DNA of 64,000 bases from a virus. A program made the translations under genes and the position numbers. A model generated the notes under the pieces. The model saw only the letters and a program-made list of their open reading frames with translations. It had not been told where the DNA came from and made no database searches. Positions 1-64,000 of this stretch are shown piece after piece. The stretch is from the IMG/VR virus record IMGVR_UViG_3300036406_001035, positions 1-64,000 of that record. One strand, given 5' to 3'. Each line of letters starts with the position of its first letter. The stretch's first letter is position 1.

Positions 1-1217
1 TGACTACGTTTATAAATATATTTACGTTTTGGCTCATCTATATCTAATTCACCTTTTACAAAGGTTACTTCAATATTATCATTTATATCATCTAATACTT
101 TATTAACTTCTGTAGGAGATAAACGTTGATCAGCTGCAAAAGCATAGTCTTTCAAATTAACAGAAAAATCATCATTTAAAAATCCATTTAATAATGTAGT
201 TAATGGAGTAGATAGATTTACTTCAAAGTCTTTTATTTTTCCAAATAGTTTCATAAAAAATGAAACAACTCTATCAATTAAATCAAAGAGAGAATAAGAT
301 TGAACTACTGGTTCAGTTAATTCTCCTGTAGATATTAAACCTGCGGCAGTTACAATTGTTTCATAAATTAAAGCTTGTTCAGAATATTCAGGATAAGATA
401 ATTTAATTTGATCTATTAATTTAGATCCGTTATATTCAAGTGTTTTAGCTTTATTACTTAATAAAGTGTATAAAGTACTATTATTTAGTCTTACTAATTC
501 TATAAATGGATGTAAATATTCATGAATAGCTGTATCAGCTGTTGCATAATTAGGATTAATATAAACTACCCCATCTTTAATATATCCTTTTTTGGGAGTT
601 CTATAATCAAATTTCCAAGAAATATTAAATTTAGACTCTAATTTATATAATAAAACTTCTAAAGCTGCTTCAAAACGAGGATTTGCTTTATTTATGGATT
701 TTAAAGATCCTATAAAATCAGAAATAGAATTATCAAATGTTAAATAACTAGATATTTCTTCTAAAGATATGTTAGGATTATATTTACCTTCTCTTATATA
801 AACATGTTGTGAATTAATTCCTCCTTCTTTAAATTGAAAAATATCTGGAAATGAATTAGATAATCTTTGAAAGATTTCAAGATTCTGGTTTTTTAATTGA
901 TTATTATCATTAAAACCCATTACAATATGATCAGCTTTAATCTTTTCTCGAGGACCAGTTACAATTCCAGTTAAAGCATGCATTAAAACTCCTTTAGATA
1001 TATTTGGATCTAAACTTACTAATGAAGAAATCAATCTTTCTTGTACTGATTTAAATGAAGAATAAAAAGCATTTAAATCTTTAACTTCAGGATATATAAA
1101 ATCTCCTGTTCTAGATTTAACTCTAGAATAATGTCTTACCGCTAATTCTGCACCTAATTTACCTAAACGTTTTTCTAATTTTAAAAAATTAGGATGACTT
1201 TTATTTATACACTTCAT
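1..1217 (-). CDS. Partial virion-cargo protein with zincin motif (C-terminus outside window)
   Basis: An open minus-strand frame starts with ATG at 1217, two bases before the stop of the upstream gene, and runs off the left edge after about 405 codons. I read an HEYLH metallopeptidase motif at about residues 232-236, in the context AIHEYLHPFIE. HExxH is the zinc-binding and catalytic signature of zincins. The N-terminus (MKCINKSHPNFLKLEKRLG) is basic and matches no family I recognise. Its place right after the polyvalent and polymerase genes suggests another injected protein. Peptidase activity is inferred from the motif alone, because the rest of the protein is outside the window. Confidence 0.75.
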   Translation of the reverse strand, partial: MKCINKSHPNFLKLEKRLGKLGAELAVRHYSRVKSRTGDFIYPEVKDLNAFYSSFKSVQERLISSLVSLDPNISKGVLMHALTGIVTGPREKIKADHIVMGFNDNNQLKNQNLEIFQRLSNSFPDIFQFKEGGINSQHVYIREGKYNPNISLEEISSYLTFDNSISDFIGSLKSINKANPRFEAALEVLLYKLESKFNISWKFDYRTPKKGYIKDGVVYINPNYATADTAIHEYLHPFIELVRLNNSTLYTLLSNKAKTLEYNGSKLIDQIKLSYPEYSEQALIYETIVTAAGLISTGELTEPVVQSYSLFDLIDRVVSFFMKLFGKIKDFEVNLSTPLTTLLNGFLNDDFSVNLKDYAFAADQRLSPTEVNKVLDDINDNIEVTFVKGELDIDEPKRKYIYKRS

Positions 1218-4200
1218 TTATATATGACATTTTAATATTTCAATAATATCATCTTCTGATATTAAAGCTATTTTATTATTAAATAAATCTTCTATCTTTT
1301 CATACCCTTCTTTTTTTAACATACTATCAATTTTTTTTAATTGATCTTCAGTTAAAGAATAATAAAACGATACAAGTTTTGCAGGATAGTATTTTGCTAA
1401 AGGAGAATACTTTTGAATAATATTAAGTTTAAAACCATTATTCATAGCATTTCTTAAAAAACTAGCTCTTGCATCTGAAAGACTTTTAGCAAATCTGCCA
1501 AAGGTAGGATTTGTTTCTGATTCATAATAATATACTCCAACTAATTCATTCTGCTCATTAACAAAATATGGTTGAAACATTACATCTGATCTTGAAATAA
1601 TATCTTTATGAACTTTATTTGTATCATAATTATATAATTCTATTAATTGATCGTATAGAACTCTTAATTCATCAGAAAACTCAAATTTAGATAATCTATG
1701 ATTTAGTCTTGATAAATCCTTATTATTAGTAGATTTATTTAAATCCCTTAATTGATCTAAACTTGCTTGTATTAATTTCCCTGTATTAGTTTTAAGTTCT
1801 ACTTTTCCTTTACTTATTTTTCCTGTAACTTGAGCTTCAAATATTTCATATTTCCCTCCTAATATTACAGTTTTAAATATATTCTTATTAGAATTTACAT
1901 AATTTTCAAGTTCAACATTAATACTTGGAGAGGTTTCTATTTTATCTATGACTTGATTTCTATTAACTAAAATAATTTTACCTGTATTAGTTCTAACTTC
2001 TATTTGGCCTCCGCTTATATTTCCTGTGATTTGAGCTTCAAATTCAGTATATTTTTCACCTAATTTAATAGTTTTAAATATTCCTATGTTATTTTTTACA
2101 TAGTTTTTAAAGTCTTCCGCTCTCTTCATATAAGCTAATATAACTTCTTTACGTTTAGTAAAATATTCTTTATATTCTGCTTTTTGATCATTTGTAAATT
2201 TAGGTGACTCCCAGGCTTGATTTAATTCTTCTAATGTATTAAATGAATTAATTCTATTTATAATAGATTGTTTAACAGCAGGTGTTACTTTTTTTGGTAA
2301 TGGAGTTGTAATTTTTTTAACGCCATCAGAATAACCTATTATTCCTTCAATACTATCATTTAACGGTTTTATCTTTTTTTGATTTTTTTCAATTTCTGAA
2401 TTACTTTCAACTGGCCTTATACCATTTATTGTAGATAATGTAATATGTGGATATTTATTCTTAGAAAGAGGATTATCAACTAATAATACATCTAATTTAT
2501 CAGTAGTTAATCTTCCTATAATTTTAATTTCTATTGGATCACCAATAGGAAGATTACTTATATCTTTAGGTTTAAATTCAATAGTAGAATGATGAGAATA
2601 TAAATTCTCATAAACTTGACCATATTTTTGTATAAGAACATTAGTATCAACAAAAACAGCAGAATATACAGGAGATTTATTGCTTGATAATGTAGGTAAA
2701 GCTTTCATTCCTGATTCTGATTCTTCTGAGTTATTTTCTTTCTTTTTACTCCCGTATTTTACAAAACCTCCTACAAGACTGTTAACTTCATCTTCCGTTA
2801 AAGTTTTACCAGTAAATATTTTAAGCCAATCTCCAAGTTTTTGCAGTAATTTAACCCACCAAGTAGGTTTAGGTTTATCAACTAAAGTTTCAGCCCACCT
2901 TGCAGCAAGCTCCATAAGAAGTTTTGTCTTTCCCTCTCTACTGTCTTTATCAAAGCCGTAATCAATCATTAAATTTTCTAAAGAAGTATGTCCAGTTCTT
3001 TTTAAAAGTTCTGGTAGCTTCTTTATTAACTCTTGCTCTGCTCCTATAAGAGCGTCATGTAATTGCTTTACACCTCCTAATTCTTTAGCCATACGAAGCA
3101 TACCTCTATGTGCTACTTCATGAATAGCTACTTTAGCTGCTTCTTCTTTTTTGACATTAGCAGCTATAATAACTACTTTATCATTTGTGGCATCGTAGTA
3201 ACCCTGTATTCTATTCTCGTTTGTTTTAGACAAAGGTAAATACTCTATATTTAGTTTTAGTCTTAAAGTTTGAATTGTGTCTATATTAATATACTTATTA
3301 AGAGTATCTAAAATTTCCCTTGTAGTATATTGGTCTAAAATACGAGCTTTTTCTTCTTCTGTACCATCTAAATTATTTACTATAAGATTTACTTCTTCTT
3401 TTTGTTGCTCTGGTAATTGAAGATATATTGCTTGTCGTCTATTTCTTTCAACGATAAAAGCTTCATTTGCAGCTATATTATCTGGATCAGCTTTAGCTTC
3501 AACTGTTAAGTACTGAAAAAGACTAAAATCTTTTTGCATAGCTAACTTAGCTAATTCTAAGTAGAAAGGTAATTCTGATTCTATATTTCCTATCATCTGT
3601 GGACTCTGCTCTATAGTAAATTTGGCTAGTTCATAATCAGCTTGAAACTCAGGTTTAAGAGCATAATAGAATTCAGTGTTAGGTGTTCCTCCAACTCTTT
3701 CAAATAAAAAAGTTCTAGCTTCTTCTAACGTGTTTATAGCAGCTGCTCTATCTTCTATTTCTGCATAAGGTCCGTAAGCGAGGTTATAGTATTCATCAAG
3801 ATCACCATTGTCTTCTGCATAGGTGAAATCTTTATCTTCACCACCACTTTCCTTAGCTTTAATAGCAGCTTGGATTGTAGAATTATTAGTATCTAACCCA
3901 TGCTTTTCAAAAAAAGCTATTGTATCTTCTAAGTGGTCTATAGAAGCTATTCCATTGTTGTTAACAGAAGTAACTTCTTTTACTTCTTTTTTGCTTTGTT
4001 GAATTACAAACTCTTCATTGGTTTTTTTAGCATATTCATAAAGAGACTCTTCATTTTCAAATGTCTTTTCATATGTGCTATCATTCTCATTTCGTGTAAA
4101 TCTAGCTTTTATCAAAGATGGGTATGCTTCAATTCCAACTACTGTTACACCATCTACTATGAGAATATAGTTGTCAAAGTTTTCTACATAATAAGAAGCA

Positions 4201-6272
4201 TTGTAAGTAGCTGTACACCATGTTGCAGGAGATAGTTTACGAAGAAGTTCTACGTTAGCTTTGAACTGAGAATTCTTTGCTTTTGTAAGTTCATTTTCTA
4301 TATCTTTAATTAATAAATTTACCTCTTCTGAACTTAATGTCAAATCACTTAATAGTTTTTTTATTTTATTATCTTCTACAAAGTAACGTATATTTTTATA
4401 AAGAAAAGTCGTCTTTATAAGACTTGGATCTTTTAACCCTTTAAGTATTTCAGAGTAACTTACAAGACCCTCGTCGCTTAAAGGTTGCTGTGTTCTCGGT
4501 ACATGTACCCAATAACCTCTACCACTAGCTGATCTCTCATGTTTCCCAGCCTCTGCTACAACAGCTAAAACTTCCTTGTCGTACAATTTTCCAATTCTAT
4601 TAAGTTCATGAGGTTTACCTATTACTAACCCATAAGTATTTTGTAGAGCTGTTTCACTGAGTTGGAGAACAAACTTATCTCTTCTTTGAGGATTAAGATA
4701 TTTGATAGCGTGTTTAAGCATTGGATGTTTAAACCAAGTAGGGTACTTTTCTAACGCTGCTTTCCATTTTTCATAAGATTCCTTAGCTATGGGATTTTTT
4801 TTAAACTCTGCATATTCTTGTTTTAATAGCTCATTATAAGTATCTTCAATAAGTTTTTTTACTTGATCTTCTGATGTAAAATTTTTAGGATGTTTATTAC
4901 CTTTATTTATACCTAACCAGTTTATTAAGGCTGGATCTGTAATTCCATTTGCTTCTAACACATCTTTCATTGCTAAATACAAATCATCTCTTCCTAAAAT
5001 TTCTTCTGGAATAGTTTCAAGTATAGTAATTGTATCAGCTATTTCCTTTGGAAGTTGTTCTTTAATAGTAGTTTCTAAAACTTTAGCATGTGTAGTAAGA
5101 TTGTTTTTTTCTCCCTCTACTTCTTTTTTACTTACAAACTCTTTAAATCCTTCTATATCTCGTTTACTTCCTAATATGTGTATTTGTTCTGGTTTACTAG
5201 AATATTCTTTTAAATTTCGTCCATCATCAGTTTGAGTTATACCGCTGTACGGATTATTTATAATAGCTGGTGTAATTTTGATTTCAAATAATTTTTTAAG
5301 ATACTCTTTTTTTTCTTCTAAATTTGCATCTCTACCATTTATCATGATATTGAAAGTTTCAGGGTTTGTATTCTTTTTCAAGTATCCTGTTTTACCAGGT
5401 CTTCCCCCCCAATACTCAGCTTCTTCTTTAGAAGGAGCAAAATATATATCATGATCTTTTTCATAAAGAGTTAAATCTAAAGAGTTTCCTTCATTTTTTC
5501 CATGATAAACAATATCTTTTACTTTACTATCAGGAAATATAGTGTCTAAGTATTGAGAATATAAAGAAATAGCTTGTTGTTTTTGTTGTGGGGTTATCTG
5601 TTGAATTTCATCAGAAGTTTTAATTCTAAAAGCTCTTTCTTCCGTTACAAAACTATCTGGATATTCTTTACTTGCTTTACCAATATCTCCTATTTTTTCA
5701 GCATATCCTTTTTTAACTAATGAATTTAATAATTGTATTTCTTGACTACTATTTTGATAATCAGAGTACAAATTACTTTTATAGTCTTTCTTAGCTAAAT
5801 CTGCCATTAAAGTATGAACTATTTGTCCATAACCTTTACTTTGATATTCATCATTAATTTCAATAGATAGTCCTAATTGTCCTTTTTCTCCATTATTTAC
5901 AAACTTAACTCTGCCTATTTTTTTATTATTAAGCTGAATAAACATCCAACCAATACTTGTTTCTTTTGATAGTGTTATTTCTTTAGTATCAAATGTAGAT
6001 TGATTAAACCCTAAAGCTTTATATACTTGATTAGCTAATTCAGGAGTAGAATCAAATAATTCTTCTATTGCTGGTTTAATAGGAACTGCTTCTGAAGGAT
6101 TAGTAACTTCTTCTGAAGATTCAGGAATTTGAGATATAATACTTGGATCTGAATAAAAATAATCTGGAATATTCTCTTTATACATATTCCAATAAAATAT
6201 TGCTTTCTGTCTATTTTTTAAGAAAGAAAGCAATTTAATCCAGCGTTTATCTTGTTCTATGGGACACAACAT
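1218..6272 (-). CDS. Giant polyvalent virion-cargo protein (GNAT-like, ART-like, zincin, 2H phosphoesterase-like)
   Basis: A 1,684-residue multidomain protein. Residues about 107-200 look like a GNAT acetyltransferase, with QSKGYGQ as the acetyl-CoA loop. Residues about 262-385 resemble the ADP-ribosyltransferase-like domain of phage polyvalent proteins (VYHG, IYFAPSKEEAEYW, PEQIHILGSK). A WCTA segment lies near residue 685. A zincin motif HEVAH lies at 1051-1055. Two HxT motifs (His1228, His1276) beside a beta-rich segment suggest a 2H phosphoesterase. Two similar repeats of about 70 residues follow near 1385-1525. Polyvalent proteins are known to combine such domains and to enter the host with phage DNA; that use here is inferred. 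The gene lies 2 bases downstream of the ferritin gene and 1 base from the next start. Domain calls are by eye; the zincin and ART-like calls are the safest. Confidence 0.85.
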   Translation of the reverse strand: MLCPIEQDKRWIKLLSFLKNRQKAIFYWNMYKENIPDYFYSDPSIISQIPESSEEVTNPSEAVPIKPAIEELFDSTPELANQVYKALGFNQSTFDTKEITLSKETSIGWMFIQLNNKKIGRVKFVNNGEKGQLGLSIEINDEYQSKGYGQIVHTLMADLAKKDYKSNLYSDYQNSSQEIQLLNSLVKKGYAEKIGDIGKASKEYPDSFVTEERAFRIKTSDEIQQITPQQKQQAISLYSQYLDTIFPDSKVKDIVYHGKNEGNSLDLTLYEKDHDIYFAPSKEEAEYWGGRPGKTGYLKKNTNPETFNIMINGRDANLEEKKEYLKKLFEIKITPAIINNPYSGITQTDDGRNLKEYSSKPEQIHILGSKRDIEGFKEFVSKKEVEGEKNNLTTHAKVLETTIKEQLPKEIADTITILETIPEEILGRDDLYLAMKDVLEANGITDPALINWLGINKGNKHPKNFTSEDQVKKLIEDTYNELLKQEYAEFKKNPIAKESYEKWKAALEKYPTWFKHPMLKHAIKYLNPQRRDKFVLQLSETALQNTYGLVIGKPHELNRIGKLYDKEVLAVVAEAGKHERSASGRGYWVHVPRTQQPLSDEGLVSYSEILKGLKDPSLIKTTFLYKNIRYFVEDNKIKKLLSDLTLSSEEVNLLIKDIENELTKAKNSQFKANVELLRKLSPATWCTATYNASYYVENFDNYILIVDGVTVVGIEAYPSLIKARFTRNENDSTYEKTFENEESLYEYAKKTNEEFVIQQSKKEVKEVTSVNNNGIASIDHLEDTIAFFEKHGLDTNNSTIQAAIKAKESGGEDKDFTYAEDNGDLDEYYNLAYGPYAEIEDRAAAINTLEEARTFLFERVGGTPNTEFYYALKPEFQADYELAKFTIEQSPQMIGNIESELPFYLELAKLAMQKDFSLFQYLTVEAKADPDNIAANEAFIVERNRRQAIYLQLPEQQKEEVNLIVNNLDGTEEEKARILDQYTTREILDTLNKYINIDTIQTLRLKLNIEYLPLSKTNENRIQGYYDATNDKVVIIAANVKKEEAAKVAIHEVAHRGMLRMAKELGGVKQLHDALIGAEQELIKKLPELLKRTGHTSLENLMIDYGFDKDSREGKTKLLMELAARWAETLVDKPKPTWWVKLLQKLGDWLKIFTGKTLTEDEVNSLVGGFVKYGSKKKENNSEESESGMKALPTLSSNKSPVYSAVFVDTNVLIQKYGQVYENLYSHHSTIEFKPKDISNLPIGDPIEIKIIGRLTTDKLDVLLVDNPLSKNKYPHITLSTINGIRPVESNSEIEKNQKKIKPLNDSIEGIIGYSDGVKKITTPLPKKVTPAVKQSIINRINSFNTLEELNQAWESPKFTNDQKAEYKEYFTKRKEVILAYMKRAEDFKNYVKNNIGIFKTIKLGEKYTEFEAQITGNISGGQIEVRTNTGKIILVNRNQVIDKIETSPSINVELENYVNSNKNIFKTVILGGKYEIFEAQVTGKISKGKVELKTNTGKLIQASLDQLRDLNKSTNNKDLSRLNHRLSKFEFSDELRVLYDQLIELYNYDTNKVHKDIISRSDVMFQPYFVNEQNELVGVYYYESETNPTFGRFAKSLSDARASFLRNAMNNGFKLNIIQKYSPLAKYYPAKLVSFYYSLTEDQLKKIDSMLKKEGYEKIEDLFNNKIALISEDDIIEILKCHI

Positions 6273-6274
6273 AA

Positions 6275-6763
6275 TTAATCTAAATAATTTTCTCCAATAT
6301 AATGATCATAAAATAACTCATCTTTAGTTTTAGAATATATATCTAAAAAAGTAATAGCTTTTTCTAATTCTTCTACTTGTTCATGACAATATTTAGATGC
6401 TAAAGAATATAATGTATGAGAGTTTTCTTTTAATGCTAAAGAAGCTAAATCATTACATTGATTTGTAATTTCTTTTTCATGAGATAAGGTTAAATCTAAT
6501 ATATCTTTTAATGAACTTATCTCATAAATATCATTAGGAGCATTTAATTCTTTTAAATCAGGTTTAATACCATGAGCTAAAAGAAAATCAGCAGCCCATT
6601 GAGCATGATCTAATTCTTCTTGAGAATATTTATTATATATTTTACTAAGATTTATAAAACCTTCATCATTTAACCATAAACTCATTTGTTTATATAATCT
6701 TGATGAGAATTCTTCTTGTTGAATTCTGTAATTTAGTTGTTCAATTATTTTACTTGTTAACAT
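6275..6763 (-). CDS. Ferritin (non-haem, FtnA-like) with intact ferroxidase centre
   Basis: A 162-residue protein with the length and helical pattern of bacterial non-haem ferritin. The residues matching the E. coli FtnA di-iron site are all present: Glu17, Tyr24, Glu50 and His53 (in EELDHA), Glu96 (in SHEKEIT), and Gln129 and Glu132 (in HEQVEELE). The numbering is almost identical to FtnA. The family oxidises Fe(II) and stores iron inside a 24-subunit shell. The start ATG at 6763 overlaps the stop of the giant polymerase gene, so the two are probably translationally coupled. A ferritin is unexpected among virion-cargo genes: it may protect packaged enzymes or the host from iron-driven oxidation, or seize iron. 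The family call is secure; the role is unknown. Confidence 0.92.
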   Translation of the reverse strand: MLTSKIIEQLNYRIQQEEFSSRLYKQMSLWLNDEGFINLSKIYNKYSQEELDHAQWAADFLLAHGIKPDLKELNAPNDIYEISSLKDILDLTLSHEKEITNQCNDLASLALKENSHTLYSLASKYCHEQVEELEKAITFLDIYSKTKDELFYDHYIGENYLD

Positions 6764-9700
6764 GCTTTTTCAATTAATGTTTTTTCTATAATAGGTTGTA
6801 ATACATCATTGTGATCTAAAATCAATGTTTTTAACAAACTGTTAATATCATTATATGATATATCGTAATTATCAGCAAATATATAGAATAATTCTCTAAT
6901 ATCTGCATCATTCGTGTATAATTCTTTATAAAACACATATGTATCTATTTGTGTCTGAGAAAGTTGTATTTTTTCAGATTCTATAGTTTCTTCTGGTAAA
7001 GAATAATCTTCTTCAATATATCCTGGAATTCTTGAAGATAATGAATCATATATATCTTTAGTTTCTAAATACCATTGTTGATCACCTAAAGCGGTTATTT
7101 CTTCATATAGTTTCCAATTTGTTGATTTAGGTAAATCTAACTCTTCAACAATTCCTTTAATTTCTTCATTTGGAAGAACTCTTAAAAACTTAGATTCTAA
7201 TTTCTCAGTTTCTTCAAATGAAAATATATCTTCAGATTCTATTAAATTTGAAATATTTCTTTTAATATATGGAACTCTTGAATATACTCTATAATAAGTA
7301 TTTCCATTATAATCAATAATATTAGAATTTCTTATTACTTCAGGTTTAATGTCAACTAATAAAGGATTTCTATGATTATTCCTAACAAATATATCCCATA
7401 AATTACTTAAGTCTACATTTAAATTAGTTAAATCTAAGTATTTAGATACTTTTTTAGCAAATAAATCAGCAGGTAATATTCCTGCTAAAGATGTAAACTG
7501 AGCAGATAATCCAGATTGTAATATACTATAATCTACTAAATCTTCATAAATACTAACTAATTCTTCATAGAATTCTTTTTTTGCAGGTAATCTAGAAGAT
7601 TTCATTCTTGATAACGCTAATTCATAGGCATTTTCATGTTTTTGAATTTCAATATCTCTATCAATTGTCTCTTCTTCCTGATATTTTAATAATCTAATTT
7701 GAGTCTTTAAATCTCCTCCAAACTGTCCTCTTAATGTATAAGATATATTTTTAAATAAATTATGAGATTTAAAAGGTTTATAATGTTCACTAGTTTGAAT
7801 AGCTTTTATTCGAGAAGCTAATCGTTTAAACATAGTTTCATGATCTTGAGTAGGTCGGAAATTAGGATTATTTTGAACTAAATAAGATAATAAAAATGTA
7901 TTAAATTTATAAACTAAATCGTTTTTAGCTTGACCATATGCTAATGATATATAACCCTGAGTAGCAATACTATCTAACAAATTAGAAAAAGTTGGATCCG
8001 CAACCATTAAATATGGTGCTAAATATTTATCAAAATCTTTTCTATTGTTATATACAGTTGATAAATGACTTTGACTAAATATAGCATCTAAATTAGTAAA
8101 TGGAGGAGATAACCTTCCTAATAAACTACTTACAGTATTTAGTAAACTTCTATTTTCAATAAGAGTTTTGGTTTTCTTTGACTCTATATTAGTTGCTGTA
8201 TTTAAAGTAGATAATTCTTGGGCAGGTTTTAATAAACTCATAAATAATCCCAATGAATAAATATCTGTTTCATGTTTTATTTCATTAGATATATTTCCTG
8301 TTAGTGATTTTTCTAAATTTTTAAGATAATTTTCACTCCCTTCAGAAGTAGATATATTAGGAAGAGCTACACTTTTCTTAATCATGTAAGATATTCTATT
8401 TATCTCTTCAAACGTACCATAATTAAATATAGTCTCTATAGTTTTATCTGTTAAAGAAATATATTCTGTTTTCTTTTCTTCAGCTGAATAAAGATCTAAT
8501 TCATCTTGAGTATTAATTTTTTCTGCATTAAATGGTATTCTTAAATGTTTTAAACTATCTTTTCCATACATTCCTCTATTAGATTCCCATAATACATAAG
8601 CTTCTGCCATAGCTCTATTCTGGGATTCATTAGAAGATTTCCTTAATAAGGAACTAACATTATTATATCTTGCTACATATCTCTTAATTGAAGGTTGATT
8701 AATAAAATATAATACTTCTTCAATAGATACACCTAATCGAATTAACATTAAAGCTACATTAATAGTAGAATTGTTTAAATTTAATCTTACAGCAAAAGGA
8801 TCTTTAGCAGCATCCACAAAAGCTGATAAAAATTCTGATAGATTTGAAGAGATTAATCTTCCTTTACTATCATATACTTTATCTAATCTATTAGATTTAA
8901 TAAACGGAATGTGTTTAAAAGTATCTTCATCTGAAAAGGATACATTAAACATTTGAGTTATTTGATGTCCTGTAATATGAAGAGCACCTGCACCAACAAG
9001 ATTCTTAGCACTTACCATGATATTTCTAAACTCTGTAGAACCATAAAACGTTGAAAGATGATAAGATTTCTTTTTAACTTCTGAAGAATTAATAATTTTA
9101 TCCATAGCTTCAATAGTAGAAGCAGAATTAGGAGCTAAGTGCTGAAGTCTATTTTCAGGTAATGAAATAAGTCGTTTCATTAATTCTATATTTCTATTTT
9201 CTAAAGCTTCTAGACTATTTTGTTTTAAAATAGGAAGTTTAGAAAAATCATCAATAGACATATAACCATATGTTATAGCTATCTCATTTGGAATATTTGG
9301 AAGATCTTTTGTTAATAACTCTGTTTTATACTCGTTAAATTCTTTTAATTTTTCACGAATTAACTCAATCTGATCTTGATTATAACCAGCTGCATTTAAT
9401 AAAGTATCATATTCAGTTTGTAATGTATATAATAAAGGTAATACATCAAATGGTGATATAACTATATTTCCATCTTTATCTTCATATTCAATTTCTTCTT
9501 TATTAGCTAAAGCTTCTTCATATTCAGAAATTAATTCTGAAGTTTTTTGAATATGAGCTATTGTTTTTTCTAATATTTTACTTTCACTATTTTGAAGAGT
9601 TTCTTGTAAATCAAAATACTCTTCTTTGATAATATTAGGTAATTGTCTAAATGTTTTTTTAGTAAAAAACTTAGATAAATCTTCTTTATTTAAATTAATA

Positions 9701-12700
9701 TTTAAATCTGAAGCCATGTCTTTAATAGCATCAAATATCCATTGTTTTAATTTTCTATAAACTTTCTCTTCATTTGATTTAATATAATTATTATATCGTA
9801 AACCTAATTCTTCATCAGATGTAGAATACGAAATATATCTATAGTTTCCTTGCTTATCCTTATAATAATGTGGGAAATATAAATTTAATTTATCTATATC
9901 AAAATCCGATCCAGATTTACCGACTAATTCAGCTGGAACAATAATAGCATCACCATAAGATTGATCTAAAAATCCTACAATTTTAATTTTTTCTACTTGT
10001 CCGAATGACTGAGTAGGAATACGATATCCTATTAATTCTAATAATTCTGGATCTATTTTAGAAGTATTGAGATTTACTAAACCTTTTAAATATGAAGGTA
10101 TTTTTACTTCAATTGTTCCATCTTCTAATATTTTTAAATCTGTAGATGAATATCTTATAGATTTTTCTTCATCTGCGGATAATTTCATTCCTTGAGTATA
10201 TTCAGTCCAAATACCTTTACGTTTAAATAATGGTTTTAAATTAGACTGTTCAAATACAGAAGATATCTGAGGAGCTTGAGTTCCTTTAACTTTTTGATGA
10301 ATTAATGTTCTATCTAAAATAGAATTCAATATATATTCTATTCTATGACGTTCTGTAGAAGCATCAAATTTATAAGGTAATTTCCCAGTAGAACTATCTA
10401 CAACAAACATGTCTTTAACATTAATTGGTAATTTTAATAATTTTGCTTGTTCAGATAAAGTTTCTACTAGATTTGATAAATTATCTGTTACGTAATAATT
10501 TCCTTCTAATTTTAAACCTAATTTCTTCATTAAACTATCATAACCTCTTTGATAAAGTTCATTTAAGTTTGCATAATATTCATCTACTAATTCTTTAATA
10601 TGTGGTTTATTTTTAAAATGATGAGATAAATTACCTACAATAAGTTTAGTAATTTGTACTCCTCTATTTACAGAATTCTTAAATTCATTTGGAGTTTCTT
10701 GTTGAATACCAAAATCATTAAATTTCATTTTTTGAATAAAAGGAATTTCAGCATTAAATCCATCAATATTATATAATGGAGTAGAATTACCATCTTTTAA
10801 AATAGCTCCTATTTTTTGACCAGATTCAAAACCAATTAAATCAATTTGATTTTTTTGCCAAGTAATATACTTATCTCGTAAAATAGGATTATTTTTAACA
10901 CGAGACCAAGATAATGGAACTACTGAGTTTTTTAAAAATATAGGAATAGCTACATCTAAATTATTTTGATTAAAACCAGATCCTTGAGGTTTTAAAACTT
11001 GTAATACAGCAGAATTAGCCTCTTTTTTAATTTGAGGATTGTTTATAAATTCTAAATCTTTAACTTTTTGCTTTGTTGTTAAAGGTCTATAAGCAGGATC
11101 AGTTTTTGGTAATTCAGATCTTTCTATTCTTTCTAAAGCCATTTCATATTGAATATGTACTTTTTGAGATCTAGTTAATTTTCCTGATTTATATAATAAA
11201 TCATAAAATGTATCTAACATTATATAAGCTTGAGCATCTGCTAGTTTTAATTCTTCATAAGGAGCTAATAATGTACCTGGTTCAGCTGTGATTTCTTTTA
11301 ATGTTCCATCTTTCTTAAATTTAGCTCCTACAAGTCTTTCAATAGTATCATGACTATGTTTATCATTTTTTAATACTTTATAGAAATCTTCAGCAATAGA
11401 AGTTATTCTTGCTGATACGACAATAGGATCTTTATAAGAGACAAAAGATAATAAACCATCTCTGTTTTTTCCATCTAATCTTTTAGATGTTAAATTTAAA
11501 TGATTATTAATTGTAATTGAATTATCTTGACTTTGCTTAGAACTAGCTAAGAAACCTGCTCGTTTACCAAAATCTCCTTTTTTATAAGCACTAAATGGTC
11601 CATATAAAAATCCTTGTATGTCTTTATTATATATCTCGTAATTTACAGTAACTTGAATAGCTATTTTTCTAAATATATGTTCTAAATTAGATGCTGTAAT
11701 ATCTTTATATCCAGCTTGAGCATAGATCATATATATTTCATCAATCTTTTTAAAGAAAAAACTAGCTAATCTTCCACTAGCTATACTAGTATTTTGATTT
11801 TTACCAGTAATTCTTTGAATATACTTTTCTCGTTCTTTTCCTTTTATACCTTTAAAATCTAAATATGCGTTTAAACCCTGGTTCATAAATTCAATTTCTT
11901 TAGAATTTAATATTTGTCGAGATATTAATACTCTACCATCAATATTCTTAAAGAATCCTGCTTTATATAAATTCTGATAATCATTTTCAATTTGATTTCT
12001 TAAATATACATAGATAGAAGGTATAGCAGATTGTAAATAAGAATATAATCCTGATTGAGTTGAATTATAATCATTTGCAATCTTTTCAAAATCTTCTTTT
12101 GAAAAGTTTACAATATCTTGATAATAACCAAGTTCTTTATTTTTTATTTTATCTTTTAAAAATTGAACGTTTAAAGCATCTTTTGAAAACAGTAAGTCAA
12201 TCTCATCTTTAAGTTGAGGTAAGAAATAATTTTCTATGATTTTAACAGCTTCTGTATTTAAAGAAGAACTTGAATTATAGTCTTTAGAAAAGAAAGAAGG
12301 ATTTAAATCTAAAGATTTTAGTAAATATTTATCATTAAATGATAAAGAATTTTCCATATTCTTATCAGAATTCATTAATAATGAATAATTACCTGATAAA
12401 GCTGCAACTGCTTTAAAAACTAATTTATCTTCTAAAGACATTTTAGAAAAAGAAAACCCTTTAACATTAGTTTTATCTTGGATTCCACTTAATAATTTTA
12501 AAGTAATCTTTGAATTTTTATATTTAAGTCCATTTTTATCAAATAAAAATCCTCCTTTTTTAAGGAAATAATTATTTTTTAATCCTAGCTTTAATTCAAA
12601 GTTATTATGAAAATGAGGATAAGACAATAAAAAATCATTATAATTATCTACAGAATTATATACATTAATAATGTCAGAAATAAAAGTAGGATTAATGATT

Positions 12701-15700
12701 GAAAATTCAGCTTTACCATCTGAATTTTTATAAGATTTAGAAGAACTTGATTCTTTTGATGCTATATATTTTGATAATGTTCTAAAACTTGATTGAGCGT
12801 AATCTTTTACTAAATCATCAAATATAACAACTTGTCTAAATTTTATAATACTTAAAATAGTATCAAGAGCTTGTATTATTTCATCTTCTTTTGGATCACC
12901 AATATCAATACCTAAAATATCTTTAAAATAGTCTCTTTGTTCATACTTATTTGTTAAACCTTTTTTTGGAAAAATAACCTGTCCTTTATTTAAATCTTTA
13001 TTTAAAGTAATATTAACTGAAGAACTTAAAGAAGCTTTATCTTGTACATTACTTATCCAACTTTCAAGTAATGCTGTTTGAGAACTTTCATATACAGGAT
13101 TTTCCATATATACAACATTATCAGAACTACGTAACACAATCGGTTCATATTCAGCATTTTTAAATGATGTTACAAAAGCTAATCTCATTTTGATAATATT
13201 ATCACTTAATGAACTATATCCTATTCCTAATTTATATTTTAAATCTTTAATCCAAGTTTCTTTATTTTCATAAAGAGATAGCTTTTCCATCATAGCATCA
13301 AATAATGCTACTTCTTGACCATCTTTATAATAAGGAACTACATTAGCTAGCTTATTTAATAAGAATGTTTGAATAGTAGTAAAATCAGGTTTTTTATTAA
13401 TAGTTAATGTTATATCCCTTGTTTTCCCAAAATAAGTATTTACAACAGCAGGTTGTAAAACACCTGCTTCATTAGCAGTATAATATTTTAAATTATTTAA
13501 AAGAAATCGAGTAACATTATTTACATTAGAAGTTGGATTTATTTCATTTGTAGGAACTATACCTTCTTTTGAAGATACTTCCATTTCATCTAAACTATCA
13601 ATACTTACAAAAGAATCTAATTTACTTTTTTGTAAAAAGACTTGAGTAGCGTTTTCTAATAACTCTTTTCTTAAGGAATCATTTTTAAATTCAAAATTAT
13701 CATCAAAAAAGGAAAAACCTTTAATTTTTTTAGTTTTGAACTCAGATTGAAGTTCTGTTAATAATGCATTTCCTTGTTCTATAATATGTTTTCCTATTAA
13801 TTCTGATGTCGTAACATCATTTTCAATATTATTATCAATAATATCATAAATATTAGAAAAACCTAATAAAGACATAACTCTATCATAAAGCATAGAATTA
13901 AATAAATGTACATGATTTAAATCTATATCTTCTGCTGCAAAACGTTGTCTAAACTGAATTCCTAAATTAAAATCACTAATTACTTCTTGAGAATAATTTC
14001 CAGATGCTATTTTTTCATATATATCATTAATATTATCAATAGCTTCTTTTTCAGATTTTTTAAAAATCTTACTAATATTACTAAATAAACGTTTTAATAA
14101 ATCTAATAATTTTAAAAAGAAGTTATTTTGAATAGGTGCTTTTGGTTGTAATTTACGATTTTTCATGAAATCAATAAATCCTTCAGCTAACATCTCTTTG
14201 ACATCATTATCAGTACTTTCAGAATATTTAACTGTTTTTTTATTAAAAGGATTTTTATAAGTACCTTCTTTAGATTTGAATTCTTTTATTAATTTTTCTT
14301 TAGTATCACTATCAATAAAATAACCCCACACAGCTTCAAAAGCTTCATGATATCCTGTACCAGATCCTGCGTTTTTCCATAAAGTAATAAAACTACCAAT
14401 CAAAGCTCCTTGAGCTACACCTTTAATAGCATCAGAACTAACTTGAACAGAAAATTGAGGTAATATTTCAGATAACCATACTTTGAACTCTTCTATATTT
14501 TCTATATCTGTACTATCTGTAAATAATCTAAATGGAGGTTCCTCATCTATGCCCTCATCACTATCTTCATAAGACTCATCTTCTTCATTTTCAGAAGTTT
14601 CTTTTTGAGCTTCAGGAGTTTCTTCAGGAGATTCTCTTTCATTTTTAACTTCATCAGTACCAGGATCTTCAGATTCTTCAGTTGATTCGTTTTTCTTTAA
14701 TTTTTCAATATTAATAGTAACTTCATCATTACTATCAATAGTAACCATTAAATTAAATTTAATACCATAAGGTATTACATCTTGATCAAATTCATCTTTA
14801 GTAACTTGAGCTGCATTTATAGAAGTATTATTCCATATATCATTATCAAAATATTTACTTACATTACCTGCTAATAATATATCATTAGGACCTACTATAG
14901 ATAGATATATATTATTAAAATAATATATTTTATTCCCATTCTTTTCTTCTGATGGAGTTGTTTTCTTTAAATCGTTTGTAAAGAAATGTTGTATAGACAT
15001 AGGATCTGTAAAATTATCTTTAATCAATTTAATTTTACTTGTTCTATATATATTTTTCTCATCATTAGTTTGAATGTTATCAAATCCAAACTGAGGATCA
15101 AATATTAATTGTCTATTACTTTTAACAGGTAATCTATCATTTACAGGAGTTGGAATTGTTATAATTTCTCTCTCTATTAAATATTCTTCATAATTTTCAT
15201 ATATTGTATCAGTTTCTTTATCTTGAAAATATTGATATGCAGTATTTAATTTTGTTTTATTAATATGTGGATAATGAGATGAAAAAAATTCTACTAAACG
15301 ATCCATAGAATCATCTATAGACCACGTAAATCCTAACTTAGGATTATTATTATTTCCAAAATAAGGAGCAGCTATAAATTGACCATTTACTATTCCAACA
15401 GAATTTTTATTATATGCTGTTGGTGTTGTTAAATTATCAAACCAATTTAATACACTTTTTAAATATAATTCTTCAGAAGTTTCAAGAATCTCTCCTGATA
15501 AACTTTTTTTAATTAAATTAGCTAAAACTTGAGCTTCGTTTTTATTAAACTTCCTTCTTAAAGTCTTAGTGTATTTCCCATTTTGATAAGCATAAACAGT
15601 TCCTAACTTTAATTCATGATATTTAGTCTCAATAGCAGTTTCTAAAGTTGGAATATGAATACTATAATCTTCTGATAATTTTTCATATTTTACTTTAGAT

Positions 15701-18700
15701 ACACGACCATCCTGAACCCCTGGAGTTATACCAATAATAGGTTTTAAATTATTCTGAACAGCAATTCTTAATTTATTTACATTTATAACGTCTTTATTAT
15801 ATTCTTCTACTAAAGATAGAGAATCTATAGCCATCTGATTTAATCCTAAAATATAATTATTATATATTTTATCAATGTCTTGTGTAGAATATTTTTCAGT
15901 TCTAGAAAATTTTTCAGTAATTCTATCAATAGGGAAAGTAGATGATTTATCATAAATTAATCCTGTAGGAATAGTTTTATTAGATAAAATATCTATTAAT
16001 GGTATTTGTTCAGGAATAGTTTTTCCAGTAGGAAGATTATATACAATAGGATTATTGTCATTGTCTATCCCAACAAGTAAATAAATTAAATCAGTAGGAT
16101 TAGCTTTATAATCCTTATAAAAATCTCCTTCTTTATCTTTTACAATTGATAATGCTAATTCAGAACTAACTGGAATAGGTAAAAAGAAATGATCTTTTTT
16201 TAAATCTAGAATTTGATCATAAAAATATGATTTAGCTATATTATTTAATTGGATTTTCCCATTTCTAAAATCAGCCCCATATGTCTTAAATATAGTAGTT
16301 TGACTTAAAGGAGTCCTAGAAGCATCAGCTCTATAATCTTCTTCCTCTAAAGAACTATTATCATTATCAGGATCACCATATTCAACAGGACCTTGTATAG
16401 GTGGTCTTTGAGCTGATTTTCCCCCTGATGCAGGATCTCCATTTGTAGGTTGTTCTAAAGCAGCTAGTTTGCCTTCTATTATTAATCTCTTTAATTCAGA
16501 AATAATTAAATTTTTTTTAGGTTTAAGAGTTCCTTTGGTTTGGATTTCAAATCTAACACCATCTTTAATATAACCAATAACTTTAAGGATGTCACCAGAC
16601 TCTTTTCCTTTATGTAAAGAATCTATAGGAAATAATTCTTCTTTTGTTTTACTTTCTATATCAGATTGAGTAGTAGATATAGGTTTCTCTAATGATTTAT
16701 TTTTAACCTTCTCAGCTAATAAATTAGTATGACTTGTTTCCTTCCCATTTGAATCTTTAGCATCAATCCCTGTTTTAGTGCCTTCTACATTTAGCCCCTT
16801 ATCTTTAAAATATTGTTCAATAATAGGCAATGCTAAACTTACATCTCCTTTTGTCGCACCGTGTATTACTATATTATCAAATCTTGTAAGCAAATCACTA
16901 TACACTCCGGGCATCTTCAAATGCCCGTTATATCCTGCATCTTTCAGTAGTTGGTATAAATCCTTAAATGTTTGTTCAAGATTTTTACCCATTTCCCTTG
17001 CTGAATTTACATCTAATGTTACGTACCCTTTATGTCTGCCATCTTGTTCTTGATTTGCAGTTTCACCAATACTAATACCTGTCCAAGCAGGATTAGCATT
17101 TCCTCTCATTTCTTTATTATTATCAACATTATTAGCTTGCTGTCTATAATCTTGATTCTTTTCAAATATTTTAGCCCACTCTTCAGGACTATCATTAAGC
17201 ATTTTCTCTCTTAATTCTGGTCTAACAGTAAGTAACTTATAAATCTGCTCTTGACTTAATCTATCTGAATGATTATCTTGTAAATATTGAGCAAATTCAT
17301 CTTGTGTTTTACTTGCTATTTCAGATTGAGTAGTAGATATAGGTTTTTGTTCTAATTCTTTTAGTTCTGCATCATATTTAGCATTGATTTTATCTACACC
17401 TGTTAATTTTAAAAACTCGTTATTACTACCTTGTAAATAATCTCCATATAATTGAAAACCTATTATATTTCTAATATTTTTATAAAGTTCAGGAAAATCT
17501 TTCTTTAAGTTATCATCTCCTACTACTTTATAATTCCAATTTATTCCTTCTGAATTTCCTCCCTCTACTGTAATTGAAATATCACTAGGTCCTTTAGTTT
17601 TACCATAATTTATGTTTACTCTTCTCCCATCAAAAACAAAAGTAAAATTTTCTTCTCCCGTAACTACATTTAAATCTATTGGTGCTCCATAACCACTAAA
17701 TCCTATCTTTGAACCTTCAATTCTTGCTTTAAAAATACCATCTGGTGTAATATTAACGTCAGAGCCTTGATTACCAGCAACTAATAAATCAGCTATAGGT
17801 GACTTTTTAACATCTTCTACAAATTTCAAAACATCATCAGCACTTCCTATATAAATAGTAAAATCAGATTCCCCCTGCTCACCACCTGAAAGAAACTTCC
17901 ATATGCTAGATGGATGTTCATCAGTAAAACCAAAAAGGGTATATCCTTTAATAGCTTCTGATACACTCCCTTTACTCTTTGTTCCAAAATAACTATTTAA
18001 CCAATCAACAAGTTTTTGTGCTTGCTCATTATAATGTTTATCGTTTTCAAGAGTTTTATTTCCAGTATTAAAATAATTTCCACCAGTAGGAGATTTAATA
18101 TTAAATCTTATTTTCCAACCTGATTGCCCTCCTTTAACATTACCATTAGGTAATCTATTTTCATTTTTATATCCTAATTTTTGTAAAATAGATTTACCTA
18201 AAGAGTCATTCTCTTGTCTTATTCTTTCTATATCAGCTTTAGCATCTGTAGAAACAACAGGTTCTACTTTCTCTTCAGGATTATCTTCTGGTTCTTGAGA
18301 ACTTTCAGTAACAGTAACTGGTTTAGGTTTTGGAAGATCTTCTGACTTAGCAGGATTTTCAATTTCTGAATTTATAGCTTTTTCTGACTTTTGAGCTTTT
18401 TCAATTAATTTTTTAACGTCTGTTAATTCTTCAAATGCTTTATTTTCTTTTTGTAAAGAATCACTTACTTGCTTTTTAAGATTTTCTAATACTTGATATT
18501 GAAGATATAAAGGATTATTGTTTTCTTTTTTAGCTATATCTAATACATCTTCTGATGTATTATTAGGATTTAAATAATCTTGTGAATATTGTGGATCTGC
18601 TAATAATTCAGATTTAATATCATTTAACTTTTCATCAATTTCAGAAACCATAGTATTTAAATCATCTTGAACTAAAGCTGATCTAAAGACGCTATACATA

Positions 18701-21264
18701 TCTACTGTAATAGGCAGTTTATGAACTTTATTATCTTTTTTAATATTAATATGAGTAAATGGTTCAGAATATCTATTTGCTAAACCTTTAAATATTTTAA
18801 CTTGTTTTTTAAGTTGATCTCTAAATGTTTTAATATCTTCTTTGGCTTGATCTAATTGATCAAGTTTATAATTTTTACCAAAGAATTCTATTAAATCTTT
18901 TTGTCCTGACTCAGATGTAGGATCTAATAATGATTCCTCTAACGCATCTAATTCATCAAAGATCTTATCTTCAATGCCATTGACTACATGATCAAATACA
19001 TAAGAAGAAGAAACCATTGATTTAGCTATATTACTTAAATCTGATTCTAAAGCATATTCATTTTCAATGACTGTTTCCCCTAATTTAGATAATAAATATA
19101 AAGTATTTTGCTTTTCTTTAGATGATAAATCTTGATTTATATATTCTTCTAAAGATTTTTCTCCTGTTTCTCCAAATAAATCTACATAATCTTTGATTAT
19201 TTTAAAACCTTCCTGCATAGCAGGATCTTCTGTTTTAATATTATTTTTAACATTTGTTAAAATAAGATTAGCTTGATCTTTAGATAATGTATTAATATGA
19301 TTTAAAGCTTGTGTTAATTTAATTAACCGAGTAGGATCATTAATAAGTCTAACTGTTCCATTATTATCTGGGATGTATTCACCGTTTTCTTCTCTATAAG
19401 ATTGAAATAATTGACCGTTAAATGGAACTGTATGTTTTGAAATAAAATCAATAGCTGAACTGAAATTAGAAATTTTAGTTTTTAAACTATCAGGAATATT
19501 TATAGTTTTGGCTTTATTTGCTTCATTTAATGTTGACATTATTCCACCTGGACCAAAACCACCCATAACTGATCCAAATAAACCACCTCCAAACCAATTA
19601 GACATCCCTTCATCAGAAGAAATACCATCTTTATAAGCTTCAATAAATTCTGTAAAGAAAGCTTTATGAATAGGATTTAAAGGATCAGCCATATTTAATT
19701 GCTGATTTTTAGCAGCTTGAGATATAGCAAACTGACCTAATTCTTCACCAAATCCTTCGATAACAAATCCTTTTGTAGCGTTCTTTGAAATATCTTTTAA
19801 TGTTTCTTTTAATATTTTAGATGTAGTTACATCTAATGTAAAATCCTTAGAAAACCATCTACTTAAATTTTTAATACTAGATACATTAGTTAATTGATTT
19901 AAGCCAAACTGATTTGTAACACCTAATATTGCTAAATTACCCAATAATGTTTTATTAGCTCCTTTAGTTGCCATTTCAGCAGATTCTGAAGCAGAATAAC
20001 CGTTTTTTAAAGCTGTGTCATAAATGTCTTTATAAGCTTGAGCTGCTTCAACTCTACCTTCTCCATATGAAGCCAATGCAGTTCTTTCAAAACTAGATAA
20101 AGCTTTTAAACCAAATGCAGGATTTTTAAAAGCATTAATTAGATTTTTACCATAATCTTCAAATGTTCCCTTTTTAAAAGCGTTTTTAGCTAATGTTACT
20201 AAGTTTAATTCTGAAAATGTAGCAGCTTGTTGAGCTGCTGTTAATTTAGTACTTCCTTTAGTAAATAAAGCTGACGCTCTTTTAGCCACAGTAGGTAAAA
20301 AATCTCCAATTAAATTTCCTCCTCGATTAGATATAGAAGTGGCTAAACCTGGATTTTTTAATCCAATAGCTAATTTTGATACTGCTTGTCCAGCACCTGC
20401 GTTTAAACCCATGTTTATCTTAGCTCCTAACATCATTCCTACAGTAAATCCAGCCATATCAGCTATTTCATTTTGAAACCCTTCTGCTGTAAAAAATTTA
20501 GCAATAGGTCCTTTATTTAAATAATTATCTGATAAATGACGTTTATATTCACTTTGTTCTAAAGATTCACTTAATTTCCTAGTTAATGGGTTAGATCCCC
20601 AATCGTAAAACTCTCTACCTGCAATAGCTCCAAAAGGAGAAGTTAATAATGCAGCTGTACCTCCTATTCCTGCTTCAAAACTTCTATCTAAAAAGTTATT
20701 TGTAAATCCTCCTAACGTATTCCAAAAACCTGATTGTTTTTCTAATATTTCTTGTCTATTATCCCTTCCTGGAATATATACTCCTCTTCCTGATGTTGTT
20801 AATAATCCTGAAAAAAATCCTAACGTACCTCCAACTCCAGCACCTATAGCAGTTCCAATTGGACTGAAAAACGAACCTACTCCACCTCCAACAACAGCAC
20901 CTTTACCAGCTTGGCCAAAAGCAGCATTAAGATTATTATCATAATTAGAATCATATTTTAAATAAGGTTCTACTTCAGATAATGGTGTCGTTATTACTCT
21001 CGAAGTAATAGGATCAAAATTAGGATCTTGTTTTAGTTTATCACCTGATTTTTGAAACAATCCTCTAAATTTAGAACCATCAGCATATTCTGTTTTGAAA
21101 TCATCAATAGGAATTCGTAACCCTAAATTACTTGGCATAGGGTTATTTAATAATGCACCAAATCTATCTTCAAATGTACTTGGTACATAAACATCTGTTA
21201 ATGTTTGTTGAGGATTGAATGATCCAGGTATTGTTGTAGGTTTTAATTGTTCGTTAGTTACCAT
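6757..21264 (-). CDS. Giant virion RNA polymerase polyprotein of crAss-like phage
   Basis: A 4,835-residue frame without interruption. The motif SGSDFDIDKL gives DFDID at residues 3787-3791, which matches the metal-binding DxDxD of the double-psi beta-barrel RNA polymerase packaged by crAss-like phages (family prototype: phi14:2 gp66). A preceding KVKGTQAPQ segment near 3665 is a candidate second barrel. The N-terminus has glycine-zipper stretches (about 117-155, with more up to about 580) suited to membrane insertion during ejection. A zincin-like HEAFE lies at 2306-2310, with AEGF near 2361. Acidic low-complexity linkers lie at about 980-1005 and 2190-2240. Two 26-bp direct repeats bound a 220-codon module (about 1307-1535). 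The gene overlaps its neighbours at both ends. Polymerase identity is well supported; the other domains are tentative. Confidence 0.9.
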   Translation of the reverse strand: MVTNEQLKPTTIPGSFNPQQTLTDVYVPSTFEDRFGALLNNPMPSNLGLRIPIDDFKTEYADGSKFRGLFQKSGDKLKQDPNFDPITSRVITTPLSEVEPYLKYDSNYDNNLNAAFGQAGKGAVVGGGVGSFFSPIGTAIGAGVGGTLGFFSGLLTTSGRGVYIPGRDNRQEILEKQSGFWNTLGGFTNNFLDRSFEAGIGGTAALLTSPFGAIAGREFYDWGSNPLTRKLSESLEQSEYKRHLSDNYLNKGPIAKFFTAEGFQNEIADMAGFTVGMMLGAKINMGLNAGAGQAVSKLAIGLKNPGLATSISNRGGNLIGDFLPTVAKRASALFTKGSTKLTAAQQAATFSELNLVTLAKNAFKKGTFEDYGKNLINAFKNPAFGLKALSSFERTALASYGEGRVEAAQAYKDIYDTALKNGYSASESAEMATKGANKTLLGNLAILGVTNQFGLNQLTNVSSIKNLSRWFSKDFTLDVTTSKILKETLKDISKNATKGFVIEGFGEELGQFAISQAAKNQQLNMADPLNPIHKAFFTEFIEAYKDGISSDEGMSNWFGGGLFGSVMGGFGPGGIMSTLNEANKAKTINIPDSLKTKISNFSSAIDFISKHTVPFNGQLFQSYREENGEYIPDNNGTVRLINDPTRLIKLTQALNHINTLSKDQANLILTNVKNNIKTEDPAMQEGFKIIKDYVDLFGETGEKSLEEYINQDLSSKEKQNTLYLLSKLGETVIENEYALESDLSNIAKSMVSSSYVFDHVVNGIEDKIFDELDALEESLLDPTSESGQKDLIEFFGKNYKLDQLDQAKEDIKTFRDQLKKQVKIFKGLANRYSEPFTHINIKKDNKVHKLPITVDMYSVFRSALVQDDLNTMVSEIDEKLNDIKSELLADPQYSQDYLNPNNTSEDVLDIAKKENNNPLYLQYQVLENLKKQVSDSLQKENKAFEELTDVKKLIEKAQKSEKAINSEIENPAKSEDLPKPKPVTVTESSQEPEDNPEEKVEPVVSTDAKADIERIRQENDSLGKSILQKLGYKNENRLPNGNVKGGQSGWKIRFNIKSPTGGNYFNTGNKTLENDKHYNEQAQKLVDWLNSYFGTKSKGSVSEAIKGYTLFGFTDEHPSSIWKFLSGGEQGESDFTIYIGSADDVLKFVEDVKKSPIADLLVAGNQGSDVNITPDGIFKARIEGSKIGFSGYGAPIDLNVVTGEENFTFVFDGRRVNINYGKTKGPSDISITVEGGNSEGINWNYKVVGDDNLKKDFPELYKNIRNIIGFQLYGDYLQGSNNEFLKLTGVDKINAKYDAELKELEQKPISTTQSEIASKTQDEFAQYLQDNHSDRLSQEQIYKLLTVRPELREKMLNDSPEEWAKIFEKNQDYRQQANNVDNNKEMRGNANPAWTGISIGETANQEQDGRHKGYVTLDVNSAREMGKNLEQTFKDLYQLLKDAGYNGHLKMPGVYSDLLTRFDNIVIHGATKGDVSLALPIIEQYFKDKGLNVEGTKTGIDAKDSNGKETSHTNLLAEKVKNKSLEKPISTTQSDIESKTKEELFPIDSLHKGKESGDILKVIGYIKDGVRFEIQTKGTLKPKKNLIISELKRLIIEGKLAALEQPTNGDPASGGKSAQRPPIQGPVEYGDPDNDNSSLEEEDYRADASRTPLSQTTIFKTYGADFRNGKIQLNNIAKSYFYDQILDLKKDHFFLPIPVSSELALSIVKDKEGDFYKDYKANPTDLIYLLVGIDNDNNPIVYNLPTGKTIPEQIPLIDILSNKTIPTGLIYDKSSTFPIDRITEKFSRTEKYSTQDIDKIYNNYILGLNQMAIDSLSLVEEYNKDVINVNKLRIAVQNNLKPIIGITPGVQDGRVSKVKYEKLSEDYSIHIPTLETAIETKYHELKLGTVYAYQNGKYTKTLRRKFNKNEAQVLANLIKKSLSGEILETSEELYLKSVLNWFDNLTTPTAYNKNSVGIVNGQFIAAPYFGNNNNPKLGFTWSIDDSMDRLVEFFSSHYPHINKTKLNTAYQYFQDKETDTIYENYEEYLIEREIITIPTPVNDRLPVKSNRQLIFDPQFGFDNIQTNDEKNIYRTSKIKLIKDNFTDPMSIQHFFTNDLKKTTPSEEKNGNKIYYFNNIYLSIVGPNDILLAGNVSKYFDNDIWNNTSINAAQVTKDEFDQDVIPYGIKFNLMVTIDSNDEVTINIEKLKKNESTEESEDPGTDEVKNERESPEETPEAQKETSENEEDESYEDSDEGIDEEPPFRLFTDSTDIENIEEFKVWLSEILPQFSVQVSSDAIKGVAQGALIGSFITLWKNAGSGTGYHEAFEAVWGYFIDSDTKEKLIKEFKSKEGTYKNPFNKKTVKYSESTDNDVKEMLAEGFIDFMKNRKLQPKAPIQNNFFLKLLDLLKRLFSNISKIFKKSEKEAIDNINDIYEKIASGNYSQEVISDFNLGIQFRQRFAAEDIDLNHVHLFNSMLYDRVMSLLGFSNIYDIIDNNIENDVTTSELIGKHIIEQGNALLTELQSEFKTKKIKGFSFFDDNFEFKNDSLRKELLENATQVFLQKSKLDSFVSIDSLDEMEVSSKEGIVPTNEINPTSNVNNVTRFLLNNLKYYTANEAGVLQPAVVNTYFGKTRDITLTINKKPDFTTIQTFLLNKLANVVPYYKDGQEVALFDAMMEKLSLYENKETWIKDLKYKLGIGYSSLSDNIIKMRLAFVTSFKNAEYEPIVLRSSDNVVYMENPVYESSQTALLESWISNVQDKASLSSSVNITLNKDLNKGQVIFPKKGLTNKYEQRDYFKDILGIDIGDPKEDEIIQALDTILSIIKFRQVVIFDDLVKDYAQSSFRTLSKYIASKESSSSKSYKNSDGKAEFSIINPTFISDIINVYNSVDNYNDFLLSYPHFHNNFELKLGLKNNYFLKKGGFLFDKNGLKYKNSKITLKLLSGIQDKTNVKGFSFSKMSLEDKLVFKAVAALSGNYSLLMNSDKNMENSLSFNDKYLLKSLDLNPSFFSKDYNSSSSLNTEAVKIIENYFLPQLKDEIDLLFSKDALNVQFLKDKIKNKELGYYQDIVNFSKEDFEKIANDYNSTQSGLYSYLQSAIPSIYVYLRNQIENDYQNLYKAGFFKNIDGRVLISRQILNSKEIEFMNQGLNAYLDFKGIKGKEREKYIQRITGKNQNTSIASGRLASFFFKKIDEIYMIYAQAGYKDITASNLEHIFRKIAIQVTVNYEIYNKDIQGFLYGPFSAYKKGDFGKRAGFLASSKQSQDNSITINNHLNLTSKRLDGKNRDGLLSFVSYKDPIVVSARITSIAEDFYKVLKNDKHSHDTIERLVGAKFKKDGTLKEITAEPGTLLAPYEELKLADAQAYIMLDTFYDLLYKSGKLTRSQKVHIQYEMALERIERSELPKTDPAYRPLTTKQKVKDLEFINNPQIKKEANSAVLQVLKPQGSGFNQNNLDVAIPIFLKNSVVPLSWSRVKNNPILRDKYITWQKNQIDLIGFESGQKIGAILKDGNSTPLYNIDGFNAEIPFIQKMKFNDFGIQQETPNEFKNSVNRGVQITKLIVGNLSHHFKNKPHIKELVDEYYANLNELYQRGYDSLMKKLGLKLEGNYYVTDNLSNLVETLSEQAKLLKLPINVKDMFVVDSSTGKLPYKFDASTERHRIEYILNSILDRTLIHQKVKGTQAPQISSVFEQSNLKPLFKRKGIWTEYTQGMKLSADEEKSIRYSSTDLKILEDGTIEVKIPSYLKGLVNLNTSKIDPELLELIGYRIPTQSFGQVEKIKIVGFLDQSYGDAIIVPAELVGKSGSDFDIDKLNLYFPHYYKDKQGNYRYISYSTSDEELGLRYNNYIKSNEEKVYRKLKQWIFDAIKDMASDLNINLNKEDLSKFFTKKTFRQLPNIIKEEYFDLQETLQNSESKILEKTIAHIQKTSELISEYEEALANKEEIEYEDKDGNIVISPFDVLPLLYTLQTEYDTLLNAAGYNQDQIELIREKLKEFNEYKTELLTKDLPNIPNEIAITYGYMSIDDFSKLPILKQNSLEALENRNIELMKRLISLPENRLQHLAPNSASTIEAMDKIINSSEVKKKSYHLSTFYGSTEFRNIMVSAKNLVGAGALHITGHQITQMFNVSFSDEDTFKHIPFIKSNRLDKVYDSKGRLISSNLSEFLSAFVDAAKDPFAVRLNLNNSTINVALMLIRLGVSIEEVLYFINQPSIKRYVARYNNVSSLLRKSSNESQNRAMAEAYVLWESNRGMYGKDSLKHLRIPFNAEKINTQDELDLYSAEEKKTEYISLTDKTIETIFNYGTFEEINRISYMIKKSVALPNISTSEGSENYLKNLEKSLTGNISNEIKHETDIYSLGLFMSLLKPAQELSTLNTATNIESKKTKTLIENRSLLNTVSSLLGRLSPPFTNLDAIFSQSHLSTVYNNRKDFDKYLAPYLMVADPTFSNLLDSIATQGYISLAYGQAKNDLVYKFNTFLLSYLVQNNPNFRPTQDHETMFKRLASRIKAIQTSEHYKPFKSHNLFKNISYTLRGQFGGDLKTQIRLLKYQEEETIDRDIEIQKHENAYELALSRMKSSRLPAKKEFYEELVSIYEDLVDYSILQSGLSAQFTSLAGILPADLFAKKVSKYLDLTNLNVDLSNLWDIFVRNNHRNPLLVDIKPEVIRNSNIIDYNGNTYYRVYSRVPYIKRNISNLIESEDIFSFEETEKLESKFLRVLPNEEIKGIVEELDLPKSTNWKLYEEITALGDQQWYLETKDIYDSLSSRIPGYIEEDYSLPEETIESEKIQLSQTQIDTYVFYKELYTNDADIRELFYIFADNYDISYNDINSLLKTLILDHNDVLQPIIEKTLIEKAC
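16661..17346. repeat. Perfect 26-bp direct repeats bounding a 220-codon module in the polymerase gene
   Basis: The 26 bases at 16661-16686 are identical to those at 17321-17346, exactly 660 bp apart, so removal or addition of one unit keeps the frame. In protein both copies read PISTTQS with similar flanks (IASKTQ / IESKTK). The enclosed DNA looks less AT-rich than its surroundings. Confidence 0.92.
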
Positions 21265-24031
21265 TGATTAAATCTTGTAGTTGTTGTTGAGTACGAGTTA
21301 ATTGAGGATTTTGTAATCCAAAGACATCAAAGATAGTACCTGTTTGATACATTTTTTCTATTCTTTCTTTAATTTTTAAAGGAAGTTCTGATTTAGACAT
21401 CTCATTTAATTTCTTTAAAGCTATCTGTTTTGCTTCTTGTGTATCTCCACTTTCTTTTAAAGCTTTTTGATATTCTTCTTTAAATACTTCATTTGTAACT
21501 TCTGTTTCTAAAGCATTTATAGTTTCCTCCATTTGTTGTTTAGCAGCACCTACTGTATTAAATGTAGCAGGAAGTTGAACAACTTTACCATTAATCTCTA
21601 ACTCTAAAGTTAAAGGTTGAGTTTGAGATGAGTACATCTGATAAGGTGTCCCAGATGTAGTTCTAACTCTATAAGGATATGAACTTAAATCTGAGGTATA
21701 ATTCATATTAAGACTCCCATTTTCAGACATTCCTAAAGCTTGAGCATATTTTCTTTCTATAGCTGAAGTAACAGTTAAATCAGGACTAGTTAGTTTTTCT
21801 TCAAATGTTTCACCTTTTTTAATTATTTTACCAGTTTCTTCATCTATTTGAGATGTAGAACCTTTTATTAAATAATATCCATCATGAGTTTCAATAGAAT
21901 TAATCATTGACGGCTCTATACCTTTTTCTTTTAATATGTCTCCATATTTAGCTACAATCGTATTGTTAATAAAATTATTAAATTGAGAATTTAAAGTTTT
22001 ATCAATATTTGTTTGTGTAGCTATAGGTCTATTCATAACTTTATGCATACCAGAAGTTGCAAAAGATTGACCTATATTTTTATGTAACTCTTCTACAGGT
22101 GCTGAAACATTGCCTGAATTCTGTTTAAGCACATCATCTATTATTTTTGCACTATTTCCAGAAATAAAATCAATAATAGGATTTCCTGTTGATTTACCTG
22201 CTATTTTTAAACCTTGTGATCCTACTGAAAATACATCTGTGCGATTTAAACTCTGATTAACTTGTTGAGCTAATTCAGGATTTTTAATCATAGCATCTAT
22301 TAAATTATCTAAAGTAGGGTAATCACTATATGCCTGTAATACCAAATTACCTTCTAAATCCTGTACAGATTTGATTCCAGCATCTGCAAAAGTTTTTTTA
22401 ATTTCAGCTCGAGTTTTATCAACTAATTTATTTTTTTTATCATAATAACTATTAGCTATAGCAACATCCGCTTCATTTTCTTTTAATTTAAGTACAATGT
22501 TTTTATCCGCTTTTTCTTTTGCAGTTAATTCAGATTCAGGTTTACTCATTAAAGTTTTAATTCTACCAGAATTAGAAATTAATTCATCAGAAATTTGCTT
22601 AACATATTGTAAAGCCTTTACATTATTTTGAGTTCTATTAAAAAATGATTCATTTTTATCTAAACCTAAAGCATCGTAAGCATTATCAATAACTTGAATA
22701 GCTACTTTAGACATATTATCATTTATCTCTTTTTCAAACGCTTCATTATTTTTTACAACCTCTTCTACAGTTCCTGTAATAGGTGTTGGAACAGCTGTTT
22801 CATTTGAAGGAGATCCTAATATAGGTTTTCCTGTTTTAGGATCTAAACCTTCTTTACGATAATCAAATTCTAATTTTTTAGCATCAGATTCACGTTTAGC
22901 TTCTAATTCTAACATAAACTCTTGCCAACCTTGTTGTCTATTTAACATAGATACATACGCTTGATTAGTTCCAAGAGTTTGATCCATTCTTTTATTATCT
23001 AATGCAGATGATAAATTAGCTATTTTCTCATTAGTATAATAATTAGCATATATGTTTTCTTTATCTGCTAATATTTCTTGTCTTTTAATATTATCATTAA
23101 AATCATTAAGTTTATTAGATGCTGATTCTTTTTGAGACTCAAGTTCATTTTTAATTTGACTTATTTCATCTTTTGTTAGTTTTTTTCCATTATAAGAACC
23201 TGATACTTTTAAATCATATATATCTTTATCTATATTCTTAATATTCTTATTTAAAGAATCTTTCATTGTTTTTTCAAATGTAGCATCATCTATTTGATAA
23301 GAATAAGATCTACCTTCAATAGCCATTTGATTTCTAGCTTTATCAGATAACATTACATTTAAATATTGTTGAATATCAGCAGCAGTTTTTCCTTTGAATT
23401 TAACTTTTGTAGTCATTCCGTTTTCACCTAACGTTTCTATTTCATAATCGTCAGGTAATTTTAAAAAACTTTCAGTTAATTTCTGAACTTCAGCTTTATC
23501 ATCATAATATGGTTGATATGTATCTAAACTTCCCCAATTAGAATAATCTGAAGGATTCTTAGAATTTCTAAACTTATTATAAGAGTTCATTAATACATTA
23601 TAATTATGAACTCCATAACCTGCACCAATTACACCTTTTTTATCAGCTTTTTGTTTATACTCTTCTACTAAATTAAATTGATCTCGATAATGTTTAGTAA
23701 ACTTATTATCATAAAGAATAGATTCATATTGTTTATCTTTAGTTAAAGGATCAAAAACAGATATAGCTTGTTTAACATTATCAAAATTAGATAAATCAGA
23801 ACCTGCATATTTATTTATTTTTTCAGAGACCGATCTTAAAAAACCATTTAACTTCTCTTTATTAGCATCATGTGTTAAGTCTAAGTCTAATATTTGCTTA
23901 TATTGCATATTGACCATAGCTTGCCCTTGAGCACTTAAATCTAGTCTTTTTTGAACATAGTTTAAATAGTTCTCAGGAGAACTTGATATATTAATAGGAA
24001 TAAATTTATCTGGTCTTGTATATGTAGACAT
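21254..24031 (-). CDS. Virion-cargo protein, 925 residues, helical
   Basis: Not recognised at family level. The sequence is hydrophilic and mostly helical, with long lysine/glutamate-rich stretches (about 240-400) likely to form coiled coils and few cysteines. No catalytic motif stands out. Its stop overlaps the start of the polymerase gene by 11 bases, so the two are probably made together. Position and composition fit the crAss-like cargo or ejection proteins that accompany the virion polymerase; this is inference from context. The start ATG at 24031 lies 10 bp after a host-like TAATTTTG box in the 52-bp upstream gap. Confidence 0.8.
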   Translation of the reverse strand: MSTYTRPDKFIPINISSSPENYLNYVQKRLDLSAQGQAMVNMQYKQILDLDLTHDANKEKLNGFLRSVSEKINKYAGSDLSNFDNVKQAISVFDPLTKDKQYESILYDNKFTKHYRDQFNLVEEYKQKADKKGVIGAGYGVHNYNVLMNSYNKFRNSKNPSDYSNWGSLDTYQPYYDDKAEVQKLTESFLKLPDDYEIETLGENGMTTKVKFKGKTAADIQQYLNVMLSDKARNQMAIEGRSYSYQIDDATFEKTMKDSLNKNIKNIDKDIYDLKVSGSYNGKKLTKDEISQIKNELESQKESASNKLNDFNDNIKRQEILADKENIYANYYTNEKIANLSSALDNKRMDQTLGTNQAYVSMLNRQQGWQEFMLELEAKRESDAKKLEFDYRKEGLDPKTGKPILGSPSNETAVPTPITGTVEEVVKNNEAFEKEINDNMSKVAIQVIDNAYDALGLDKNESFFNRTQNNVKALQYVKQISDELISNSGRIKTLMSKPESELTAKEKADKNIVLKLKENEADVAIANSYYDKKNKLVDKTRAEIKKTFADAGIKSVQDLEGNLVLQAYSDYPTLDNLIDAMIKNPELAQQVNQSLNRTDVFSVGSQGLKIAGKSTGNPIIDFISGNSAKIIDDVLKQNSGNVSAPVEELHKNIGQSFATSGMHKVMNRPIATQTNIDKTLNSQFNNFINNTIVAKYGDILKEKGIEPSMINSIETHDGYYLIKGSTSQIDEETGKIIKKGETFEEKLTSPDLTVTSAIERKYAQALGMSENGSLNMNYTSDLSSYPYRVRTTSGTPYQMYSSQTQPLTLELEINGKVVQLPATFNTVGAAKQQMEETINALETEVTNEVFKEEYQKALKESGDTQEAKQIALKKLNEMSKSELPLKIKERIEKMYQTGTIFDVFGLQNPQLTRTQQQLQDLINGN

Positions 24032-24039
24032 AATTTTTA

Positions 24040-24047
24040 CAAAATTA
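24040..24047 (-). promoter_or_regulatory. Candidate internal promoter box before the 925-residue gene
   Basis: TAATTTTG on the minus strand fits TAnnTTTG and lies 8 bases before the ATG at 24031, inside the only sizeable gap (52 bp) of the cargo block. No convincing -33 element is visible; the region is almost pure A and T. Confidence 0.25.
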
Positions 24048-24083
24048 AATTAAAATTATTGATTTAAATAATAATTTTATATG

Positions 24084-25748
24084 TTATTGAAATAATTGAC
24101 GCATAGCAGCTATCTGATTCATATTATCAATAGGTTGCTTCATATATGGTCCAAATAAAGATTTGGCAATATAATACTTTAATTGTTGATCAGTTATACC
24201 AGCAGTCACTCTATTAAACTCATTTTTTAAATCTTCTAATGTTTTTTGAGTCATTTTAGACTGAACATTATAAGGTTGATACTTTTTTAATAAATCCATA
24301 TTAAAATCATAATTCTGATTCTCCATAATACCTTCCCCTAAGACATTTAAATTAGTAGAATGAATAGCATTACGAGTATCAGTAACATTCTGATATAACT
24401 CATTTAGCTTATCTCCATAAATAGCTCTCTGTTGATTGTTAGTATTAATAGCTTGATTGCTAATTTGAGCATTCTGATTATTGACATTTGTAGCATTCTG
24501 GGCATTAGCTTGAGCAATACTTCTTGCATAATCTTGAGCAGATTTATTTGCTTGAGTATCAATCATTTGATAATTTTGCTGATTAGGTACACCATATTGC
24601 TGGAGAGCTTTTTTAGAACTATACGCAGAAGCTAACGCAGCATTAATACCTGGTTGCGCATCAATCTCTTGATTTCTAACCCTATAAGGAGTCTGTAAAG
24701 CTAGAGAAGGATATAATGATCTAGGAGATTGAGCTAAATTTCCCATCATTGACATTAATCTGGGAGTCCAAGTATAAGGTTTTATCCATGATAAATCATC
24801 TTGAGGAATATCTTCGTCAGTAACTTCATTTTTACGAGGGTCATATTTACCTAAAGGAGAAAAAGGTTCTTCTTTTGGAGCACTCATAGGGGCAAACCAT
24901 GTCGGAGTTGGAGTTTGAGCCTGCTGTAATTCTTCTAGTTCTTCAGGAGCAACCATAGGAGCAAACCATGTCGGAGCAGTTTGATTTGTTTTACCATATG
25001 GACTATACGTGGCTGTTTGGTCTATTCCTTGTAATTTACCTTGCATCATCCAATTTAATAAATTGTTTTTACTAAAGGACGATCCTCCATCTTTAAAATA
25101 AAATCCACCTTTAGAAAATTGTTGTTGATTATCTTTTTGTAATCTTACTTCAGGACTATCAGTTATTAATGTTGCAAATGGAGGAATTTCTACATCTTTA
25201 CGAATCTCTTGTAAAGCAGCTATATTTCCAATTGTTTTTTGATATTTTTCTAACATTTTCATAGCTGTTGTTTTTTCAGCAGAGTTTTTACTATTCTCCA
25301 GAGTATCTATCATTCTATTATTATGTTTTAAATCAACTGCTCTTTTTAAAACAGATGCTGGAGTATTTTTAATTAATCCACCTTTTTGATACGACCCTAA
25401 TTTAAATGTTTCAATTTCTTCTTTTGATAAAGACATATCTTTATCGTTTGAAAAAATAAATGATCCATCTGGTACATTTAAAGGAGTTCCTCCTTTACTA
25501 TGTAATTTCCCTTTAATGTTATGTAAAGCTAATCCTGTAGGTTTAAATGTTAATAAAACCTCATCTTTTTCAGCTTCAATATTTGCTTTATCTTTATCAA
25601 TAGGCTTAATAGTTGTATTAATTCCCTCTGATGACATTTGTTTATACATTAAATCCATAGAACTTGGATTGTATCTAGGAGATACTCCAAAAGGATTAAC
25701 ATTAGGATAATATCCTTTAAATGGACTATTAGGTGCTGTATTTATCAT
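24084..25748 (-). CDS. Virion-cargo protein with GG-peptide motifs, 554 residues
   Basis: Not assigned to a characterised function. Around residues 84-102 it carries a motif (HSKGGTPLNVPDGSFIFSND) that I associate with tail/cargo-region proteins of crAss-like phages. Further KGG peptides occur (QKGGLI, SKGGFYF). The middle is proline-rich and repeats PTWFAPM twice; the second half is Asn/Gln-rich with helical character. The start shares one base with the stop of the upstream 383-residue gene, indicating coupling. The content is structural rather than enzymatic. It is probably packaged or attached to the tail, by context. Confidence 0.8.
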   Translation of the reverse strand: MINTAPNSPFKGYYPNVNPFGVSPRYNPSSMDLMYKQMSSEGINTTIKPIDKDKANIEAEKDEVLLTFKPTGLALHNIKGKLHSKGGTPLNVPDGSFIFSNDKDMSLSKEEIETFKLGSYQKGGLIKNTPASVLKRAVDLKHNNRMIDTLENSKNSAEKTTAMKMLEKYQKTIGNIAALQEIRKDVEIPPFATLITDSPEVRLQKDNQQQFSKGGFYFKDGGSSFSKNNLLNWMMQGKLQGIDQTATYSPYGKTNQTAPTWFAPMVAPEELEELQQAQTPTPTWFAPMSAPKEEPFSPLGKYDPRKNEVTDEDIPQDDLSWIKPYTWTPRLMSMMGNLAQSPRSLYPSLALQTPYRVRNQEIDAQPGINAALASAYSSKKALQQYGVPNQQNYQMIDTQANKSAQDYARSIAQANAQNATNVNNQNAQISNQAINTNNQQRAIYGDKLNELYQNVTDTRNAIHSTNLNVLGEGIMENQNYDFNMDLLKKYQPYNVQSKMTQKTLEDLKNEFNRVTAGITDQQLKYYIAKSLFGPYMKQPIDNMNQIAAMRQLFQ

Positions 25749-26899
25749 TATAAACCGTTTATTAATTGATCTACTCCATATTTTTTAATTGCTTCAGCTA
25801 ATTGAGGGTTAGCCTGACTAAACCATGATGCTAATCGAGCTTTAGTTGCATTTGGAGTTTTTGCTATAGGACTTAACATTCTTGGACCCATATAAGCAGT
25901 ACTTCTTTTCATGATTTGTTTTGCTAATTGTCTGGCTACAACTCCTGATGCAAAAGGAATTGCAGAGATTCCACTTTGTATTTTATCTGATGTAGAACCT
26001 ACTCCTGATATAGTTTTGGCTATTGGCAAACCTATATTTTTAGCTGCGTAAGTCAATATAGCGTCAGCTGCTGCTAAAGGAGCTAATTGTTTTTCTTTCC
26101 CTTTTAAATCTAAAAATGTCTTTCCAGAATTATAAGCATTCTCCAATCTTTGAAAATCATTTAAGTTAGTTTGATCACCTCTTGTTTGAGATAACTGATT
26201 TCCCATATTTCTATTATAACTTGGAATGAAATTATTATCTATTCTTTTAGCTTTAATCTTAATAGGAGGACCTTGATTAAAACTGTTCATTCTTGCTGTA
26301 GCTATATCAGCCATCTCAGCATTATTATTTCTCCCTTGAGATACCTTTTCTCCTTTATATCTTGTATTAAACATTTTTCCATTATAAGAAAAAGTATCTT
26401 CTCCTGCTGCTCGTGCAGCTGCAAATGCTTGGTTAAACGATTGATTAGCTTTGGAAGTAGGCATTGAAGTAGGTCTTGAAGCTACACTACTAATAGATTG
26501 ATCTAAAATAACATCATTTAATTTATTCCAATTAACTGGACCTACCCCACCCCCTACATTGTATAATGGAGGAAAATCATTTCCTTGGTTTTGTCTATTT
26601 TCATTATACTCTCGAAGTAAATCTAATATACTACCTTTTACTTCTTTTGCTTGTGACATATCTATCTTTTTATATGGATTATTCTCAATATAAGAAAGTA
26701 TTTTTGGATCAAGCTTTTGAGGAAAATAAGGATAATTAGTTCCTAAACGTTCATCTCCTATTCCCTTTTGAGGAAAATAAGGATAATTAGTTCCGTTTGG
26801 AAATTGATTAAAGTTTGGGTTGTTATACATTGCCATTCTTTCTTTATGTTGCCATTTTGCTAATCTTCTAGGTGAGATTTGACCATTAAAAATACTCAT
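25748..26899 (-). CDS. Hypothetical virion-cargo protein, 383 residues, with internal tandem repeat
   Basis: No family recognised. The N-terminal 60 residues are rich in Asn, Pro and aromatic residues and contain GTNYPYFPQK twice, encoded by a perfect 30-bp direct repeat. The middle is polar. Residues about 270-340 contain alanine/glycine-rich hydrophobic segments (LAPLAAADAILTYAAKNIG and a following ISAIPFASGVVARQLAK-type helix) that could insert into a membrane. The gene sits 9 bp after the tail-lysozyme gene and overlaps the next gene by one base. A small ejection or cargo protein is the likeliest role, by position only. Confidence 0.75.
   Translation of the reverse strand: MSIFNGQISPRRLAKWQHKERMAMYNNPNFNQFPNGTNYPYFPQKGIGDERLGTNYPYFPQKLDPKILSYIENNPYKKIDMSQAKEVKGSILDLLREYNENRQNQGNDFPPLYNVGGGVGPVNWNKLNDVILDQSISSVASRPTSMPTSKANQSFNQAFAAARAAGEDTFSYNGKMFNTRYKGEKVSQGRNNNAEMADIATARMNSFNQGPPIKIKAKRIDNNFIPSYNRNMGNQLSQTRGDQTNLNDFQRLENAYNSGKTFLDLKGKEKQLAPLAAADAILTYAAKNIGLPIAKTISGVGSTSDKIQSGISAIPFASGVVARQLAKQIMKRSTAYMGPRMLSPIAKTPNATKARLASWFSQANPQLAEAIKKYGVDQLINGL
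26714..26794. repeat. Perfect 30-bp direct repeat in the 383-residue cargo gene
   Basis: The bases at 26714-26743 recur exactly at 26765-26794, offset by 51 bp (17 codons). They encode GTNYPYFPQK twice. This is a recent in-frame duplication, or copy-number variable site, near the N-terminus of the protein. Confidence 0.92.
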
Positions 26900-26908
26900 A
26901 TTATATTA

Positions 26909-29900
26909 TTATTTATATTGTTTTAAAAAAGGTAATGTTCCGCCTTGTTTCATATATTTTAAAGCAGCGCGTTGTCTTAGTTTAGATTGTTTTTCTACAT
27001 TAGCTGGTTTTTCAAACTCTCTTACCCAAATATCAGCAGCTTGTTGAGGAGATACAGCTTTATTTAATTTTTGTATTAACTGAGGATACTCTGATAAAGC
27101 AAAGTCAATTTGACCTTCAATACTAGTTTTATCTAAATTTCTTTTCTTTAGATAAGATAATAAGTTATCTTTTCTTTTAGCATGATGTTGAAATAATCCA
27201 AAAGAAGTTCCTTGATCCCCACCAATTCCAGGATTAAATGAACTTTCATGTTCAATATTCCCCATTATTCCTGCAATAGCATTTCTAGATAACCCTTTCT
27301 GAGTTAAATAAGCTTTTACATTTCTAGGTGAACCTTTTAATTTCATATTAGGATAAATCTTTGTTCCTAACATCATAGGTTCAGAATCAGTAGATTCATA
27401 ATTACTAGTAAACGGTCTACGAGGATTATAACCTTCAATAGAAGGTTCTTGAAATTGAGGTTGTTGTAATATTTGACGTTGTAATTCTTCTTTTATAACA
27501 TCATATTTAGCTAACTCTTCTAAAGACGTTAGGGATTTTTGTACTGAACTTATTTGAGGAGCAAGATATTCATATAACTCATTGTCTCCATCCATACTAG
27601 CTATAGCTTGTAATTCACTAAGATCATTATATTCATTTGATAATTCTTCATAAGAACCTCCCTCATCAAAATAAGTATTACCATATAAGTCTTGATTAGT
27701 TGAATATAAATCTTTATTATTAGAATCATAATTAGACATATTCATATAATAATCTCTCATAGCGTTGTCAGGAGAATTCTTAGAAAAATAAGATAATTGA
27801 TTTAATCCATTAATTGTATTGTTTAATGCTTGACTATATACTCCTCCCTTATCAAATCTATAATTATCCAATTTTGAAACGTATTGACGCAACGCGTCAG
27901 GGTTCTCAAGTAAAGCTTTATCCTGCAAATTAGATGCGTTATTTGGTGCACCTGTATATTGTAACGCAGGAGTAAAGTGCATATTATTATTGTATCCGAT
28001 AATAGTGTTACCAGGACCATATACAGGTCTTCCTTTTGGTTGCTGAACTACGGGTGCAGGAACCTTAAATTGACCGCTATTCATTGTGATATCAGAATCT
28101 TCTGTTAAATATGGGAGCATAGGAAGTCTGTCCAGTATCTCATCTTCTATACCATATCTTTCTTTCCATTTTTTATACTGATATTCTTCGCTTAAATTTG
28201 GTATTATCGGCTTCTTCATTACTTCGGTTCTATTTGCGTTTACTGATTGTTTTGATTTATTGACAGACGATTGTGGTTTATATACTACTGGTTCTACTGG
28301 TTTTTTATAGTTATAATATCTTTTATTTAGTATTGAGCCAACAAAAGAATCTGTATAAACTTTTAATTCTTTCCCATTTTTTAATGGAAAATAATTAAAA
28401 TATATAGGATTACCTTTGCTATCTCTTCTAAAACCACCCCCACTATTTTTTAAAACACCGTTGCTAATAGCTCCTATTGTAGGATGCTGTTCTGTATTCA
28501 CATAGCCATCTGTAGGCCATTCTTCTACTTTTGTTTTATCAAATCCAGCTTTATTTACAAAATCTAAATATTTATTTTTATAATTTAAATTATTATTATA
28601 CAAATTTAAACTGTCTTTATATAATCTTTCAGCTTTTTTAAAAGCTTTATAATCAGTATATTCTTTAGGTGGATTTTGTTTAGTCGAACCTCCTTCTTGA
28701 TATTTATTTCTAATCTTACGTTCTTGTTCTAACATCTGTGCTGTAGGTTTTTTACCTGATCCAGCATTTTTCCTAATATTATCCCAAAGTCCTGGTCTAG
28801 AATATGAACCATCTGCACGTTTAATCATTTGTCCACCTGATTTATAATTAATCATTTCTCCTCCTTGTTCTTTTTTAGGATAATATATTCTATTATATAT
28901 TGAATAAGGTACACCTTTTGTTCTTTTTTGAGCAAAATCTTTTAAATCATATCTATCATAATATGATAAGTAATCTCCATTTTCATCATGACCTTTACTT
29001 ACTCCAAATCTGCCTAATAAACCAGCAGCTCCTTTTCCACTTAAAGCTGTTTCAAATTCTGATTCATCTGTTTGTAAAGTTTCATTTAATTTTACTTTAT
29101 CTTTATATGCATTAAATATATCTTGTTCAAGTTCAGGATCTACTGCATAATAATATTTATCCGTAGCGTTAATTGTAGGTCTATATTGAGATTTTCTTAT
29201 ATATTGTAAATCTTCCGGTTTACTTAAACCTAAATAAAATTTAAATGCTTCTTCACTTCTGGGGTCATAAGATTCATCCCTTTGTTTATCCGAAACCCAT
29301 CTTCCATAATTGCGTAAATCAAGATAACTAGAAGGATTAATTGTACGATAGGCTTTTTGTCTTTGAGGTAATGTTTCAGCAGGAAATGTTCTACTATTAT
29401 AATTATTATAAGCATCTACATATGCTTTTTTTAAATTAGAAATAAACCCTCCTCCTCCTTGCATCATAGGATACTCTGTAACTGGAGCTTGGTTAAATGT
29501 ATAATCACCTCCAGGTTGCATCATAATTTCTTGACCATCTGCACCGACTCCTAACACTGGATAGTTTACACCACGCATTGTAATATTAGGACTACCGATT
29601 TGTGTCACTTGTCCTGGATGAGCCCATTGTCCTCTATCATCTTGAATAATTCCACCTTTTTTAAACCCTCTAGTAAATCCAGGTAGATATTTATAAGCAT
29701 CTTTATTTGAGATGTTAAGTTCTGATAGATCAAATCCTTTTAAGACTTGTTCATTTAAATCACTAGTAAATATTTTATGCTGAGGATAATTTAAATATTT
29801 TTGAGGTATATTCATTGGCTGATCCACAATCATTGGTACATTTTTTACCTGATTATTTCTCTGTCTTCTTTTTTTAAACCAATTAGAATAGTCTTCACTT

Positions 29901-31315
29901 TTTTGAGTTAACCACCCATCTTCTAGATTTATATTATCATTACTAATATTAGAGTTATCTAAAAATCTTTTAGACCATTTTTCTTCTAAAGGTGCAGAAG
30001 CTATTTCAGCCATTTTTTCAGCATCAGGTTCTATTTTATATCTGTAATCTCCGTAAATGTTACTTACAGGAAACCCTTCTACATCCATTGTATTTTTACC
30101 AGATTTAGTTATACTTCTTCCACTAATATTAAAAAATTTATTTTTGTTATTTAAAGGGTTTTTTACTGCTCTAATAAATGTATTAGATTGTTTTACCAAA
30201 TTATCTAAAAAAATATTATCAGGTACTTGAGGATTTTTTAAATGATCATATATTAGATCAGTATATTGAGGAGATTCTTCGGCTATATTTTTAAAAACAT
30301 CATAATTATTAATTAAATTTATTTTTTTATTATATTCATCCTCAATGTAATTTAAAAACTTTTTTTGACTACTCAAAGACTTATCCATCATTAATTGGGC
30401 ATCTGCAAAATTTTTTAAATTCTCAGGTTTTTTTAACATCCAACTTTGGATTCCTAAGTCTCTTGAAAAGTCTACATTAGGGTTTATTTTTTTTAATCTT
30501 TCTGATTCTAATAATGCTTTTTTAACAGTTCTTCTAAAATCTTTTACTGTAGAATATTCTCCAAACCTGTAATCATTTAACATTTCCTTAGCAATATTAG
30601 CATCAAGTTTTCCTAATGCCTGTGTTGTATTTGGAGATAAAGAAAGAGCTAATTTTTTTAGTTCCTTAAATTTATTTCCGCTAAATTCACCTATCAAATA
30701 TTGTTTTTCAGGTAACACTCTTTTAAATCCTTCTTGATAGTCTTTAATTTTTTTTGCATTAACTATGTCAGCTAAAGGGTTTACTAAGTTATTAACAAAT
30801 TGACCTGTAGTTTTAGCACCTATTCCAGCGAATGCACCAACAGCTAAAGGTGCAACTACACCTGTTACATAAGGCATATAAGAATTACTTACATCAGATG
30901 TTAACGGAGCTTCACCTAATCCCGCTGCCATATCATATAACATGGTAATAGGATTAAATGTATTTAAAAAAGGTTGTTCAACTTGGTTTTCATTCCATCT
31001 ACCTTTATTTCTTAAAGATTGAGCATCAACATAAGCTCTTTCTTTAAGAGTCATATCTTTATATTTTTTAGTTACTCCTGTTGGAAGTTTATATGGCGTT
31101 CCTTTTTCTTTAGATTGTCTTGCAGCTATCTCATCTTGTAACTTCTTTTTTTCTTCATTTTTTCTAACAAGATTTGCATTTTGCATTGCAGCTTTTTGAG
31201 CTGGTGTATATTTGACTTTTGAAAAATTACCTTGATCTACAACAGGTTTATTCTCAGGAAATAATTGATCTCTAAACGATCCGCCTTGCTGATATTTTTT
31301 TAACTTTCTAATCAT
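26909..31315 (-). CDS. Tail-associated/cargo protein with C-terminal phage tail lysozyme domain
   Basis: A 1,468-residue protein. Residues about 1310-1450 match the phage tail lysozyme family (GLSRNAIAGIMGNIEHESSF with catalytic-type Glu, then GTSFGLFQHH, a spacer, and QIDFALSEYPQL). These domains cut peptidoglycan during DNA entry. The remainder is long and linker-rich, with recurring short glycine-pair peptides: YQQGGSF at residue 8, FKKGGI, MQGGGGF, KEQGGEM, YQEGGST, MKQGGTL near the C-terminus. A hydrophobic Ala/Gly segment (about 145-175) may be membrane-active. The start overlaps the muzzle gene stop by one base. The lysozyme call is firm; the structural role is inferred. Confidence 0.88.
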   Translation of the reverse strand: MIRKLKKYQQGGSFRDQLFPENKPVVDQGNFSKVKYTPAQKAAMQNANLVRKNEEKKKLQDEIAARQSKEKGTPYKLPTGVTKKYKDMTLKERAYVDAQSLRNKGRWNENQVEQPFLNTFNPITMLYDMAAGLGEAPLTSDVSNSYMPYVTGVVAPLAVGAFAGIGAKTTGQFVNNLVNPLADIVNAKKIKDYQEGFKRVLPEKQYLIGEFSGNKFKELKKLALSLSPNTTQALGKLDANIAKEMLNDYRFGEYSTVKDFRRTVKKALLESERLKKINPNVDFSRDLGIQSWMLKKPENLKNFADAQLMMDKSLSSQKKFLNYIEDEYNKKINLINNYDVFKNIAEESPQYTDLIYDHLKNPQVPDNIFLDNLVKQSNTFIRAVKNPLNNKNKFFNISGRSITKSGKNTMDVEGFPVSNIYGDYRYKIEPDAEKMAEIASAPLEEKWSKRFLDNSNISNDNINLEDGWLTQKSEDYSNWFKKRRQRNNQVKNVPMIVDQPMNIPQKYLNYPQHKIFTSDLNEQVLKGFDLSELNISNKDAYKYLPGFTRGFKKGGIIQDDRGQWAHPGQVTQIGSPNITMRGVNYPVLGVGADGQEIMMQPGGDYTFNQAPVTEYPMMQGGGGFISNLKKAYVDAYNNYNSRTFPAETLPQRQKAYRTINPSSYLDLRNYGRWVSDKQRDESYDPRSEEAFKFYLGLSKPEDLQYIRKSQYRPTINATDKYYYAVDPELEQDIFNAYKDKVKLNETLQTDESEFETALSGKGAAGLLGRFGVSKGHDENGDYLSYYDRYDLKDFAQKRTKGVPYSIYNRIYYPKKEQGGEMINYKSGGQMIKRADGSYSRPGLWDNIRKNAGSGKKPTAQMLEQERKIRNKYQEGGSTKQNPPKEYTDYKAFKKAERLYKDSLNLYNNNLNYKNKYLDFVNKAGFDKTKVEEWPTDGYVNTEQHPTIGAISNGVLKNSGGGFRRDSKGNPIYFNYFPLKNGKELKVYTDSFVGSILNKRYYNYKKPVEPVVYKPQSSVNKSKQSVNANRTEVMKKPIIPNLSEEYQYKKWKERYGIEDEILDRLPMLPYLTEDSDITMNSGQFKVPAPVVQQPKGRPVYGPGNTIIGYNNNMHFTPALQYTGAPNNASNLQDKALLENPDALRQYVSKLDNYRFDKGGVYSQALNNTINGLNQLSYFSKNSPDNAMRDYYMNMSNYDSNNKDLYSTNQDLYGNTYFDEGGSYEELSNEYNDLSELQAIASMDGDNELYEYLAPQISSVQKSLTSLEELAKYDVIKEELQRQILQQPQFQEPSIEGYNPRRPFTSNYESTDSEPMMLGTKIYPNMKLKGSPRNVKAYLTQKGLSRNAIAGIMGNIEHESSFNPGIGGDQGTSFGLFQHHAKRKDNLLSYLKKRNLDKTSIEGQIDFALSEYPQLIQKLNKAVSPQQAADIWVREFEKPANVEKQSKLRQRAALKYMKQGGTLPFLKQYK

Positions 31316-34300
31316 TATCTTGGAGAATTAACTTGTTGAGAATTTGATAAATAAAATATTAATTTATTAGGACCAGAAACAGTTCTTTCTAAATATAATC
31401 TAGAATGAGAATGCCTAAATAAAGTTTTTTCATATATAGATTTATTATAATCTATCGATAAAGGATTTAAGATGAAATTATAACCTGTATGATCTGTTAA
31501 TAATAAAGGTTGTGATAAACTTCTATTTATAGAAATATCTCTAAATTGATTAAATCTATATTTTTGTTCTACTTTATCTACATAAATATCATAAGATTGT
31601 GTTGAATTATTAAAATTAACTTTATCGTATTTAAGATGTTGTGACATCTTTTGTTTTTGTTTGGCATTTAAAGTTAACCATCCTGAACATTGTTCAGTAT
31701 TATATATTAATGCTTTGTTATAAGATTCATTTAAAACATGGTATCTATCTCTACAATTATTATTATATAAATAAGTTTCTGACTGAAACTCTATTGAATT
31801 TAATACTTGAACTTCAGGACCATTATTAATGGGTAATGTAAAAGCATGTGGATAATCTACTCCATAAAAGTTACAATATGAATCACACCTAACATTATGT
31901 TGATGAATCGAAGATTTATTATTATGATTAATTACAGAAAAAAAGTTTCTTTCCCCTACTAAATATTCAACAGGTTTATAATCATGAAAAGAGATATAAG
32001 CTTTTAATGAAGGACTATATGATATAGTCCACCCAGCATCAGCAAAATATCTTCTATCAGATAAGGACACTTGTTTATTGTTATAATAAAATCTATTATC
32101 TTTTTCATTATATGTAATTTCTGTAAATATAGGAACAAAATCAATCTTTGTTAAATAATATATTTCTTTAATTGGATCATACGCAGATGTTAATCCTACA
32201 CCATTAAAAGGATTATCATTATTTTTATAATTAGAAAAAGATTGTAATAACTTAGAAGGTAATTCTTTACTATGAAAGAAATACATTCCATTTCTTGATA
32301 TCTCATCTAAATTAGATGAAAATTGAAAAGAATTACCTTTTCTTTGAGAAGGATAAAAAAATCCAAACTTTGTATTATTAAACGCATATCGAGATTGACA
32401 GTTTCCAAAATTATCATCCGTTATCAATAAAGGTCTCGGATCTCGAATTAAAGAACCGTCTCCTAAATATACCGTTTCATTATCTACTGTTTTTAATTCA
32501 GCTCTTCCAGGTGTTATATATGGAGAAGATTTATCAAATAAAAATAATAACTTCTGATCACTAATAATTTGAATAGAAGTTAAGTTCCCAAATTGGGAAT
32601 TTGAAAAATTAAATGAATTATTTGGTAGAAAAGTTAACCAACTATCAAACTTCTGATCAACAAATGCAGGTAAAGAATAAACAGTCTTATTCTTTTTATA
32701 AGGATGATCCGTGGTCGGATCATAATCTAAAGCTTGTTGATAAAAGTATTCATCGTTCATTTTCTTAGATAAACTCTTATCATATATAAATTCTTCAAAT
32801 CCTCTCTCAGAACCTTTATTTTTAAACAAATGCTTTAAATCAGGATTCTGAGTATAAAAATCAGGTTTACTTTTTTTCCAATCTCTTAAATCTAAATTAT
32901 AATCTGATTCAACAATAAACTCAAATACACCATTTATAGATGTATAAAAATGAGAATCATTAATTAATGAAAAACCTTTTTTGTTCTTACAATCTAAATT
33001 GTATTTCTGTCTTGGTAGATTTGATTCTTTTGGAAATGATGATTTATTTGTAATACTTGGAGTAGGAATGATATTTAAAAACTCATACGGAGTAGTATCA
33101 GCCCAGAATCTAGGATACGCTAATGCTTTATAATTTCTATAGTTATAAGGAAATCCATCTGGTACTTCATATAATGGATCTGAAAATAAATCAGTTGGAT
33201 TATTGACAGAAAACTTATTAATATAACAATCTCCTCCTAATATTAACCCAGTAGAATAAGTAGTTAATAATGAAGGATTTGCATCTACTTTATAATAAGT
33301 CCCATTGGTAGCTACATAATTAATTGTATCTAATTGACCATATTGATTAGGATATGTTCGTTTTACAGTTCCATAATATAAAGTAGCTTTAGTCTCAATA
33401 GGTACATCAACCTCTCCGCAAGTATTAGATTTAGAAATTAAAATTTGAGAATTATCTCCTGTTAATAACTTAACAGATTTATTTAACTTTATAAATACAT
33501 TATCTTCTTTATATAAATTATTATATGTTTCTGTAGGTGAAGCAACTAATGTATTTAATCCTGATGATAAATATTGATAAGTATCAATACGTCTTCTATA
33601 ATTCTCTTTTTTAATTATATTTTGAATATTAAAAAAAGCTCTGGAATTATATTGTATAGCATATTCTTTCCATGATGTTACATTATATACTGTATCAATT
33701 ACTTTTTGAGCTGTTTCAGCCATAAAATAAGCAAATGCTCCAAATTTAGCTAATGAAGATAACGCTTTTAATAATGCTTTTTCAGCTGCTGAACCTGATC
33801 CAGCATCTAAATTAGCTACAGACTTTAATATATCATTAGTTCTTTGGACTTGTTTCATTTGACGGTATGAAACTACTTTTCCTCCTGTACCTGCTTCTGT
33901 GGTTACAGAACCGTCTGTATATTTTGTTTCAGTTTTAGCTCCTACAAAAGCTCTCATTACACCATCAATAGCACCAATTACAGTAGCATAATAAATAACT
34001 TTATCTGATAATAATTTAGCTTTAGGATGTTTATTTACATAACTGAAAAAACCTTCAACATTGGCTGTTTCTTGACTATTAAAAGTTACATAATCTCCTA
34101 ATCCAACTCTGTCAAATAAACAATGTGGAGAATAAAAAGTAAATTCATCAGTTTTAACTGTTTTTGGAGCTATATAATCTTTTTCTCCATTCTGCTTATT
34201 ATAAGTTTGTTTTTCAGATATAAATAAATCAGATTTAGTATAATTATAAGGATAGTTGGAATACTTAAATGTCTTTTTTGTTTTTTGATCAGTATATTCT

Positions 34301-35913
34301 CTGACATTCGTAAATACACCCCTAGCTATAACACTTCTATTATTAGATCTGTCTCCTCTCCAAATTCTATACCCTTTTATATCTTTGCGGATATGTCCAT
34401 TTTCATCGATAGGATGTGAAATATTTTCAAACTTAACACCTAATATGTTTAAGTAAACTCTACCATCTAAAACAGTATAACGAGGAACAATAGATTCATC
34501 AGGAAATTTATGATGTTTAATTGGCGTACAAGAATATTCTCCAAATAACGACTTATTATCAGGATATAAATCAGTAGATTCATGATAAGCCATTAAACCT
34601 TCTGATAATATAGTTCTATCACATGTTAAAAATTCTTGATTTTTAAAAGAAGGTTTTTCAGCAGTATTATATATTTGCCAATAATAATTTGGACTAGGTT
34701 TGGAACATTCTGTATCTGAAAAAGTATCATCCCCATATACTGTTTGGAGTTCAACTGATTTAGCATCTCTATTTTTAATATGACTTAAAGAAGACCATTC
34801 ACCATCATCATATAACCATTGAATAGAAAAGGAATAAACTTCATCTCTATAATAACCTGGATCATTAAATGTAGAATAGTGATCTAAAGGAACTCTATAT
34901 ACAACATATTTAGAAACAATGTCTAAAGCTTGTTTTTGATAATTTAATTCTTTTCTAGAAGAAACTCCTGCTAAAAATAAAAACTGATCATTTGCAACTA
35001 AATAATCTGCTTTTTGATAATAAGTTCTTTTAATAGATATTTCTTCTTGAGGAATAGATATATGTTCTGGTTTTTCTATTGTTATAATAGAATGATTAAC
35101 TTGATTAATATTGTATTCTCCTAATATTTTATAGATAGTTTGATTATCTATATTGGCTATTACTAATAATTGATATCGTTCAAAATCAACATCTAAATTA
35201 GATATTGTAATATCAATTGAACCGTTACTCTTATTATGAGACCATATTTGTTCAGGATGAGTAGTAGAGAAATAATCTGTAATACGTTGATTATTAGATG
35301 AATAAGCTATTGCAAATTGATATGTTCCGTTTTTTAATGTACCAAATGAACCTTTTTCAGATTTAATTTCTGGGATATTTATTTTTTTTGTAAAAGATAA
35401 TTCATTACAATCTAAATCTGTAGAATATGTTTTAGTTTTACAATTGTCATCATCTTCAGTATATCTATATGAAATCTTTGATATATTTAAAGTTCTTAAT
35501 TCATTACGTTGTCCATCAGCCCAATATATAGATTCTGATCCATCATAGTTTTCTTTTGAATGACCAAATATAGGATTATCAGTTGAAAAGTTTAAACAAC
35601 TGTCATTTACTAATCTAGAATAACTACAATTTTGAGCATCAAATATACCTATTTCAGAATAAAAATTATCTGTTGTAAATACAGCATATCTGTTATCTTT
35701 TAATTTGATAGAGCTAATATATGTATATGGAAAATCAACACAATGTAATGTAGAAGGTTCGTTTTCTATATGAAGAAGATCTCCATTTTGAGAATTTAAA
35801 ACTACATTTCTAGCATATACCCACATGTCTTTATTATTACTCATTTCTGAGTAATCCATGTTTAATCCTTTACTGGGATAATTTGTGTAATTATTTAAAG
35901 AAGATTTATCCAA
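31315..35913 (-). CDS. Tail muzzle/stabilisation-type protein (crAss-like)
   Basis: A 1,532-residue beta-rich protein. The N-terminus (NYPSKGLNMDYSEMSNNKDM, then WVYARNVVLNSQNGDLLHIENEPS) matches the conserved opening of the large tail protein of crAss-like phages, called muzzle or stabilisation protein. In crAss-like virions this closes the distal end of the short tail and holds packaged proteins. An internal hydrophobic Ala/Gly-rich segment (about 640-740) interrupts the beta structure. It is the first of the very large genes after the ring genes, as expected for a tail protein. It overlaps the small zincin gene upstream by 8 bases and the lysozyme gene downstream by one. Function is assigned from N-terminal similarity and order. 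Confidence 0.85.
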   Translation of the reverse strand: MDKSSLNNYTNYPSKGLNMDYSEMSNNKDMWVYARNVVLNSQNGDLLHIENEPSTLHCVDFPYTYISSIKLKDNRYAVFTTDNFYSEIGIFDAQNCSYSRLVNDSCLNFSTDNPIFGHSKENYDGSESIYWADGQRNELRTLNISKISYRYTEDDDNCKTKTYSTDLDCNELSFTKKINIPEIKSEKGSFGTLKNGTYQFAIAYSSNNQRITDYFSTTHPEQIWSHNKSNGSIDITISNLDVDFERYQLLVIANIDNQTIYKILGEYNINQVNHSIITIEKPEHISIPQEEISIKRTYYQKADYLVANDQFLFLAGVSSRKELNYQKQALDIVSKYVVYRVPLDHYSTFNDPGYYRDEVYSFSIQWLYDDGEWSSLSHIKNRDAKSVELQTVYGDDTFSDTECSKPSPNYYWQIYNTAEKPSFKNQEFLTCDRTILSEGLMAYHESTDLYPDNKSLFGEYSCTPIKHHKFPDESIVPRYTVLDGRVYLNILGVKFENISHPIDENGHIRKDIKGYRIWRGDRSNNRSVIARGVFTNVREYTDQKTKKTFKYSNYPYNYTKSDLFISEKQTYNKQNGEKDYIAPKTVKTDEFTFYSPHCLFDRVGLGDYVTFNSQETANVEGFFSYVNKHPKAKLLSDKVIYYATVIGAIDGVMRAFVGAKTETKYTDGSVTTEAGTGGKVVSYRQMKQVQRTNDILKSVANLDAGSGSAAEKALLKALSSLAKFGAFAYFMAETAQKVIDTVYNVTSWKEYAIQYNSRAFFNIQNIIKKENYRRRIDTYQYLSSGLNTLVASPTETYNNLYKEDNVFIKLNKSVKLLTGDNSQILISKSNTCGEVDVPIETKATLYYGTVKRTYPNQYGQLDTINYVATNGTYYKVDANPSLLTTYSTGLILGGDCYINKFSVNNPTDLFSDPLYEVPDGFPYNYRNYKALAYPRFWADTTPYEFLNIIPTPSITNKSSFPKESNLPRQKYNLDCKNKKGFSLINDSHFYTSINGVFEFIVESDYNLDLRDWKKSKPDFYTQNPDLKHLFKNKGSERGFEEFIYDKSLSKKMNDEYFYQQALDYDPTTDHPYKKNKTVYSLPAFVDQKFDSWLTFLPNNSFNFSNSQFGNLTSIQIISDQKLLFLFDKSSPYITPGRAELKTVDNETVYLGDGSLIRDPRPLLITDDNFGNCQSRYAFNNTKFGFFYPSQRKGNSFQFSSNLDEISRNGMYFFHSKELPSKLLQSFSNYKNNDNPFNGVGLTSAYDPIKEIYYLTKIDFVPIFTEITYNEKDNRFYYNNKQVSLSDRRYFADAGWTISYSPSLKAYISFHDYKPVEYLVGERNFFSVINHNNKSSIHQHNVRCDSYCNFYGVDYPHAFTLPINNGPEVQVLNSIEFQSETYLYNNNCRDRYHVLNESYNKALIYNTEQCSGWLTLNAKQKQKMSQHLKYDKVNFNNSTQSYDIYVDKVEQKYRFNQFRDISINRSLSQPLLLTDHTGYNFILNPLSIDYNKSIYEKTLFRHSHSRLYLERTVSGPNKLIFYLSNSQQVNSPR

Positions 35914-36331
35914 TTTTTTTAATTTTTGCTTTGATTGCAGTTGGTTTGATTTTATATTTTTCTTTAGATATAGCTTGATATACTATTTCAGTCAAATGTC
36001 CAATTAACCAAGCTGCATTTTCATAATCATCATTACCTCCTTTTAAATCTATATTCCTATCATCTAAAATAAAACAAGCTAAATGTAAAAGCTCATGAGA
36101 TATAATATTATGAGATAAATTATTTACATTAAACACTAATGCATACTTAGTTATATCATTATGATCCTCATATTGACATGTTACAGTACATGCTTCACAA
36201 TCATCTGGTTCTTCATCTAAATCCCATTTCTTATATAGTGCTTTCAAAGATCGTTTTACATCCGTTGTAAAAATAATCTCTAAAGTATATTCATACTGTG
36301 CATCTACATATATGTATTTAGATAATGTCAT
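35906..36331 (-). CDS. Small zincin-like metallopeptidase, 141 residues
   Basis: A compact protein with ISHELLHLACF (HELLH, near residues 79-83), followed about 25 residues later by a helix ENAAWLIGHLTEIVYQ. That helix could supply a further ligand or active-site residue. HExxH is the zincin signature. The start ATG overlaps the upstream stop by one base and the stop overlaps the muzzle start by 8 bases, so it is fixed within the tail operon. A role in processing or assembling tail proteins is plausible, but no substrate can be read from the sequence. Three other genes in the same operon carry HExxH or near-HExxH motifs. Confidence 0.82.
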   Translation of the reverse strand: MTLSKYIYVDAQYEYTLEIIFTTDVKRSLKALYKKWDLDEEPDDCEACTVTCQYEDHNDITKYALVFNVNNLSHNIISHELLHLACFILDDRNIDLKGGNDDYENAAWLIGHLTEIVYQAISKEKYKIKPTAIKAKIKKIG

Positions 36332-37224
36332 TAGTATCGTTCAAATGCTTTAAAATATCTATTATAAAAGTTTTGTCTTTTAGCATTTTGATAACTTACT
36401 ATTTCTGTATACTCTGGCATATAGACAAAATTCATAGCTTCAATTCGAGCTAATCGTTTTTGATCAATTACATATTTTAATTTATTAGCTACATCAGCAT
36501 CAGAATTTAATAAAAAATTCTCTAACATCTTTTCCTTTACGGAATATTCATAAAAATCATTAACTAAAGGATGATCTACAATTAAAACCTCATTATCATC
36601 ATTTACCATATCAGTTAAATAATTAATATAAACATACCCTTCTTTAATTCCTGATATAGTCATAATTCTATCATCTAAGTCTAATGTATATTTATACTTG
36701 TCAGAAGAACATAATAGGTTTAAACATGAATCTGCGCAATAATTATGACTTCTTTTTGTTAATTTTACAGGACAATTTGTGTCATATACAATAGTTAAAT
36801 CTTGAGCTTGATACTCATAGATCTTATAACAGTTACCACATAAATTAACAGAACCTTCTCCTGAACATGATGGTTTAGGACATTGACTGCAACCACTCGG
36901 AATATTACAAGAAGTAACTACAGGAACTAATTTAGCGGGATCTACAGAATCAGATACACTATATGAAGTTGGATTTTCTTTACAAAGTAGAGCTAATTGT
37001 AAATATTCAAAATCATCAGGTAATTGAATTTTATAATTTTTAATAGGTAATACCTTTTCTTTTTCTTTATTTATTCTAATACCTAAATCTGAATTAACTT
37101 TCCTTACTGTTTTGATATACTTAGATCTATCAATCATTCCTGAATCCGCAAAAGAATCCATATCAGATTCTACTGAACTCATTAATTGAGAAAAAGTTAT
37201 ATATTTTATATGATCTAATGTCAT
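36331..37224 (-). CDS. Tail ring/connector-type structural protein, 297 residues
   Basis: The N-terminus (DHIKYITFSQLMSSVESDMD) and size fit the ring or connector proteins that join portal and tail in crAss-like podoviruses. The centre contains a cysteine cluster (CNIPSGCSQCPKPSC, then NLCGNCYK, later YCADSCLNLLC) that could bind zinc or form disulfides, an unusual feature for a connector. The C-terminus is helical (EKMLENFLLNSDADVANKLK). Overlaps of 4 and 1 bases with neighbours show translational coupling. The family is inferred from order upstream of the muzzle gene rather than from a diagnostic motif. Confidence 0.7.
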   Translation of the reverse strand: MTLDHIKYITFSQLMSSVESDMDSFADSGMIDRSKYIKTVRKVNSDLGIRINKEKEKVLPIKNYKIQLPDDFEYLQLALLCKENPTSYSVSDSVDPAKLVPVVTSCNIPSGCSQCPKPSCSGEGSVNLCGNCYKIYEYQAQDLTIVYDTNCPVKLTKRSHNYCADSCLNLLCSSDKYKYTLDLDDRIMTISGIKEGYVYINYLTDMVNDDNEVLIVDHPLVNDFYEYSVKEKMLENFLLNSDADVANKLKYVIDQKRLARIEAMNFVYMPEYTEIVSYQNAKRQNFYNRYFKAFERY

Positions 37225-37889
37225 TGTTTATCAATTTTTGTTTCTTGTGAAGGAATCTGAAGATAAGTTGCTGTCAATTCTTTTAATACTGAATCTATAA
37301 TCATAGATTGTAAATGTAAAGGAACTCTCCATTCCGTATCTAATATAGAACAATTTAAAGTTTGAGATGTTTCATCACATAAATTATATTTAGTTATATC
37401 ATCTTTAAAATATCCAGTAATCGTAACTAATTTCCAGGTTATATTAGGAAAATAAAGATATCCATCTTTATAAAAATAATATTTAGTTTTATCATATTTA
37501 AAATTAGGATTATCTAATTTTCTAGTCCATTCAGACATCTTAATAGGATGTAAATCCTGAGAATTATCAATAGAAGCTACGTGCTTCACTAATATTCCCC
37601 AACTATCTTCAAAAGTTTCAGGTAGTTTATCTTTAGTTCTTAATATAGAACACTTTGATTTAAACTTACAACAAGGATCAGTAGTAGGAACATCTATTGT
37701 TTCTATGCAATGTAATGTTTGCCATATATTATCAGACTTAATTAAACGTAATTGATCAGACTCTCGTTTAATCAACCAAGCAGCATGTTTAGTTAACAAT
37801 GAATAAATGAATTTATTAGTGACACGCTTATCAGCATGAACTAATTTTAAATCATTTTTTACTTGAGATATGGCTTCTGATACTAACAT
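37221..37889 (-). CDS. Tail ring/connector-type structural protein, 222 residues
   Basis: The opening MLVSEAISQVKNDLKLVHAD and the phrase RVTNKFIYSLLTKHAAWLIK are typical of the conserved small structural protein found just before the tail genes in crAss-like phages, where the N-terminal helices resemble podoviral connector or head-completion proteins. Later segments are beta-rich with a short cysteine-containing loop (TDPCCKFKSKC). It is coupled on both sides by overlaps of 4 and 1 bases. Assignment is from gene order and local similarity. Confidence 0.72.
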   Translation of the reverse strand: MLVSEAISQVKNDLKLVHADKRVTNKFIYSLLTKHAAWLIKRESDQLRLIKSDNIWQTLHCIETIDVPTTDPCCKFKSKCSILRTKDKLPETFEDSWGILVKHVASIDNSQDLHPIKMSEWTRKLDNPNFKYDKTKYYFYKDGYLYFPNITWKLVTITGYFKDDITKYNLCDETSQTLNCSILDTEWRVPLHLQSMIIDSVLKELTATYLQIPSQETKIDKQ

Positions 37890-38431
37890 TAATTATTTTT
37901 TTTATGAGGAAATATATGCATTTTCTCTTTTGCACTTTTATAAAAATCATCCCTTAACATAGCTGATCGATATCTTTTATGAAAAGTACTAAAGTAACAA
38001 TATCTTAAATTAACATTGCAATATTTAACTTTATTACGCCAGACAATATGCTTATGATTAGGTCTATTTACAATTACATAATATTCTAAATTAGGAGGAA
38101 CTCCTATATACATCTCTCCAAGCTGTTCTGGTAATCTTACTCCTTGAAAATTATTCTCTAACTCTGCAAATAACTCATCAGCTATATATTTCCATACACG
38201 CTGAAAATCTCTTATAGTAAACTTACTTATTCTACTTTGATTATTAATATCAGCTCTCCAATGATTATAAGCTTCTTCAACAACCCTATATCTAAAATCA
38301 GTATCTCTAAAACGAGGCATTTTAGGGATATCTTCCATTTTTAATGGGTACTTATATACAGCTCCTCTATCCTTGGCTTTATCTAAAAGCTTTTCTAAAA
38401 TAAAGTTCTGCTTATTAATATTATCTTCCAT
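37889..38431 (-). CDS. Structural/ring-type protein, first gene of the tail operon
   Basis: The frame is open from 38479, but I place the start at the in-frame ATG at 38431 (MEDNINKQNFILEKLLDKA). The region between 38440 and 38480 looks like promoter sequence just after a terminator, and the extra 16 residues look like translated leader. The product of about 180 residues has a conserved-looking core (DFRYRVVEEAYNHWRADINN) and a basic C-terminus (HKRYRSAMLRDDFYKSAKEK). The motif RPNHKHIVWRNKV is also basic. It overlaps the next structural gene by one base. A connector, ring or DNA-contacting virion protein is likely from context; no enzyme motif is visible. Confidence 0.72.
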   Translation of the reverse strand: MEDNINKQNFILEKLLDKAKDRGAVYKYPLKMEDIPKMPRFRDTDFRYRVVEEAYNHWRADINNQSRISKFTIRDFQRVWKYIADELFAELENNFQGVRLPEQLGEMYIGVPPNLEYYVIVNRPNHKHIVWRNKVKYCNVNLRYCYFSTFHKRYRSAMLRDDFYKSAKEKMHIFPHKKNN

Positions 38432-38434
38432 AAC

Positions 38435-38479
38435 TATAAAAGTACAATATAAGTTACTAATTTTTATTGTGAATGACAA
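38435..38479 (-). promoter_or_regulatory. Candidate promoter for the tail/cargo operon
   Basis: Reading the minus strand, TTGTCA (38479-38474) is followed 22 bases later by TATATTG (38451-38445). This resembles the Bacteroidetes pattern of a TTTG/TTG element near -33 and TAnnTTTG near -7. It lies just downstream of a strong terminator and just upstream of the ATG at 38431, where a new promoter is needed. The match is imperfect and AT-rich DNA gives chance hits. Confidence 0.4.
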
Positions 38480-38490
38480 TTAATTTTAAA

Positions 38491-38522
38491 AATTAAAAAA
38501 CCACCTGATTTTACAGGTGGTT
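38491..38522 (-). terminator. Intrinsic terminator ending the accessory cassette
   Basis: On the minus strand the 9-bp stem AACCACCTG/CAGGTGGTT with a 6-base loop (38499-38522) is followed by a run TTTTTTAATT. It separates the 63-residue gene at 38546 from the tail operon beginning at 38431. On the plus strand no T-run follows, so it is directional. Confidence 0.88.
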
Positions 38523-38545
38523 AAAAGACAAGTTGATAATTGATT

Positions 38546-38737
38546 TTAATTATTTTTATATTTTTCTAAAAAATCCATTACATTTTTTAATTCTTTAATT
38601 TTTTCTTCATATTCTGTTATTTCTTCTACTGCTGCTTTAGGCAACGGTTTGTCATAAAAAAGGATAATATTTGATATTTTTTCTTTATATGCACTTATAC
38701 CTTGTAATAAGATTTCAATAGTGTGATCTATTTTCAT
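38546..38737 (-). CDS. Small coiled-coil protein, 63 residues
   Basis: A short, highly charged helical protein (KAAVEEITEYEEKIKELKNV) with heptad-like spacing, likely a coiled coil. No family is recognised. Its start overlaps the stop of the exonuclease gene by four bases and a terminator follows immediately, so it is the last gene of the accessory operon. The overlap and clean helical composition support a real gene; the function is unknown. Confidence 0.65.
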   Translation of the reverse strand: MKIDHTIEILLQGISAYKEKISNIILFYDKPLPKAAVEEITEYEEKIKELKNVMDFLEKYKNN

Positions 38738-39492
38738 TTTGTTTTATTTAAACTTGTTTCTGAAACTGTGTGATATTTTCCACATGATTTACATTGTAAT
38801 TGTATTTTCTTAATACCTGCTGCGGTTACTCTATGTTTAGAGACAACCATTTCATCACTAGTACATTCTGGACAAGATACTGTAGATTTTCCTTGTAACG
38901 TTCCATGATGAGTAGAATGGGTAATATATGGAGATAGTTTTTTATAGATATTCTGTAATAAAGTTACATCCTTTTTACAATATGTAACCATTTTTTGTAA
39001 AGCTTTAGTATCTTTTCTTAAGATTATATCATCCCAATCTGATAAAGACATTTTATTCTTTCTTCCCATTTTTAGAAACTGAGCCATATAATCTAATGAA
39101 TTACTATTAAATTTAAATCCAGATCTAGCTTTTTTATAAGTATCTAATGTCGAATATGTTGGAAACATTGGAATACCGTGATATAAACACCTGGTTCTTA
39201 ACCATTTAATATCAAAATTATCTCCATTCTGAGTAACTAATTCATCACTTTGATTTGCTATCTTTAAAAACTTTTCAAGCATATTTTTATCATTTTGAGA
39301 AGCGTCCCATGTTAAATGATGTACTGTATTTTCATGTTCCCATTTGTAACATATACAGATTATAGCTCTTTCATGAATTATATTTTGATATGATATATAT
39401 TGTTTTCCTAATCCCCAAAAAGAACCTATATTATAGGAAGTCTCTATATCAAAATATAATCGTTTAATCGTTGGTTTTTTCATTATTTTCAT
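38734..39492 (-). CDS. DEDDy 3'-5' exonuclease with C-terminal zinc ribbon
   Basis: Residues 11-190 form an RNase H-fold exonuclease of the type found in family-B DNA polymerases. Motif I is YFDIETS (Asp15, Glu17), motif II is NGDNFDIKWL (Asp94) and motif III is YCKKDV (Tyr171, Asp175), so all four acidic ligands and the tyrosine are present. Residues 207-237 add a four-cysteine zinc ribbon (CPEC...CKSC). No polymerase domain is attached. Such a stand-alone nuclease could trim DNA or RNA ends during replication, repair or host nucleic-acid breakdown; the ribbon probably gives substrate or partner contact. It overlaps the upstream gene by 29 bases; ATG at 39483 is an alternative start. Confidence 0.88.
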   Translation of the reverse strand: MKIMKKPTIKRLYFDIETSYNIGSFWGLGKQYISYQNIIHERAIICICYKWEHENTVHHLTWDASQNDKNMLEKFLKIANQSDELVTQNGDNFDIKWLRTRCLYHGIPMFPTYSTLDTYKKARSGFKFNSNSLDYMAQFLKMGRKNKMSLSDWDDIILRKDTKALQKMVTYCKKDVTLLQNIYKKLSPYITHSTHHGTLQGKSTVSCPECTSDEMVVSKHRVTAAGIKKIQLQCKSCGKYHTVSETSLNKTK

Positions 39493-39742
39493 TTAATATG
39501 TCGTAGAATTGAAATATATAACTCAAATATTCCTCAAAATTGTCTGTAGAAATAAGTAATATGCTAGATGTTTCTTTTTCTAAAGAGATATGATAATCTT
39601 CCGCTATTACTTCAAAAACAAAATCGACTAAATTTGTTTTTACAATTTTTCTTCTATACTTTTTATGAATCTTTTCAAAATCTAAATCTTTTAAGATTGA
39701 TTTAATTGCTTTTTTTGAAAAAGTTTGTCTTTGACTTAACAT
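39464..39742 (-). CDS. Hypothetical protein, 92 residues
   Basis: No family recognised. The N-terminal third is strongly basic (KKAIKSILKD, KKYRRKIVK) and the C-terminal part is acidic with aromatic residues (NFEEYLSYIFQFYDILNENN). It overlaps the HNH gene upstream by 41 bases and the exonuclease gene downstream by 29. Overlaps this long in a tightly packed operon are plausible, but a later start (for example a downstream in-frame codon) cannot be excluded. The basic head suggests nucleic-acid contact, which is inference only. Confidence 0.6.
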   Translation of the reverse strand: MLSQRQTFSKKAIKSILKDLDFEKIHKKYRRKIVKTNLVDFVFEVIAEDYHISLEKETSSILLISTDNFEEYLSYIFQFYDILNENNEKTND

Positions 39743-40091
39743 GTTCGTAAATTGGATTTAAATACTCATTTAAATATTCTTTAGTATCTTCTATTAATAT
39801 ATCGTATTTTTCAGCTATATTCTTTTTTCTTTTTTCTAACTCTGGAAAACTTTGACCAAGTTCAATAGCATTATGCTCATCTGGAGTTACTATGATAATG
39901 TTCTCAGGACAATATCGTAAATTTGGATATTTAGATTTAGGATAAATATGATGAAACCATGTTGAATTTAACTCTCCGTATAATGGATCCCCTGATATTT
40001 CAGAAAACTTTCCCTTTGATTGAAGTAATGTGTAAAAAAACAACCATTGTTTTTCATTATTTTCTATATTCTTTTTAGAAACCTTTCCCAT
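39702..40091 (-). CDS. HNH-family endonuclease-like protein
   Basis: A 129-residue protein whose centre reads STWFHHIYPKSKYPN followed by PENIIIVTPDEHNAIELG. This is the His-His ... Asn ... His layout of HNH nucleases (His47/His48, Asn64, His73). The domain uses a metal to cut DNA. Small free-standing HNH proteins in phages are often homing endonucleases or take part in packaging or host DNA cleavage; which applies here is not shown. The start ATG at 40091 is six bases after an intrinsic terminator stem, so expression probably depends on readthrough from upstream. Its 3' end overlaps the next gene. Confidence 0.85.
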   Translation of the reverse strand: MGKVSKKNIENNEKQWLFFYTLLQSKGKFSEISGDPLYGELNSTWFHHIYPKSKYPNLRYCPENIIIVTPDEHNAIELGQSFPELEKRKKNIAEKYDILIEDTKEYLNEYLNPIYEHVKSKTNFFKKSN

Positions 40092-40092
40092 A

Positions 40093-40117
40093 GAAAAAAG
40101 AGGATTACAATCCTCTT
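40093..40117 (-). terminator. Intrinsic terminator abutting the HNH start codon
   Basis: A perfect 9-bp inverted repeat AAGAGGATT/AATCCTCTT with a two-base centre (40098-40117) overlaps the stop codon of the small HTH gene. On the minus strand it is followed by TTTTTC and then, six bases beyond the stem, by the ATG of the HNH gene. It probably isolates the HTH gene as a short transcript. Confidence 0.8.
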
Positions 40118-40266
40118 AAATAATTTGATTTAATTTGTTTAAATAATTCTGTTTTTTTAAACCGATTAATAGTTGATACCGCTAAACCTGTTTTAATAGC
40201 TAAACGCTCAGATCCCCATTTACAATAACTTGGATTCAGTAACAACAGTGTGTGAATTCTTTTCAT
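40105..40266 (-). CDS. Tiny helix-turn-helix DNA-binding protein, 53 residues
   Basis: A minus-strand frame from ATG at 40266 to TAA at 40105. The core SERLAIKTGLAVSTINRFKK has the spacing of a helix-turn-helix (helix, glycine turn, recognition helix starting VSTINRF), and most of the rest is basic. It lies between a TATATTTG promoter box at 40286-40293 with a palindrome at 40301-40312 and a terminator that overlaps its stop, so it looks like a self-contained regulatory transcription unit. Autoregulation through the palindrome is inference. The gene is short, but its signals and composition support it. Confidence 0.7.
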   Translation of the reverse strand: MKRIHTLLLLNPSYCKWGSERLAIKTGLAVSTINRFKKTELFKQIKSNYLRGL

Positions 40267-40285
40267 ATTATTTTCTTTTAGATTA

Positions 40286-40312
40286 CAAATATACTATCAA
40301 TTTCGCTCGAAA
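40286..40312 (-). promoter_or_regulatory. Promoter with operator-like palindrome upstream of the small HTH gene
   Basis: On the minus strand TATATTTG (40293-40286) fits the Bacteroidetes -7 consensus TAnnTTTG and lies 20 bases before the ATG. Just upstream, TTTCG and CGAAA form a palindrome with a 2-base spacer (40301-40312), placed where a bound repressor would block the promoter. No clear -33 TTTG is seen. Confidence 0.5.
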
Positions 40313-40332
40313 CGGAGTTATCTAAATGTTAA

Positions 40333-40527
40333 TTACTTGAAAATCCCATAAATAGGGAACTTTGCAAGTTTATTTGCTTCTCTTGCGAAATGATTAATCT
40401 CTTTGAGCCAGTCTTTGTATAATGTTTTCTTACGTTTATCAGGTCTTTCATTTAATAGTTGTTCAATATGATTATTATATTCTACAACTAAATCATATTT
40501 TTGATATTCCTCGTTCATATTCATCAA
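40333..40527 (-). CDS. Hypothetical small protein, 64 residues
   Basis: A charged helical protein with a basic middle (NERPDKRKKTLYKDWLKEINHFAREANK). No family is recognised. It overlaps the upstream 80-residue gene by 35 bases; starts at the second or fourth codon (MMNMNEEY) would shorten the overlap slightly. It is the last gene before the promoter region of the small HTH gene, and I see no hairpin after it. It is likely real because the frame is intact and packed in the operon. Confidence 0.55.
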   Translation of the reverse strand: MMNMNEEYQKYDLVVEYNNHIEQLLNERPDKRKKTLYKDWLKEINHFAREANKLAKFPIYGIFK

Positions 40528-40735
40528 TTAATTCTAGACATATATCTATGTTTTTTAATAATTTATCTCCTTCCTTCATTTCTTTAGAAGGACCCCACAT
40601 TAAATGTACGTCAAAACCTTCCATTATCTTATATGAGACGTCACCTACTTTGTATGTATCATAACCTATATAATATTGTGGCTTTAATTTATCATAAAGC
40701 CCTGTAAGATCATCAAATGTTTCTAAATTGTTCAT
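40493..40735 (-). CDS. Hypothetical small protein, 80 residues
   Basis: An acidic soluble protein with a mixed sheet and helix pattern (PQYYIGYDTYKVGDVSYKIM, then MKEGDKLLKNIDICLELIDE). No known family recognised. It overlaps the GIY-YIG gene upstream by 23 bases and the 64-residue gene downstream by 35, so it is part of the same polycistronic cassette. Nothing in the sequence indicates enzymatic residues. Confidence 0.6.
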   Translation of the reverse strand: MNNLETFDDLTGLYDKLKPQYYIGYDTYKVGDVSYKIMEGFDVHLMWGPSKEMKEGDKLLKNIDICLELIDEYERGISKI

Positions 40736-41000
40736 GTTGTTTAAAATAATTTATTATTTCTTCTTTATAAAAGAACCATTCAGTTGAATACTTATATTTA
40801 GCACATTTTTTATGAATGTCTTTTTCTAACCATTTGTAATCTTCTGAATAAATATATCCTATAACTTCTAATAAAGGATTAGATGACTTATGAGTCTTTA
40901 TGCGCTTTTTAACATCTTTGGCAAATCCTATTTTTAACATAGTTGTACCAGCATAAGGACACGCCAATAAATATACACCTGAATTATCTATTGTATGCAT
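40713..41000 (-). CDS. GIY-YIG family protein (T5orf172/MUG113-like)
   Basis: A 95-residue protein covering a single small domain. GVYLLAC at 8-14 and MLKIGFAKDVKKRIKTH at 22-38 correspond to the GIY and YIG strands plus the catalytic-type Arg (Arg33). The later EKDIHKKCAKYKYSTEWFF matches the Glu-His and EWF motifs of the T5orf172 branch. This family cuts or binds DNA; members occur in phages as free-standing nucleases. It overlaps the PhoH gene by 17 bases. There is no DNA-binding extension of the kind homing enzymes often carry, so a modest processing or host-interaction role is as likely as homing. Confidence 0.85.
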   Translation of the reverse strand: MHTIDNSGVYLLACPYAGTTMLKIGFAKDVKKRIKTHKSSNPLLEVIGYIYSEDYKWLEKDIHKKCAKYKYSTEWFFYKEEIINYFKQHEQFRNI

Positions 41001-41652
41001 AATCTAATATCTTTCCGACTAAATCACTTCTATGATTTTCTTTTAAATGAATATGTTGAATCTCAGGAATCACTTTTGACATGTTAATCATATATGTTAA
41101 ACCGTTCATAGAACCATCTGGAGTTTTAATATCTTGTTGATCATTATCTCCATTTATGACAATTTTTCCTTCTTTACCTAAACGAGTAACAATTGCTAAC
41201 ATTTCATGAGAAGTTAAGTTTTGACTTTCTTCAACAATTAAAATATCATTCATTGTTTTTCCTCTAATATATTGAGGAATTAAAGCCTTAATTTTACCTT
41301 GCTCAATTAATCTAGTAACTTCAGTCTTATCGGTGCAACATTTATTTAAATTTTCAATAATTGCTTCCATATAAGGATCGAATTTCTCATCTAGTCCTCC
41401 AGGTAAAAAACCTAAAGTTTTACCTACTTCAATTACAGCTCTAGTATTATAAATGCATTCTACTTGTTTTTTCTTTAGAAAATCTAAAGCTACATTAGCA
41501 CATACTAACGATTTACCTGACCCACTTCTACCTGTAACTATTACAATTTGATTTTCAATAATTAAACGTTTTGCTTCTTTTTGCTCATCATTTAATTGAA
41601 CAGCGTTTATAGCTTTTATTTCATTTTTTCTTTCTCTATTTGCAGGTTTCAT
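40984..41652 (-). CDS. PhoH-like ATPase/helicase-family protein
   Basis: A 222-residue P-loop protein. The Walker A motif is GRSGSGKS (41-48). The Walker B-like motif is ILIVEESQNLT (138-147), with VEESQ in the place of the usual DEaQ. INGDNDQQDI (166-175) matches the PhoH sensor segment with its characteristic GDxxQ pattern. PhoH proteins hydrolyse ATP and are linked to RNA metabolism; they are common in phages, often without the RNA-binding domain seen in some bacterial forms. The gene overlaps ThyX by four bases and the GIY-YIG gene by 17. The family call is secure; the phage role is not known. Confidence 0.92.
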   Translation of the reverse strand: MKPANRERKNEIKAINAVQLNDEQKEAKRLIIENQIVIVTGRSGSGKSLVCANVALDFLKKKQVECIYNTRAVIEVGKTLGFLPGGLDEKFDPYMEAIIENLNKCCTDKTEVTRLIEQGKIKALIPQYIRGKTMNDILIVEESQNLTSHEMLAIVTRLGKEGKIVINGDNDQQDIKTPDGSMNGLTYMINMSKVIPEIQHIHLKENHRSDLVGKILDYAYNR

Positions 41653-42320
41653 AATTTGAAAGCATTTATTGTATGTTGAAAAGGATTTCCTTCAATATTT
41701 TTAACTAAATCTAACATAGTCTTAGCTAATTCTCTTACTTCTAATTGAGCAGCTTCATCGTTTCGTAATCTTAAAAAATGAACAAAACTTCTCCAATTAA
41801 ACATTATATCTAATGTTATCTGAGAATTAATTGTTTTAAAGAATCTAGCAGATTCCTTTGCTCTTTTTTTACCTAATATTGGGGTAAGATCTTTTATAGC
41901 TTGATGATATAATACATTTCCCATCTTTGTATAATCTTCTAAAATTCTATACCAATCTTTATTACCTATACCTTCAATCCGTTCTGTATCTGATCCTTGA
42001 TATTTAATATTAATCCAATCTACAGGAAGATAAAATTTGTCTTCTTTTAATTCTTTATAACGAGCACTTTCTCCATTTATAGAAACAGAAATACGATGTT
42101 TTAATAAATGAATATGAGTTGCTTGATCTACATTAACTAAAAAATGTAAACTGGACTTTTCAAAGGGAGTATGATGTCCAGCTTCTGCTAATGAAGCTAA
42201 TAATTTATCAACTCTATTTAATTTCTCTTCAGATAAATCTCTGACAGTAGAAGTCCAAGCAGATTGAGCATGAGTTATATCAGAACCATAATAACCTATT
42301 AATTCGACACTATTTTGCAT
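41649..42320 (-). CDS. thyX: FAD-dependent thymidylate synthase ThyX
   Basis: A 223-residue protein with the ThyX signature KHRISVSINGESARY at 74-88. The longer loop between HR and S, and the following KELKEDKFYLP, are usual in phage ThyX proteins. HHTPFEKSSLHFLV (49-62) and WRSFVHFLRLRNDEAAQLEVR near 175-195 supply the other flavin and dUMP-binding positions. The enzyme makes dTMP from dUMP using methylene-tetrahydrofolate and FAD, which suits a very AT-rich phage genome. It overlaps DUF3310 upstream by 11 bases and PhoH downstream by 4. Confidence 0.95.
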   Translation of the reverse strand: MQNSVELIGYYGSDITHAQSAWTSTVRDLSEEKLNRVDKLLASLAEAGHHTPFEKSSLHFLVNVDQATHIHLLKHRISVSINGESARYKELKEDKFYLPVDWINIKYQGSDTERIEGIGNKDWYRILEDYTKMGNVLYHQAIKDLTPILGKKRAKESARFFKTINSQITLDIMFNWRSFVHFLRLRNDEAAQLEVRELAKTMLDLVKNIEGNPFQHTINAFKL

Positions 42321-42525
42321 TTGATTCTAAGTTTTGAATTTTTCTATCTAAATACCATCTTGCTTTTTTTAAGTCCTCTAGTTCATTGTTTTTAAACTTT
42401 GCCCTGGTTATATACTTAATAACATTGAACAAATAAGCATCAGAATCTAATCCCCATGATTCTATATAATCTATTACTTCAATCCCTTGATTGTAATGAG
42501 GTGGATGATTTACATTATCTTTCAT
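42310..42525 (-). CDS. DUF3310 family protein
   Basis: A 71-residue protein with the family hallmarks: VNHPPHYNQGIEVIDYIESW at the N-terminus and NVIKYITRAKFKNNELEDLKKARWYLDR after it. DUF3310 proteins are widespread in phages, usually beside nucleotide-metabolism genes; their biochemical role is not established. Its overlap with thyX by 11 bases fits this association. A TATATTTG box ends five bases before the ATG, so an internal promoter giving an almost leaderless mRNA is possible. Confidence 0.88.
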   Translation of the reverse strand: MKDNVNHPPHYNQGIEVIDYIESWGLDSDAYLFNVIKYITRAKFKNNELEDLKKARWYLDRKIQNLESNAK

Positions 42526-42529
42526 ACTG

Positions 42530-42562
42530 CAAATATATTATTTTTTTAATTGATTTGAACAA
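42530..42562 (-). promoter_or_regulatory. Candidate internal promoter before DUF3310-thyX-phoH
   Basis: On the minus strand TATATTTG (42537-42530) exactly fits the Bacteroidetes -7 consensus, and a TTG lies 22 bases upstream of it. The downstream ATG at 42525 begins about where transcription would start, which would make a near-leaderless transcript. Chance occurrence in AT-rich DNA is the alternative. Confidence 0.35.
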
Positions 42563-42753
42563 TAAAAATATAAAGATTCCCTGTCTTTAAATCTTTTATA
42601 AAAATTATTCTTTGAATTATGAACAGAATTTAATAACTGATTTACAGTTAACTCTTTGATTATCAAAGTGTTACCGCGTTCTATAACAGAAACTCCTTTT
42701 TCTGAACACAATTGTTTTATGCAAAATTCATTATCTTCTTTATAATTAAACAT
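42538..42753 (-). CDS. Hypothetical small protein, 71 residues
   Basis: No family recognised. A mixed protein with two cysteines early (FCIKQLCSEKGVSVIERG), a central strand-helix segment (TLIIKELTVNQLLNSVHNSK) and a basic aromatic tail (FYKRFKDRESLYFYCSNQLKK). It sits 36 bp after the HTH-like gene and 12 bp before DUF3310, in the cassette's direction. Size and position are typical of small phage early genes; there is no evidence for a specific activity. Confidence 0.62.
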   Translation of the reverse strand: MFNYKEDNEFCIKQLCSEKGVSVIERGNTLIIKELTVNQLLNSVHNSKNNFYKRFKDRESLYFYCSNQLKK

Positions 42754-42789
42754 CTTATTATTTTTTTAAAATTAACGTTTTGATACCTA

Positions 42790-43578
42790 CTAAAAGCAAT
42801 TTTTAGGGGAAGTCTTTTTTAAAGAGATTAAAGAACCTAAATACATGAAAGTTCCTGATTTAGTCAAATGAACAGCTTTACCTGGATTCAGGTATCTCAA
42901 TAAATCTAAATCATATCCTTGAATATTTTTAGATAGCTGTTTAGTTATGACAATTCTAGTAACTTCTTTTTTAGAAAGTTCTTTTAATAACCTTTGTCCT
43001 GTTGAAGGAGACATTCCTATTATTTTAGAAATATGATTTTTCCCAGATACTATTCTTTCTTTATGTTTAGGTAAACATTTGAGATATTCAGTAGTTGATT
43101 TACCCAAGCTCCTAGCTTGTTTAATCAATACTTTAATTGCTTTTTTATTACCGTGACCTAAATCTTTAATGAAAGATTTGTTTCTTTTAATATTATATTC
43201 CTGTTGCTTATAATTTTTTAATACTAATGATTTTCTAATTTGATTATATATGTTCTTATAACTAATGTTCTTATATGTTACATAGTTAAAAAATAATATA
43301 AATCTGTTAAATGTTAGATTTTTCTCACAAATAATACCATCGTTTAGAAAGGTTAAAACATCTAACATTTTAACAAATATTAAATGACCATTAACTTCTT
43401 TTAATAAGGAATTCTCTAAACAAATAACTTTAAACTTTTTGAACGTATTAAAACTAACACCTAACTCTTTACTTCTTTTAACTGAAGATTCATTCTGATA
43501 TAAGAACACAGAGTTATTCCTACTCTTTTTACAAAGAGTAATAAATGCTAATAACTTATATTTTTGAATCATTTCCAT
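42790..43578 (-). CDS. Putative HTH-containing regulator or replication protein, first gene of the accessory cassette
   Basis: The frame is open from 43629, but the first 17 codons lie across an intrinsic terminator stem, so I place the start at ATG 43578 (MEMIQKYKLLAFITL), giving 262 residues. The product is strongly basic. It contains a likely helix-turn-helix near its C-terminal third (NHISKIIGMSPSTGQRLLKEL) and a second helix-rich region at the N-terminus (SVKRSKELGVSFNTFKKFK) that could be another HTH. This layout fits a transcription regulator or a replication-initiator-like protein of Bacteroidetes elements. It ends with TAG. A long structured leader precedes it. Function is tentative. 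Confidence 0.72.
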   Translation of the reverse strand: MEMIQKYKLLAFITLCKKSRNNSVFLYQNESSVKRSKELGVSFNTFKKFKVICLENSLLKEVNGHLIFVKMLDVLTFLNDGIICEKNLTFNRFILFFNYVTYKNISYKNIYNQIRKSLVLKNYKQQEYNIKRNKSFIKDLGHGNKKAIKVLIKQARSLGKSTTEYLKCLPKHKERIVSGKNHISKIIGMSPSTGQRLLKELSKKEVTRIVITKQLSKNIQGYDLDLLRYLNPGKAVHLTKSGTFMYLGSLISLKKTSPKNCF

Positions 43579-43610
43579 AAAAAAAGCCCAAAGTAGAAAC
43601 TCTGGGCTTT
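43579..43610 (-). terminator. Intrinsic terminator touching the start of the accessory cassette
   Basis: On the minus strand the 8-bp stem AAAGCCCA/TGGGCTTT with a 12-base loop (43583-43610) runs into seven T residues, and the ATG of the first cassette gene follows at 43578. The plus strand lacks a following T-run. It is likely to be an attenuator. Confidence 0.82.
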
Positions 43611-43613
43611 GTT

Positions 43614-43697
43614 GTGAGAAGCTAAACATATTATTGAATAATAATACGAATTTAAAAAAAGTTTATTAATTATTAAAGTTGATGTTTAGCTTCTCAC
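43614..43697. repeat. 16-bp perfect inverted repeat in the divergent regulatory region
   Basis: GTGAGAAGCTAAACAT at 43614-43629 is the exact reverse complement of 43682-43697, with 52 AT-rich bases between. It lies inside the predicted leader of the minus-strand cassette. It can fold as RNA or serve as paired binding sites for a protein. Confidence 0.9.
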
Positions 43698-43781
43698 GGC
43701 TACCAGAATTATTCTTCTGAATAACAAAGGTATAAAATAAGTTTAATATAAAAAAATATATTTAGAAAAAGTTTATTAATT
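43656..43781 (+). repeat. 16-bp direct repeat pair, spacing 110 bp
   Basis: AAAAAGTTTATTAATT occurs at 43656-43671 and again at 43766-43781 in the same orientation. The second copy ends 19 bases before the only plus-strand gene. I did not notice another copy elsewhere in the window. A phage promoter element or regulator site is possible. Confidence 0.7.
43725..43732 (-). promoter_or_regulatory. Candidate promoter -7 box for the accessory cassette
   Basis: TACCTTTG on the minus strand matches the Bacteroidetes -7 consensus TAnnTTTG. Upstream is a T-rich tract rather than a clean TTTG at -33. It lies about 150 bases before the first start codon, which leaves room for the structured leader. Confidence 0.45.
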
Positions 43782-43800
43782 TTACACTTTAAATATATTT

Positions 43801-43974
43801 ATGAAAGAAGAAAGATTAATAATGATAATGGAAGATGAAAAACTAATAGAAGTAACTGGAGATGTACCTTTAAATGAATTTATAGATTTTATCTTAGACC
43901 ATTTTGAAGGTAGAGAAAGTGAAATGAAAAAATATAGATTTTCATCAAATTTTGATTATATTAGTATAAATTAA
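43801..43974 (+). CDS. Small acidic protein, 57 residues; only plus-strand gene in the window
   Basis: An ATG frame of 57 codons ending in TAA: MKEERLIMIMEDEKLIEVTG and on to FDYISIN. It is acidic, with a compact alternating strand and helix pattern (VPLNEFIDFILDHFEG). No family recognised. It is transcribed divergently from the accessory cassette and convergently with the end of the fibre module. A 16-bp AT-rich direct repeat lies just upstream and a hairpin follows the stop. Isolation, direction and surroundings fit a regulator or early host-takeover peptide, but this is inference. Codon use matches the neighbouring genes. Confidence 0.6.
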   Translation: MKEERLIMIMEDEKLIEVTGDVPLNEFIDFILDHFEGRESEMKKYRFSSNFDYISIN

Positions 43975-43999
43975 AAAATCCCTCTTAAAAAAGAGGGAT
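43972..43999 (-). terminator. Intrinsic terminator at the end of the fibre module
   Basis: The 9-bp stem ATCCCTCTT/AAGAGGGAT with a 4-base loop (43978-43999) is followed on the minus strand by TTTTTTAA. It ends transcripts coming from 55557-44041. On the plus strand it also follows the 57-codon gene, but with only a weak T-run. Confidence 0.88.
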
Positions 44000-44040
44000 C
44001 AAAATTTCTAAACCAACAAAGAAATTTTTATGGAAGCTGT

Positions 44041-44151
44041 TTAGAGTCGTAACAATTCAAGTTTTTCTTTTTGAATCATTGCAGGAAGAATAGTTATAAC
44101 ACAACCATTTCCTTTCCCACATTTATTGACTATTACTATTTTAGTTGTCAT
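44041..44151 (-). CDS. Very small protein, 36 residues, end of the fibre module
   Basis: From ATG at 44151, five bases after the stop of the 780-residue fibre gene: MTTKIVIVNKCGKGNGCVIT followed by ILPAMIQKEKLELLRL. The longer frame from 44229 would overlap the fibre gene by 73 bases, so the internal start is preferred. It has a short beta-strand and helix and two cysteines around GKGNG. No family recognised. It lies directly before a terminator. Modest confidence because of its size. Confidence 0.45.
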   Translation of the reverse strand: MTTKIVIVNKCGKGNGCVITILPAMIQKEKLELLRL

Positions 44152-44156
44152 ATATT

Positions 44157-46499
44157 TTAATTTATAATAATTGAAGAAAGAGCTACTACTAATGTATGAT
44201 TTGTAAAAGCTATACCGTTTGATATACATCTTAATTGTAAGAAATTACCACTACGTCTAACTAGTACAGTAGGTTCACCTAATACATTTGTTAATAAGTT
44301 TATTTCCATTTGTTGAGGAGGAAAATAATCAACAGTTATAGTAGGTAAAGGAAAACATGTAATTGTTGTAAGATCTATTACATTAAACCAACCGCTATCT
44401 CCTGTAAAAGTAACTCTACATGTCATAGTTCCAGCAAGCTTTAATTCTCTTCGACCTGTTACTTTATACGCTGCTGGTGAAGGAGGCACAGCAAAGTTAG
44501 CTGTCCAGAATCCACCTGATACATACGATCCTGCTCCTAATAATTTCCAAACATCATCATTACAATAAGTAGAATTACTCCAAGCAAGAGTAACATTCAA
44601 TGGAGCTGATACATCAGTAGCATGAGTTAAATCACAAATACGAGAAAAACGTATTGTTGCATTTTGATTTATAGATTTATCAAAGTTTGGTAATAAAATG
44701 TATGCAGGAACATTAGTATTATTATACGTAGATATAATTTGATGCACTGAAGCAACAAGACCATCTGTATCTGTATAAAATACTCTGACATCTGCATGAT
44801 CGTAATTATTAGTAGTAGGTGAGTGAAACACTCTTAAAAATACATTACCATCATAATTTACTAATGTTCTACTAAAATCTGTAGATATAAAAGGAGCACA
44901 TGTAGTTGTATTATCAATAGTTACATCCAAAATACCACAATCAGATGTAGTTGCAACAGAAACAGTATTATTGCTAGAAATAAATTCTAAATCATCATCA
45001 GGATGATAATAAGCTGAAATCCATTGACTTTCAATTGGAGAACATAACGTCCTAACTCTAACTCCAATTACTTCACATGCGGCTCTTGCAGCAGCTGTAC
45101 CAATTATTGTATAAGTCAATACTCCACTTGTCTGAGATACAAAATTAATATCCCCATTTACCCAATTTAAAGGACTACCTGTAGTTCCTCTAAATTCAAC
45201 TTCATAATCAGCAGCAACATTAGAGATTCCAGAGAAACGTAACAATAAATTAGTTCCATCATTATATATTTCAATAAATGAAAGTTGATCTACAAATGGA
45301 ACGTAAATATCTCCATCAGTACCTGCTTGAGCTATATTACATGAATCAGTAGAATAAGCTACACCTGAAGCAGGAACATATAAAGCTCCATCTGTACCAT
45401 TCACAAGAATATTACCTCCATCAGTAGATAATTTAACATGAGCTGTTAAACCACTAGAGTTAGGAACATCTAAGTTGATAGTGTTACTATCTTGATATTT
45501 TAAGCTTCCAGTAACAACATTCCCTGGTAACAAAGTATAATCTATACTATTAGTATCTTGAACACCTATTGTTGCACCAGCATTAGGATAATATAAACCA
45601 TTACCAAGTAACTGCAAACCATTATTAGCATTAGGAGATAAAATAACAGCACCAGTTAAATTATAACCTCCTGAAATAGGAGTTAAAGTCAAATCTAATG
45701 TAGATGAATCTGTAACAGTTAATAAAGTATTACCTGTAGCACAGCAATCTAATTTTAATCCACTAGGACCAATAGAATAAGGTAAAGTAGATGCAGGATC
45801 TATTCGTAATTGAGAACTAACATTATAATTAGAACCAACTAATGTAGCAGTAGTATCTATAGTAAAAGTATCTAATGCAGTTATTCCTAAAGGAATAGCA
45901 GTAGGAGGAGTCGGTACATATAAACCATTAGCACCAATAGTTAATACGTTTCCAGCTGTATTATCAATCTTAACTGCGCCAGTTACATTATAACCACCTG
46001 GGATAGATGTAGTTGTAAAGTCAATTGTAGATGTATCAGTTGTTTGAACTAATGTACTAGCTGATGATGTAGGACACGCTACAAATACTCCATCTGGTAA
46101 AACAGATAAACAGTTATTAGGTTGAGAAGAGGCTTGAACGGCTACTGTTAAACTTTCATTAGCACCTACATTATTTTTTGTAATGTTAATACCATTACCT
46201 TCTATAATTTTATTTTCAAGATATCCTGTAGTAGTATCATTTGCAGAAATCTTAACTCTAGTATCTTGATTTATAATCTCTATACCATCACAAGCAGCTT
46301 CCATAATACTTTCTAATACATCTGTTAGCTTTGTACCTAAAGCAATTGTATTACCACAAAGATCTAAATCCTTAGAAGTAAACACACAATCCGAAGGAAC
46401 ATCATAAAGACAACCTGTATTACAAGGTGCTGGAGGACATTGGTATGATTGAGTACATTGTAAACAAGTACCGCAAGGATTTAAAGATGAACAACTCAT
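44157..46499 (-). CDS. Fibre-type virion protein with repeated beta modules, 780 residues
   Basis: The N-terminus is cysteine-rich: nine Cys in the first 48 residues (MSCSSLNPCGTCLQCTQSYQ and on). Residues about 145-390 contain at least four similar modules of about 60 residues, each with a T-D-S/T-x-D/I strand motif and a GLYVP/GLYYP turn, as in trimeric phage fibres. The C-terminal half is beta-rich without a recognised enzyme motif. Together this suggests a host-contacting tail or head fibre; the terminal domain is the natural candidate for receptor binding. It lies 34 bp after a large Cys-rich paralogue, and a 36-residue gene follows before the terminator. Confidence 0.8.
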   Translation of the reverse strand: MSCSSLNPCGTCLQCTQSYQCPPAPCNTGCLYDVPSDCVFTSKDLDLCGNTIALGTKLTDVLESIMEAACDGIEIINQDTRVKISANDTTTGYLENKIIEGNGINITKNNVGANESLTVAVQASSQPNNCLSVLPDGVFVACPTSSASTLVQTTDTSTIDFTTTSIPGGYNVTGAVKIDNTAGNVLTIGANGLYVPTPPTAIPLGITALDTFTIDTTATLVGSNYNVSSQLRIDPASTLPYSIGPSGLKLDCCATGNTLLTVTDSSTLDLTLTPISGGYNLTGAVILSPNANNGLQLLGNGLYYPNAGATIGVQDTNSIDYTLLPGNVVTGSLKYQDSNTINLDVPNSSGLTAHVKLSTDGGNILVNGTDGALYVPASGVAYSTDSCNIAQAGTDGDIYVPFVDQLSFIEIYNDGTNLLLRFSGISNVAADYEVEFRGTTGSPLNWVNGDINFVSQTSGVLTYTIIGTAAARAACEVIGVRVRTLCSPIESQWISAYYHPDDDLEFISSNNTVSVATTSDCGILDVTIDNTTTCAPFISTDFSRTLVNYDGNVFLRVFHSPTTNNYDHADVRVFYTDTDGLVASVHQIISTYNNTNVPAYILLPNFDKSINQNATIRFSRICDLTHATDVSAPLNVTLAWSNSTYCNDDVWKLLGAGSYVSGGFWTANFAVPPSPAAYKVTGRRELKLAGTMTCRVTFTGDSGWFNVIDLTTITCFPLPTITVDYFPPQQMEINLLTNVLGEPTVLVRRSGNFLQLRCISNGIAFTNHTLVVALSSIIIN

Positions 46500-46533
46500 T
46501 TTATTATTATTTATTTTATTATTATTTAATTAT

Positions 46534-49029
46534 TTATTGACAAGTACAATCATCGTATAATTGTCCTTTAATTATCATTTCTGTTCCTGTTACTGGATCT
46601 GTAATTGTTAACTCAGGAATATTTGAAGGATCTTGTCCTTGAAGTTCTAAAATAAGTCCTAAATTATTTTCATTATAATAATCAAAAGTCAATTCTTGCT
46701 GTGAACCTGCATTTGTAATACCAACTGTAATTCTTCCAGGAGCATTTGTATCACCTGAATGAGTACCAACGATCTGACCACATGTTGTCACACTAGCAAT
46801 TGCTCCAAGACTATATGTAGGGACTGAAGGTTTTATAATTATTTCATCAGGATTCATTGAACCTGCTGGAACTCCAAGAGGTAATGAAGAATTTGCATTT
46901 ATTAACTCTACATCCAATGTATTTGTTGGAGATAAATTAGTTATACCTACATCACTTTTTAAAGTCTTAAACTTAAAGGAGTTTGTTAAATTCTCTGAAA
47001 AATCAAAATCTAATTTAAAGAATGGAGATAGATTCTGCCATTGTTTCATATTAATATTAAAAGATTCAGATAAAGGTATTGGAAAGAACCAACATGTATT
47101 AATCTTAGGTTGAGGTAGTATAATATTTTCAGAACATTGAGTAGATGGATCAACATATAATTCTATATCTGATCCAGCTCTTAAAATCATTATTGAAGTA
47201 ATAATAGGTGATTCTTCAGGAACTTTAAAAGTTAAACACATACCTGAACTTAATATCGAACTTCTTATATTATCATTATCAGCTGTAGTATAAGTAACTT
47301 TAATTTGATCAGTTGATACAGAACCACCAGCACATATTCTACATAAACTACAAGCATCTTGAACAGCAGGAAGAGTCTTAGTAATACATTCTTTACAAGT
47401 CAAAGATCCGTTAGATAAACAAGTTTTGATATTCAACGTCAAAGGTTTTCCAGTATTTAAACCAGATAAATCCAAATCATATGTAAAATCTTGTTGGAAT
47501 TCAATATCATAAGTATAGGATATATTATTACTATCTGTTACAGTAAGCTTAGAACCACAATCAACCCAACCTGCTGGTATAATGTTCCCATAGTTTTTAT
47601 TAAATAATAAACTATAAACACCTTCATCTTCAATATAAACCTCTGCAAAATTGATTTTAAGATCTTTACAAGAAGGAATACAACATGAAGAAAGTTCTTT
47701 AGCTTTAACTCGTGAAATTAAATTACATAACAAATACCATTGATTTTCAGAGTTTTGAGCTAAATTATAAACAGAGCTAGAAAATTCAACAAAGTTTATA
47801 ACTATGGAACTTAAACCTGAACAATCTGTCATAAATATCAATATAGGACTTGATGACTGATTAATATAAACTAACTGATTTAAATTTTGATTAAATGAGA
47901 AAGAAGCTAATGAAACAGGTAAATTATTATTTAAAGCATTTACTATAGATATAGGGTCCCCTACTCCCACAGCTACATTAATAGGATAATTAATACCACC
48001 AATAATAACATTATTAACTACCCTATTTGGAGAACTAGGAAAACACACATTAGGTAAGTCAATACTTATCCAAGATACCTCACAAGATTTAGCTATTGTT
48101 TTTTGAATATCCAAAGAACTACCTAGCGAATCTCTAATATCACATAAAGTATTAGCTAATCTACTCGTTAATAATGAATGTAATAAAGGATTTACAGATA
48201 AACAAGATGTAATAGAAGGTTCAGTATAAACTGACCAAGAATTAACAATAGATGAATATAAAGATTCCATATCAGAAACCCTTGTATCCATATCTACTAG
48301 AATACCCTCAATACAACATAATCTATAAATGAGAAACTGCAAAATATTTGAGATACTAATATCCTGCTGTTTATAACATTCTCCATTTATATTAAATATT
48401 TCTGTAATGTAATTTTCACAATCAGAACAATTACTAAATCCTATTGATAGCCTAACAATAGGTTGAATTAGTGATCCAGGATTTAATGATGTATAACTAA
48501 CTATAGTAATCGTTTGACTAGGATAGTTAAATCGTTTACATTCTTTATTTAATAAAGTAAGAGTTTGATGTGTAGGGTCTTCAGATGTAAAATATGTAAT
48601 AGAGATAGAATCCCCTACAGATCCGTTATCAGCACATAAGAATTGATATTTTGGAGGAGTTATATCTAAACAATTTTTTAGACAAGTTAAATCCAATTTT
48701 AAATTAATGACTTTTTTATCATTAAATGAATCAACTAAAGCATCAATAAGTTCTTTTAGGGAACAATCGTTATGATTTAATAAGATAAATAAATTCTTTA
48801 AAGATCTATCATCTAAACAATAAGAATCATTACATTTATCAATTAAACATTCTAGATCTAAATCTTCAAAATTTAAGTCATCCACTAAATCACAAACTTT
48901 CTTACCTAATTTGTAAACTACATCAGAAACCAAATCCCCATGACATAAATTTAAACATGAGATAGTAGGACCATCCCAAACAAATTCTTCAGCATTATAA
49001 TTTGTAAATGATAAATTTAACATGGACAT
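46534..49029 (-). CDS. Cysteine-rich virion appendage protein, 831 residues (paralogue of the next gene)
   Basis: The N-terminal region (FVWDGPTISCLNLCHGDLVSDVVYKLG) aligns by eye with the start of the upstream 643-residue protein. Both share blocks such as NDCSLKELIDAL and SLCRICAGG...TYTTAD, then a CLTF/CLSF strand motif. Cysteines recur throughout in pairs and triplets, suggesting metal binding or disulfides outside the cell. The pattern is beta-rich, with an extra internal segment not present in the paralogue. The start overlaps the paralogue stop by 13 bases. Most likely a tail or head appendage; no receptor-binding or enzymatic motif can be named. Confidence 0.75.
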   Translation of the reverse strand: MSMLNLSFTNYNAEEFVWDGPTISCLNLCHGDLVSDVVYKLGKKVCDLVDDLNFEDLDLECLIDKCNDSYCLDDRSLKNLFILLNHNDCSLKELIDALVDSFNDKKVINLKLDLTCLKNCLDITPPKYQFLCADNGSVGDSISITYFTSEDPTHQTLTLLNKECKRFNYPSQTITIVSYTSLNPGSLIQPIVRLSIGFSNCSDCENYITEIFNINGECYKQQDISISNILQFLIYRLCCIEGILVDMDTRVSDMESLYSSIVNSWSVYTEPSITSCLSVNPLLHSLLTSRLANTLCDIRDSLGSSLDIQKTIAKSCEVSWISIDLPNVCFPSSPNRVVNNVIIGGINYPINVAVGVGDPISIVNALNNNLPVSLASFSFNQNLNQLVYINQSSSPILIFMTDCSGLSSIVINFVEFSSSVYNLAQNSENQWYLLCNLISRVKAKELSSCCIPSCKDLKINFAEVYIEDEGVYSLLFNKNYGNIIPAGWVDCGSKLTVTDSNNISYTYDIEFQQDFTYDLDLSGLNTGKPLTLNIKTCLSNGSLTCKECITKTLPAVQDACSLCRICAGGSVSTDQIKVTYTTADNDNIRSSILSSGMCLTFKVPEESPIITSIMILRAGSDIELYVDPSTQCSENIILPQPKINTCWFFPIPLSESFNINMKQWQNLSPFFKLDFDFSENLTNSFKFKTLKSDVGITNLSPTNTLDVELINANSSLPLGVPAGSMNPDEIIIKPSVPTYSLGAIASVTTCGQIVGTHSGDTNAPGRITVGITNAGSQQELTFDYYNENNLGLILELQGQDPSNIPELTITDPVTGTEMIIKGQLYDDCTCQ

Positions 49030-50948
49030 GAATTTATTAATTGACCTTTGGTATAAAAATGTTGATTACTAAACGGATCGAATAACTTTATTTCTGGAAT
49101 TGAAGTACTAGGTTGCCCAATTATTTTTAAATATATTCCATAATTAGGACCTATCTGAAAACCTAACGTATCTAAAGTAAATGATTGCCCAGACATGAAT
49201 TGACATGTATCAAACTCACCACCCCCACCATAAACAATAGCTCCCTCAACTGCATTACAATCAATAAACATACTTGTATAAGTAGGTGTATTAGGACTTG
49301 TTGAAATAGAATAAGATCCTACAGTCCCTACACCTGGTATAGCATTTGCAACATTAGCTATTTTACCAGATAAAGGAATGATACCTATATTAGCATCTAA
49401 TTCAACAAACTCGTATATTTTAGATGAATCCACGTTGTATCCAAATCGAACCAGTCCTGTATTTGGAGACGCACAATCAAATCCTTCAACAATAGTTTGA
49501 GTAAAAGGTTCATTTTTAGGTAGCGGGAAAAACCAACAAGTAGGATCTACACTTAAAGGAATCACAACATCAGATGGACAGTCACTATTTTTTGTTAAGT
49601 TAATTACAGATCCTGGAGTTAAAGTAATAACTTGAGATATACTAGGTTTATCTGTAGGAACCTCAAAACTTAAACAAGCTCCTTGAGTTAATATAACTGT
49701 TTGTGGAGTTGAGTTAGAAGCTGTAGTATAAGTGATTTGAATTTCATCTCCTACATTTCCATTAGCTGCACAGATTTTACATATTTCACATTCAATTTCT
49801 TGAGCAGGAATAGTTTGACCAAAACAATCCAAACATATTAATCCAGTTAAATTATCTATAAAATTACTATTAATTTTTACTGTAACAGGATTTGAGAAAT
49901 CTAACGATAAAGAAGGAGATATCCATATAAGACCATTAGATAAAGTTATAGGTAAGGTTATAGTATTATTAGAAGTATCACTTAAAGTGATTGTAGAACC
50001 GTTATCTATAAATCCTACAGGAATTGAAGTACCTGTGTTATTGGCAAATGTTAAAGTAAGTGTTTGACTTGATACTGTATATACTGAAGAAAATCCTAAT
50101 TTAATATCATCACATGAAGGTGAACAACAATTTGTTTCTAATGATTTTATTCTATCTAATAAATCACATATAATTACCCATTTATTAAAATCATCTTGTG
50201 CTAAATTAGTTGGATTTAATATAATATCCGAGTTAGAAAGATAATCAGATAAACATCGTTGAGATAAAGCTGAAGCTATCTCTGTAGCAGTACCTATGTC
50301 AGTTCTTAAATCACAAGCTAACTGAGCTAAAATAGGTGTTATACTACTATGATTTAAGGGTAATGTATTAGCACATGTAGTAAAAGAAGGTTCTGTATAT
50401 GTTCCTGTAACTACTGTATTTTGTAAGTTTGTAATTAATACTTCTAATGATTGAATACGATCAGATAAATCTTTAATTTTAGTCTCTTGATCACAGATCA
50501 TAGATATAAAACATTGCAATAAATCATTTAAAGTATATTGATTCTTATCAATACATAAAGTATTAAAGTGAGTTTCAAGACAAGATAAATCCAGAGATAA
50601 TATTAACCCTCCTTCAGCTATATTGTTTATTTGAAATTCTAAAGAATCAATTAATTCTTTTAATTTACAATCGTTATTTAGCAAAACTTCAAATATAGCT
50701 TTTAAAGAGTAATCCTTTAAATCACAAGAAGAATTACAATTTTCTATGACACATTTTAAATCTAAAGTTTTAAGATCTTCTATATTAGAATATATAGAAC
50801 ATAAATGTTCTGCTATTTTATATACTACAGAACTAACAGTATCTCCTGTGCATAACTCTATACAAGGAATGTTAGGACCCTCCCATGTAATAGTATTAGA
50901 CGATACTATTAAGTTTTGATTTGAATTAGGTCTATTTATAGGCTTCAT
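49017..50948 (-). CDS. Cysteine-rich virion appendage protein, 643 residues (paralogue of 46534-49029)
   Basis: This shorter paralogue begins ITWEGPNIPCIELCTGDTVS and continues VVYKIAEHLC, followed by helical segments that may be a trimerising stalk (EIKIKDLSDRIQSLEVLITN-like region near 160). Beta domains follow, with CEICKICAANGNVGDEI and TYTTASN. The final part (about 470-643) is beta-rich with few cysteines. The two genes are best explained by duplication and divergence. Position 3 bp after the 104-residue gene and before the paralogue supports an appendage-assembly role. Exact location on the virion is unknown. Confidence 0.75.
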   Translation of the reverse strand: MKPINRPNSNQNLIVSSNTITWEGPNIPCIELCTGDTVSSVVYKIAEHLCSIYSNIEDLKTLDLKCVIENCNSSCDLKDYSLKAIFEVLLNNDCKLKELIDSLEFQINNIAEGGLILSLDLSCLETHFNTLCIDKNQYTLNDLLQCFISMICDQETKIKDLSDRIQSLEVLITNLQNTVVTGTYTEPSFTTCANTLPLNHSSITPILAQLACDLRTDIGTATEIASALSQRCLSDYLSNSDIILNPTNLAQDDFNKWVIICDLLDRIKSLETNCCSPSCDDIKLGFSSVYTVSSQTLTLTFANNTGTSIPVGFIDNGSTITLSDTSNNTITLPITLSNGLIWISPSLSLDFSNPVTVKINSNFIDNLTGLICLDCFGQTIPAQEIECEICKICAANGNVGDEIQITYTTASNSTPQTVILTQGACLSFEVPTDKPSISQVITLTPGSVINLTKNSDCPSDVVIPLSVDPTCWFFPLPKNEPFTQTIVEGFDCASPNTGLVRFGYNVDSSKIYEFVELDANIGIIPLSGKIANVANAIPGVGTVGSYSISTSPNTPTYTSMFIDCNAVEGAIVYGGGGEFDTCQFMSGQSFTLDTLGFQIGPNYGIYLKIIGQPSTSIPEIKLFDPFSNQHFYTKGQLINSCPC

Positions 50949-50951
50949 GAA

Positions 50952-51266
50952 TTATTCTTTAGTATATTTTTGGATTATAGCGTTTAATTCTTCTTCAGAT
51001 AATTTTGATTTAGCTTCATTCACTAAAATTTCATCAATATCAATTGATGTATCTACATTTAATAATTGCCTTATTATATTAAACTGAGGAGAATCTTTAA
51101 ATTTATTTTGTAAATAATTTTGATATAATATTGAAGGAGCTATAACTCCTTCTTCTAATTCGTCAGGATCAAGTATAAACTTTTCAGTCGAATCATCATA
51201 TAATATAACAGATTGACCTTTTTCATTAACAGCAATTTGAGCAGCTATCACTATGTATAGTTTCAT
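50952..51266 (-). CDS. Hypothetical protein of the appendage module, 104 residues
   Basis: A short acidic protein: an N-terminal strand segment (MKLYIVIAAQIAVNEKGQSV) followed by an acidic helical C-terminus (EILVNEAKSKLSEEELNAII). No family recognised. It sits 8 bp after the propeller-like protein gene and 3 bp before the 643-residue appendage gene. A chaperone or adaptor for the fibres is conceivable from size, acidity and place, but that is inference. Confidence 0.65.
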   Translation of the reverse strand: MKLYIVIAAQIAVNEKGQSVILYDDSTEKFILDPDELEEGVIAPSILYQNYLQNKFKDSPQFNIIRQLLNVDTSIDIDEILVNEAKSKLSEEELNAIIQKYTKE

Positions 51267-51274
51267 ATATTTAT

Positions 51275-52723
51275 TTAGATTATTAGATTTCTTATAAAAT
51301 CAGTTCGTGTATGAGATGCACCATATAAAAAAACAAGTTCATCAGCACCATCAACATACGGCAATATAGCTAATTTTTGACCTACTACAGCTGTTCCTTG
51401 TGGTATTGGATTATAAGTAAAAGATTTCATAGCCCAATCATCTATAGAAAACTTTAAGACTCTTTGCGTAGCTTCTTTCATAATAAAGATATCTCCTTTA
51501 TAATCAACGCTATTTGTACCTAATGTAAAAGTTTCATTACGATTTCCATAATCTACACCTGATATCCAAGTATTAGCAGATATGTCATACAGATCTAAAG
51601 TATTAGTAGCATTTCCTCTAAAAGATAAAATATATCTTCCATTTTGTTTATAAACAGTAGAACCTACAGTCAACGCATTAGGAGAACCGTTACTATTTAA
51701 TGCCCATGTTGGAACAGAAGAAACCCAACTTCCAGACATTCCTGCTCCAGGAGCACCAGCTCTAGCAGCAGTCGGAGTTAGAGTAGTCCATGTATTTGCG
51801 GAGACACTATATCTATATAAAGTAACTGCATTATTTCCTAATAGATAAAAATAATCATCGTTTCCTTCTATAATATAAGTAGAAGTAGCATCAGGATTAA
51901 CAGTCCAAGCAGAAGATACAGTTAAAACAGTACCAGTATTAGACGATATAGTTCTAATCTGCCCAACACCTGTACCAGCAGAGATCCTTACTTGATGATT
52001 AGCCCATTGATTTGTTAACCAAGCCTTAGTTGTATCGGTTAAAGTAGTAGAAGCAGCAGAAGTAACTGTACTTGTTAAGAAAATCTCAGCTCCTCCTGGA
52101 GTAGCTACTAAATAACCGTCTGTTCCCCAAGAAGCTGCTCCAGTTACAGCTCTTGATGTCCATACATTCGTTGCAGCATCATAAACAACAAATCCTCCAG
52201 CTGTCCCAGCATTTTGATACCATAACGAACCTGCAAAAATTTGATATTGAGTAGTGTTATCAAAAGTAGTTGACCCAGAAGTTGTAATTACAGAGTTTGC
52301 TCCTATAGTGTTAGAAAAAATAGTACCATCAAACCCTAATCCTAAACCTCCTATAACTCTAATCCTTCTACCACTTAGATTTCGTACTATAGTTCTATTA
52401 GTAGTAATTGTTGCAACTCCTCCTGCGGTTGCTTGTTGAGTAAAAATACCTCCCATAGCACTTAATCCTCTATAATCAGCACAACTTCCAGCTCCACCAG
52501 CTCCAGCTGCTCCAGTTACAGGTAATTGTAACCAAGAATCCTCATCCCCATCATATCTATGAACAGATGTGGAATTTATAATTGCATAGATAACAGAATT
52601 AGGGTTTAAATTTCTTTTATCACCTACTAAAGTAGTACCAGCAGCTGTATTAAGAGCTAAAGGGGCCAAATATTCTGGAGATTTTCTATGAATAAGTTTT
52701 TTTAAATTATTTGTAATAGCCAT
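51275..52723 (-). CDS. Kelch/propeller-like virion surface protein, 482 residues
   Basis: The first 45 residues look like an attachment segment; a low-complexity Ala/Gly linker (GAAGAGGAGSC) follows near residue 70. The rest has recurring blades with aromatic and Trp-rich turns (YDAATNVWTSRAV, YRYSVSANTWTTLTPTAARA, LYDISANTWISGVDYG) typical of kelch-type beta-propellers. In the middle, TDTTKAWLTNQWANHQVRIS and GTGVGQIRTI match a small beta domain seen in many phage surface proteins. A role in carbohydrate or surface binding is inferred. The gene is 10 bp downstream of the 176-residue gene. Confidence 0.75.
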   Translation of the reverse strand: MAITNNLKKLIHRKSPEYLAPLALNTAAGTTLVGDKRNLNPNSVIYAIINSTSVHRYDGDEDSWLQLPVTGAAGAGGAGSCADYRGLSAMGGIFTQQATAGGVATITTNRTIVRNLSGRRIRVIGGLGLGFDGTIFSNTIGANSVITTSGSTTFDNTTQYQIFAGSLWYQNAGTAGGFVVYDAATNVWTSRAVTGAASWGTDGYLVATPGGAEIFLTSTVTSAASTTLTDTTKAWLTNQWANHQVRISAGTGVGQIRTISSNTGTVLTVSSAWTVNPDATSTYIIEGNDDYFYLLGNNAVTLYRYSVSANTWTTLTPTAARAGAPGAGMSGSWVSSVPTWALNSNGSPNALTVGSTVYKQNGRYILSFRGNATNTLDLYDISANTWISGVDYGNRNETFTLGTNSVDYKGDIFIMKEATQRVLKFSIDDWAMKSFTYNPIPQGTAVVGQKLAILPYVDGADELVFLYGASHTRTDFIRNLII

Positions 52724-52733
52724 ATTATATTAT

Positions 52734-53264
52734 TTAACTTATAGATATTTTATCATATAAATGATAAGAACCTATATTTGAAAGATGCATAGGAACTCCA
52801 GCAGCGTTTCCCCCTGCAAAGTTTTGAATTGTACCTACTGTACTTACAGTCGAAACTGTTGTTACTGATGCTAAAGTAGGTAAAGAGGATACAGCTATTG
52901 TACCTGTTTCTACGTTTACAGCACTTCTATCTGCATTATCTGTTCTTGGTAATTTTTCAAAAATATTATTTAACACATATAAAATTGTATCGAGCAAATC
53001 ATATTCATCAGAAGTTTCATATACAATATGTAATATATCGTCACTTGCATGAGCTGATGTGTTATATTTTAATATAACTATATTATCATTAATAGAATCA
53101 AATGTTTTAGATGGACTTGTTGGTAAGTATATAATCTCTCCCTTAGTTGAATTAATAATCGAAACTAATTTTTTAATATTAAAATTAGGTAAGTTTATCT
53201 CAACATAACCAACACCAGATATTCCTGGTATAAATACATAATCGGGTGCAATAAATTTTTTCAT
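52734..53264 (-). CDS. Virion appendage protein, 176 residues
   Basis: The N-terminal half is a beta-rich domain (YVEINLPNFNIKKLVSIINS) followed by a helix (LLDTILYVLNNIFEKL). The C-terminal third contains the Thr/Val/Ser-rich repeat SLPTLASVTTVSTVSTVGTI and ends LYDKISIS. Such repeats and endings occur in small structural proteins next to fibres in other phages. It is one base from the 86-residue gene. Probably a fibre adaptor or decoration protein; family not named. Confidence 0.65.
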   Translation of the reverse strand: MKKFIAPDYVFIPGISGVGYVEINLPNFNIKKLVSIINSTKGEIIYLPTSPSKTFDSINDNIVILKYNTSAHASDDILHIVYETSDEYDLLDTILYVLNNIFEKLPRTDNADRSAVNVETGTIAVSSLPTLASVTTVSTVSTVGTIQNFAGGNAAGVPMHLSNIGSYHLYDKISIS

Positions 53265-53265
53265 A

Positions 53266-53526
53266 TTATCCTAAACAAAGTATTAATCCTATAACGTCAT
53301 CTTCAGTTAATCCTCCTGAAGAATCGTTTGTTAATTTAGTAACAACTCCAGCTGAATCCTTTTGATAAATTGAATTATCAGAAGTCAAACTATAAATATA
53401 AACAAATCCTGAAGGAGCATTAGTTCCAGGATGAGATGCTAATGTAGGAATAATTAAAGTATTAGAACTACTTAATTCTTCCAAAACACCAGATGCATTT
53501 AATATTATAGGTTTAACATTAGCCAT
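53266..53526 (-). CDS. Small virion appendage protein, 86 residues
   Basis: A Ser/Thr-rich beta-strand protein (GVLEELSSSNTLIIPTLASH) with the phrase PSGFVYIYSLTSDNSIYQKD followed by SAGVVTKLT, which resembles the N-terminal attachment domain of short phage fibres. It ends in a short hydrophobic segment (EDDVIGLILCLG). It shares one base with the 166-residue fibre-like gene upstream. Likely structural; no enzymatic features. Confidence 0.65.
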   Translation of the reverse strand: MANVKPIILNASGVLEELSSSNTLIIPTLASHPGTNAPSGFVYIYSLTSDNSIYQKDSAGVVTKLTNDSSGGLTEDDVIGLILCLG

Positions 53527-54026
53527 TAAGCTCTAATTATAGGTTCTTGAATATTTACTCTTAAAGATGTAGAAGATGTAGCAAATCCTACTTCTTGAAC
53601 AATGTTATTAACAGATGTAGGTGGTGTAAGAGTAACAGCACCTGCTGTTGTATCAAGGTAATACGTAGCTCCTGGAGTTAATCCAGATAAACCTGTATTT
53701 GTGTCATCAAAAAAAACAGTAGCAGTAGCACCACTAATAAAAGCAGAATTTACATAACCTCTAGCTTGTTTAGCTAACGCTGTTGAGTCTGCTTTTAATA
53801 CCTGTCCTGTACCATCGAAATAAACAAAATTTCCTGAAGATAGGTTTTCACCAGCAGTAGCTGAAACAGAATCTTGACCTACACCTACAGGCATAAATGT
53901 AATATCTAATCTTCCAGCACCATCTAAAATAGGAAATTCAGCAGAAGAACCAGCTCCAGCTGAGGATGTTATTCCTGCATATTCTTGTTGAGATCCGTTA
54001 GGATTTACTTTAATTAATTTTGGCAT
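53526..54026 (-). CDS. Head/tail fibre-domain protein, 166 residues
   Basis: After a short linker, residues about 50-166 form a small beta domain with the pattern AGENLSSGNFVYFDGTGQVL ... ARGYVNSAF ... GLTPGATYYLDTTAGAVTLT ... EVGFATSSTSLRVN. I know this from phage head-fibre and decoration proteins. It shares the layout of the neighbouring 154-residue protein (GENINSHTAVVL... LTPNAYYQLDNGSG... VVGLAESANSLLI), so the two are probably paralogues. It lies 1 bp after that gene and overlaps the next by one base. A capsid or tail fibre component; which of the two is not resolved. Confidence 0.78.
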   Translation of the reverse strand: MPKLIKVNPNGSQQEYAGITSSAGAGSSAEFPILDGAGRLDITFMPVGVGQDSVSATAGENLSSGNFVYFDGTGQVLKADSTALAKQARGYVNSAFISGATATVFFDDTNTGLSGLTPGATYYLDTTAGAVTLTPPTSVNNIVQEVGFATSSTSLRVNIQEPIIRA

Positions 54027-54027
54027 T

Positions 54028-54492
54028 TTATGTTAAGATTGGAATGTTTTTTAATATTAATAAACTATTTGCACTTTCAGCTAATCCTACAACTTGAGTA
54101 AACCCTGATCCAGAAGGAGGAGTTGTAGTAATCATACCAGATCCGTTATCCAACTGATAATAAGCGTTAGGAGTCAAACCCCATCCAGCTAAAGATATAA
54201 CTCCTTTAGTTTGAACATTAACGACATTACCTGTTACCACAGAAGTTAATGTAAATCCTACAAAAGCAAAATAATGAGAAAGATTAGTTCTATCTGCTGC
54301 ATATAATAAATTATTAATTAGAACAACAGCAGTATGAGAATTAATATTTTCTCCAGCATTATATACTTCAATAGATACATTGGACTTTAATGTCTGTAAA
54401 TTAACAGCATCTAAATTGTTAATTGGATCAGCTAAATTATTAATCAGCTGATTATTAGCATTTAAAGCTCCGCCTAATATTCCTCCTGACAT
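54028..54492 (-). CDS. Fibre-type protein, 154 residues, paralogous beta domain
   Basis: The N-terminus has the fibre attachment phrase NQLINNLADPINNLDAVNLQ common in tail-fibre starts. The rest is the same beta domain as in the 166-residue protein (NAGENINSHTAVVLI to SLLILKNIPIL). It is two bases downstream of the 178-residue gene and one base upstream of its paralogue. The order suggests tandem duplication followed by different N-terminal adaptors, so the two may occupy different places on the same appendage. Confidence 0.78.
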   Translation of the reverse strand: MSGGILGGALNANNQLINNLADPINNLDAVNLQTLKSNVSIEVYNAGENINSHTAVVLINNLLYAADRTNLSHYFAFVGFTLTSVVTGNVVNVQTKGVISLAGWGLTPNAYYQLDNGSGMITTTPPSGSGFTQVVGLAESANSLLILKNIPILT

Positions 54493-54494
54493 AA

Positions 54495-55031
54495 TTAACT
54501 AGCATATATTTTTCCAGACATAGCAATATTAAAAGTCAAAGTTACTTTATTAACTGAATCATCTGTTCTTGTGAAACCTAAAATAGGATTATTGTTTAGA
54601 TCTAAGACTTGAAGAGTTGGATTAAATCCTAAGTTATGCTCAAAAACCCATGTAACTGAAGGAGTAGATTGAGTAAACACAGCATTTTTATCAACTGAAT
54701 TATTTAATAAATTCAAAGAAGAATTAATAGAGTTAAAGTTAGATAATAACCAGTAATACATTTCATCATCTAATGATACGGTTTTCTTTAATTTTTTATT
54801 AGTTAATCTTTTACTTGCTTGTAATAATTCGAGTTCTTGTTTTGAAAATTGAGAATAATATTCAAGAATATCTTTTTTTACTTTTAAAAACTTTAAATTG
54901 TTATTAGGTTTTGTAAAATCAATACCGCATGAAATACCATAATCTTCATTATATAATGAACTTAACTTAATGTCTGACATTAAGCAGTTTAATTTATCTA
55001 ATTGTTTATGGATAGTATTAAAATTAATCAC
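54495..55031 (-). CDS. Structural protein with fibre-type C-terminal domain, 178 residues
   Basis: Residues 1-115 are helical with a basic middle (KELKKTVSLDDE-like stretch). Residues about 118-178 (VTWVFEHNLGFNPTLQVLDL, then NNNPILGF) match the small beta module with an HNLG-Pro signature found near the ends of many phage fibre and baseplate proteins. It overlaps the 177-residue gene upstream by 8 bases. Probably a connector between capsid or tail and the fibres that follow. Confidence 0.75.
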   Translation of the reverse strand: MINFNTIHKQLDKLNCLMSDIKLSSLYNEDYGISCGIDFTKPNNNLKFLKVKKDILEYYSQFSKQELELLQASKRLTNKKLKKTVSLDDEMYYWLLSNFNSINSSLNLLNNSVDKNAVFTQSTPSVTWVFEHNLGFNPTLQVLDLNNNPILGFTRTDDSVNKVTLTFNIAMSGKIYAS

Positions 55032-55557
55032 AGTATTTATTTATTAATTCAAAAGTTTTATTATATAATAAAGTAGCTTCTTGCACATTATTACATTCTT
55101 CAGCAGCAATTTTAATTAAATCTAAGTTATTTGAAATAGTCCAAAGTTCTTCAATCTTTTCATTTTGCTGTTTGATAGTATAGTCACATTTATTCTCAAA
55201 AAAACTACATACTTTTTCAAAGTATTTAGATTTTAACATAGCTGTATTATAAAATACATACTCTACATATAACTGCTCATTTGGATTAATACTATATTTT
55301 ACATAATAAGGTCCATCAGGTAAAGGAATTAAAGTATCATGAGATGATGCAATTTGAATTCTTAACGAACTTGCGTTATATGATGTTGAGAAATTAGGTA
55401 AAACATTAAAAAATACAGAATGTTTTGCACCTGGTACTTTTATCTCTAATGTCCCACAAGTTACAGGAAGATTAGGATTATAATGACTTCTATCTGTTAT
55501 TACAAAATAGTAAGGATCATTCTTTGATTCTATATTTAATATTAATGTTGATATCAT
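55024..55557 (-). CDS. Conserved-type virion protein, 177 residues
   Basis: The first 115 residues form a beta domain (PYYFVITDRSHYNPNLPVTC ... SLRIQIASSHDTLIPLPDG). The rest is helical with three cysteines and a possible coiled coil (VCSFFENKCDYTIKQQNEKIEELW). It is the first gene after the head-module terminator; its ATG is nine bases past the stem. It overlaps the next gene by 8 bases. I recognise the type as a structural gene placed between capsid and fibre genes in crAss-like phages; its exact role is unknown. Confidence 0.7.
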   Translation of the reverse strand: MISTLILNIESKNDPYYFVITDRSHYNPNLPVTCGTLEIKVPGAKHSVFFNVLPNFSTSYNASSLRIQIASSHDTLIPLPDGPYYVKYSINPNEQLYVEYVFYNTAMLKSKYFEKVCSFFENKCDYTIKQQNEKIEELWTISNNLDLIKIAAEECNNVQEATLLYNKTFELINKYCD

Positions 55558-55562
55558 AAACT

Positions 55563-55595
55563 AAAAAAGGTGGATGGGTTAGACCCACCCACCTT
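55563..55595 (-). terminator. Strong intrinsic terminator after the head module
   Basis: The minus-strand RNA forms a 13-bp stem with one G-U pair, arms AAGGTGGGTGGGT and ACCCATCCACCTT, loop of three bases (55567-55595), followed by a run of U. The next gene starts nine bases later, so fibre genes depend on readthrough or on a promoter within the preceding sequence. Confidence 0.92.
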
Positions 55596-55613
55596 GCAGG
55601 ATTAATTTGTTAA

Positions 55614-57812
55614 TTAATAGTTTGGTTGTCCAATTCTAGGCTGAACCATGATTCCCATAGGTCCAAACATAGAGTTAAGATAATTAATGAACGGAGTCAC
55701 ATCAATACCTTCTTTAAGAACGATTGGAATTTCATAAGTTTCTGCATTTTGCATATTACCTTCAAAATTACTACCTCTATATTGTTTATACTTAATATAA
55801 AATACATTATAGAAAGCCTTTTTATCAACAATTTGATAGATAGTCTGATCTAAAATCTCACGAAGACGTGGATCAGATTCAAAAGCACTATGATATAAAT
55901 AAGCAGCCAAGTTAATATATTCACGAGCAACCCATTCACCTGATTGACGAGCTTGTTCTGCATTTTGCAATTTACGAGCTGTAACTTGTTTCTTACAAGG
56001 AGCACCATCTTCTTCAACTTCCCAGATTTCCATCATAGTAGGTTTGAAAGTGTAGTAATCTTCAGGAACCCAAGAACAATTTCCAAAACGATCGTAACTA
56101 GAACTTACTTCTAAACGAATACCACATAAGTTTTGTTCAGCAGGAGTAGCAGGTTCAACACAAGGATCTTCACCCCACATTACTCCTTCAAAAGAACCAA
56201 TATTAGCATATACTGGTAATTCTTCTGTTAAACAACCATCAGGTCCCATACATTCACTTTGCTGAGTGATCTGATATTTATCTTCACATGCACCAGCTTC
56301 AAGCAATGTTACTCCTGTAATAGTATGATCAGTAGAATAATAAGCCTGAATTTCTGCAAGTCTATTAGAAGAACCATTACAATCTTTACTAATAATTGCT
56401 GTCAAAGTTCTTGTAGCAACATGACCACTAGCACATTGAGTCCATGCAATAGCTGAAGGAGCAGAAGGACTACATACTGAAGGAATTGAAGCTCCTTTAG
56501 TAACAGCATCTATACCAGCACCAGCATCAACAGCAGCAACAGCAGCACCAGCATCAACAACTAATTGTAATACAACAGTTGTAGGAGTGTGAGCAATTTC
56601 AGTAGCAGTAAATACTGGAGTAAAAGTTTGAGCGTTATTACCTGTACCAGTTAAATCAATAGCTGTACCTGCAAAAGCGTTAGCAGCAGTTGTAGCAACT
56701 TTGAAAGAATTAACTCCAGTTTTGATAACATAGTAAACCGTTCCGTTTGTTAAACCAGCTAAAGTAGTTCCACCACCATTAGAATAAGTTACAGCTTGAC
56801 CTGTGACAAATTTATGAGCATTTTCAGTAATAGTATCTGTACCAATTGTAACATCAGTAGTAGGAATAGTAGCTACAGAAGCAGCAACATAATCAGCAAT
56901 TACATCAGCTGTATTAGTATAATCAGCAATATTTCTTACAATTGTGTAAACATCTTTACCGTTTACTAATGTAAATCCAGCTTGACAAGTATTACATACA
57001 GATAATAAAACATCTGTTGATGGAGTATAGTTAGAAACACTAGTTGCATTTAAGATACAGTTTGTTTGATAAGTACTAGTACTTCCAACTCGTCCTGTTC
57101 TTGTAATTGTTAATGATGGATAAGCACGTTGAATAGCACTTAAAGCTTCTTGATCTCCATTATCACAAACTGATAAACACATTTTTTTATGTGTTAATAC
57201 TTTGGCAGCAATCTCAGGATAAACTACTTCAGCTTTTACAAATTTAGAAATTTCAACATCAGAATTAATAGCCTTAACTAAAGCTTTAGTATAATTACGA
57301 CAATGAATAGAGTTATCAGGACATCCTTCAGCACATTCATCTGAATCACAACAAGCAGTAGTTACAGATACATCTCTTAAAATTTGTTTAGTAAATTCGT
57401 TATAAACACCTTCACCAAAAATACGAACACGGAATTTATGAGTTTTTCCACATTCAAATTTAAGAGTTTCACAGTCGTTTATTCCATCCCAACCAAATAT
57501 CCATTTTTCATTCTGAGAAAGAGCAAATGGAGAGAACTCAATATGCATAACATCTTTAGGTAAGAAGTCAGCAGTTTTTAAAGAATTTCTAAGACCTCTA
57601 TAAAAAAGACCTAAGTTGTCTTTTGAATGATACGATCCTTGAGCAAATCGAACAGGTTTATTACCTTTAATAGTAGTTGCGGTAACAGCAGTTCCATTCT
57701 TATCATCAAATAATCCTATAATACCAGCTTTCAAGTCTTTTGTATGACCTGTTGTAGTGTGTCCAGCATAAAGGAGCATGGGATGATCCAGTACATGAAA
57801 TTTGTTTGTCAT
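55614..57812 (-). CDS. Large virion structural protein of the head module, 732 residues
   Basis: The N-terminal half has the phrase FHVLDHPMLLYAGHTTTGHT and a cysteine cluster (TTACCDSDECAEGCPDNSIH). A middle beta module (about 310-400: ENAHKFVTGQAVTYSN, GLTNGTVYYVIKTGVNSFKV) is one I know from many phage virion proteins. An Ala/Val/Asp-rich linker follows (VVDAGAAVAAVDAGAGIDAV). The C-terminus is helix-rich (GEWVAREYINLAAYLYHSAF). It is followed by a strong terminator, which fits an abundant product. Candidate roles are capsid auxiliary protein or large head/tail protein; the sequence does not decide. Confidence 0.72.
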   Translation of the reverse strand: MTNKFHVLDHPMLLYAGHTTTGHTKDLKAGIIGLFDDKNGTAVTATTIKGNKPVRFAQGSYHSKDNLGLFYRGLRNSLKTADFLPKDVMHIEFSPFALSQNEKWIFGWDGINDCETLKFECGKTHKFRVRIFGEGVYNEFTKQILRDVSVTTACCDSDECAEGCPDNSIHCRNYTKALVKAINSDVEISKFVKAEVVYPEIAAKVLTHKKMCLSVCDNGDQEALSAIQRAYPSLTITRTGRVGSTSTYQTNCILNATSVSNYTPSTDVLLSVCNTCQAGFTLVNGKDVYTIVRNIADYTNTADVIADYVAASVATIPTTDVTIGTDTITENAHKFVTGQAVTYSNGGGTTLAGLTNGTVYYVIKTGVNSFKVATTAANAFAGTAIDLTGTGNNAQTFTPVFTATEIAHTPTTVVLQLVVDAGAAVAAVDAGAGIDAVTKGASIPSVCSPSAPSAIAWTQCASGHVATRTLTAIISKDCNGSSNRLAEIQAYYSTDHTITGVTLLEAGACEDKYQITQQSECMGPDGCLTEELPVYANIGSFEGVMWGEDPCVEPATPAEQNLCGIRLEVSSSYDRFGNCSWVPEDYYTFKPTMMEIWEVEEDGAPCKKQVTARKLQNAEQARQSGEWVAREYINLAAYLYHSAFESDPRLREILDQTIYQIVDKKAFYNVFYIKYKQYRGSNFEGNMQNAETYEIPIVLKEGIDVTPFINYLNSMFGPMGIMVQPRIGQPNY

Positions 57813-57832
57813 TTTATTTTAATTTTAAATTT

Positions 57833-58531
57833 TTAATTATTTTCTTCTTTTCTTTTATTAGTTATCTGATATGCAGATATATGTTCTGTGTCACCAGCTA
57901 AAATCGAAGCAGCTTCATCTATAATTAATTCAGCCACATCATCTTTAAAGTTTAAATCCTTATCCACACCATTTGAACCATCATACCATTCACAACCTTC
58001 AATATCAAACTTAGTAGGAAATCTATAATATACTAGCGTTAATTTAGAAATTTTGAATTCCTTGTTGGTATAAACATTGACTTTATTATTAGCAAGGGTA
58101 TAAAAACATTGGCTGAATTCAAAAGATGGTTGTTTTGACCAATCGTTTAACCATTCATTTACATTAGATTCTTCTATTTGATGAATATCTAAAATGAGTT
58201 GATCAGAACAATTTTCGGAACTTCCATAAATCCTTACTGATTTAAACCAACCATAATTTTCTGGTAAAGTTTCAGATTCAGTATATATTCCTTTGTTAGT
58301 AGTATTTAAATCTTGATATTCAATTAAATGTTGAAGATCATCAACACGTATTCTACTTTGTTCATCACCTTCTTTACTTAAATTAATACCGTGTATTTGT
58401 CTACGAACCCACTCTAATTGAGCTTTATTTATAGCTTCTCTTTTTTGCCAACATTCAATGTTAACATAATTCTCACTAGCAAGTTTATTTAATCTTTCAT
58501 CTAGCTTTATTTGAACAAGAGTAGGATGCAT
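57833..58531 (-). CDS. Conserved structural protein downstream of the capsid gene, 232 residues
   Basis: The N-terminus MHPTLVQIKLDERLNKLASE followed by a basic helical segment (QKREAINKAQLEWVRRQIHG) is typical of a conserved head-module protein in crAss-like phages. The C-terminal half is beta-rich (FKISKLTLVYYRFPTKFD). It shares one base with the 354-residue gene upstream and lies 20 bp before the 732-residue gene. A head-completion or portal-adjacent ring protein is plausible by order; no decisive motif. Confidence 0.72.
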   Translation of the reverse strand: MHPTLVQIKLDERLNKLASENYVNIECWQKREAINKAQLEWVRRQIHGINLSKEGDEQSRIRVDDLQHLIEYQDLNTTNKGIYTESETLPENYGWFKSVRIYGSSENCSDQLILDIHQIEESNVNEWLNDWSKQPSFEFSQCFYTLANNKVNVYTNKEFKISKLTLVYYRFPTKFDIEGCEWYDGSNGVDKDLNFKDDVAELIIDEAASILAGDTEHISAYQITNKRKEENN

Positions 58532-59595
58532 TATCTAAGTTTATTCCAATTTAATTCAATTTCTTTGTATAAAGTAATTAATTCTTCTTGATTTGCAGGA
58601 GACATTAAACTGTCTATTAATTTAACTTTATCAGTAGTTCTAAAATTATGAGAAGTTATGTTACTAATAAACTGATTATCTTTATTAGTAGATATCTTTC
58701 CAAAATAGATAGCATCATTTACAATAGCTATAGTAGTTGCTTTTTTACTATTATTTTTATAAAGATTTACAGCTTCTATAAATAATTTTGGAGCAATTTT
58801 CTTTCTATTCGTAGGAGCGTAATCTCCATCAATATAACGTCTCAAAGAATTGTATATTAACTTTTTAGGAGTGTTTTTTGTTATTCCTTCATTTGAAGTA
58901 ATTAAGTTCTTATGAATAAAGAACATTGTTGAAAAACCTGAAGGACCTTCATCTATCTCAGTTAATAAGGCAATGGCTTTATCTTTTAAACGATCATCAT
59001 CTCCTTTTGTACTATATTCTAAATGAGGTTCACTTAAATAAAAACGAACATTTAATCGAGATAATTCATCTGGTGATTTTGCAACAAAAGGATAACCTCC
59101 CCCTTTTATATTCCAATATGTCAATAAATTTTCAGGATTTTCTAAATCTAAAAGAACTTCATCATCTCTGATAACTAATGATCTTGTTTTCCAAAATTCA
59201 TGATTAAACGGATCATGAATTTCTTTACCAAAATTCTTTTCTAAAATAATCAAAGACTCTTTTAAAAAATCTTTTTCCCATTGTTCTTTATATAATGTTT
59301 CATCTAAACCTGTAAGATAGAAGTTTTTACGACCCCTTTCAATAGCTGCTAGTTCCATTTCTCTTGAAAAACCTGGAAATAAATCTAATCCAAGTTCAGC
59401 AACTTTAGACTTATCTTTATAAGTCTCAGAGCTATTATGAACTATTGAAGCATATTTACTTCTTTTCTTTTCAATTATAGGACTTTCATTATCTAAAAGA
59501 TCTTCTAATTGAACGTCTTGATCAAACACTAGATTATCAAAAACTGATTTTTCTTCCATAGCATCAGTTGAGCTATTAATTTTTTTACTTGACAT
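58531..59595 (-). CDS. Head-module structural protein, 354 residues
   Basis: It begins with an acidic disordered stretch (AMEEKSVFDNLVFDQDVQLE), then a helical region with a charged core. The last 100 residues are helical. No catalytic motif or known fold is recognised. Directly downstream of the major capsid gene, separated by 114 bp holding a polypurine stretch, and coupled to the 232-residue gene by one base. Position alone points to a virion or assembly protein; it could also be a late regulator of head maturation. Confidence 0.65.
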   Translation of the reverse strand: MSSKKINSSTDAMEEKSVFDNLVFDQDVQLEDLLDNESPIIEKKRSKYASIVHNSSETYKDKSKVAELGLDLFPGFSREMELAAIERGRKNFYLTGLDETLYKEQWEKDFLKESLIILEKNFGKEIHDPFNHEFWKTRSLVIRDDEVLLDLENPENLLTYWNIKGGGYPFVAKSPDELSRLNVRFYLSEPHLEYSTKGDDDRLKDKAIALLTEIDEGPSGFSTMFFIHKNLITSNEGITKNTPKKLIYNSLRRYIDGDYAPTNRKKIAPKLFIEAVNLYKNNSKKATTIAIVNDAIYFGKISTNKDNQFISNITSHNFRTTDKVKLIDSLMSPANQEELITLYKEIELNWNKLR

Positions 59596-59709
59596 ATTGG
59601 TTTATTTTTTTAGGTTAACAACCTTTTTTCTTCCCTTTTCCTTTTCCTTTCATAAAAAGATGTGCTTTTAGTTTAACAGCTGTTTTTCTTCACCCAACAG
59701 CATTTAATA

Positions 59710-61407
59710 TTACATAAGGTTTCCAAATGGACGACCTGTTTTTGGATTATAAGGCAAAAATACTAAAACTTGTGTAGGATCTTTTACCCAAACTGTACCT
59801 ACAGGTTTGCGTAAGAAAGCACCAAATCCTGAAGTATGTGTAGATGCAAGGTGACTATATGTAGATCCACCATCCATAAATCCAGAAGACATGTTACGAT
59901 ACATAGGATGTGTTTCTGTACCAGCAATCACATAATGTCGTACTTTTGGATTTGTTTTACGAATCAAATAAATATTATCTTTTTTAGAATTTACATGATA
60001 AGCAATAAAACAGAAAGAAGACAATCTCCAAGTTCCATAAGGAGAACTTACCATAGGATTATCTAAATCAGATGCTTCCCAAGTATTATCAAAAGCAGGA
60101 CTATATTTGATTTGTACTTTATATACCCCAGGAATAGTCCATCCTGTAAACAAAGTAGCATTAGCTTGTAGATTATGAGACTTTCCTTGCAAGAAACCAA
60201 ACTCTTGATTATGTAACATAACTGTTGTACCAAATCCAGAATTTTGATATTTAGCTTGAATTGCTTGAGATGCCATTAACATACCAGCCCAACCTGTTTC
60301 TAATACAATTTCTGGTTCAGAACCAATAGTAGTGAAATCTCTACGACCTAAGATGTAGTTTTGTAAACCTGTTTCAATAAAACCTAAATCAAAATTATAA
60401 ATATTGAAAGGATTAACATATCCAGATTTTAATTGGAACCATAAACCTGTAGGAAGTTGAATTTCTTCTTGACCATCGTATGCTTTTTTAGAACCTCCAG
60501 GAGACCACATTAACATTTGAGCCTCATCATTATGAATAATACCATAAGAAATATCATCCATTAAATAAGCAAATGCTCCTGACGCACGACCTGATTTCAA
60601 AGCAGTTTTCATTTCTTCCATTGTCATATCAGACTTAGGATGATTTAAATCAGGAACTGTAGGATCTTTAACATCTTTTACACGGAAGTATTCTTTTACT
60701 TTCATATAATAGTTCTTCAATGTAATTGAAGCATCAGAAGTACCATCTGAAAATTGACAAACTTTATCAGAGAGCCAGTAATGAGCATTAACTTCAGCAT
60801 TAGATACTTTAATTAAGTATTCTTTTGCAGAGTTCATACCTTTAAACTTCCAAGGAGTCCATTCCTGACCATATTCAGGTGAACGTAACGAACCAAAACG
60901 ACCTAATGGTTGTCCAGGTTGTAAGTATTCTTTTGGAACACTATTTAAAGTTGTACTAATAAATTGGCAAGTAATAATTGCATGATCACCAACTTTACGA
61001 ACTTGATCAGGAGTTACTAATAACGCAAACTCAGAAAACTGAGAAGGTTTAAGTAAAGTCCCTGGACCAAACGCATCTGAATCAACCATCAATTCGAATT
61101 TACTATCGTCAGCACCAGGCTCATCTGTACCAGATAAGTCTTGGACAATTCGAATTAGATTGTCAGTTTTAACAGCAACTTTATATTTTAAATAGTCACC
61201 GTCATGTTCAATAATATTGTTAGTGTCAAAATCTGACCATTTAAACATAGGAATCTCACTTTTCATAGCCTGAGACCAGAAAGTGATTAAACCTAAATCC
61301 TTAATATTGTCAGATTGGTTTACTCTCATAGCCAAATTAGTCATATTCAAGTGAGACTGAGCATCACCTAAGCTGGTTTGGCGGAAAAAAATACCATGTG
61401 GATTCAT
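59710..61407 (-). CDS. Major capsid protein (crAss-like, HK97-fold family)
   Basis: A 565-residue protein with the expected length and place: portal, scaffold-like protein, then this gene. The sequence has the crAss-like capsid style (MNPHGIFFRQTSLGDAQSHL; FWSQAMKSEIPMFKWSDFDT; LLKPSQFSEFALLVTPDQVR; EYGQEWTPWKFKGMNSAKEY) and a compact beta-rich C-terminus. HK97-fold capsid proteins form the icosahedral shell; cleavage of a leader is not evident. 23 bp separates it from the scaffold-like gene. The assignment rests on recognisable sequence and synteny. Confidence 0.92.
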   Translation of the reverse strand: MNPHGIFFRQTSLGDAQSHLNMTNLAMRVNQSDNIKDLGLITFWSQAMKSEIPMFKWSDFDTNNIIEHDGDYLKYKVAVKTDNLIRIVQDLSGTDEPGADDSKFELMVDSDAFGPGTLLKPSQFSEFALLVTPDQVRKVGDHAIITCQFISTTLNSVPKEYLQPGQPLGRFGSLRSPEYGQEWTPWKFKGMNSAKEYLIKVSNAEVNAHYWLSDKVCQFSDGTSDASITLKNYYMKVKEYFRVKDVKDPTVPDLNHPKSDMTMEEMKTALKSGRASGAFAYLMDDISYGIIHNDEAQMLMWSPGGSKKAYDGQEEIQLPTGLWFQLKSGYVNPFNIYNFDLGFIETGLQNYILGRRDFTTIGSEPEIVLETGWAGMLMASQAIQAKYQNSGFGTTVMLHNQEFGFLQGKSHNLQANATLFTGWTIPGVYKVQIKYSPAFDNTWEASDLDNPMVSSPYGTWRLSSFCFIAYHVNSKKDNIYLIRKTNPKVRHYVIAGTETHPMYRNMSSGFMDGGSTYSHLASTHTSGFGAFLRKPVGTVWVKDPTQVLVFLPYNPKTGRPFGNLM

Positions 61408-61430
61408 CTGTTATAAATTTAATTTTTATT

Positions 61431-62558
61431 TTACCATTTTAATTCTTCTGGTCTTTTAGAAGATCTTTTATTCGTATCATCTAAAGGTGTACCAGAAACA
61501 CCTTCTTTAACTTGCCTTCTTAACTTCCTTTCTTGTTCTATGGTTACATTGTTTTTTAACTGTAACTTTAATGTTTCCATAAACACTTCAGGCTGTGTAG
61601 CAAAAAGTAATAATTGAGAATAAAATTCAGGATTAGCATTCTGACCATATTTTAATTCTTCAACTACTGCTTCTAAAGCGTCAATAGGTTTTCCTGTTAA
61701 TTGAGATTGATAAATAGGTTGTACATTCTGATAAATAAATTGTTTTGTTTGTTTATCTAATTTAAGCCCATTTATATCTTCTTTTGCAAGAACTTGACCT
61801 ACTGCGTTAATATATTGTTGAGTATATTGCAACTCTAGTTGGTTAGCATCATCAGCTTCTTTTTCTTTTGCAGCAATAACCTTCATTTGATACTCTTCTA
61901 ATTTAGGTTTAAATGCTTCAGCTTTTTTATCTAACGTCCCTAAATCTTTCCAAGTCTGAATATCTTGAGTGATTTCTTCATCACTACCATACTTAGTCAA
62001 TCTTAAATAATCCCTAACAACTTGTTCTTTACCTGCTTCAGAAGTAATATCTATTGAAAATACTCTTTCAGCTTCACCCCAAGATTCTAATAAAGATTTA
62101 ACATCAGTTCCTCCAGATAAACCATATTTCATTATAGATTGAAATTGAGGAGGTAGAGCTTGTAATTGTTCCTGAAATATATATTCATTTACTTCAGACA
62201 ATTTATCTTGAATATTATCTTTAACAAGAGCAACTAAATCTTCTTTAGTTTTAATTTCATAATCTTCATATAATGAAATTACACCTTGTTCTGCTAATAA
62301 TGTTGCAGCTGCACTTGCAATCGAATCTAGTTCTCCTAGAGAATCATCAGGTTTATCACCTTTTTTCTCTTTATCTAAATTCTCTAAAAGACTATCATCT
62401 GTCTTTTCCTTAATTGGATCCACTAATACGTTTGGATCTTTTTCAGGATCTTCTAATCCAGATTTGTCAAGAGCTATATCTTCTTTAATAACTTCAAAGC
62501 CCTCTAAAAGACTTTCTGTTTTTTGGGAATCATCCCAATTAGTAATTTCAAATGCCAT
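61431..62558 (-). CDS. Scaffold-like head assembly protein, 375 residues
   Basis: Strongly acidic first 90 residues (EDPEKDPNVLVDPIKEKTDD) followed by a long helical body, with likely coiled coil near 215-250 (LEEYQMKVIAAKEKEADDAN) and a basic C-terminus (RKLRRQVKEGVSGTP; KRSSKRPEELKW). This charge layout, helicity and position immediately upstream of the capsid gene are typical of scaffolding proteins, which shape the procapsid and bind the capsid protein by a basic tail. There is no protease motif. A 141-bp gap precedes it. Confidence 0.75.
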   Translation of the reverse strand: MAFEITNWDDSQKTESLLEGFEVIKEDIALDKSGLEDPEKDPNVLVDPIKEKTDDSLLENLDKEKKGDKPDDSLGELDSIASAAATLLAEQGVISLYEDYEIKTKEDLVALVKDNIQDKLSEVNEYIFQEQLQALPPQFQSIMKYGLSGGTDVKSLLESWGEAERVFSIDITSEAGKEQVVRDYLRLTKYGSDEEITQDIQTWKDLGTLDKKAEAFKPKLEEYQMKVIAAKEKEADDANQLELQYTQQYINAVGQVLAKEDINGLKLDKQTKQFIYQNVQPIYQSQLTGKPIDALEAVVEELKYGQNANPEFYSQLLLFATQPEVFMETLKLQLKNNVTIEQERKLRRQVKEGVSGTPLDDTNKRSSKRPEELKW

Positions 62559-62699
62559 ATGTCGGTTTATTTAATTTAGGTCTTCCAATACCTCTTTTAT
62601 AATATAAGGTATATCATTTATATATTAGAACAAAATATATTCATTAATAAAATTAATTACATTTAGAGAATATAAACTGTATTAAATAGTTTTGAAATG
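62559..62699 (-). other. Intergenic gap between portal and scaffold-like gene
   Basis: 141 bp of very AT-rich sequence. It holds no start-to-stop frame worth calling, no hairpin with a T-run and no clean promoter; TATATTTTG near 62627-62635 is only close to the host -7 box. An internal promoter for the scaffold and capsid genes is possible but not shown. Confidence 0.4.
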
Positions 62700-64000
62700 C
62701 TATTTATCATAACGATTTTTATTTTCTTTGGCTATTTTTAATCTTTCTTTTTCTATAGCCATTTTTGTTACTAATTCTTTTTCTTTTAAAAGATTTTGTT
62801 TAGACTGATTTTTAATTTGACTTTCAACTTGTCGTTCTTTTAAACCTTGTTCAGTTTGAAAGTTCTGTTGTTTATTATATTCTTTTAAGTTTTCAAGTGA
62901 ATCTATTTCACTATTAGCATTTGCATCAGTTTGAATTCCACCCAATTCACTTATTTCAGCAATATATCGTTTTGTTTGATCTTCACGTTCTTTCCAATAA
63001 TCTTCACGTTCTAATTCTTTTAATTGCTGCTCTTTAGCAAAAGCCTGTTGTTGTTCTAACATTTTTTGTTCATGTTCACGTTGAGCTTCAACTTGTTGTC
63101 TACGATTCTCTTCTGATTTTTCTAATTGCTCAATAATTTCAGATGGAGATTGAGATTTTAATAACTTCATATAATCAGACATCTCTGCTCCAGCAGTATT
63201 AATTTGTAAAGCTAATCCATGCATTTTCTCTACTAAAGCTTTTATATCAGAAGTAGATTGACAAAATAATTTTAATTCTGGTAATAATAATTTTTCACCT
63301 TGAACTTCAAATAATACATTTTCATAATCAGAGTTAGTATAAGACACTTTTACATTCGGTTTAGTAGACGCTAAGTATTGCTCAGAATCTAACATTAACT
63401 GTCTTACTCTTGGCATTAATTCATTTAAATGCCTATCAAATAAATATTCAGTTTGAGCATAGGAATTAATCTGAGCTGCTTGTACACCTGTAGCTGATTC
63501 AGATGCTTGTACCGTACCAGTTCTTTGAGGAGTTATACCTAAGATAGATAATGCCATATCTTTATAATATAATCCTAATTGTATATTTCTTAATATATCT
63601 GGAGTATTACTAAAATCTAATACTTGGAAATGAGAAAATCCTGTACCAGTTGGATTATTGGTTGGTGAACCATCCATTAAAGCTATATTATTATTTCTAA
63701 TAATTTCAAGCCATTTATTCATAGCATGTTTACCCCAAGTACCATCAAAAGATTTCTTTGGAATATAATTCTGATCGATCATAATAACCTTTCCATTAGC
63801 TAAATTATTAGCTAACATATCTATATTTTGGTTATTTACAATATTAAAACAGATTTGAGGTGGAGATAATTTTCTTACAAGAGATACAGATTTAGTATTT
63901 CTATCTGAAAATACCATACCCTCAACAGGTAATCTATCTAATTGTAAATCAATAGGTTCTCCACTTAAATACAAAGCATTGTTAAACGATGCTCCTGGAT
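62700..64000 (-). CDS. Portal protein, C-terminal part (5' end outside window)
   Basis: The frame is open to the right edge; codons before the TTG at 63974 continue in frame (PGASFNNALYLSGEP), so the true start lies outside. The segment LALSILGITPQRTGTVQASE-type sequence, followed by ATGVQAAQINSYAQTEYLFD, matches the portal protein of crAss-like phages. The last 170 residues are a long charged coiled coil (HEQKMLEQQQAFAKEQQLKE and on) that may line the tunnel or reach toward the tail. Portal proteins form the dodecameric DNA channel and dock the terminase. At least 433 residues are seen; the complete protein should be much longer. Confidence 0.88.
   Translation of the reverse strand, partial: PGASFNNALYLSGEPIDLQLDRLPVEGMVFSDRNTKSVSLVRKLSPPQICFNIVNNQNIDMLANNLANGKVIMIDQNYIPKKSFDGTWGKHAMNKWLEIIRNNNIALMDGSPTNNPTGTGFSHFQVLDFSNTPDILRNIQLGLYYKDMALSILGITPQRTGTVQASESATGVQAAQINSYAQTEYLFDRHLNELMPRVRQLMLDSEQYLASTKPNVKVSYTNSDYENVLFEVQGEKLLLPELKLFCQSTSDIKALVEKMHGLALQINTAGAEMSDYMKLLKSQSPSEIIEQLEKSEENRRQQVEAQREHEQKMLEQQQAFAKEQQLKELEREDYWKEREDQTKRYIAEISELGGIQTDANANSEIDSLENLKEYNKQQNFQTEQGLKERQVESQIKNQSKQNLLKEKELVTKMAIEKERLKIAKENKNRYDK

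Follow-up and report, generated by a model that had tools for sequence, protein, structure and literature searches.

The window, a 64,000-nucleotide stretch of viral DNA (positions 1 to 64,000 of IMG/VR record IMGVR_UViG_3300036406_001035), encodes a 162-amino-acid (aa) protein that is a class-I, FtnA-type ferritin with a full site A/B, Tyr24, and site C. Viral iron genes are usually classed as boosters of host metabolism; here, the virion operons of crAss-like phages repeatedly include a ferroxidase cage, which forms a clade of its own and is swapped with a Dps-like cage at one locus. This suggests that the production or protection of the virus particle involves iron control, and it makes the presence of iron-handling proteins in virions a directly testable question. 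Genes and sites in the window that are central to the analysis are listed in Table 1.

Table 1. Positions in the window of the ferritin gene, its junction with the vRNAP gene, and related virion genes.
Feature	Position	Strand	Evidence or remark
Class-I (FtnA-type) ferritin gene, 162 aa, ATG start	6275..6763	-	PF00210, PDB matches, ligand alignment, AlphaFold2, Foldseek
7-nt overlap ATGTTAA, ferritin start codon on vRNAP stop codon	6757..6763	-	ORF coordinates and sequence
Virion RNA polymerase (vRNAP), 4835 aa, upstream neighbor of ferritin	6757..21264	-	DFDID catalytic motif at residue 3787
Polyvalent-type cargo protein, 1684 aa, downstream neighbor of ferritin	1218..6272	-	ORF; weak GNAT match
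Crassvirus muzzle protein	31315..35913	-	PF25731, E = 1.3e-26; puts ferritin in muzzle-to-cargo module
g57833, 232-aa conserved late protein	57833..58531	-	Ferritin or Dps-like gene directly downstream in relatives

The protein belongs to Pfam family PF00210, which it matched with an E value of 2.2e-22 (79.9 bits, gathering cutoff of 24.5). Searches of PDB sequences returned ferritins with E values down to 1.8e-17, with E. coli FtnA (1eum) at 4.9e-16. An AlphaFold2 monomer model (pLDDT of 94.3) had five helices, A to E, at residues 4 to 33, 37 to 63, 85 to 112, 116 to 145, and 149 to 160, and Foldseek superimposed the model on E. coli FtnA with a TM score of ~0.90 and 31% identity. The first-pass annotation had listed a complete set of di-iron ligands matching FtnA, and alignment with EcFtnA bore this out: Glu17, Tyr24, Glu50, His53, Glu96, Gln129, and Glu132 all align, and no ligand is lost. 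The site-C glutamates, Glu49, Glu128, and Glu131, which had not been listed, align as well, and the class-I ligand set (Glu17, Glu50, His53, Glu94, Gln127, and Glu130 in EcFtnA numbering) is present in its entirety. The five-helix fold, sites A/B, Tyr24, and the site-C glutamates are thus common to both proteins, whereas the window ferritin differs from E. coli FtnA in being phage encoded, in lying in a late virion operon, and in belonging to a separate viral clade. Against the curated equivalog model NF007638 (non-heme ferritin, PRK10304), it scored 67.9 bits, below the cutoff of 178, and it is therefore a homologue rather than an equivalog.

Several other identities were considered for this gene. 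A chance ORF or a generic helical bundle is ruled out by the PF00210, PDB, and Foldseek matches, among which the closest relatives were ferritins and not other helical bundles. Dps is ruled out by the FtnA ligands and by the short helix E of the model, which separates FtnA-type proteins from Dps. Helix E and Gln129/Glu132 likewise rule out bacterioferritin, which would carry Glu/His at the latter two positions. The encapsulin cargo EncFtn does not fit a protein of five helices, and no EncFtn family was found among the Pfam matches at an E value of ≤0.001. Host contamination of one assembly is ruled out by an identical protein in a second contig and by more than 100 viral homologues.

The 142.5-kb record is viral by class, and matches to the Crassvirales muzzle, ring, capsid, and portal families were all found in the window phage, identifying it as crAss-like. 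Genes run in the order muzzle, lysozyme-bearing protein, several ORFs, vRNAP, ferritin, and polyvalent-type protein, which puts the ferritin into the muzzle-to-vRNAP cargo module, downstream of the muzzle gene and between those for vRNAP and the polyvalent-type protein. The adjoining gene had been called a virion RNA polymerase from its sequence, and a profile of its DFDID region matched the vRNAP of phage phi14:2 (PDB 6vr4; E = 9.8e-37); the match came with the profile only, as a single-sequence phmmer search of the vRNAP against the PDB gave none. The C terminus of the polymerase was too poorly conserved to serve as a scan query. The muzzle-to-polyvalent gene order is comparable with that of the gp44-gp50 module of PhicrAss001, the products of which are found in virions (PMC10172136). 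The vRNAP is one 4835-aa ORF in the window, whereas the RNA polymerase-associated proteins of PhicrAss001 are split over gp47, gp49, and gp50. Directly downstream of the muzzle gene, positions 26909 to 31315 encode a 1468-aa protein whose C-terminal domain is a phage tail lysozyme (PF18013, E = 5.8e-27). In the polyvalent-type protein, residues 91 to 163 gave a weak GNAT match (E = 0.013), and a HEVAH metallopeptidase-like motif was read in its sequence.

The first-pass annotation had the ferritin gene overlapping the vRNAP gene and touching the polyvalent gene inside a phage cargo (vRNAP) operon. All of this stands for what is now seen to be a crAss-like phage: the overlap is 7 nt, and 2 nt separate the end of the ferritin ORF from the beginning of the polyvalent ORF. 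The overlap leaves no room for an intergenic promoter and would fit coupled re-initiation of ferritin translation. Promoter-like sites at the ferritin locus were no more frequent than in shuffled sequence, and the sole terminator-like site in positions 5000 to 8500 (7466 to 7488) lies inside the vRNAP gene; cotranscription of the ferritin with vRNAP is therefore the simple reading.

Scans of viral contigs yielded 51 and then 136 ferritin loci, representing ~80 distinct sequences. Sites A/B and Tyr24 were invariant in an alignment of 78 distinct viral ferritins (78/78), while Glu49 of site C was replaced by Gly or Asp in 17 of them, so turnover or mineralization may vary within the group. Among close pairs of viral ferritins, dN/dS was 0.03 to 0.29, which points to strong purifying selection. 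In a quick tree, 43 representative phage ferritins formed one group (SH-aLRT of 100, stem of 2.3 changes per site) apart from 31 cellular ferritins, which were mainly from Bacillota, with some from Gammaproteobacteria, one from a haloarchaeon, and Thermotoga, and which included none from Bacteroidota as possible donors; a single origin of the viral ferritins is supported but not proven by this placement. The viral clade is marked by a conserved NYRIQQEE motif in helix A, and some of its members carry an N-terminal tail of roughly 25 to 45 aa.

A scan of ~85,000 species genomes found a ferritin of the NYRIQQEE type once among cellular genomes. It lies on a 5.5-kb contig of a Tissierellales metagenome-assembled genome (MAG), together with a beta-helix protein and with no clear chromosomal neighbors, and is 70% identical to a phage ferritin; the contig is probably that of a phage and was binned with the MAG. 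A second phage ferritin (L275 and L279:6983-7528, record G090) is very divergent and sits on a long branch; it comes from a phage without a Dps-like gene and, by eye, apparently lacks the Glu130 ligand. When phage records were searched by tblastn for isolated reference phages with a window-type ferritin, only unannotated fecal contigs and Staphylococcus-labeled records matched, at ~25 to 29% identity; the two of these fecal contigs that entered the tree fell with the cellular ferritins.

Viral ferritin genes were always codirectional with the neighboring gene, with gaps mostly of -4 to +30 nt. Directly upstream of the 79 distinct ferritins was g57833 in 36 cases, vRNAP in 18, and portal in 16 (18 if two near-adjacent cases are included). 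The ferritin tree needs at least seven changes among genomic positions, and the neighbors identified at each position are virion genes, which means that ferritin has changed virion slots more than once. The first-pass reading of a real ferritin with intact ligands in a cargo operon holds up, but its view of the gene as a one-off, iron storage having no standard place in phage cargo, does not: members of one viral clade are found in three or more virion-gene slots, and related phages fill the same niche with a Dps-like protein. Ferritin does recur at the vRNAP locus of crAss-like genomes, as members of this one clade, but among the 80 nearest vRNAP loci whose downstream sequence could be read, it was found in only two (the window phage's twin and one other). 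In nearly all 80, the polymerase gene is followed directly by a large polyvalent-type ORF of 1.5 to 2.2 thousand aa. Since the vRNAP and polyvalent genes usually abut, the ferritin is an insertion in the window lineage, and at this slot it is ruled out as a conserved core component of the cargo module.

In the window phage, the g57833 slot is empty, with a 20-bp gap to the gene at 55614 to 57812. Relatives of g57833 were gathered by a scan with an alignment query, and at most of their loci without a ferritin, the slot held another gene, of 126 to 174 codons, which encodes a DUF5856 protein (PF19174). Its profile matched Dps/HP-NAP at 6.5e-7, and its invariant His48, His60, Asp75, and Glu79 align with the Dps ferroxidase ligands. 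Almost all of its Foldseek matches were Dps or ferritin, the top ones mostly Dps (probability of 1.0, TM scores of 0.5 to 0.7, E values of ~0.002 to 0.01). The profile match, the lack of a helix E, and the intersubunit His/His/Asp/Glu site place the slot protein with the Dps/mini-ferritins, a different fold class of the ferritin superfamily from that of the window ferritin, which does not have these features. A search with a positive control found no DUF5856 Dps-like gene in the window genome.

Ferritin-bearing and Dps-bearing versions of the slot could be aligned directly. Between L038/L043 (ferritin) and L119 (Dps-like), the alignment ran at ~85% across g57833 and 11 codons into the slot gene, was absent from the remainder of that gene, and resumed at its stop codon; the same pattern was seen in L057/L087 and L040/L131. 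Ferritin and the Dps-like gene have replaced each other as a clean cassette between homologous flanks, with breakpoints ~11 codons in and at the stop codon. Of 46 ferritin-positive records, 3 carried the Dps-like gene, compared with 20 of the 27 that were ferritin negative (Fisher's exact test, 2e-9, with counts pooled from several record sets and uncorrected for relatedness). The three records with both genes comprise two tandem pairs (L036 and L048) and one case near the portal gene (L148). Neither protein was found in 7 of 29 genomes tested; the group can therefore do without the function.

The N termini follow the slot as well. An LKR tail motif occurred in 21 of 35 g57833-slot ferritins and in 33 of 57 Dps-like proteins, versus 33 of 4148 other ORFs, and in none of the 37 vRNAP- and portal-slot ferritins; the tail thus goes with the slot and not with the fold. 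The window ferritin has no N-terminal tail. The LKR tail may serve for docking or for contact with DNA, or it may be a mere mark of the recombination boundary.

The explanation that we favor, and consider probable taken as a whole, is that a ferroxidase ferritin cage is made together with the late virion proteins and neutralizes iron and peroxide, a Dps-like cage being its equivalent in most relatives. The phage-specific ferritin would assemble into a catalytically competent 24-mer. It would be translated late, from the virion/cargo transcript and coupled to vRNAP translation, which would supply many subunits during virion assembly. Fe(II) would be oxidized at the di-iron sites and stored as a ferric mineral, presumably reducing Fenton chemistry on phage DNA under packaging, as well as on the virion and cargo proteins, while the iron proteins of the host are breaking down. 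Dps-like proteins would do the same job in most relatives, so that these phages would keep one ferroxidase cage and exchange its type. Speaking for this explanation are the identity, ligands, and fold of the ferritin, the purifying selection among its relatives, its position in the virion module, and the cassette swap; the operon position, on the other hand, could reflect merely a convenient late slot. Infection of Yersinia by phage YerA41 induces host dps and catalase (PMC7354516), a response that fits oxidative or iron stress in the course of infection.

A stronger form of this explanation, which we hold only tentatively, is that the ferritin or Dps-like protein resides in the virion as head cargo or as a head/neck component, protecting packaged DNA or copackaged vRNAP from iron-driven oxidation. 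It would be retained by the N-terminal tail in g57833-slot lineages and by some other means in vRNAP-slot lineages. Not all of the readings weighed here exclude one another. The recurrent position by portal, g57833, or vRNAP and the slot-specific LKR tail agree with residence in the virion, as do a homologue directly after the portal gene of an unrelated podovirus and the annotation of the Dps-like homologue g280 of Yersinia phage phiR1-37 as a "phage structural protein." Also in its favor, gp217, a Phyre-predicted ferritin encoded beside a tail-completion gene in the Vi01-like phage Sajous1, was detected by mass spectrometry of virions (PMC10892097). Unlike the window ferritin, gp217 was assigned by threading at 22% identity, and it was not recovered in the tblastn search of phage records with window-type ferritins. 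Against virion residence, recombination that spares the first codons could have produced the common tail incidentally, the window protein is tailless, and the assembled cage is too wide for ejection through the tail: an intact 24-mer has a computed mass of ~457 kDa and is wider than the constrictions of <50 Å in the PhicrAss001 tail barrel (PMC10172136), which makes ejection of the assembled cage unlikely. The roles put forward in the first-pass annotation, namely shielding of injected enzymes, denial of iron, and packaging in the head, are conjectural.

Encapsulins, HK97-fold shells with ferritin-like cargo (PMC11202242), offer a parallel. We raise as a speculation, somewhat less secure than virion residence itself, that crAss-like virions carry in their HK97-type heads, as encapsulins do in their shells, a phage-specific ferritin or Dps-like cage, packaged or built in, that docks by an interchangeable N-terminal tail; the cage body would be exchanged and the dock kept. 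Common to both systems is the idea of an iron-oxidizing, ferritin-like protein tethered to an HK97-fold shell by a short terminal tail. The targeting peptide of EncFtn, a two-helix decamer, is mostly C-terminal, whereas the phage proteins are classical ferritins or Dps-like proteins with an N-terminal tail and putative packaging. If the cage is packaged, it would be a viral counterpart of encapsulin-ferritin compartments and would bear on their suggested origin from phage capsids.

Rather unlikely, in our judgment, is that the ferritin is a passenger, a late-inserted auxiliary metabolic gene without a virion role that mildly raises the iron or oxidative tolerance of the host. Late operons tolerate insertions, and the vRNAP-slot ferritin is an insertion missing from nearly all of the nearest relatives. 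Benler et al. (2021; PMC8008677) read the Dps and Mn-catalase genes of gut phages, including Gratiaviridae and Flandersviridae, in this way, as host tolerance genes. Those phages resemble the present case in that tailed phages of Bacteroidetes carry iron/reactive oxygen species enzymes of the ferritin superfamily, but no class-I ferritin, virion-module position, or swap is described in the text consulted. A passenger is also hard to square with a deep, separate viral clade, strong purifying selection, a slot-specific tail, and repeated exchange with the other ferroxidase cage at one locus.

Very improbable here is a role of the Ferrojan Horse type, in which iron brought into the virion by the ferritin is bait or cargo that exploits host uptake or feeds the infected cell. 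Such a role has been proposed for phages generally and was considered for Vi01-like phages that encode a predicted ferritin (PMC10892097). Speaking against it, ferritin iron is internal and presents no ligand to siderophore receptors, the Vi01-like study saw normal infection of TonB- and FeoB-deficient hosts, and the genes here sit by vRNAP, portal, and g57833 rather than by a receptor-binding gene.

Besides the phage Dps and Mn-catalase genes (PMC8008677), Dps-like genes in Lactobacillus phages, a giant-virus ferritin, and encapsulin ferritins were already known. In openly licensed papers, a search for crAss-like phages with ferritin, or for DUF5856, found no description of the ferritin clade or of the swap. 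In RefSeq T4-like phages, DUF5856 proteins (mobD.6) are annotated as a "starvation-inducible transcriptional regulator"; the Dps-like alternative to ferritin at the g57833 slot is a member of this family, and DUF5856, of unknown function in Pfam, thereby gains a likely Dps-like fold and role. Virion modules of crAss-like phages commonly contain DUF5856, which T4-like phages have as well; the Dps-like loci include L059:10705-11217, L063:10702-11154, and about 60 similar ones. TAG recoding is known in some crAss-like phages. In four genomes (G069, G070, G079, and G085), the Dps-like match spans one TAG, and although a frame of the annotated length can start downstream of it, recoding of this TAG is possible.
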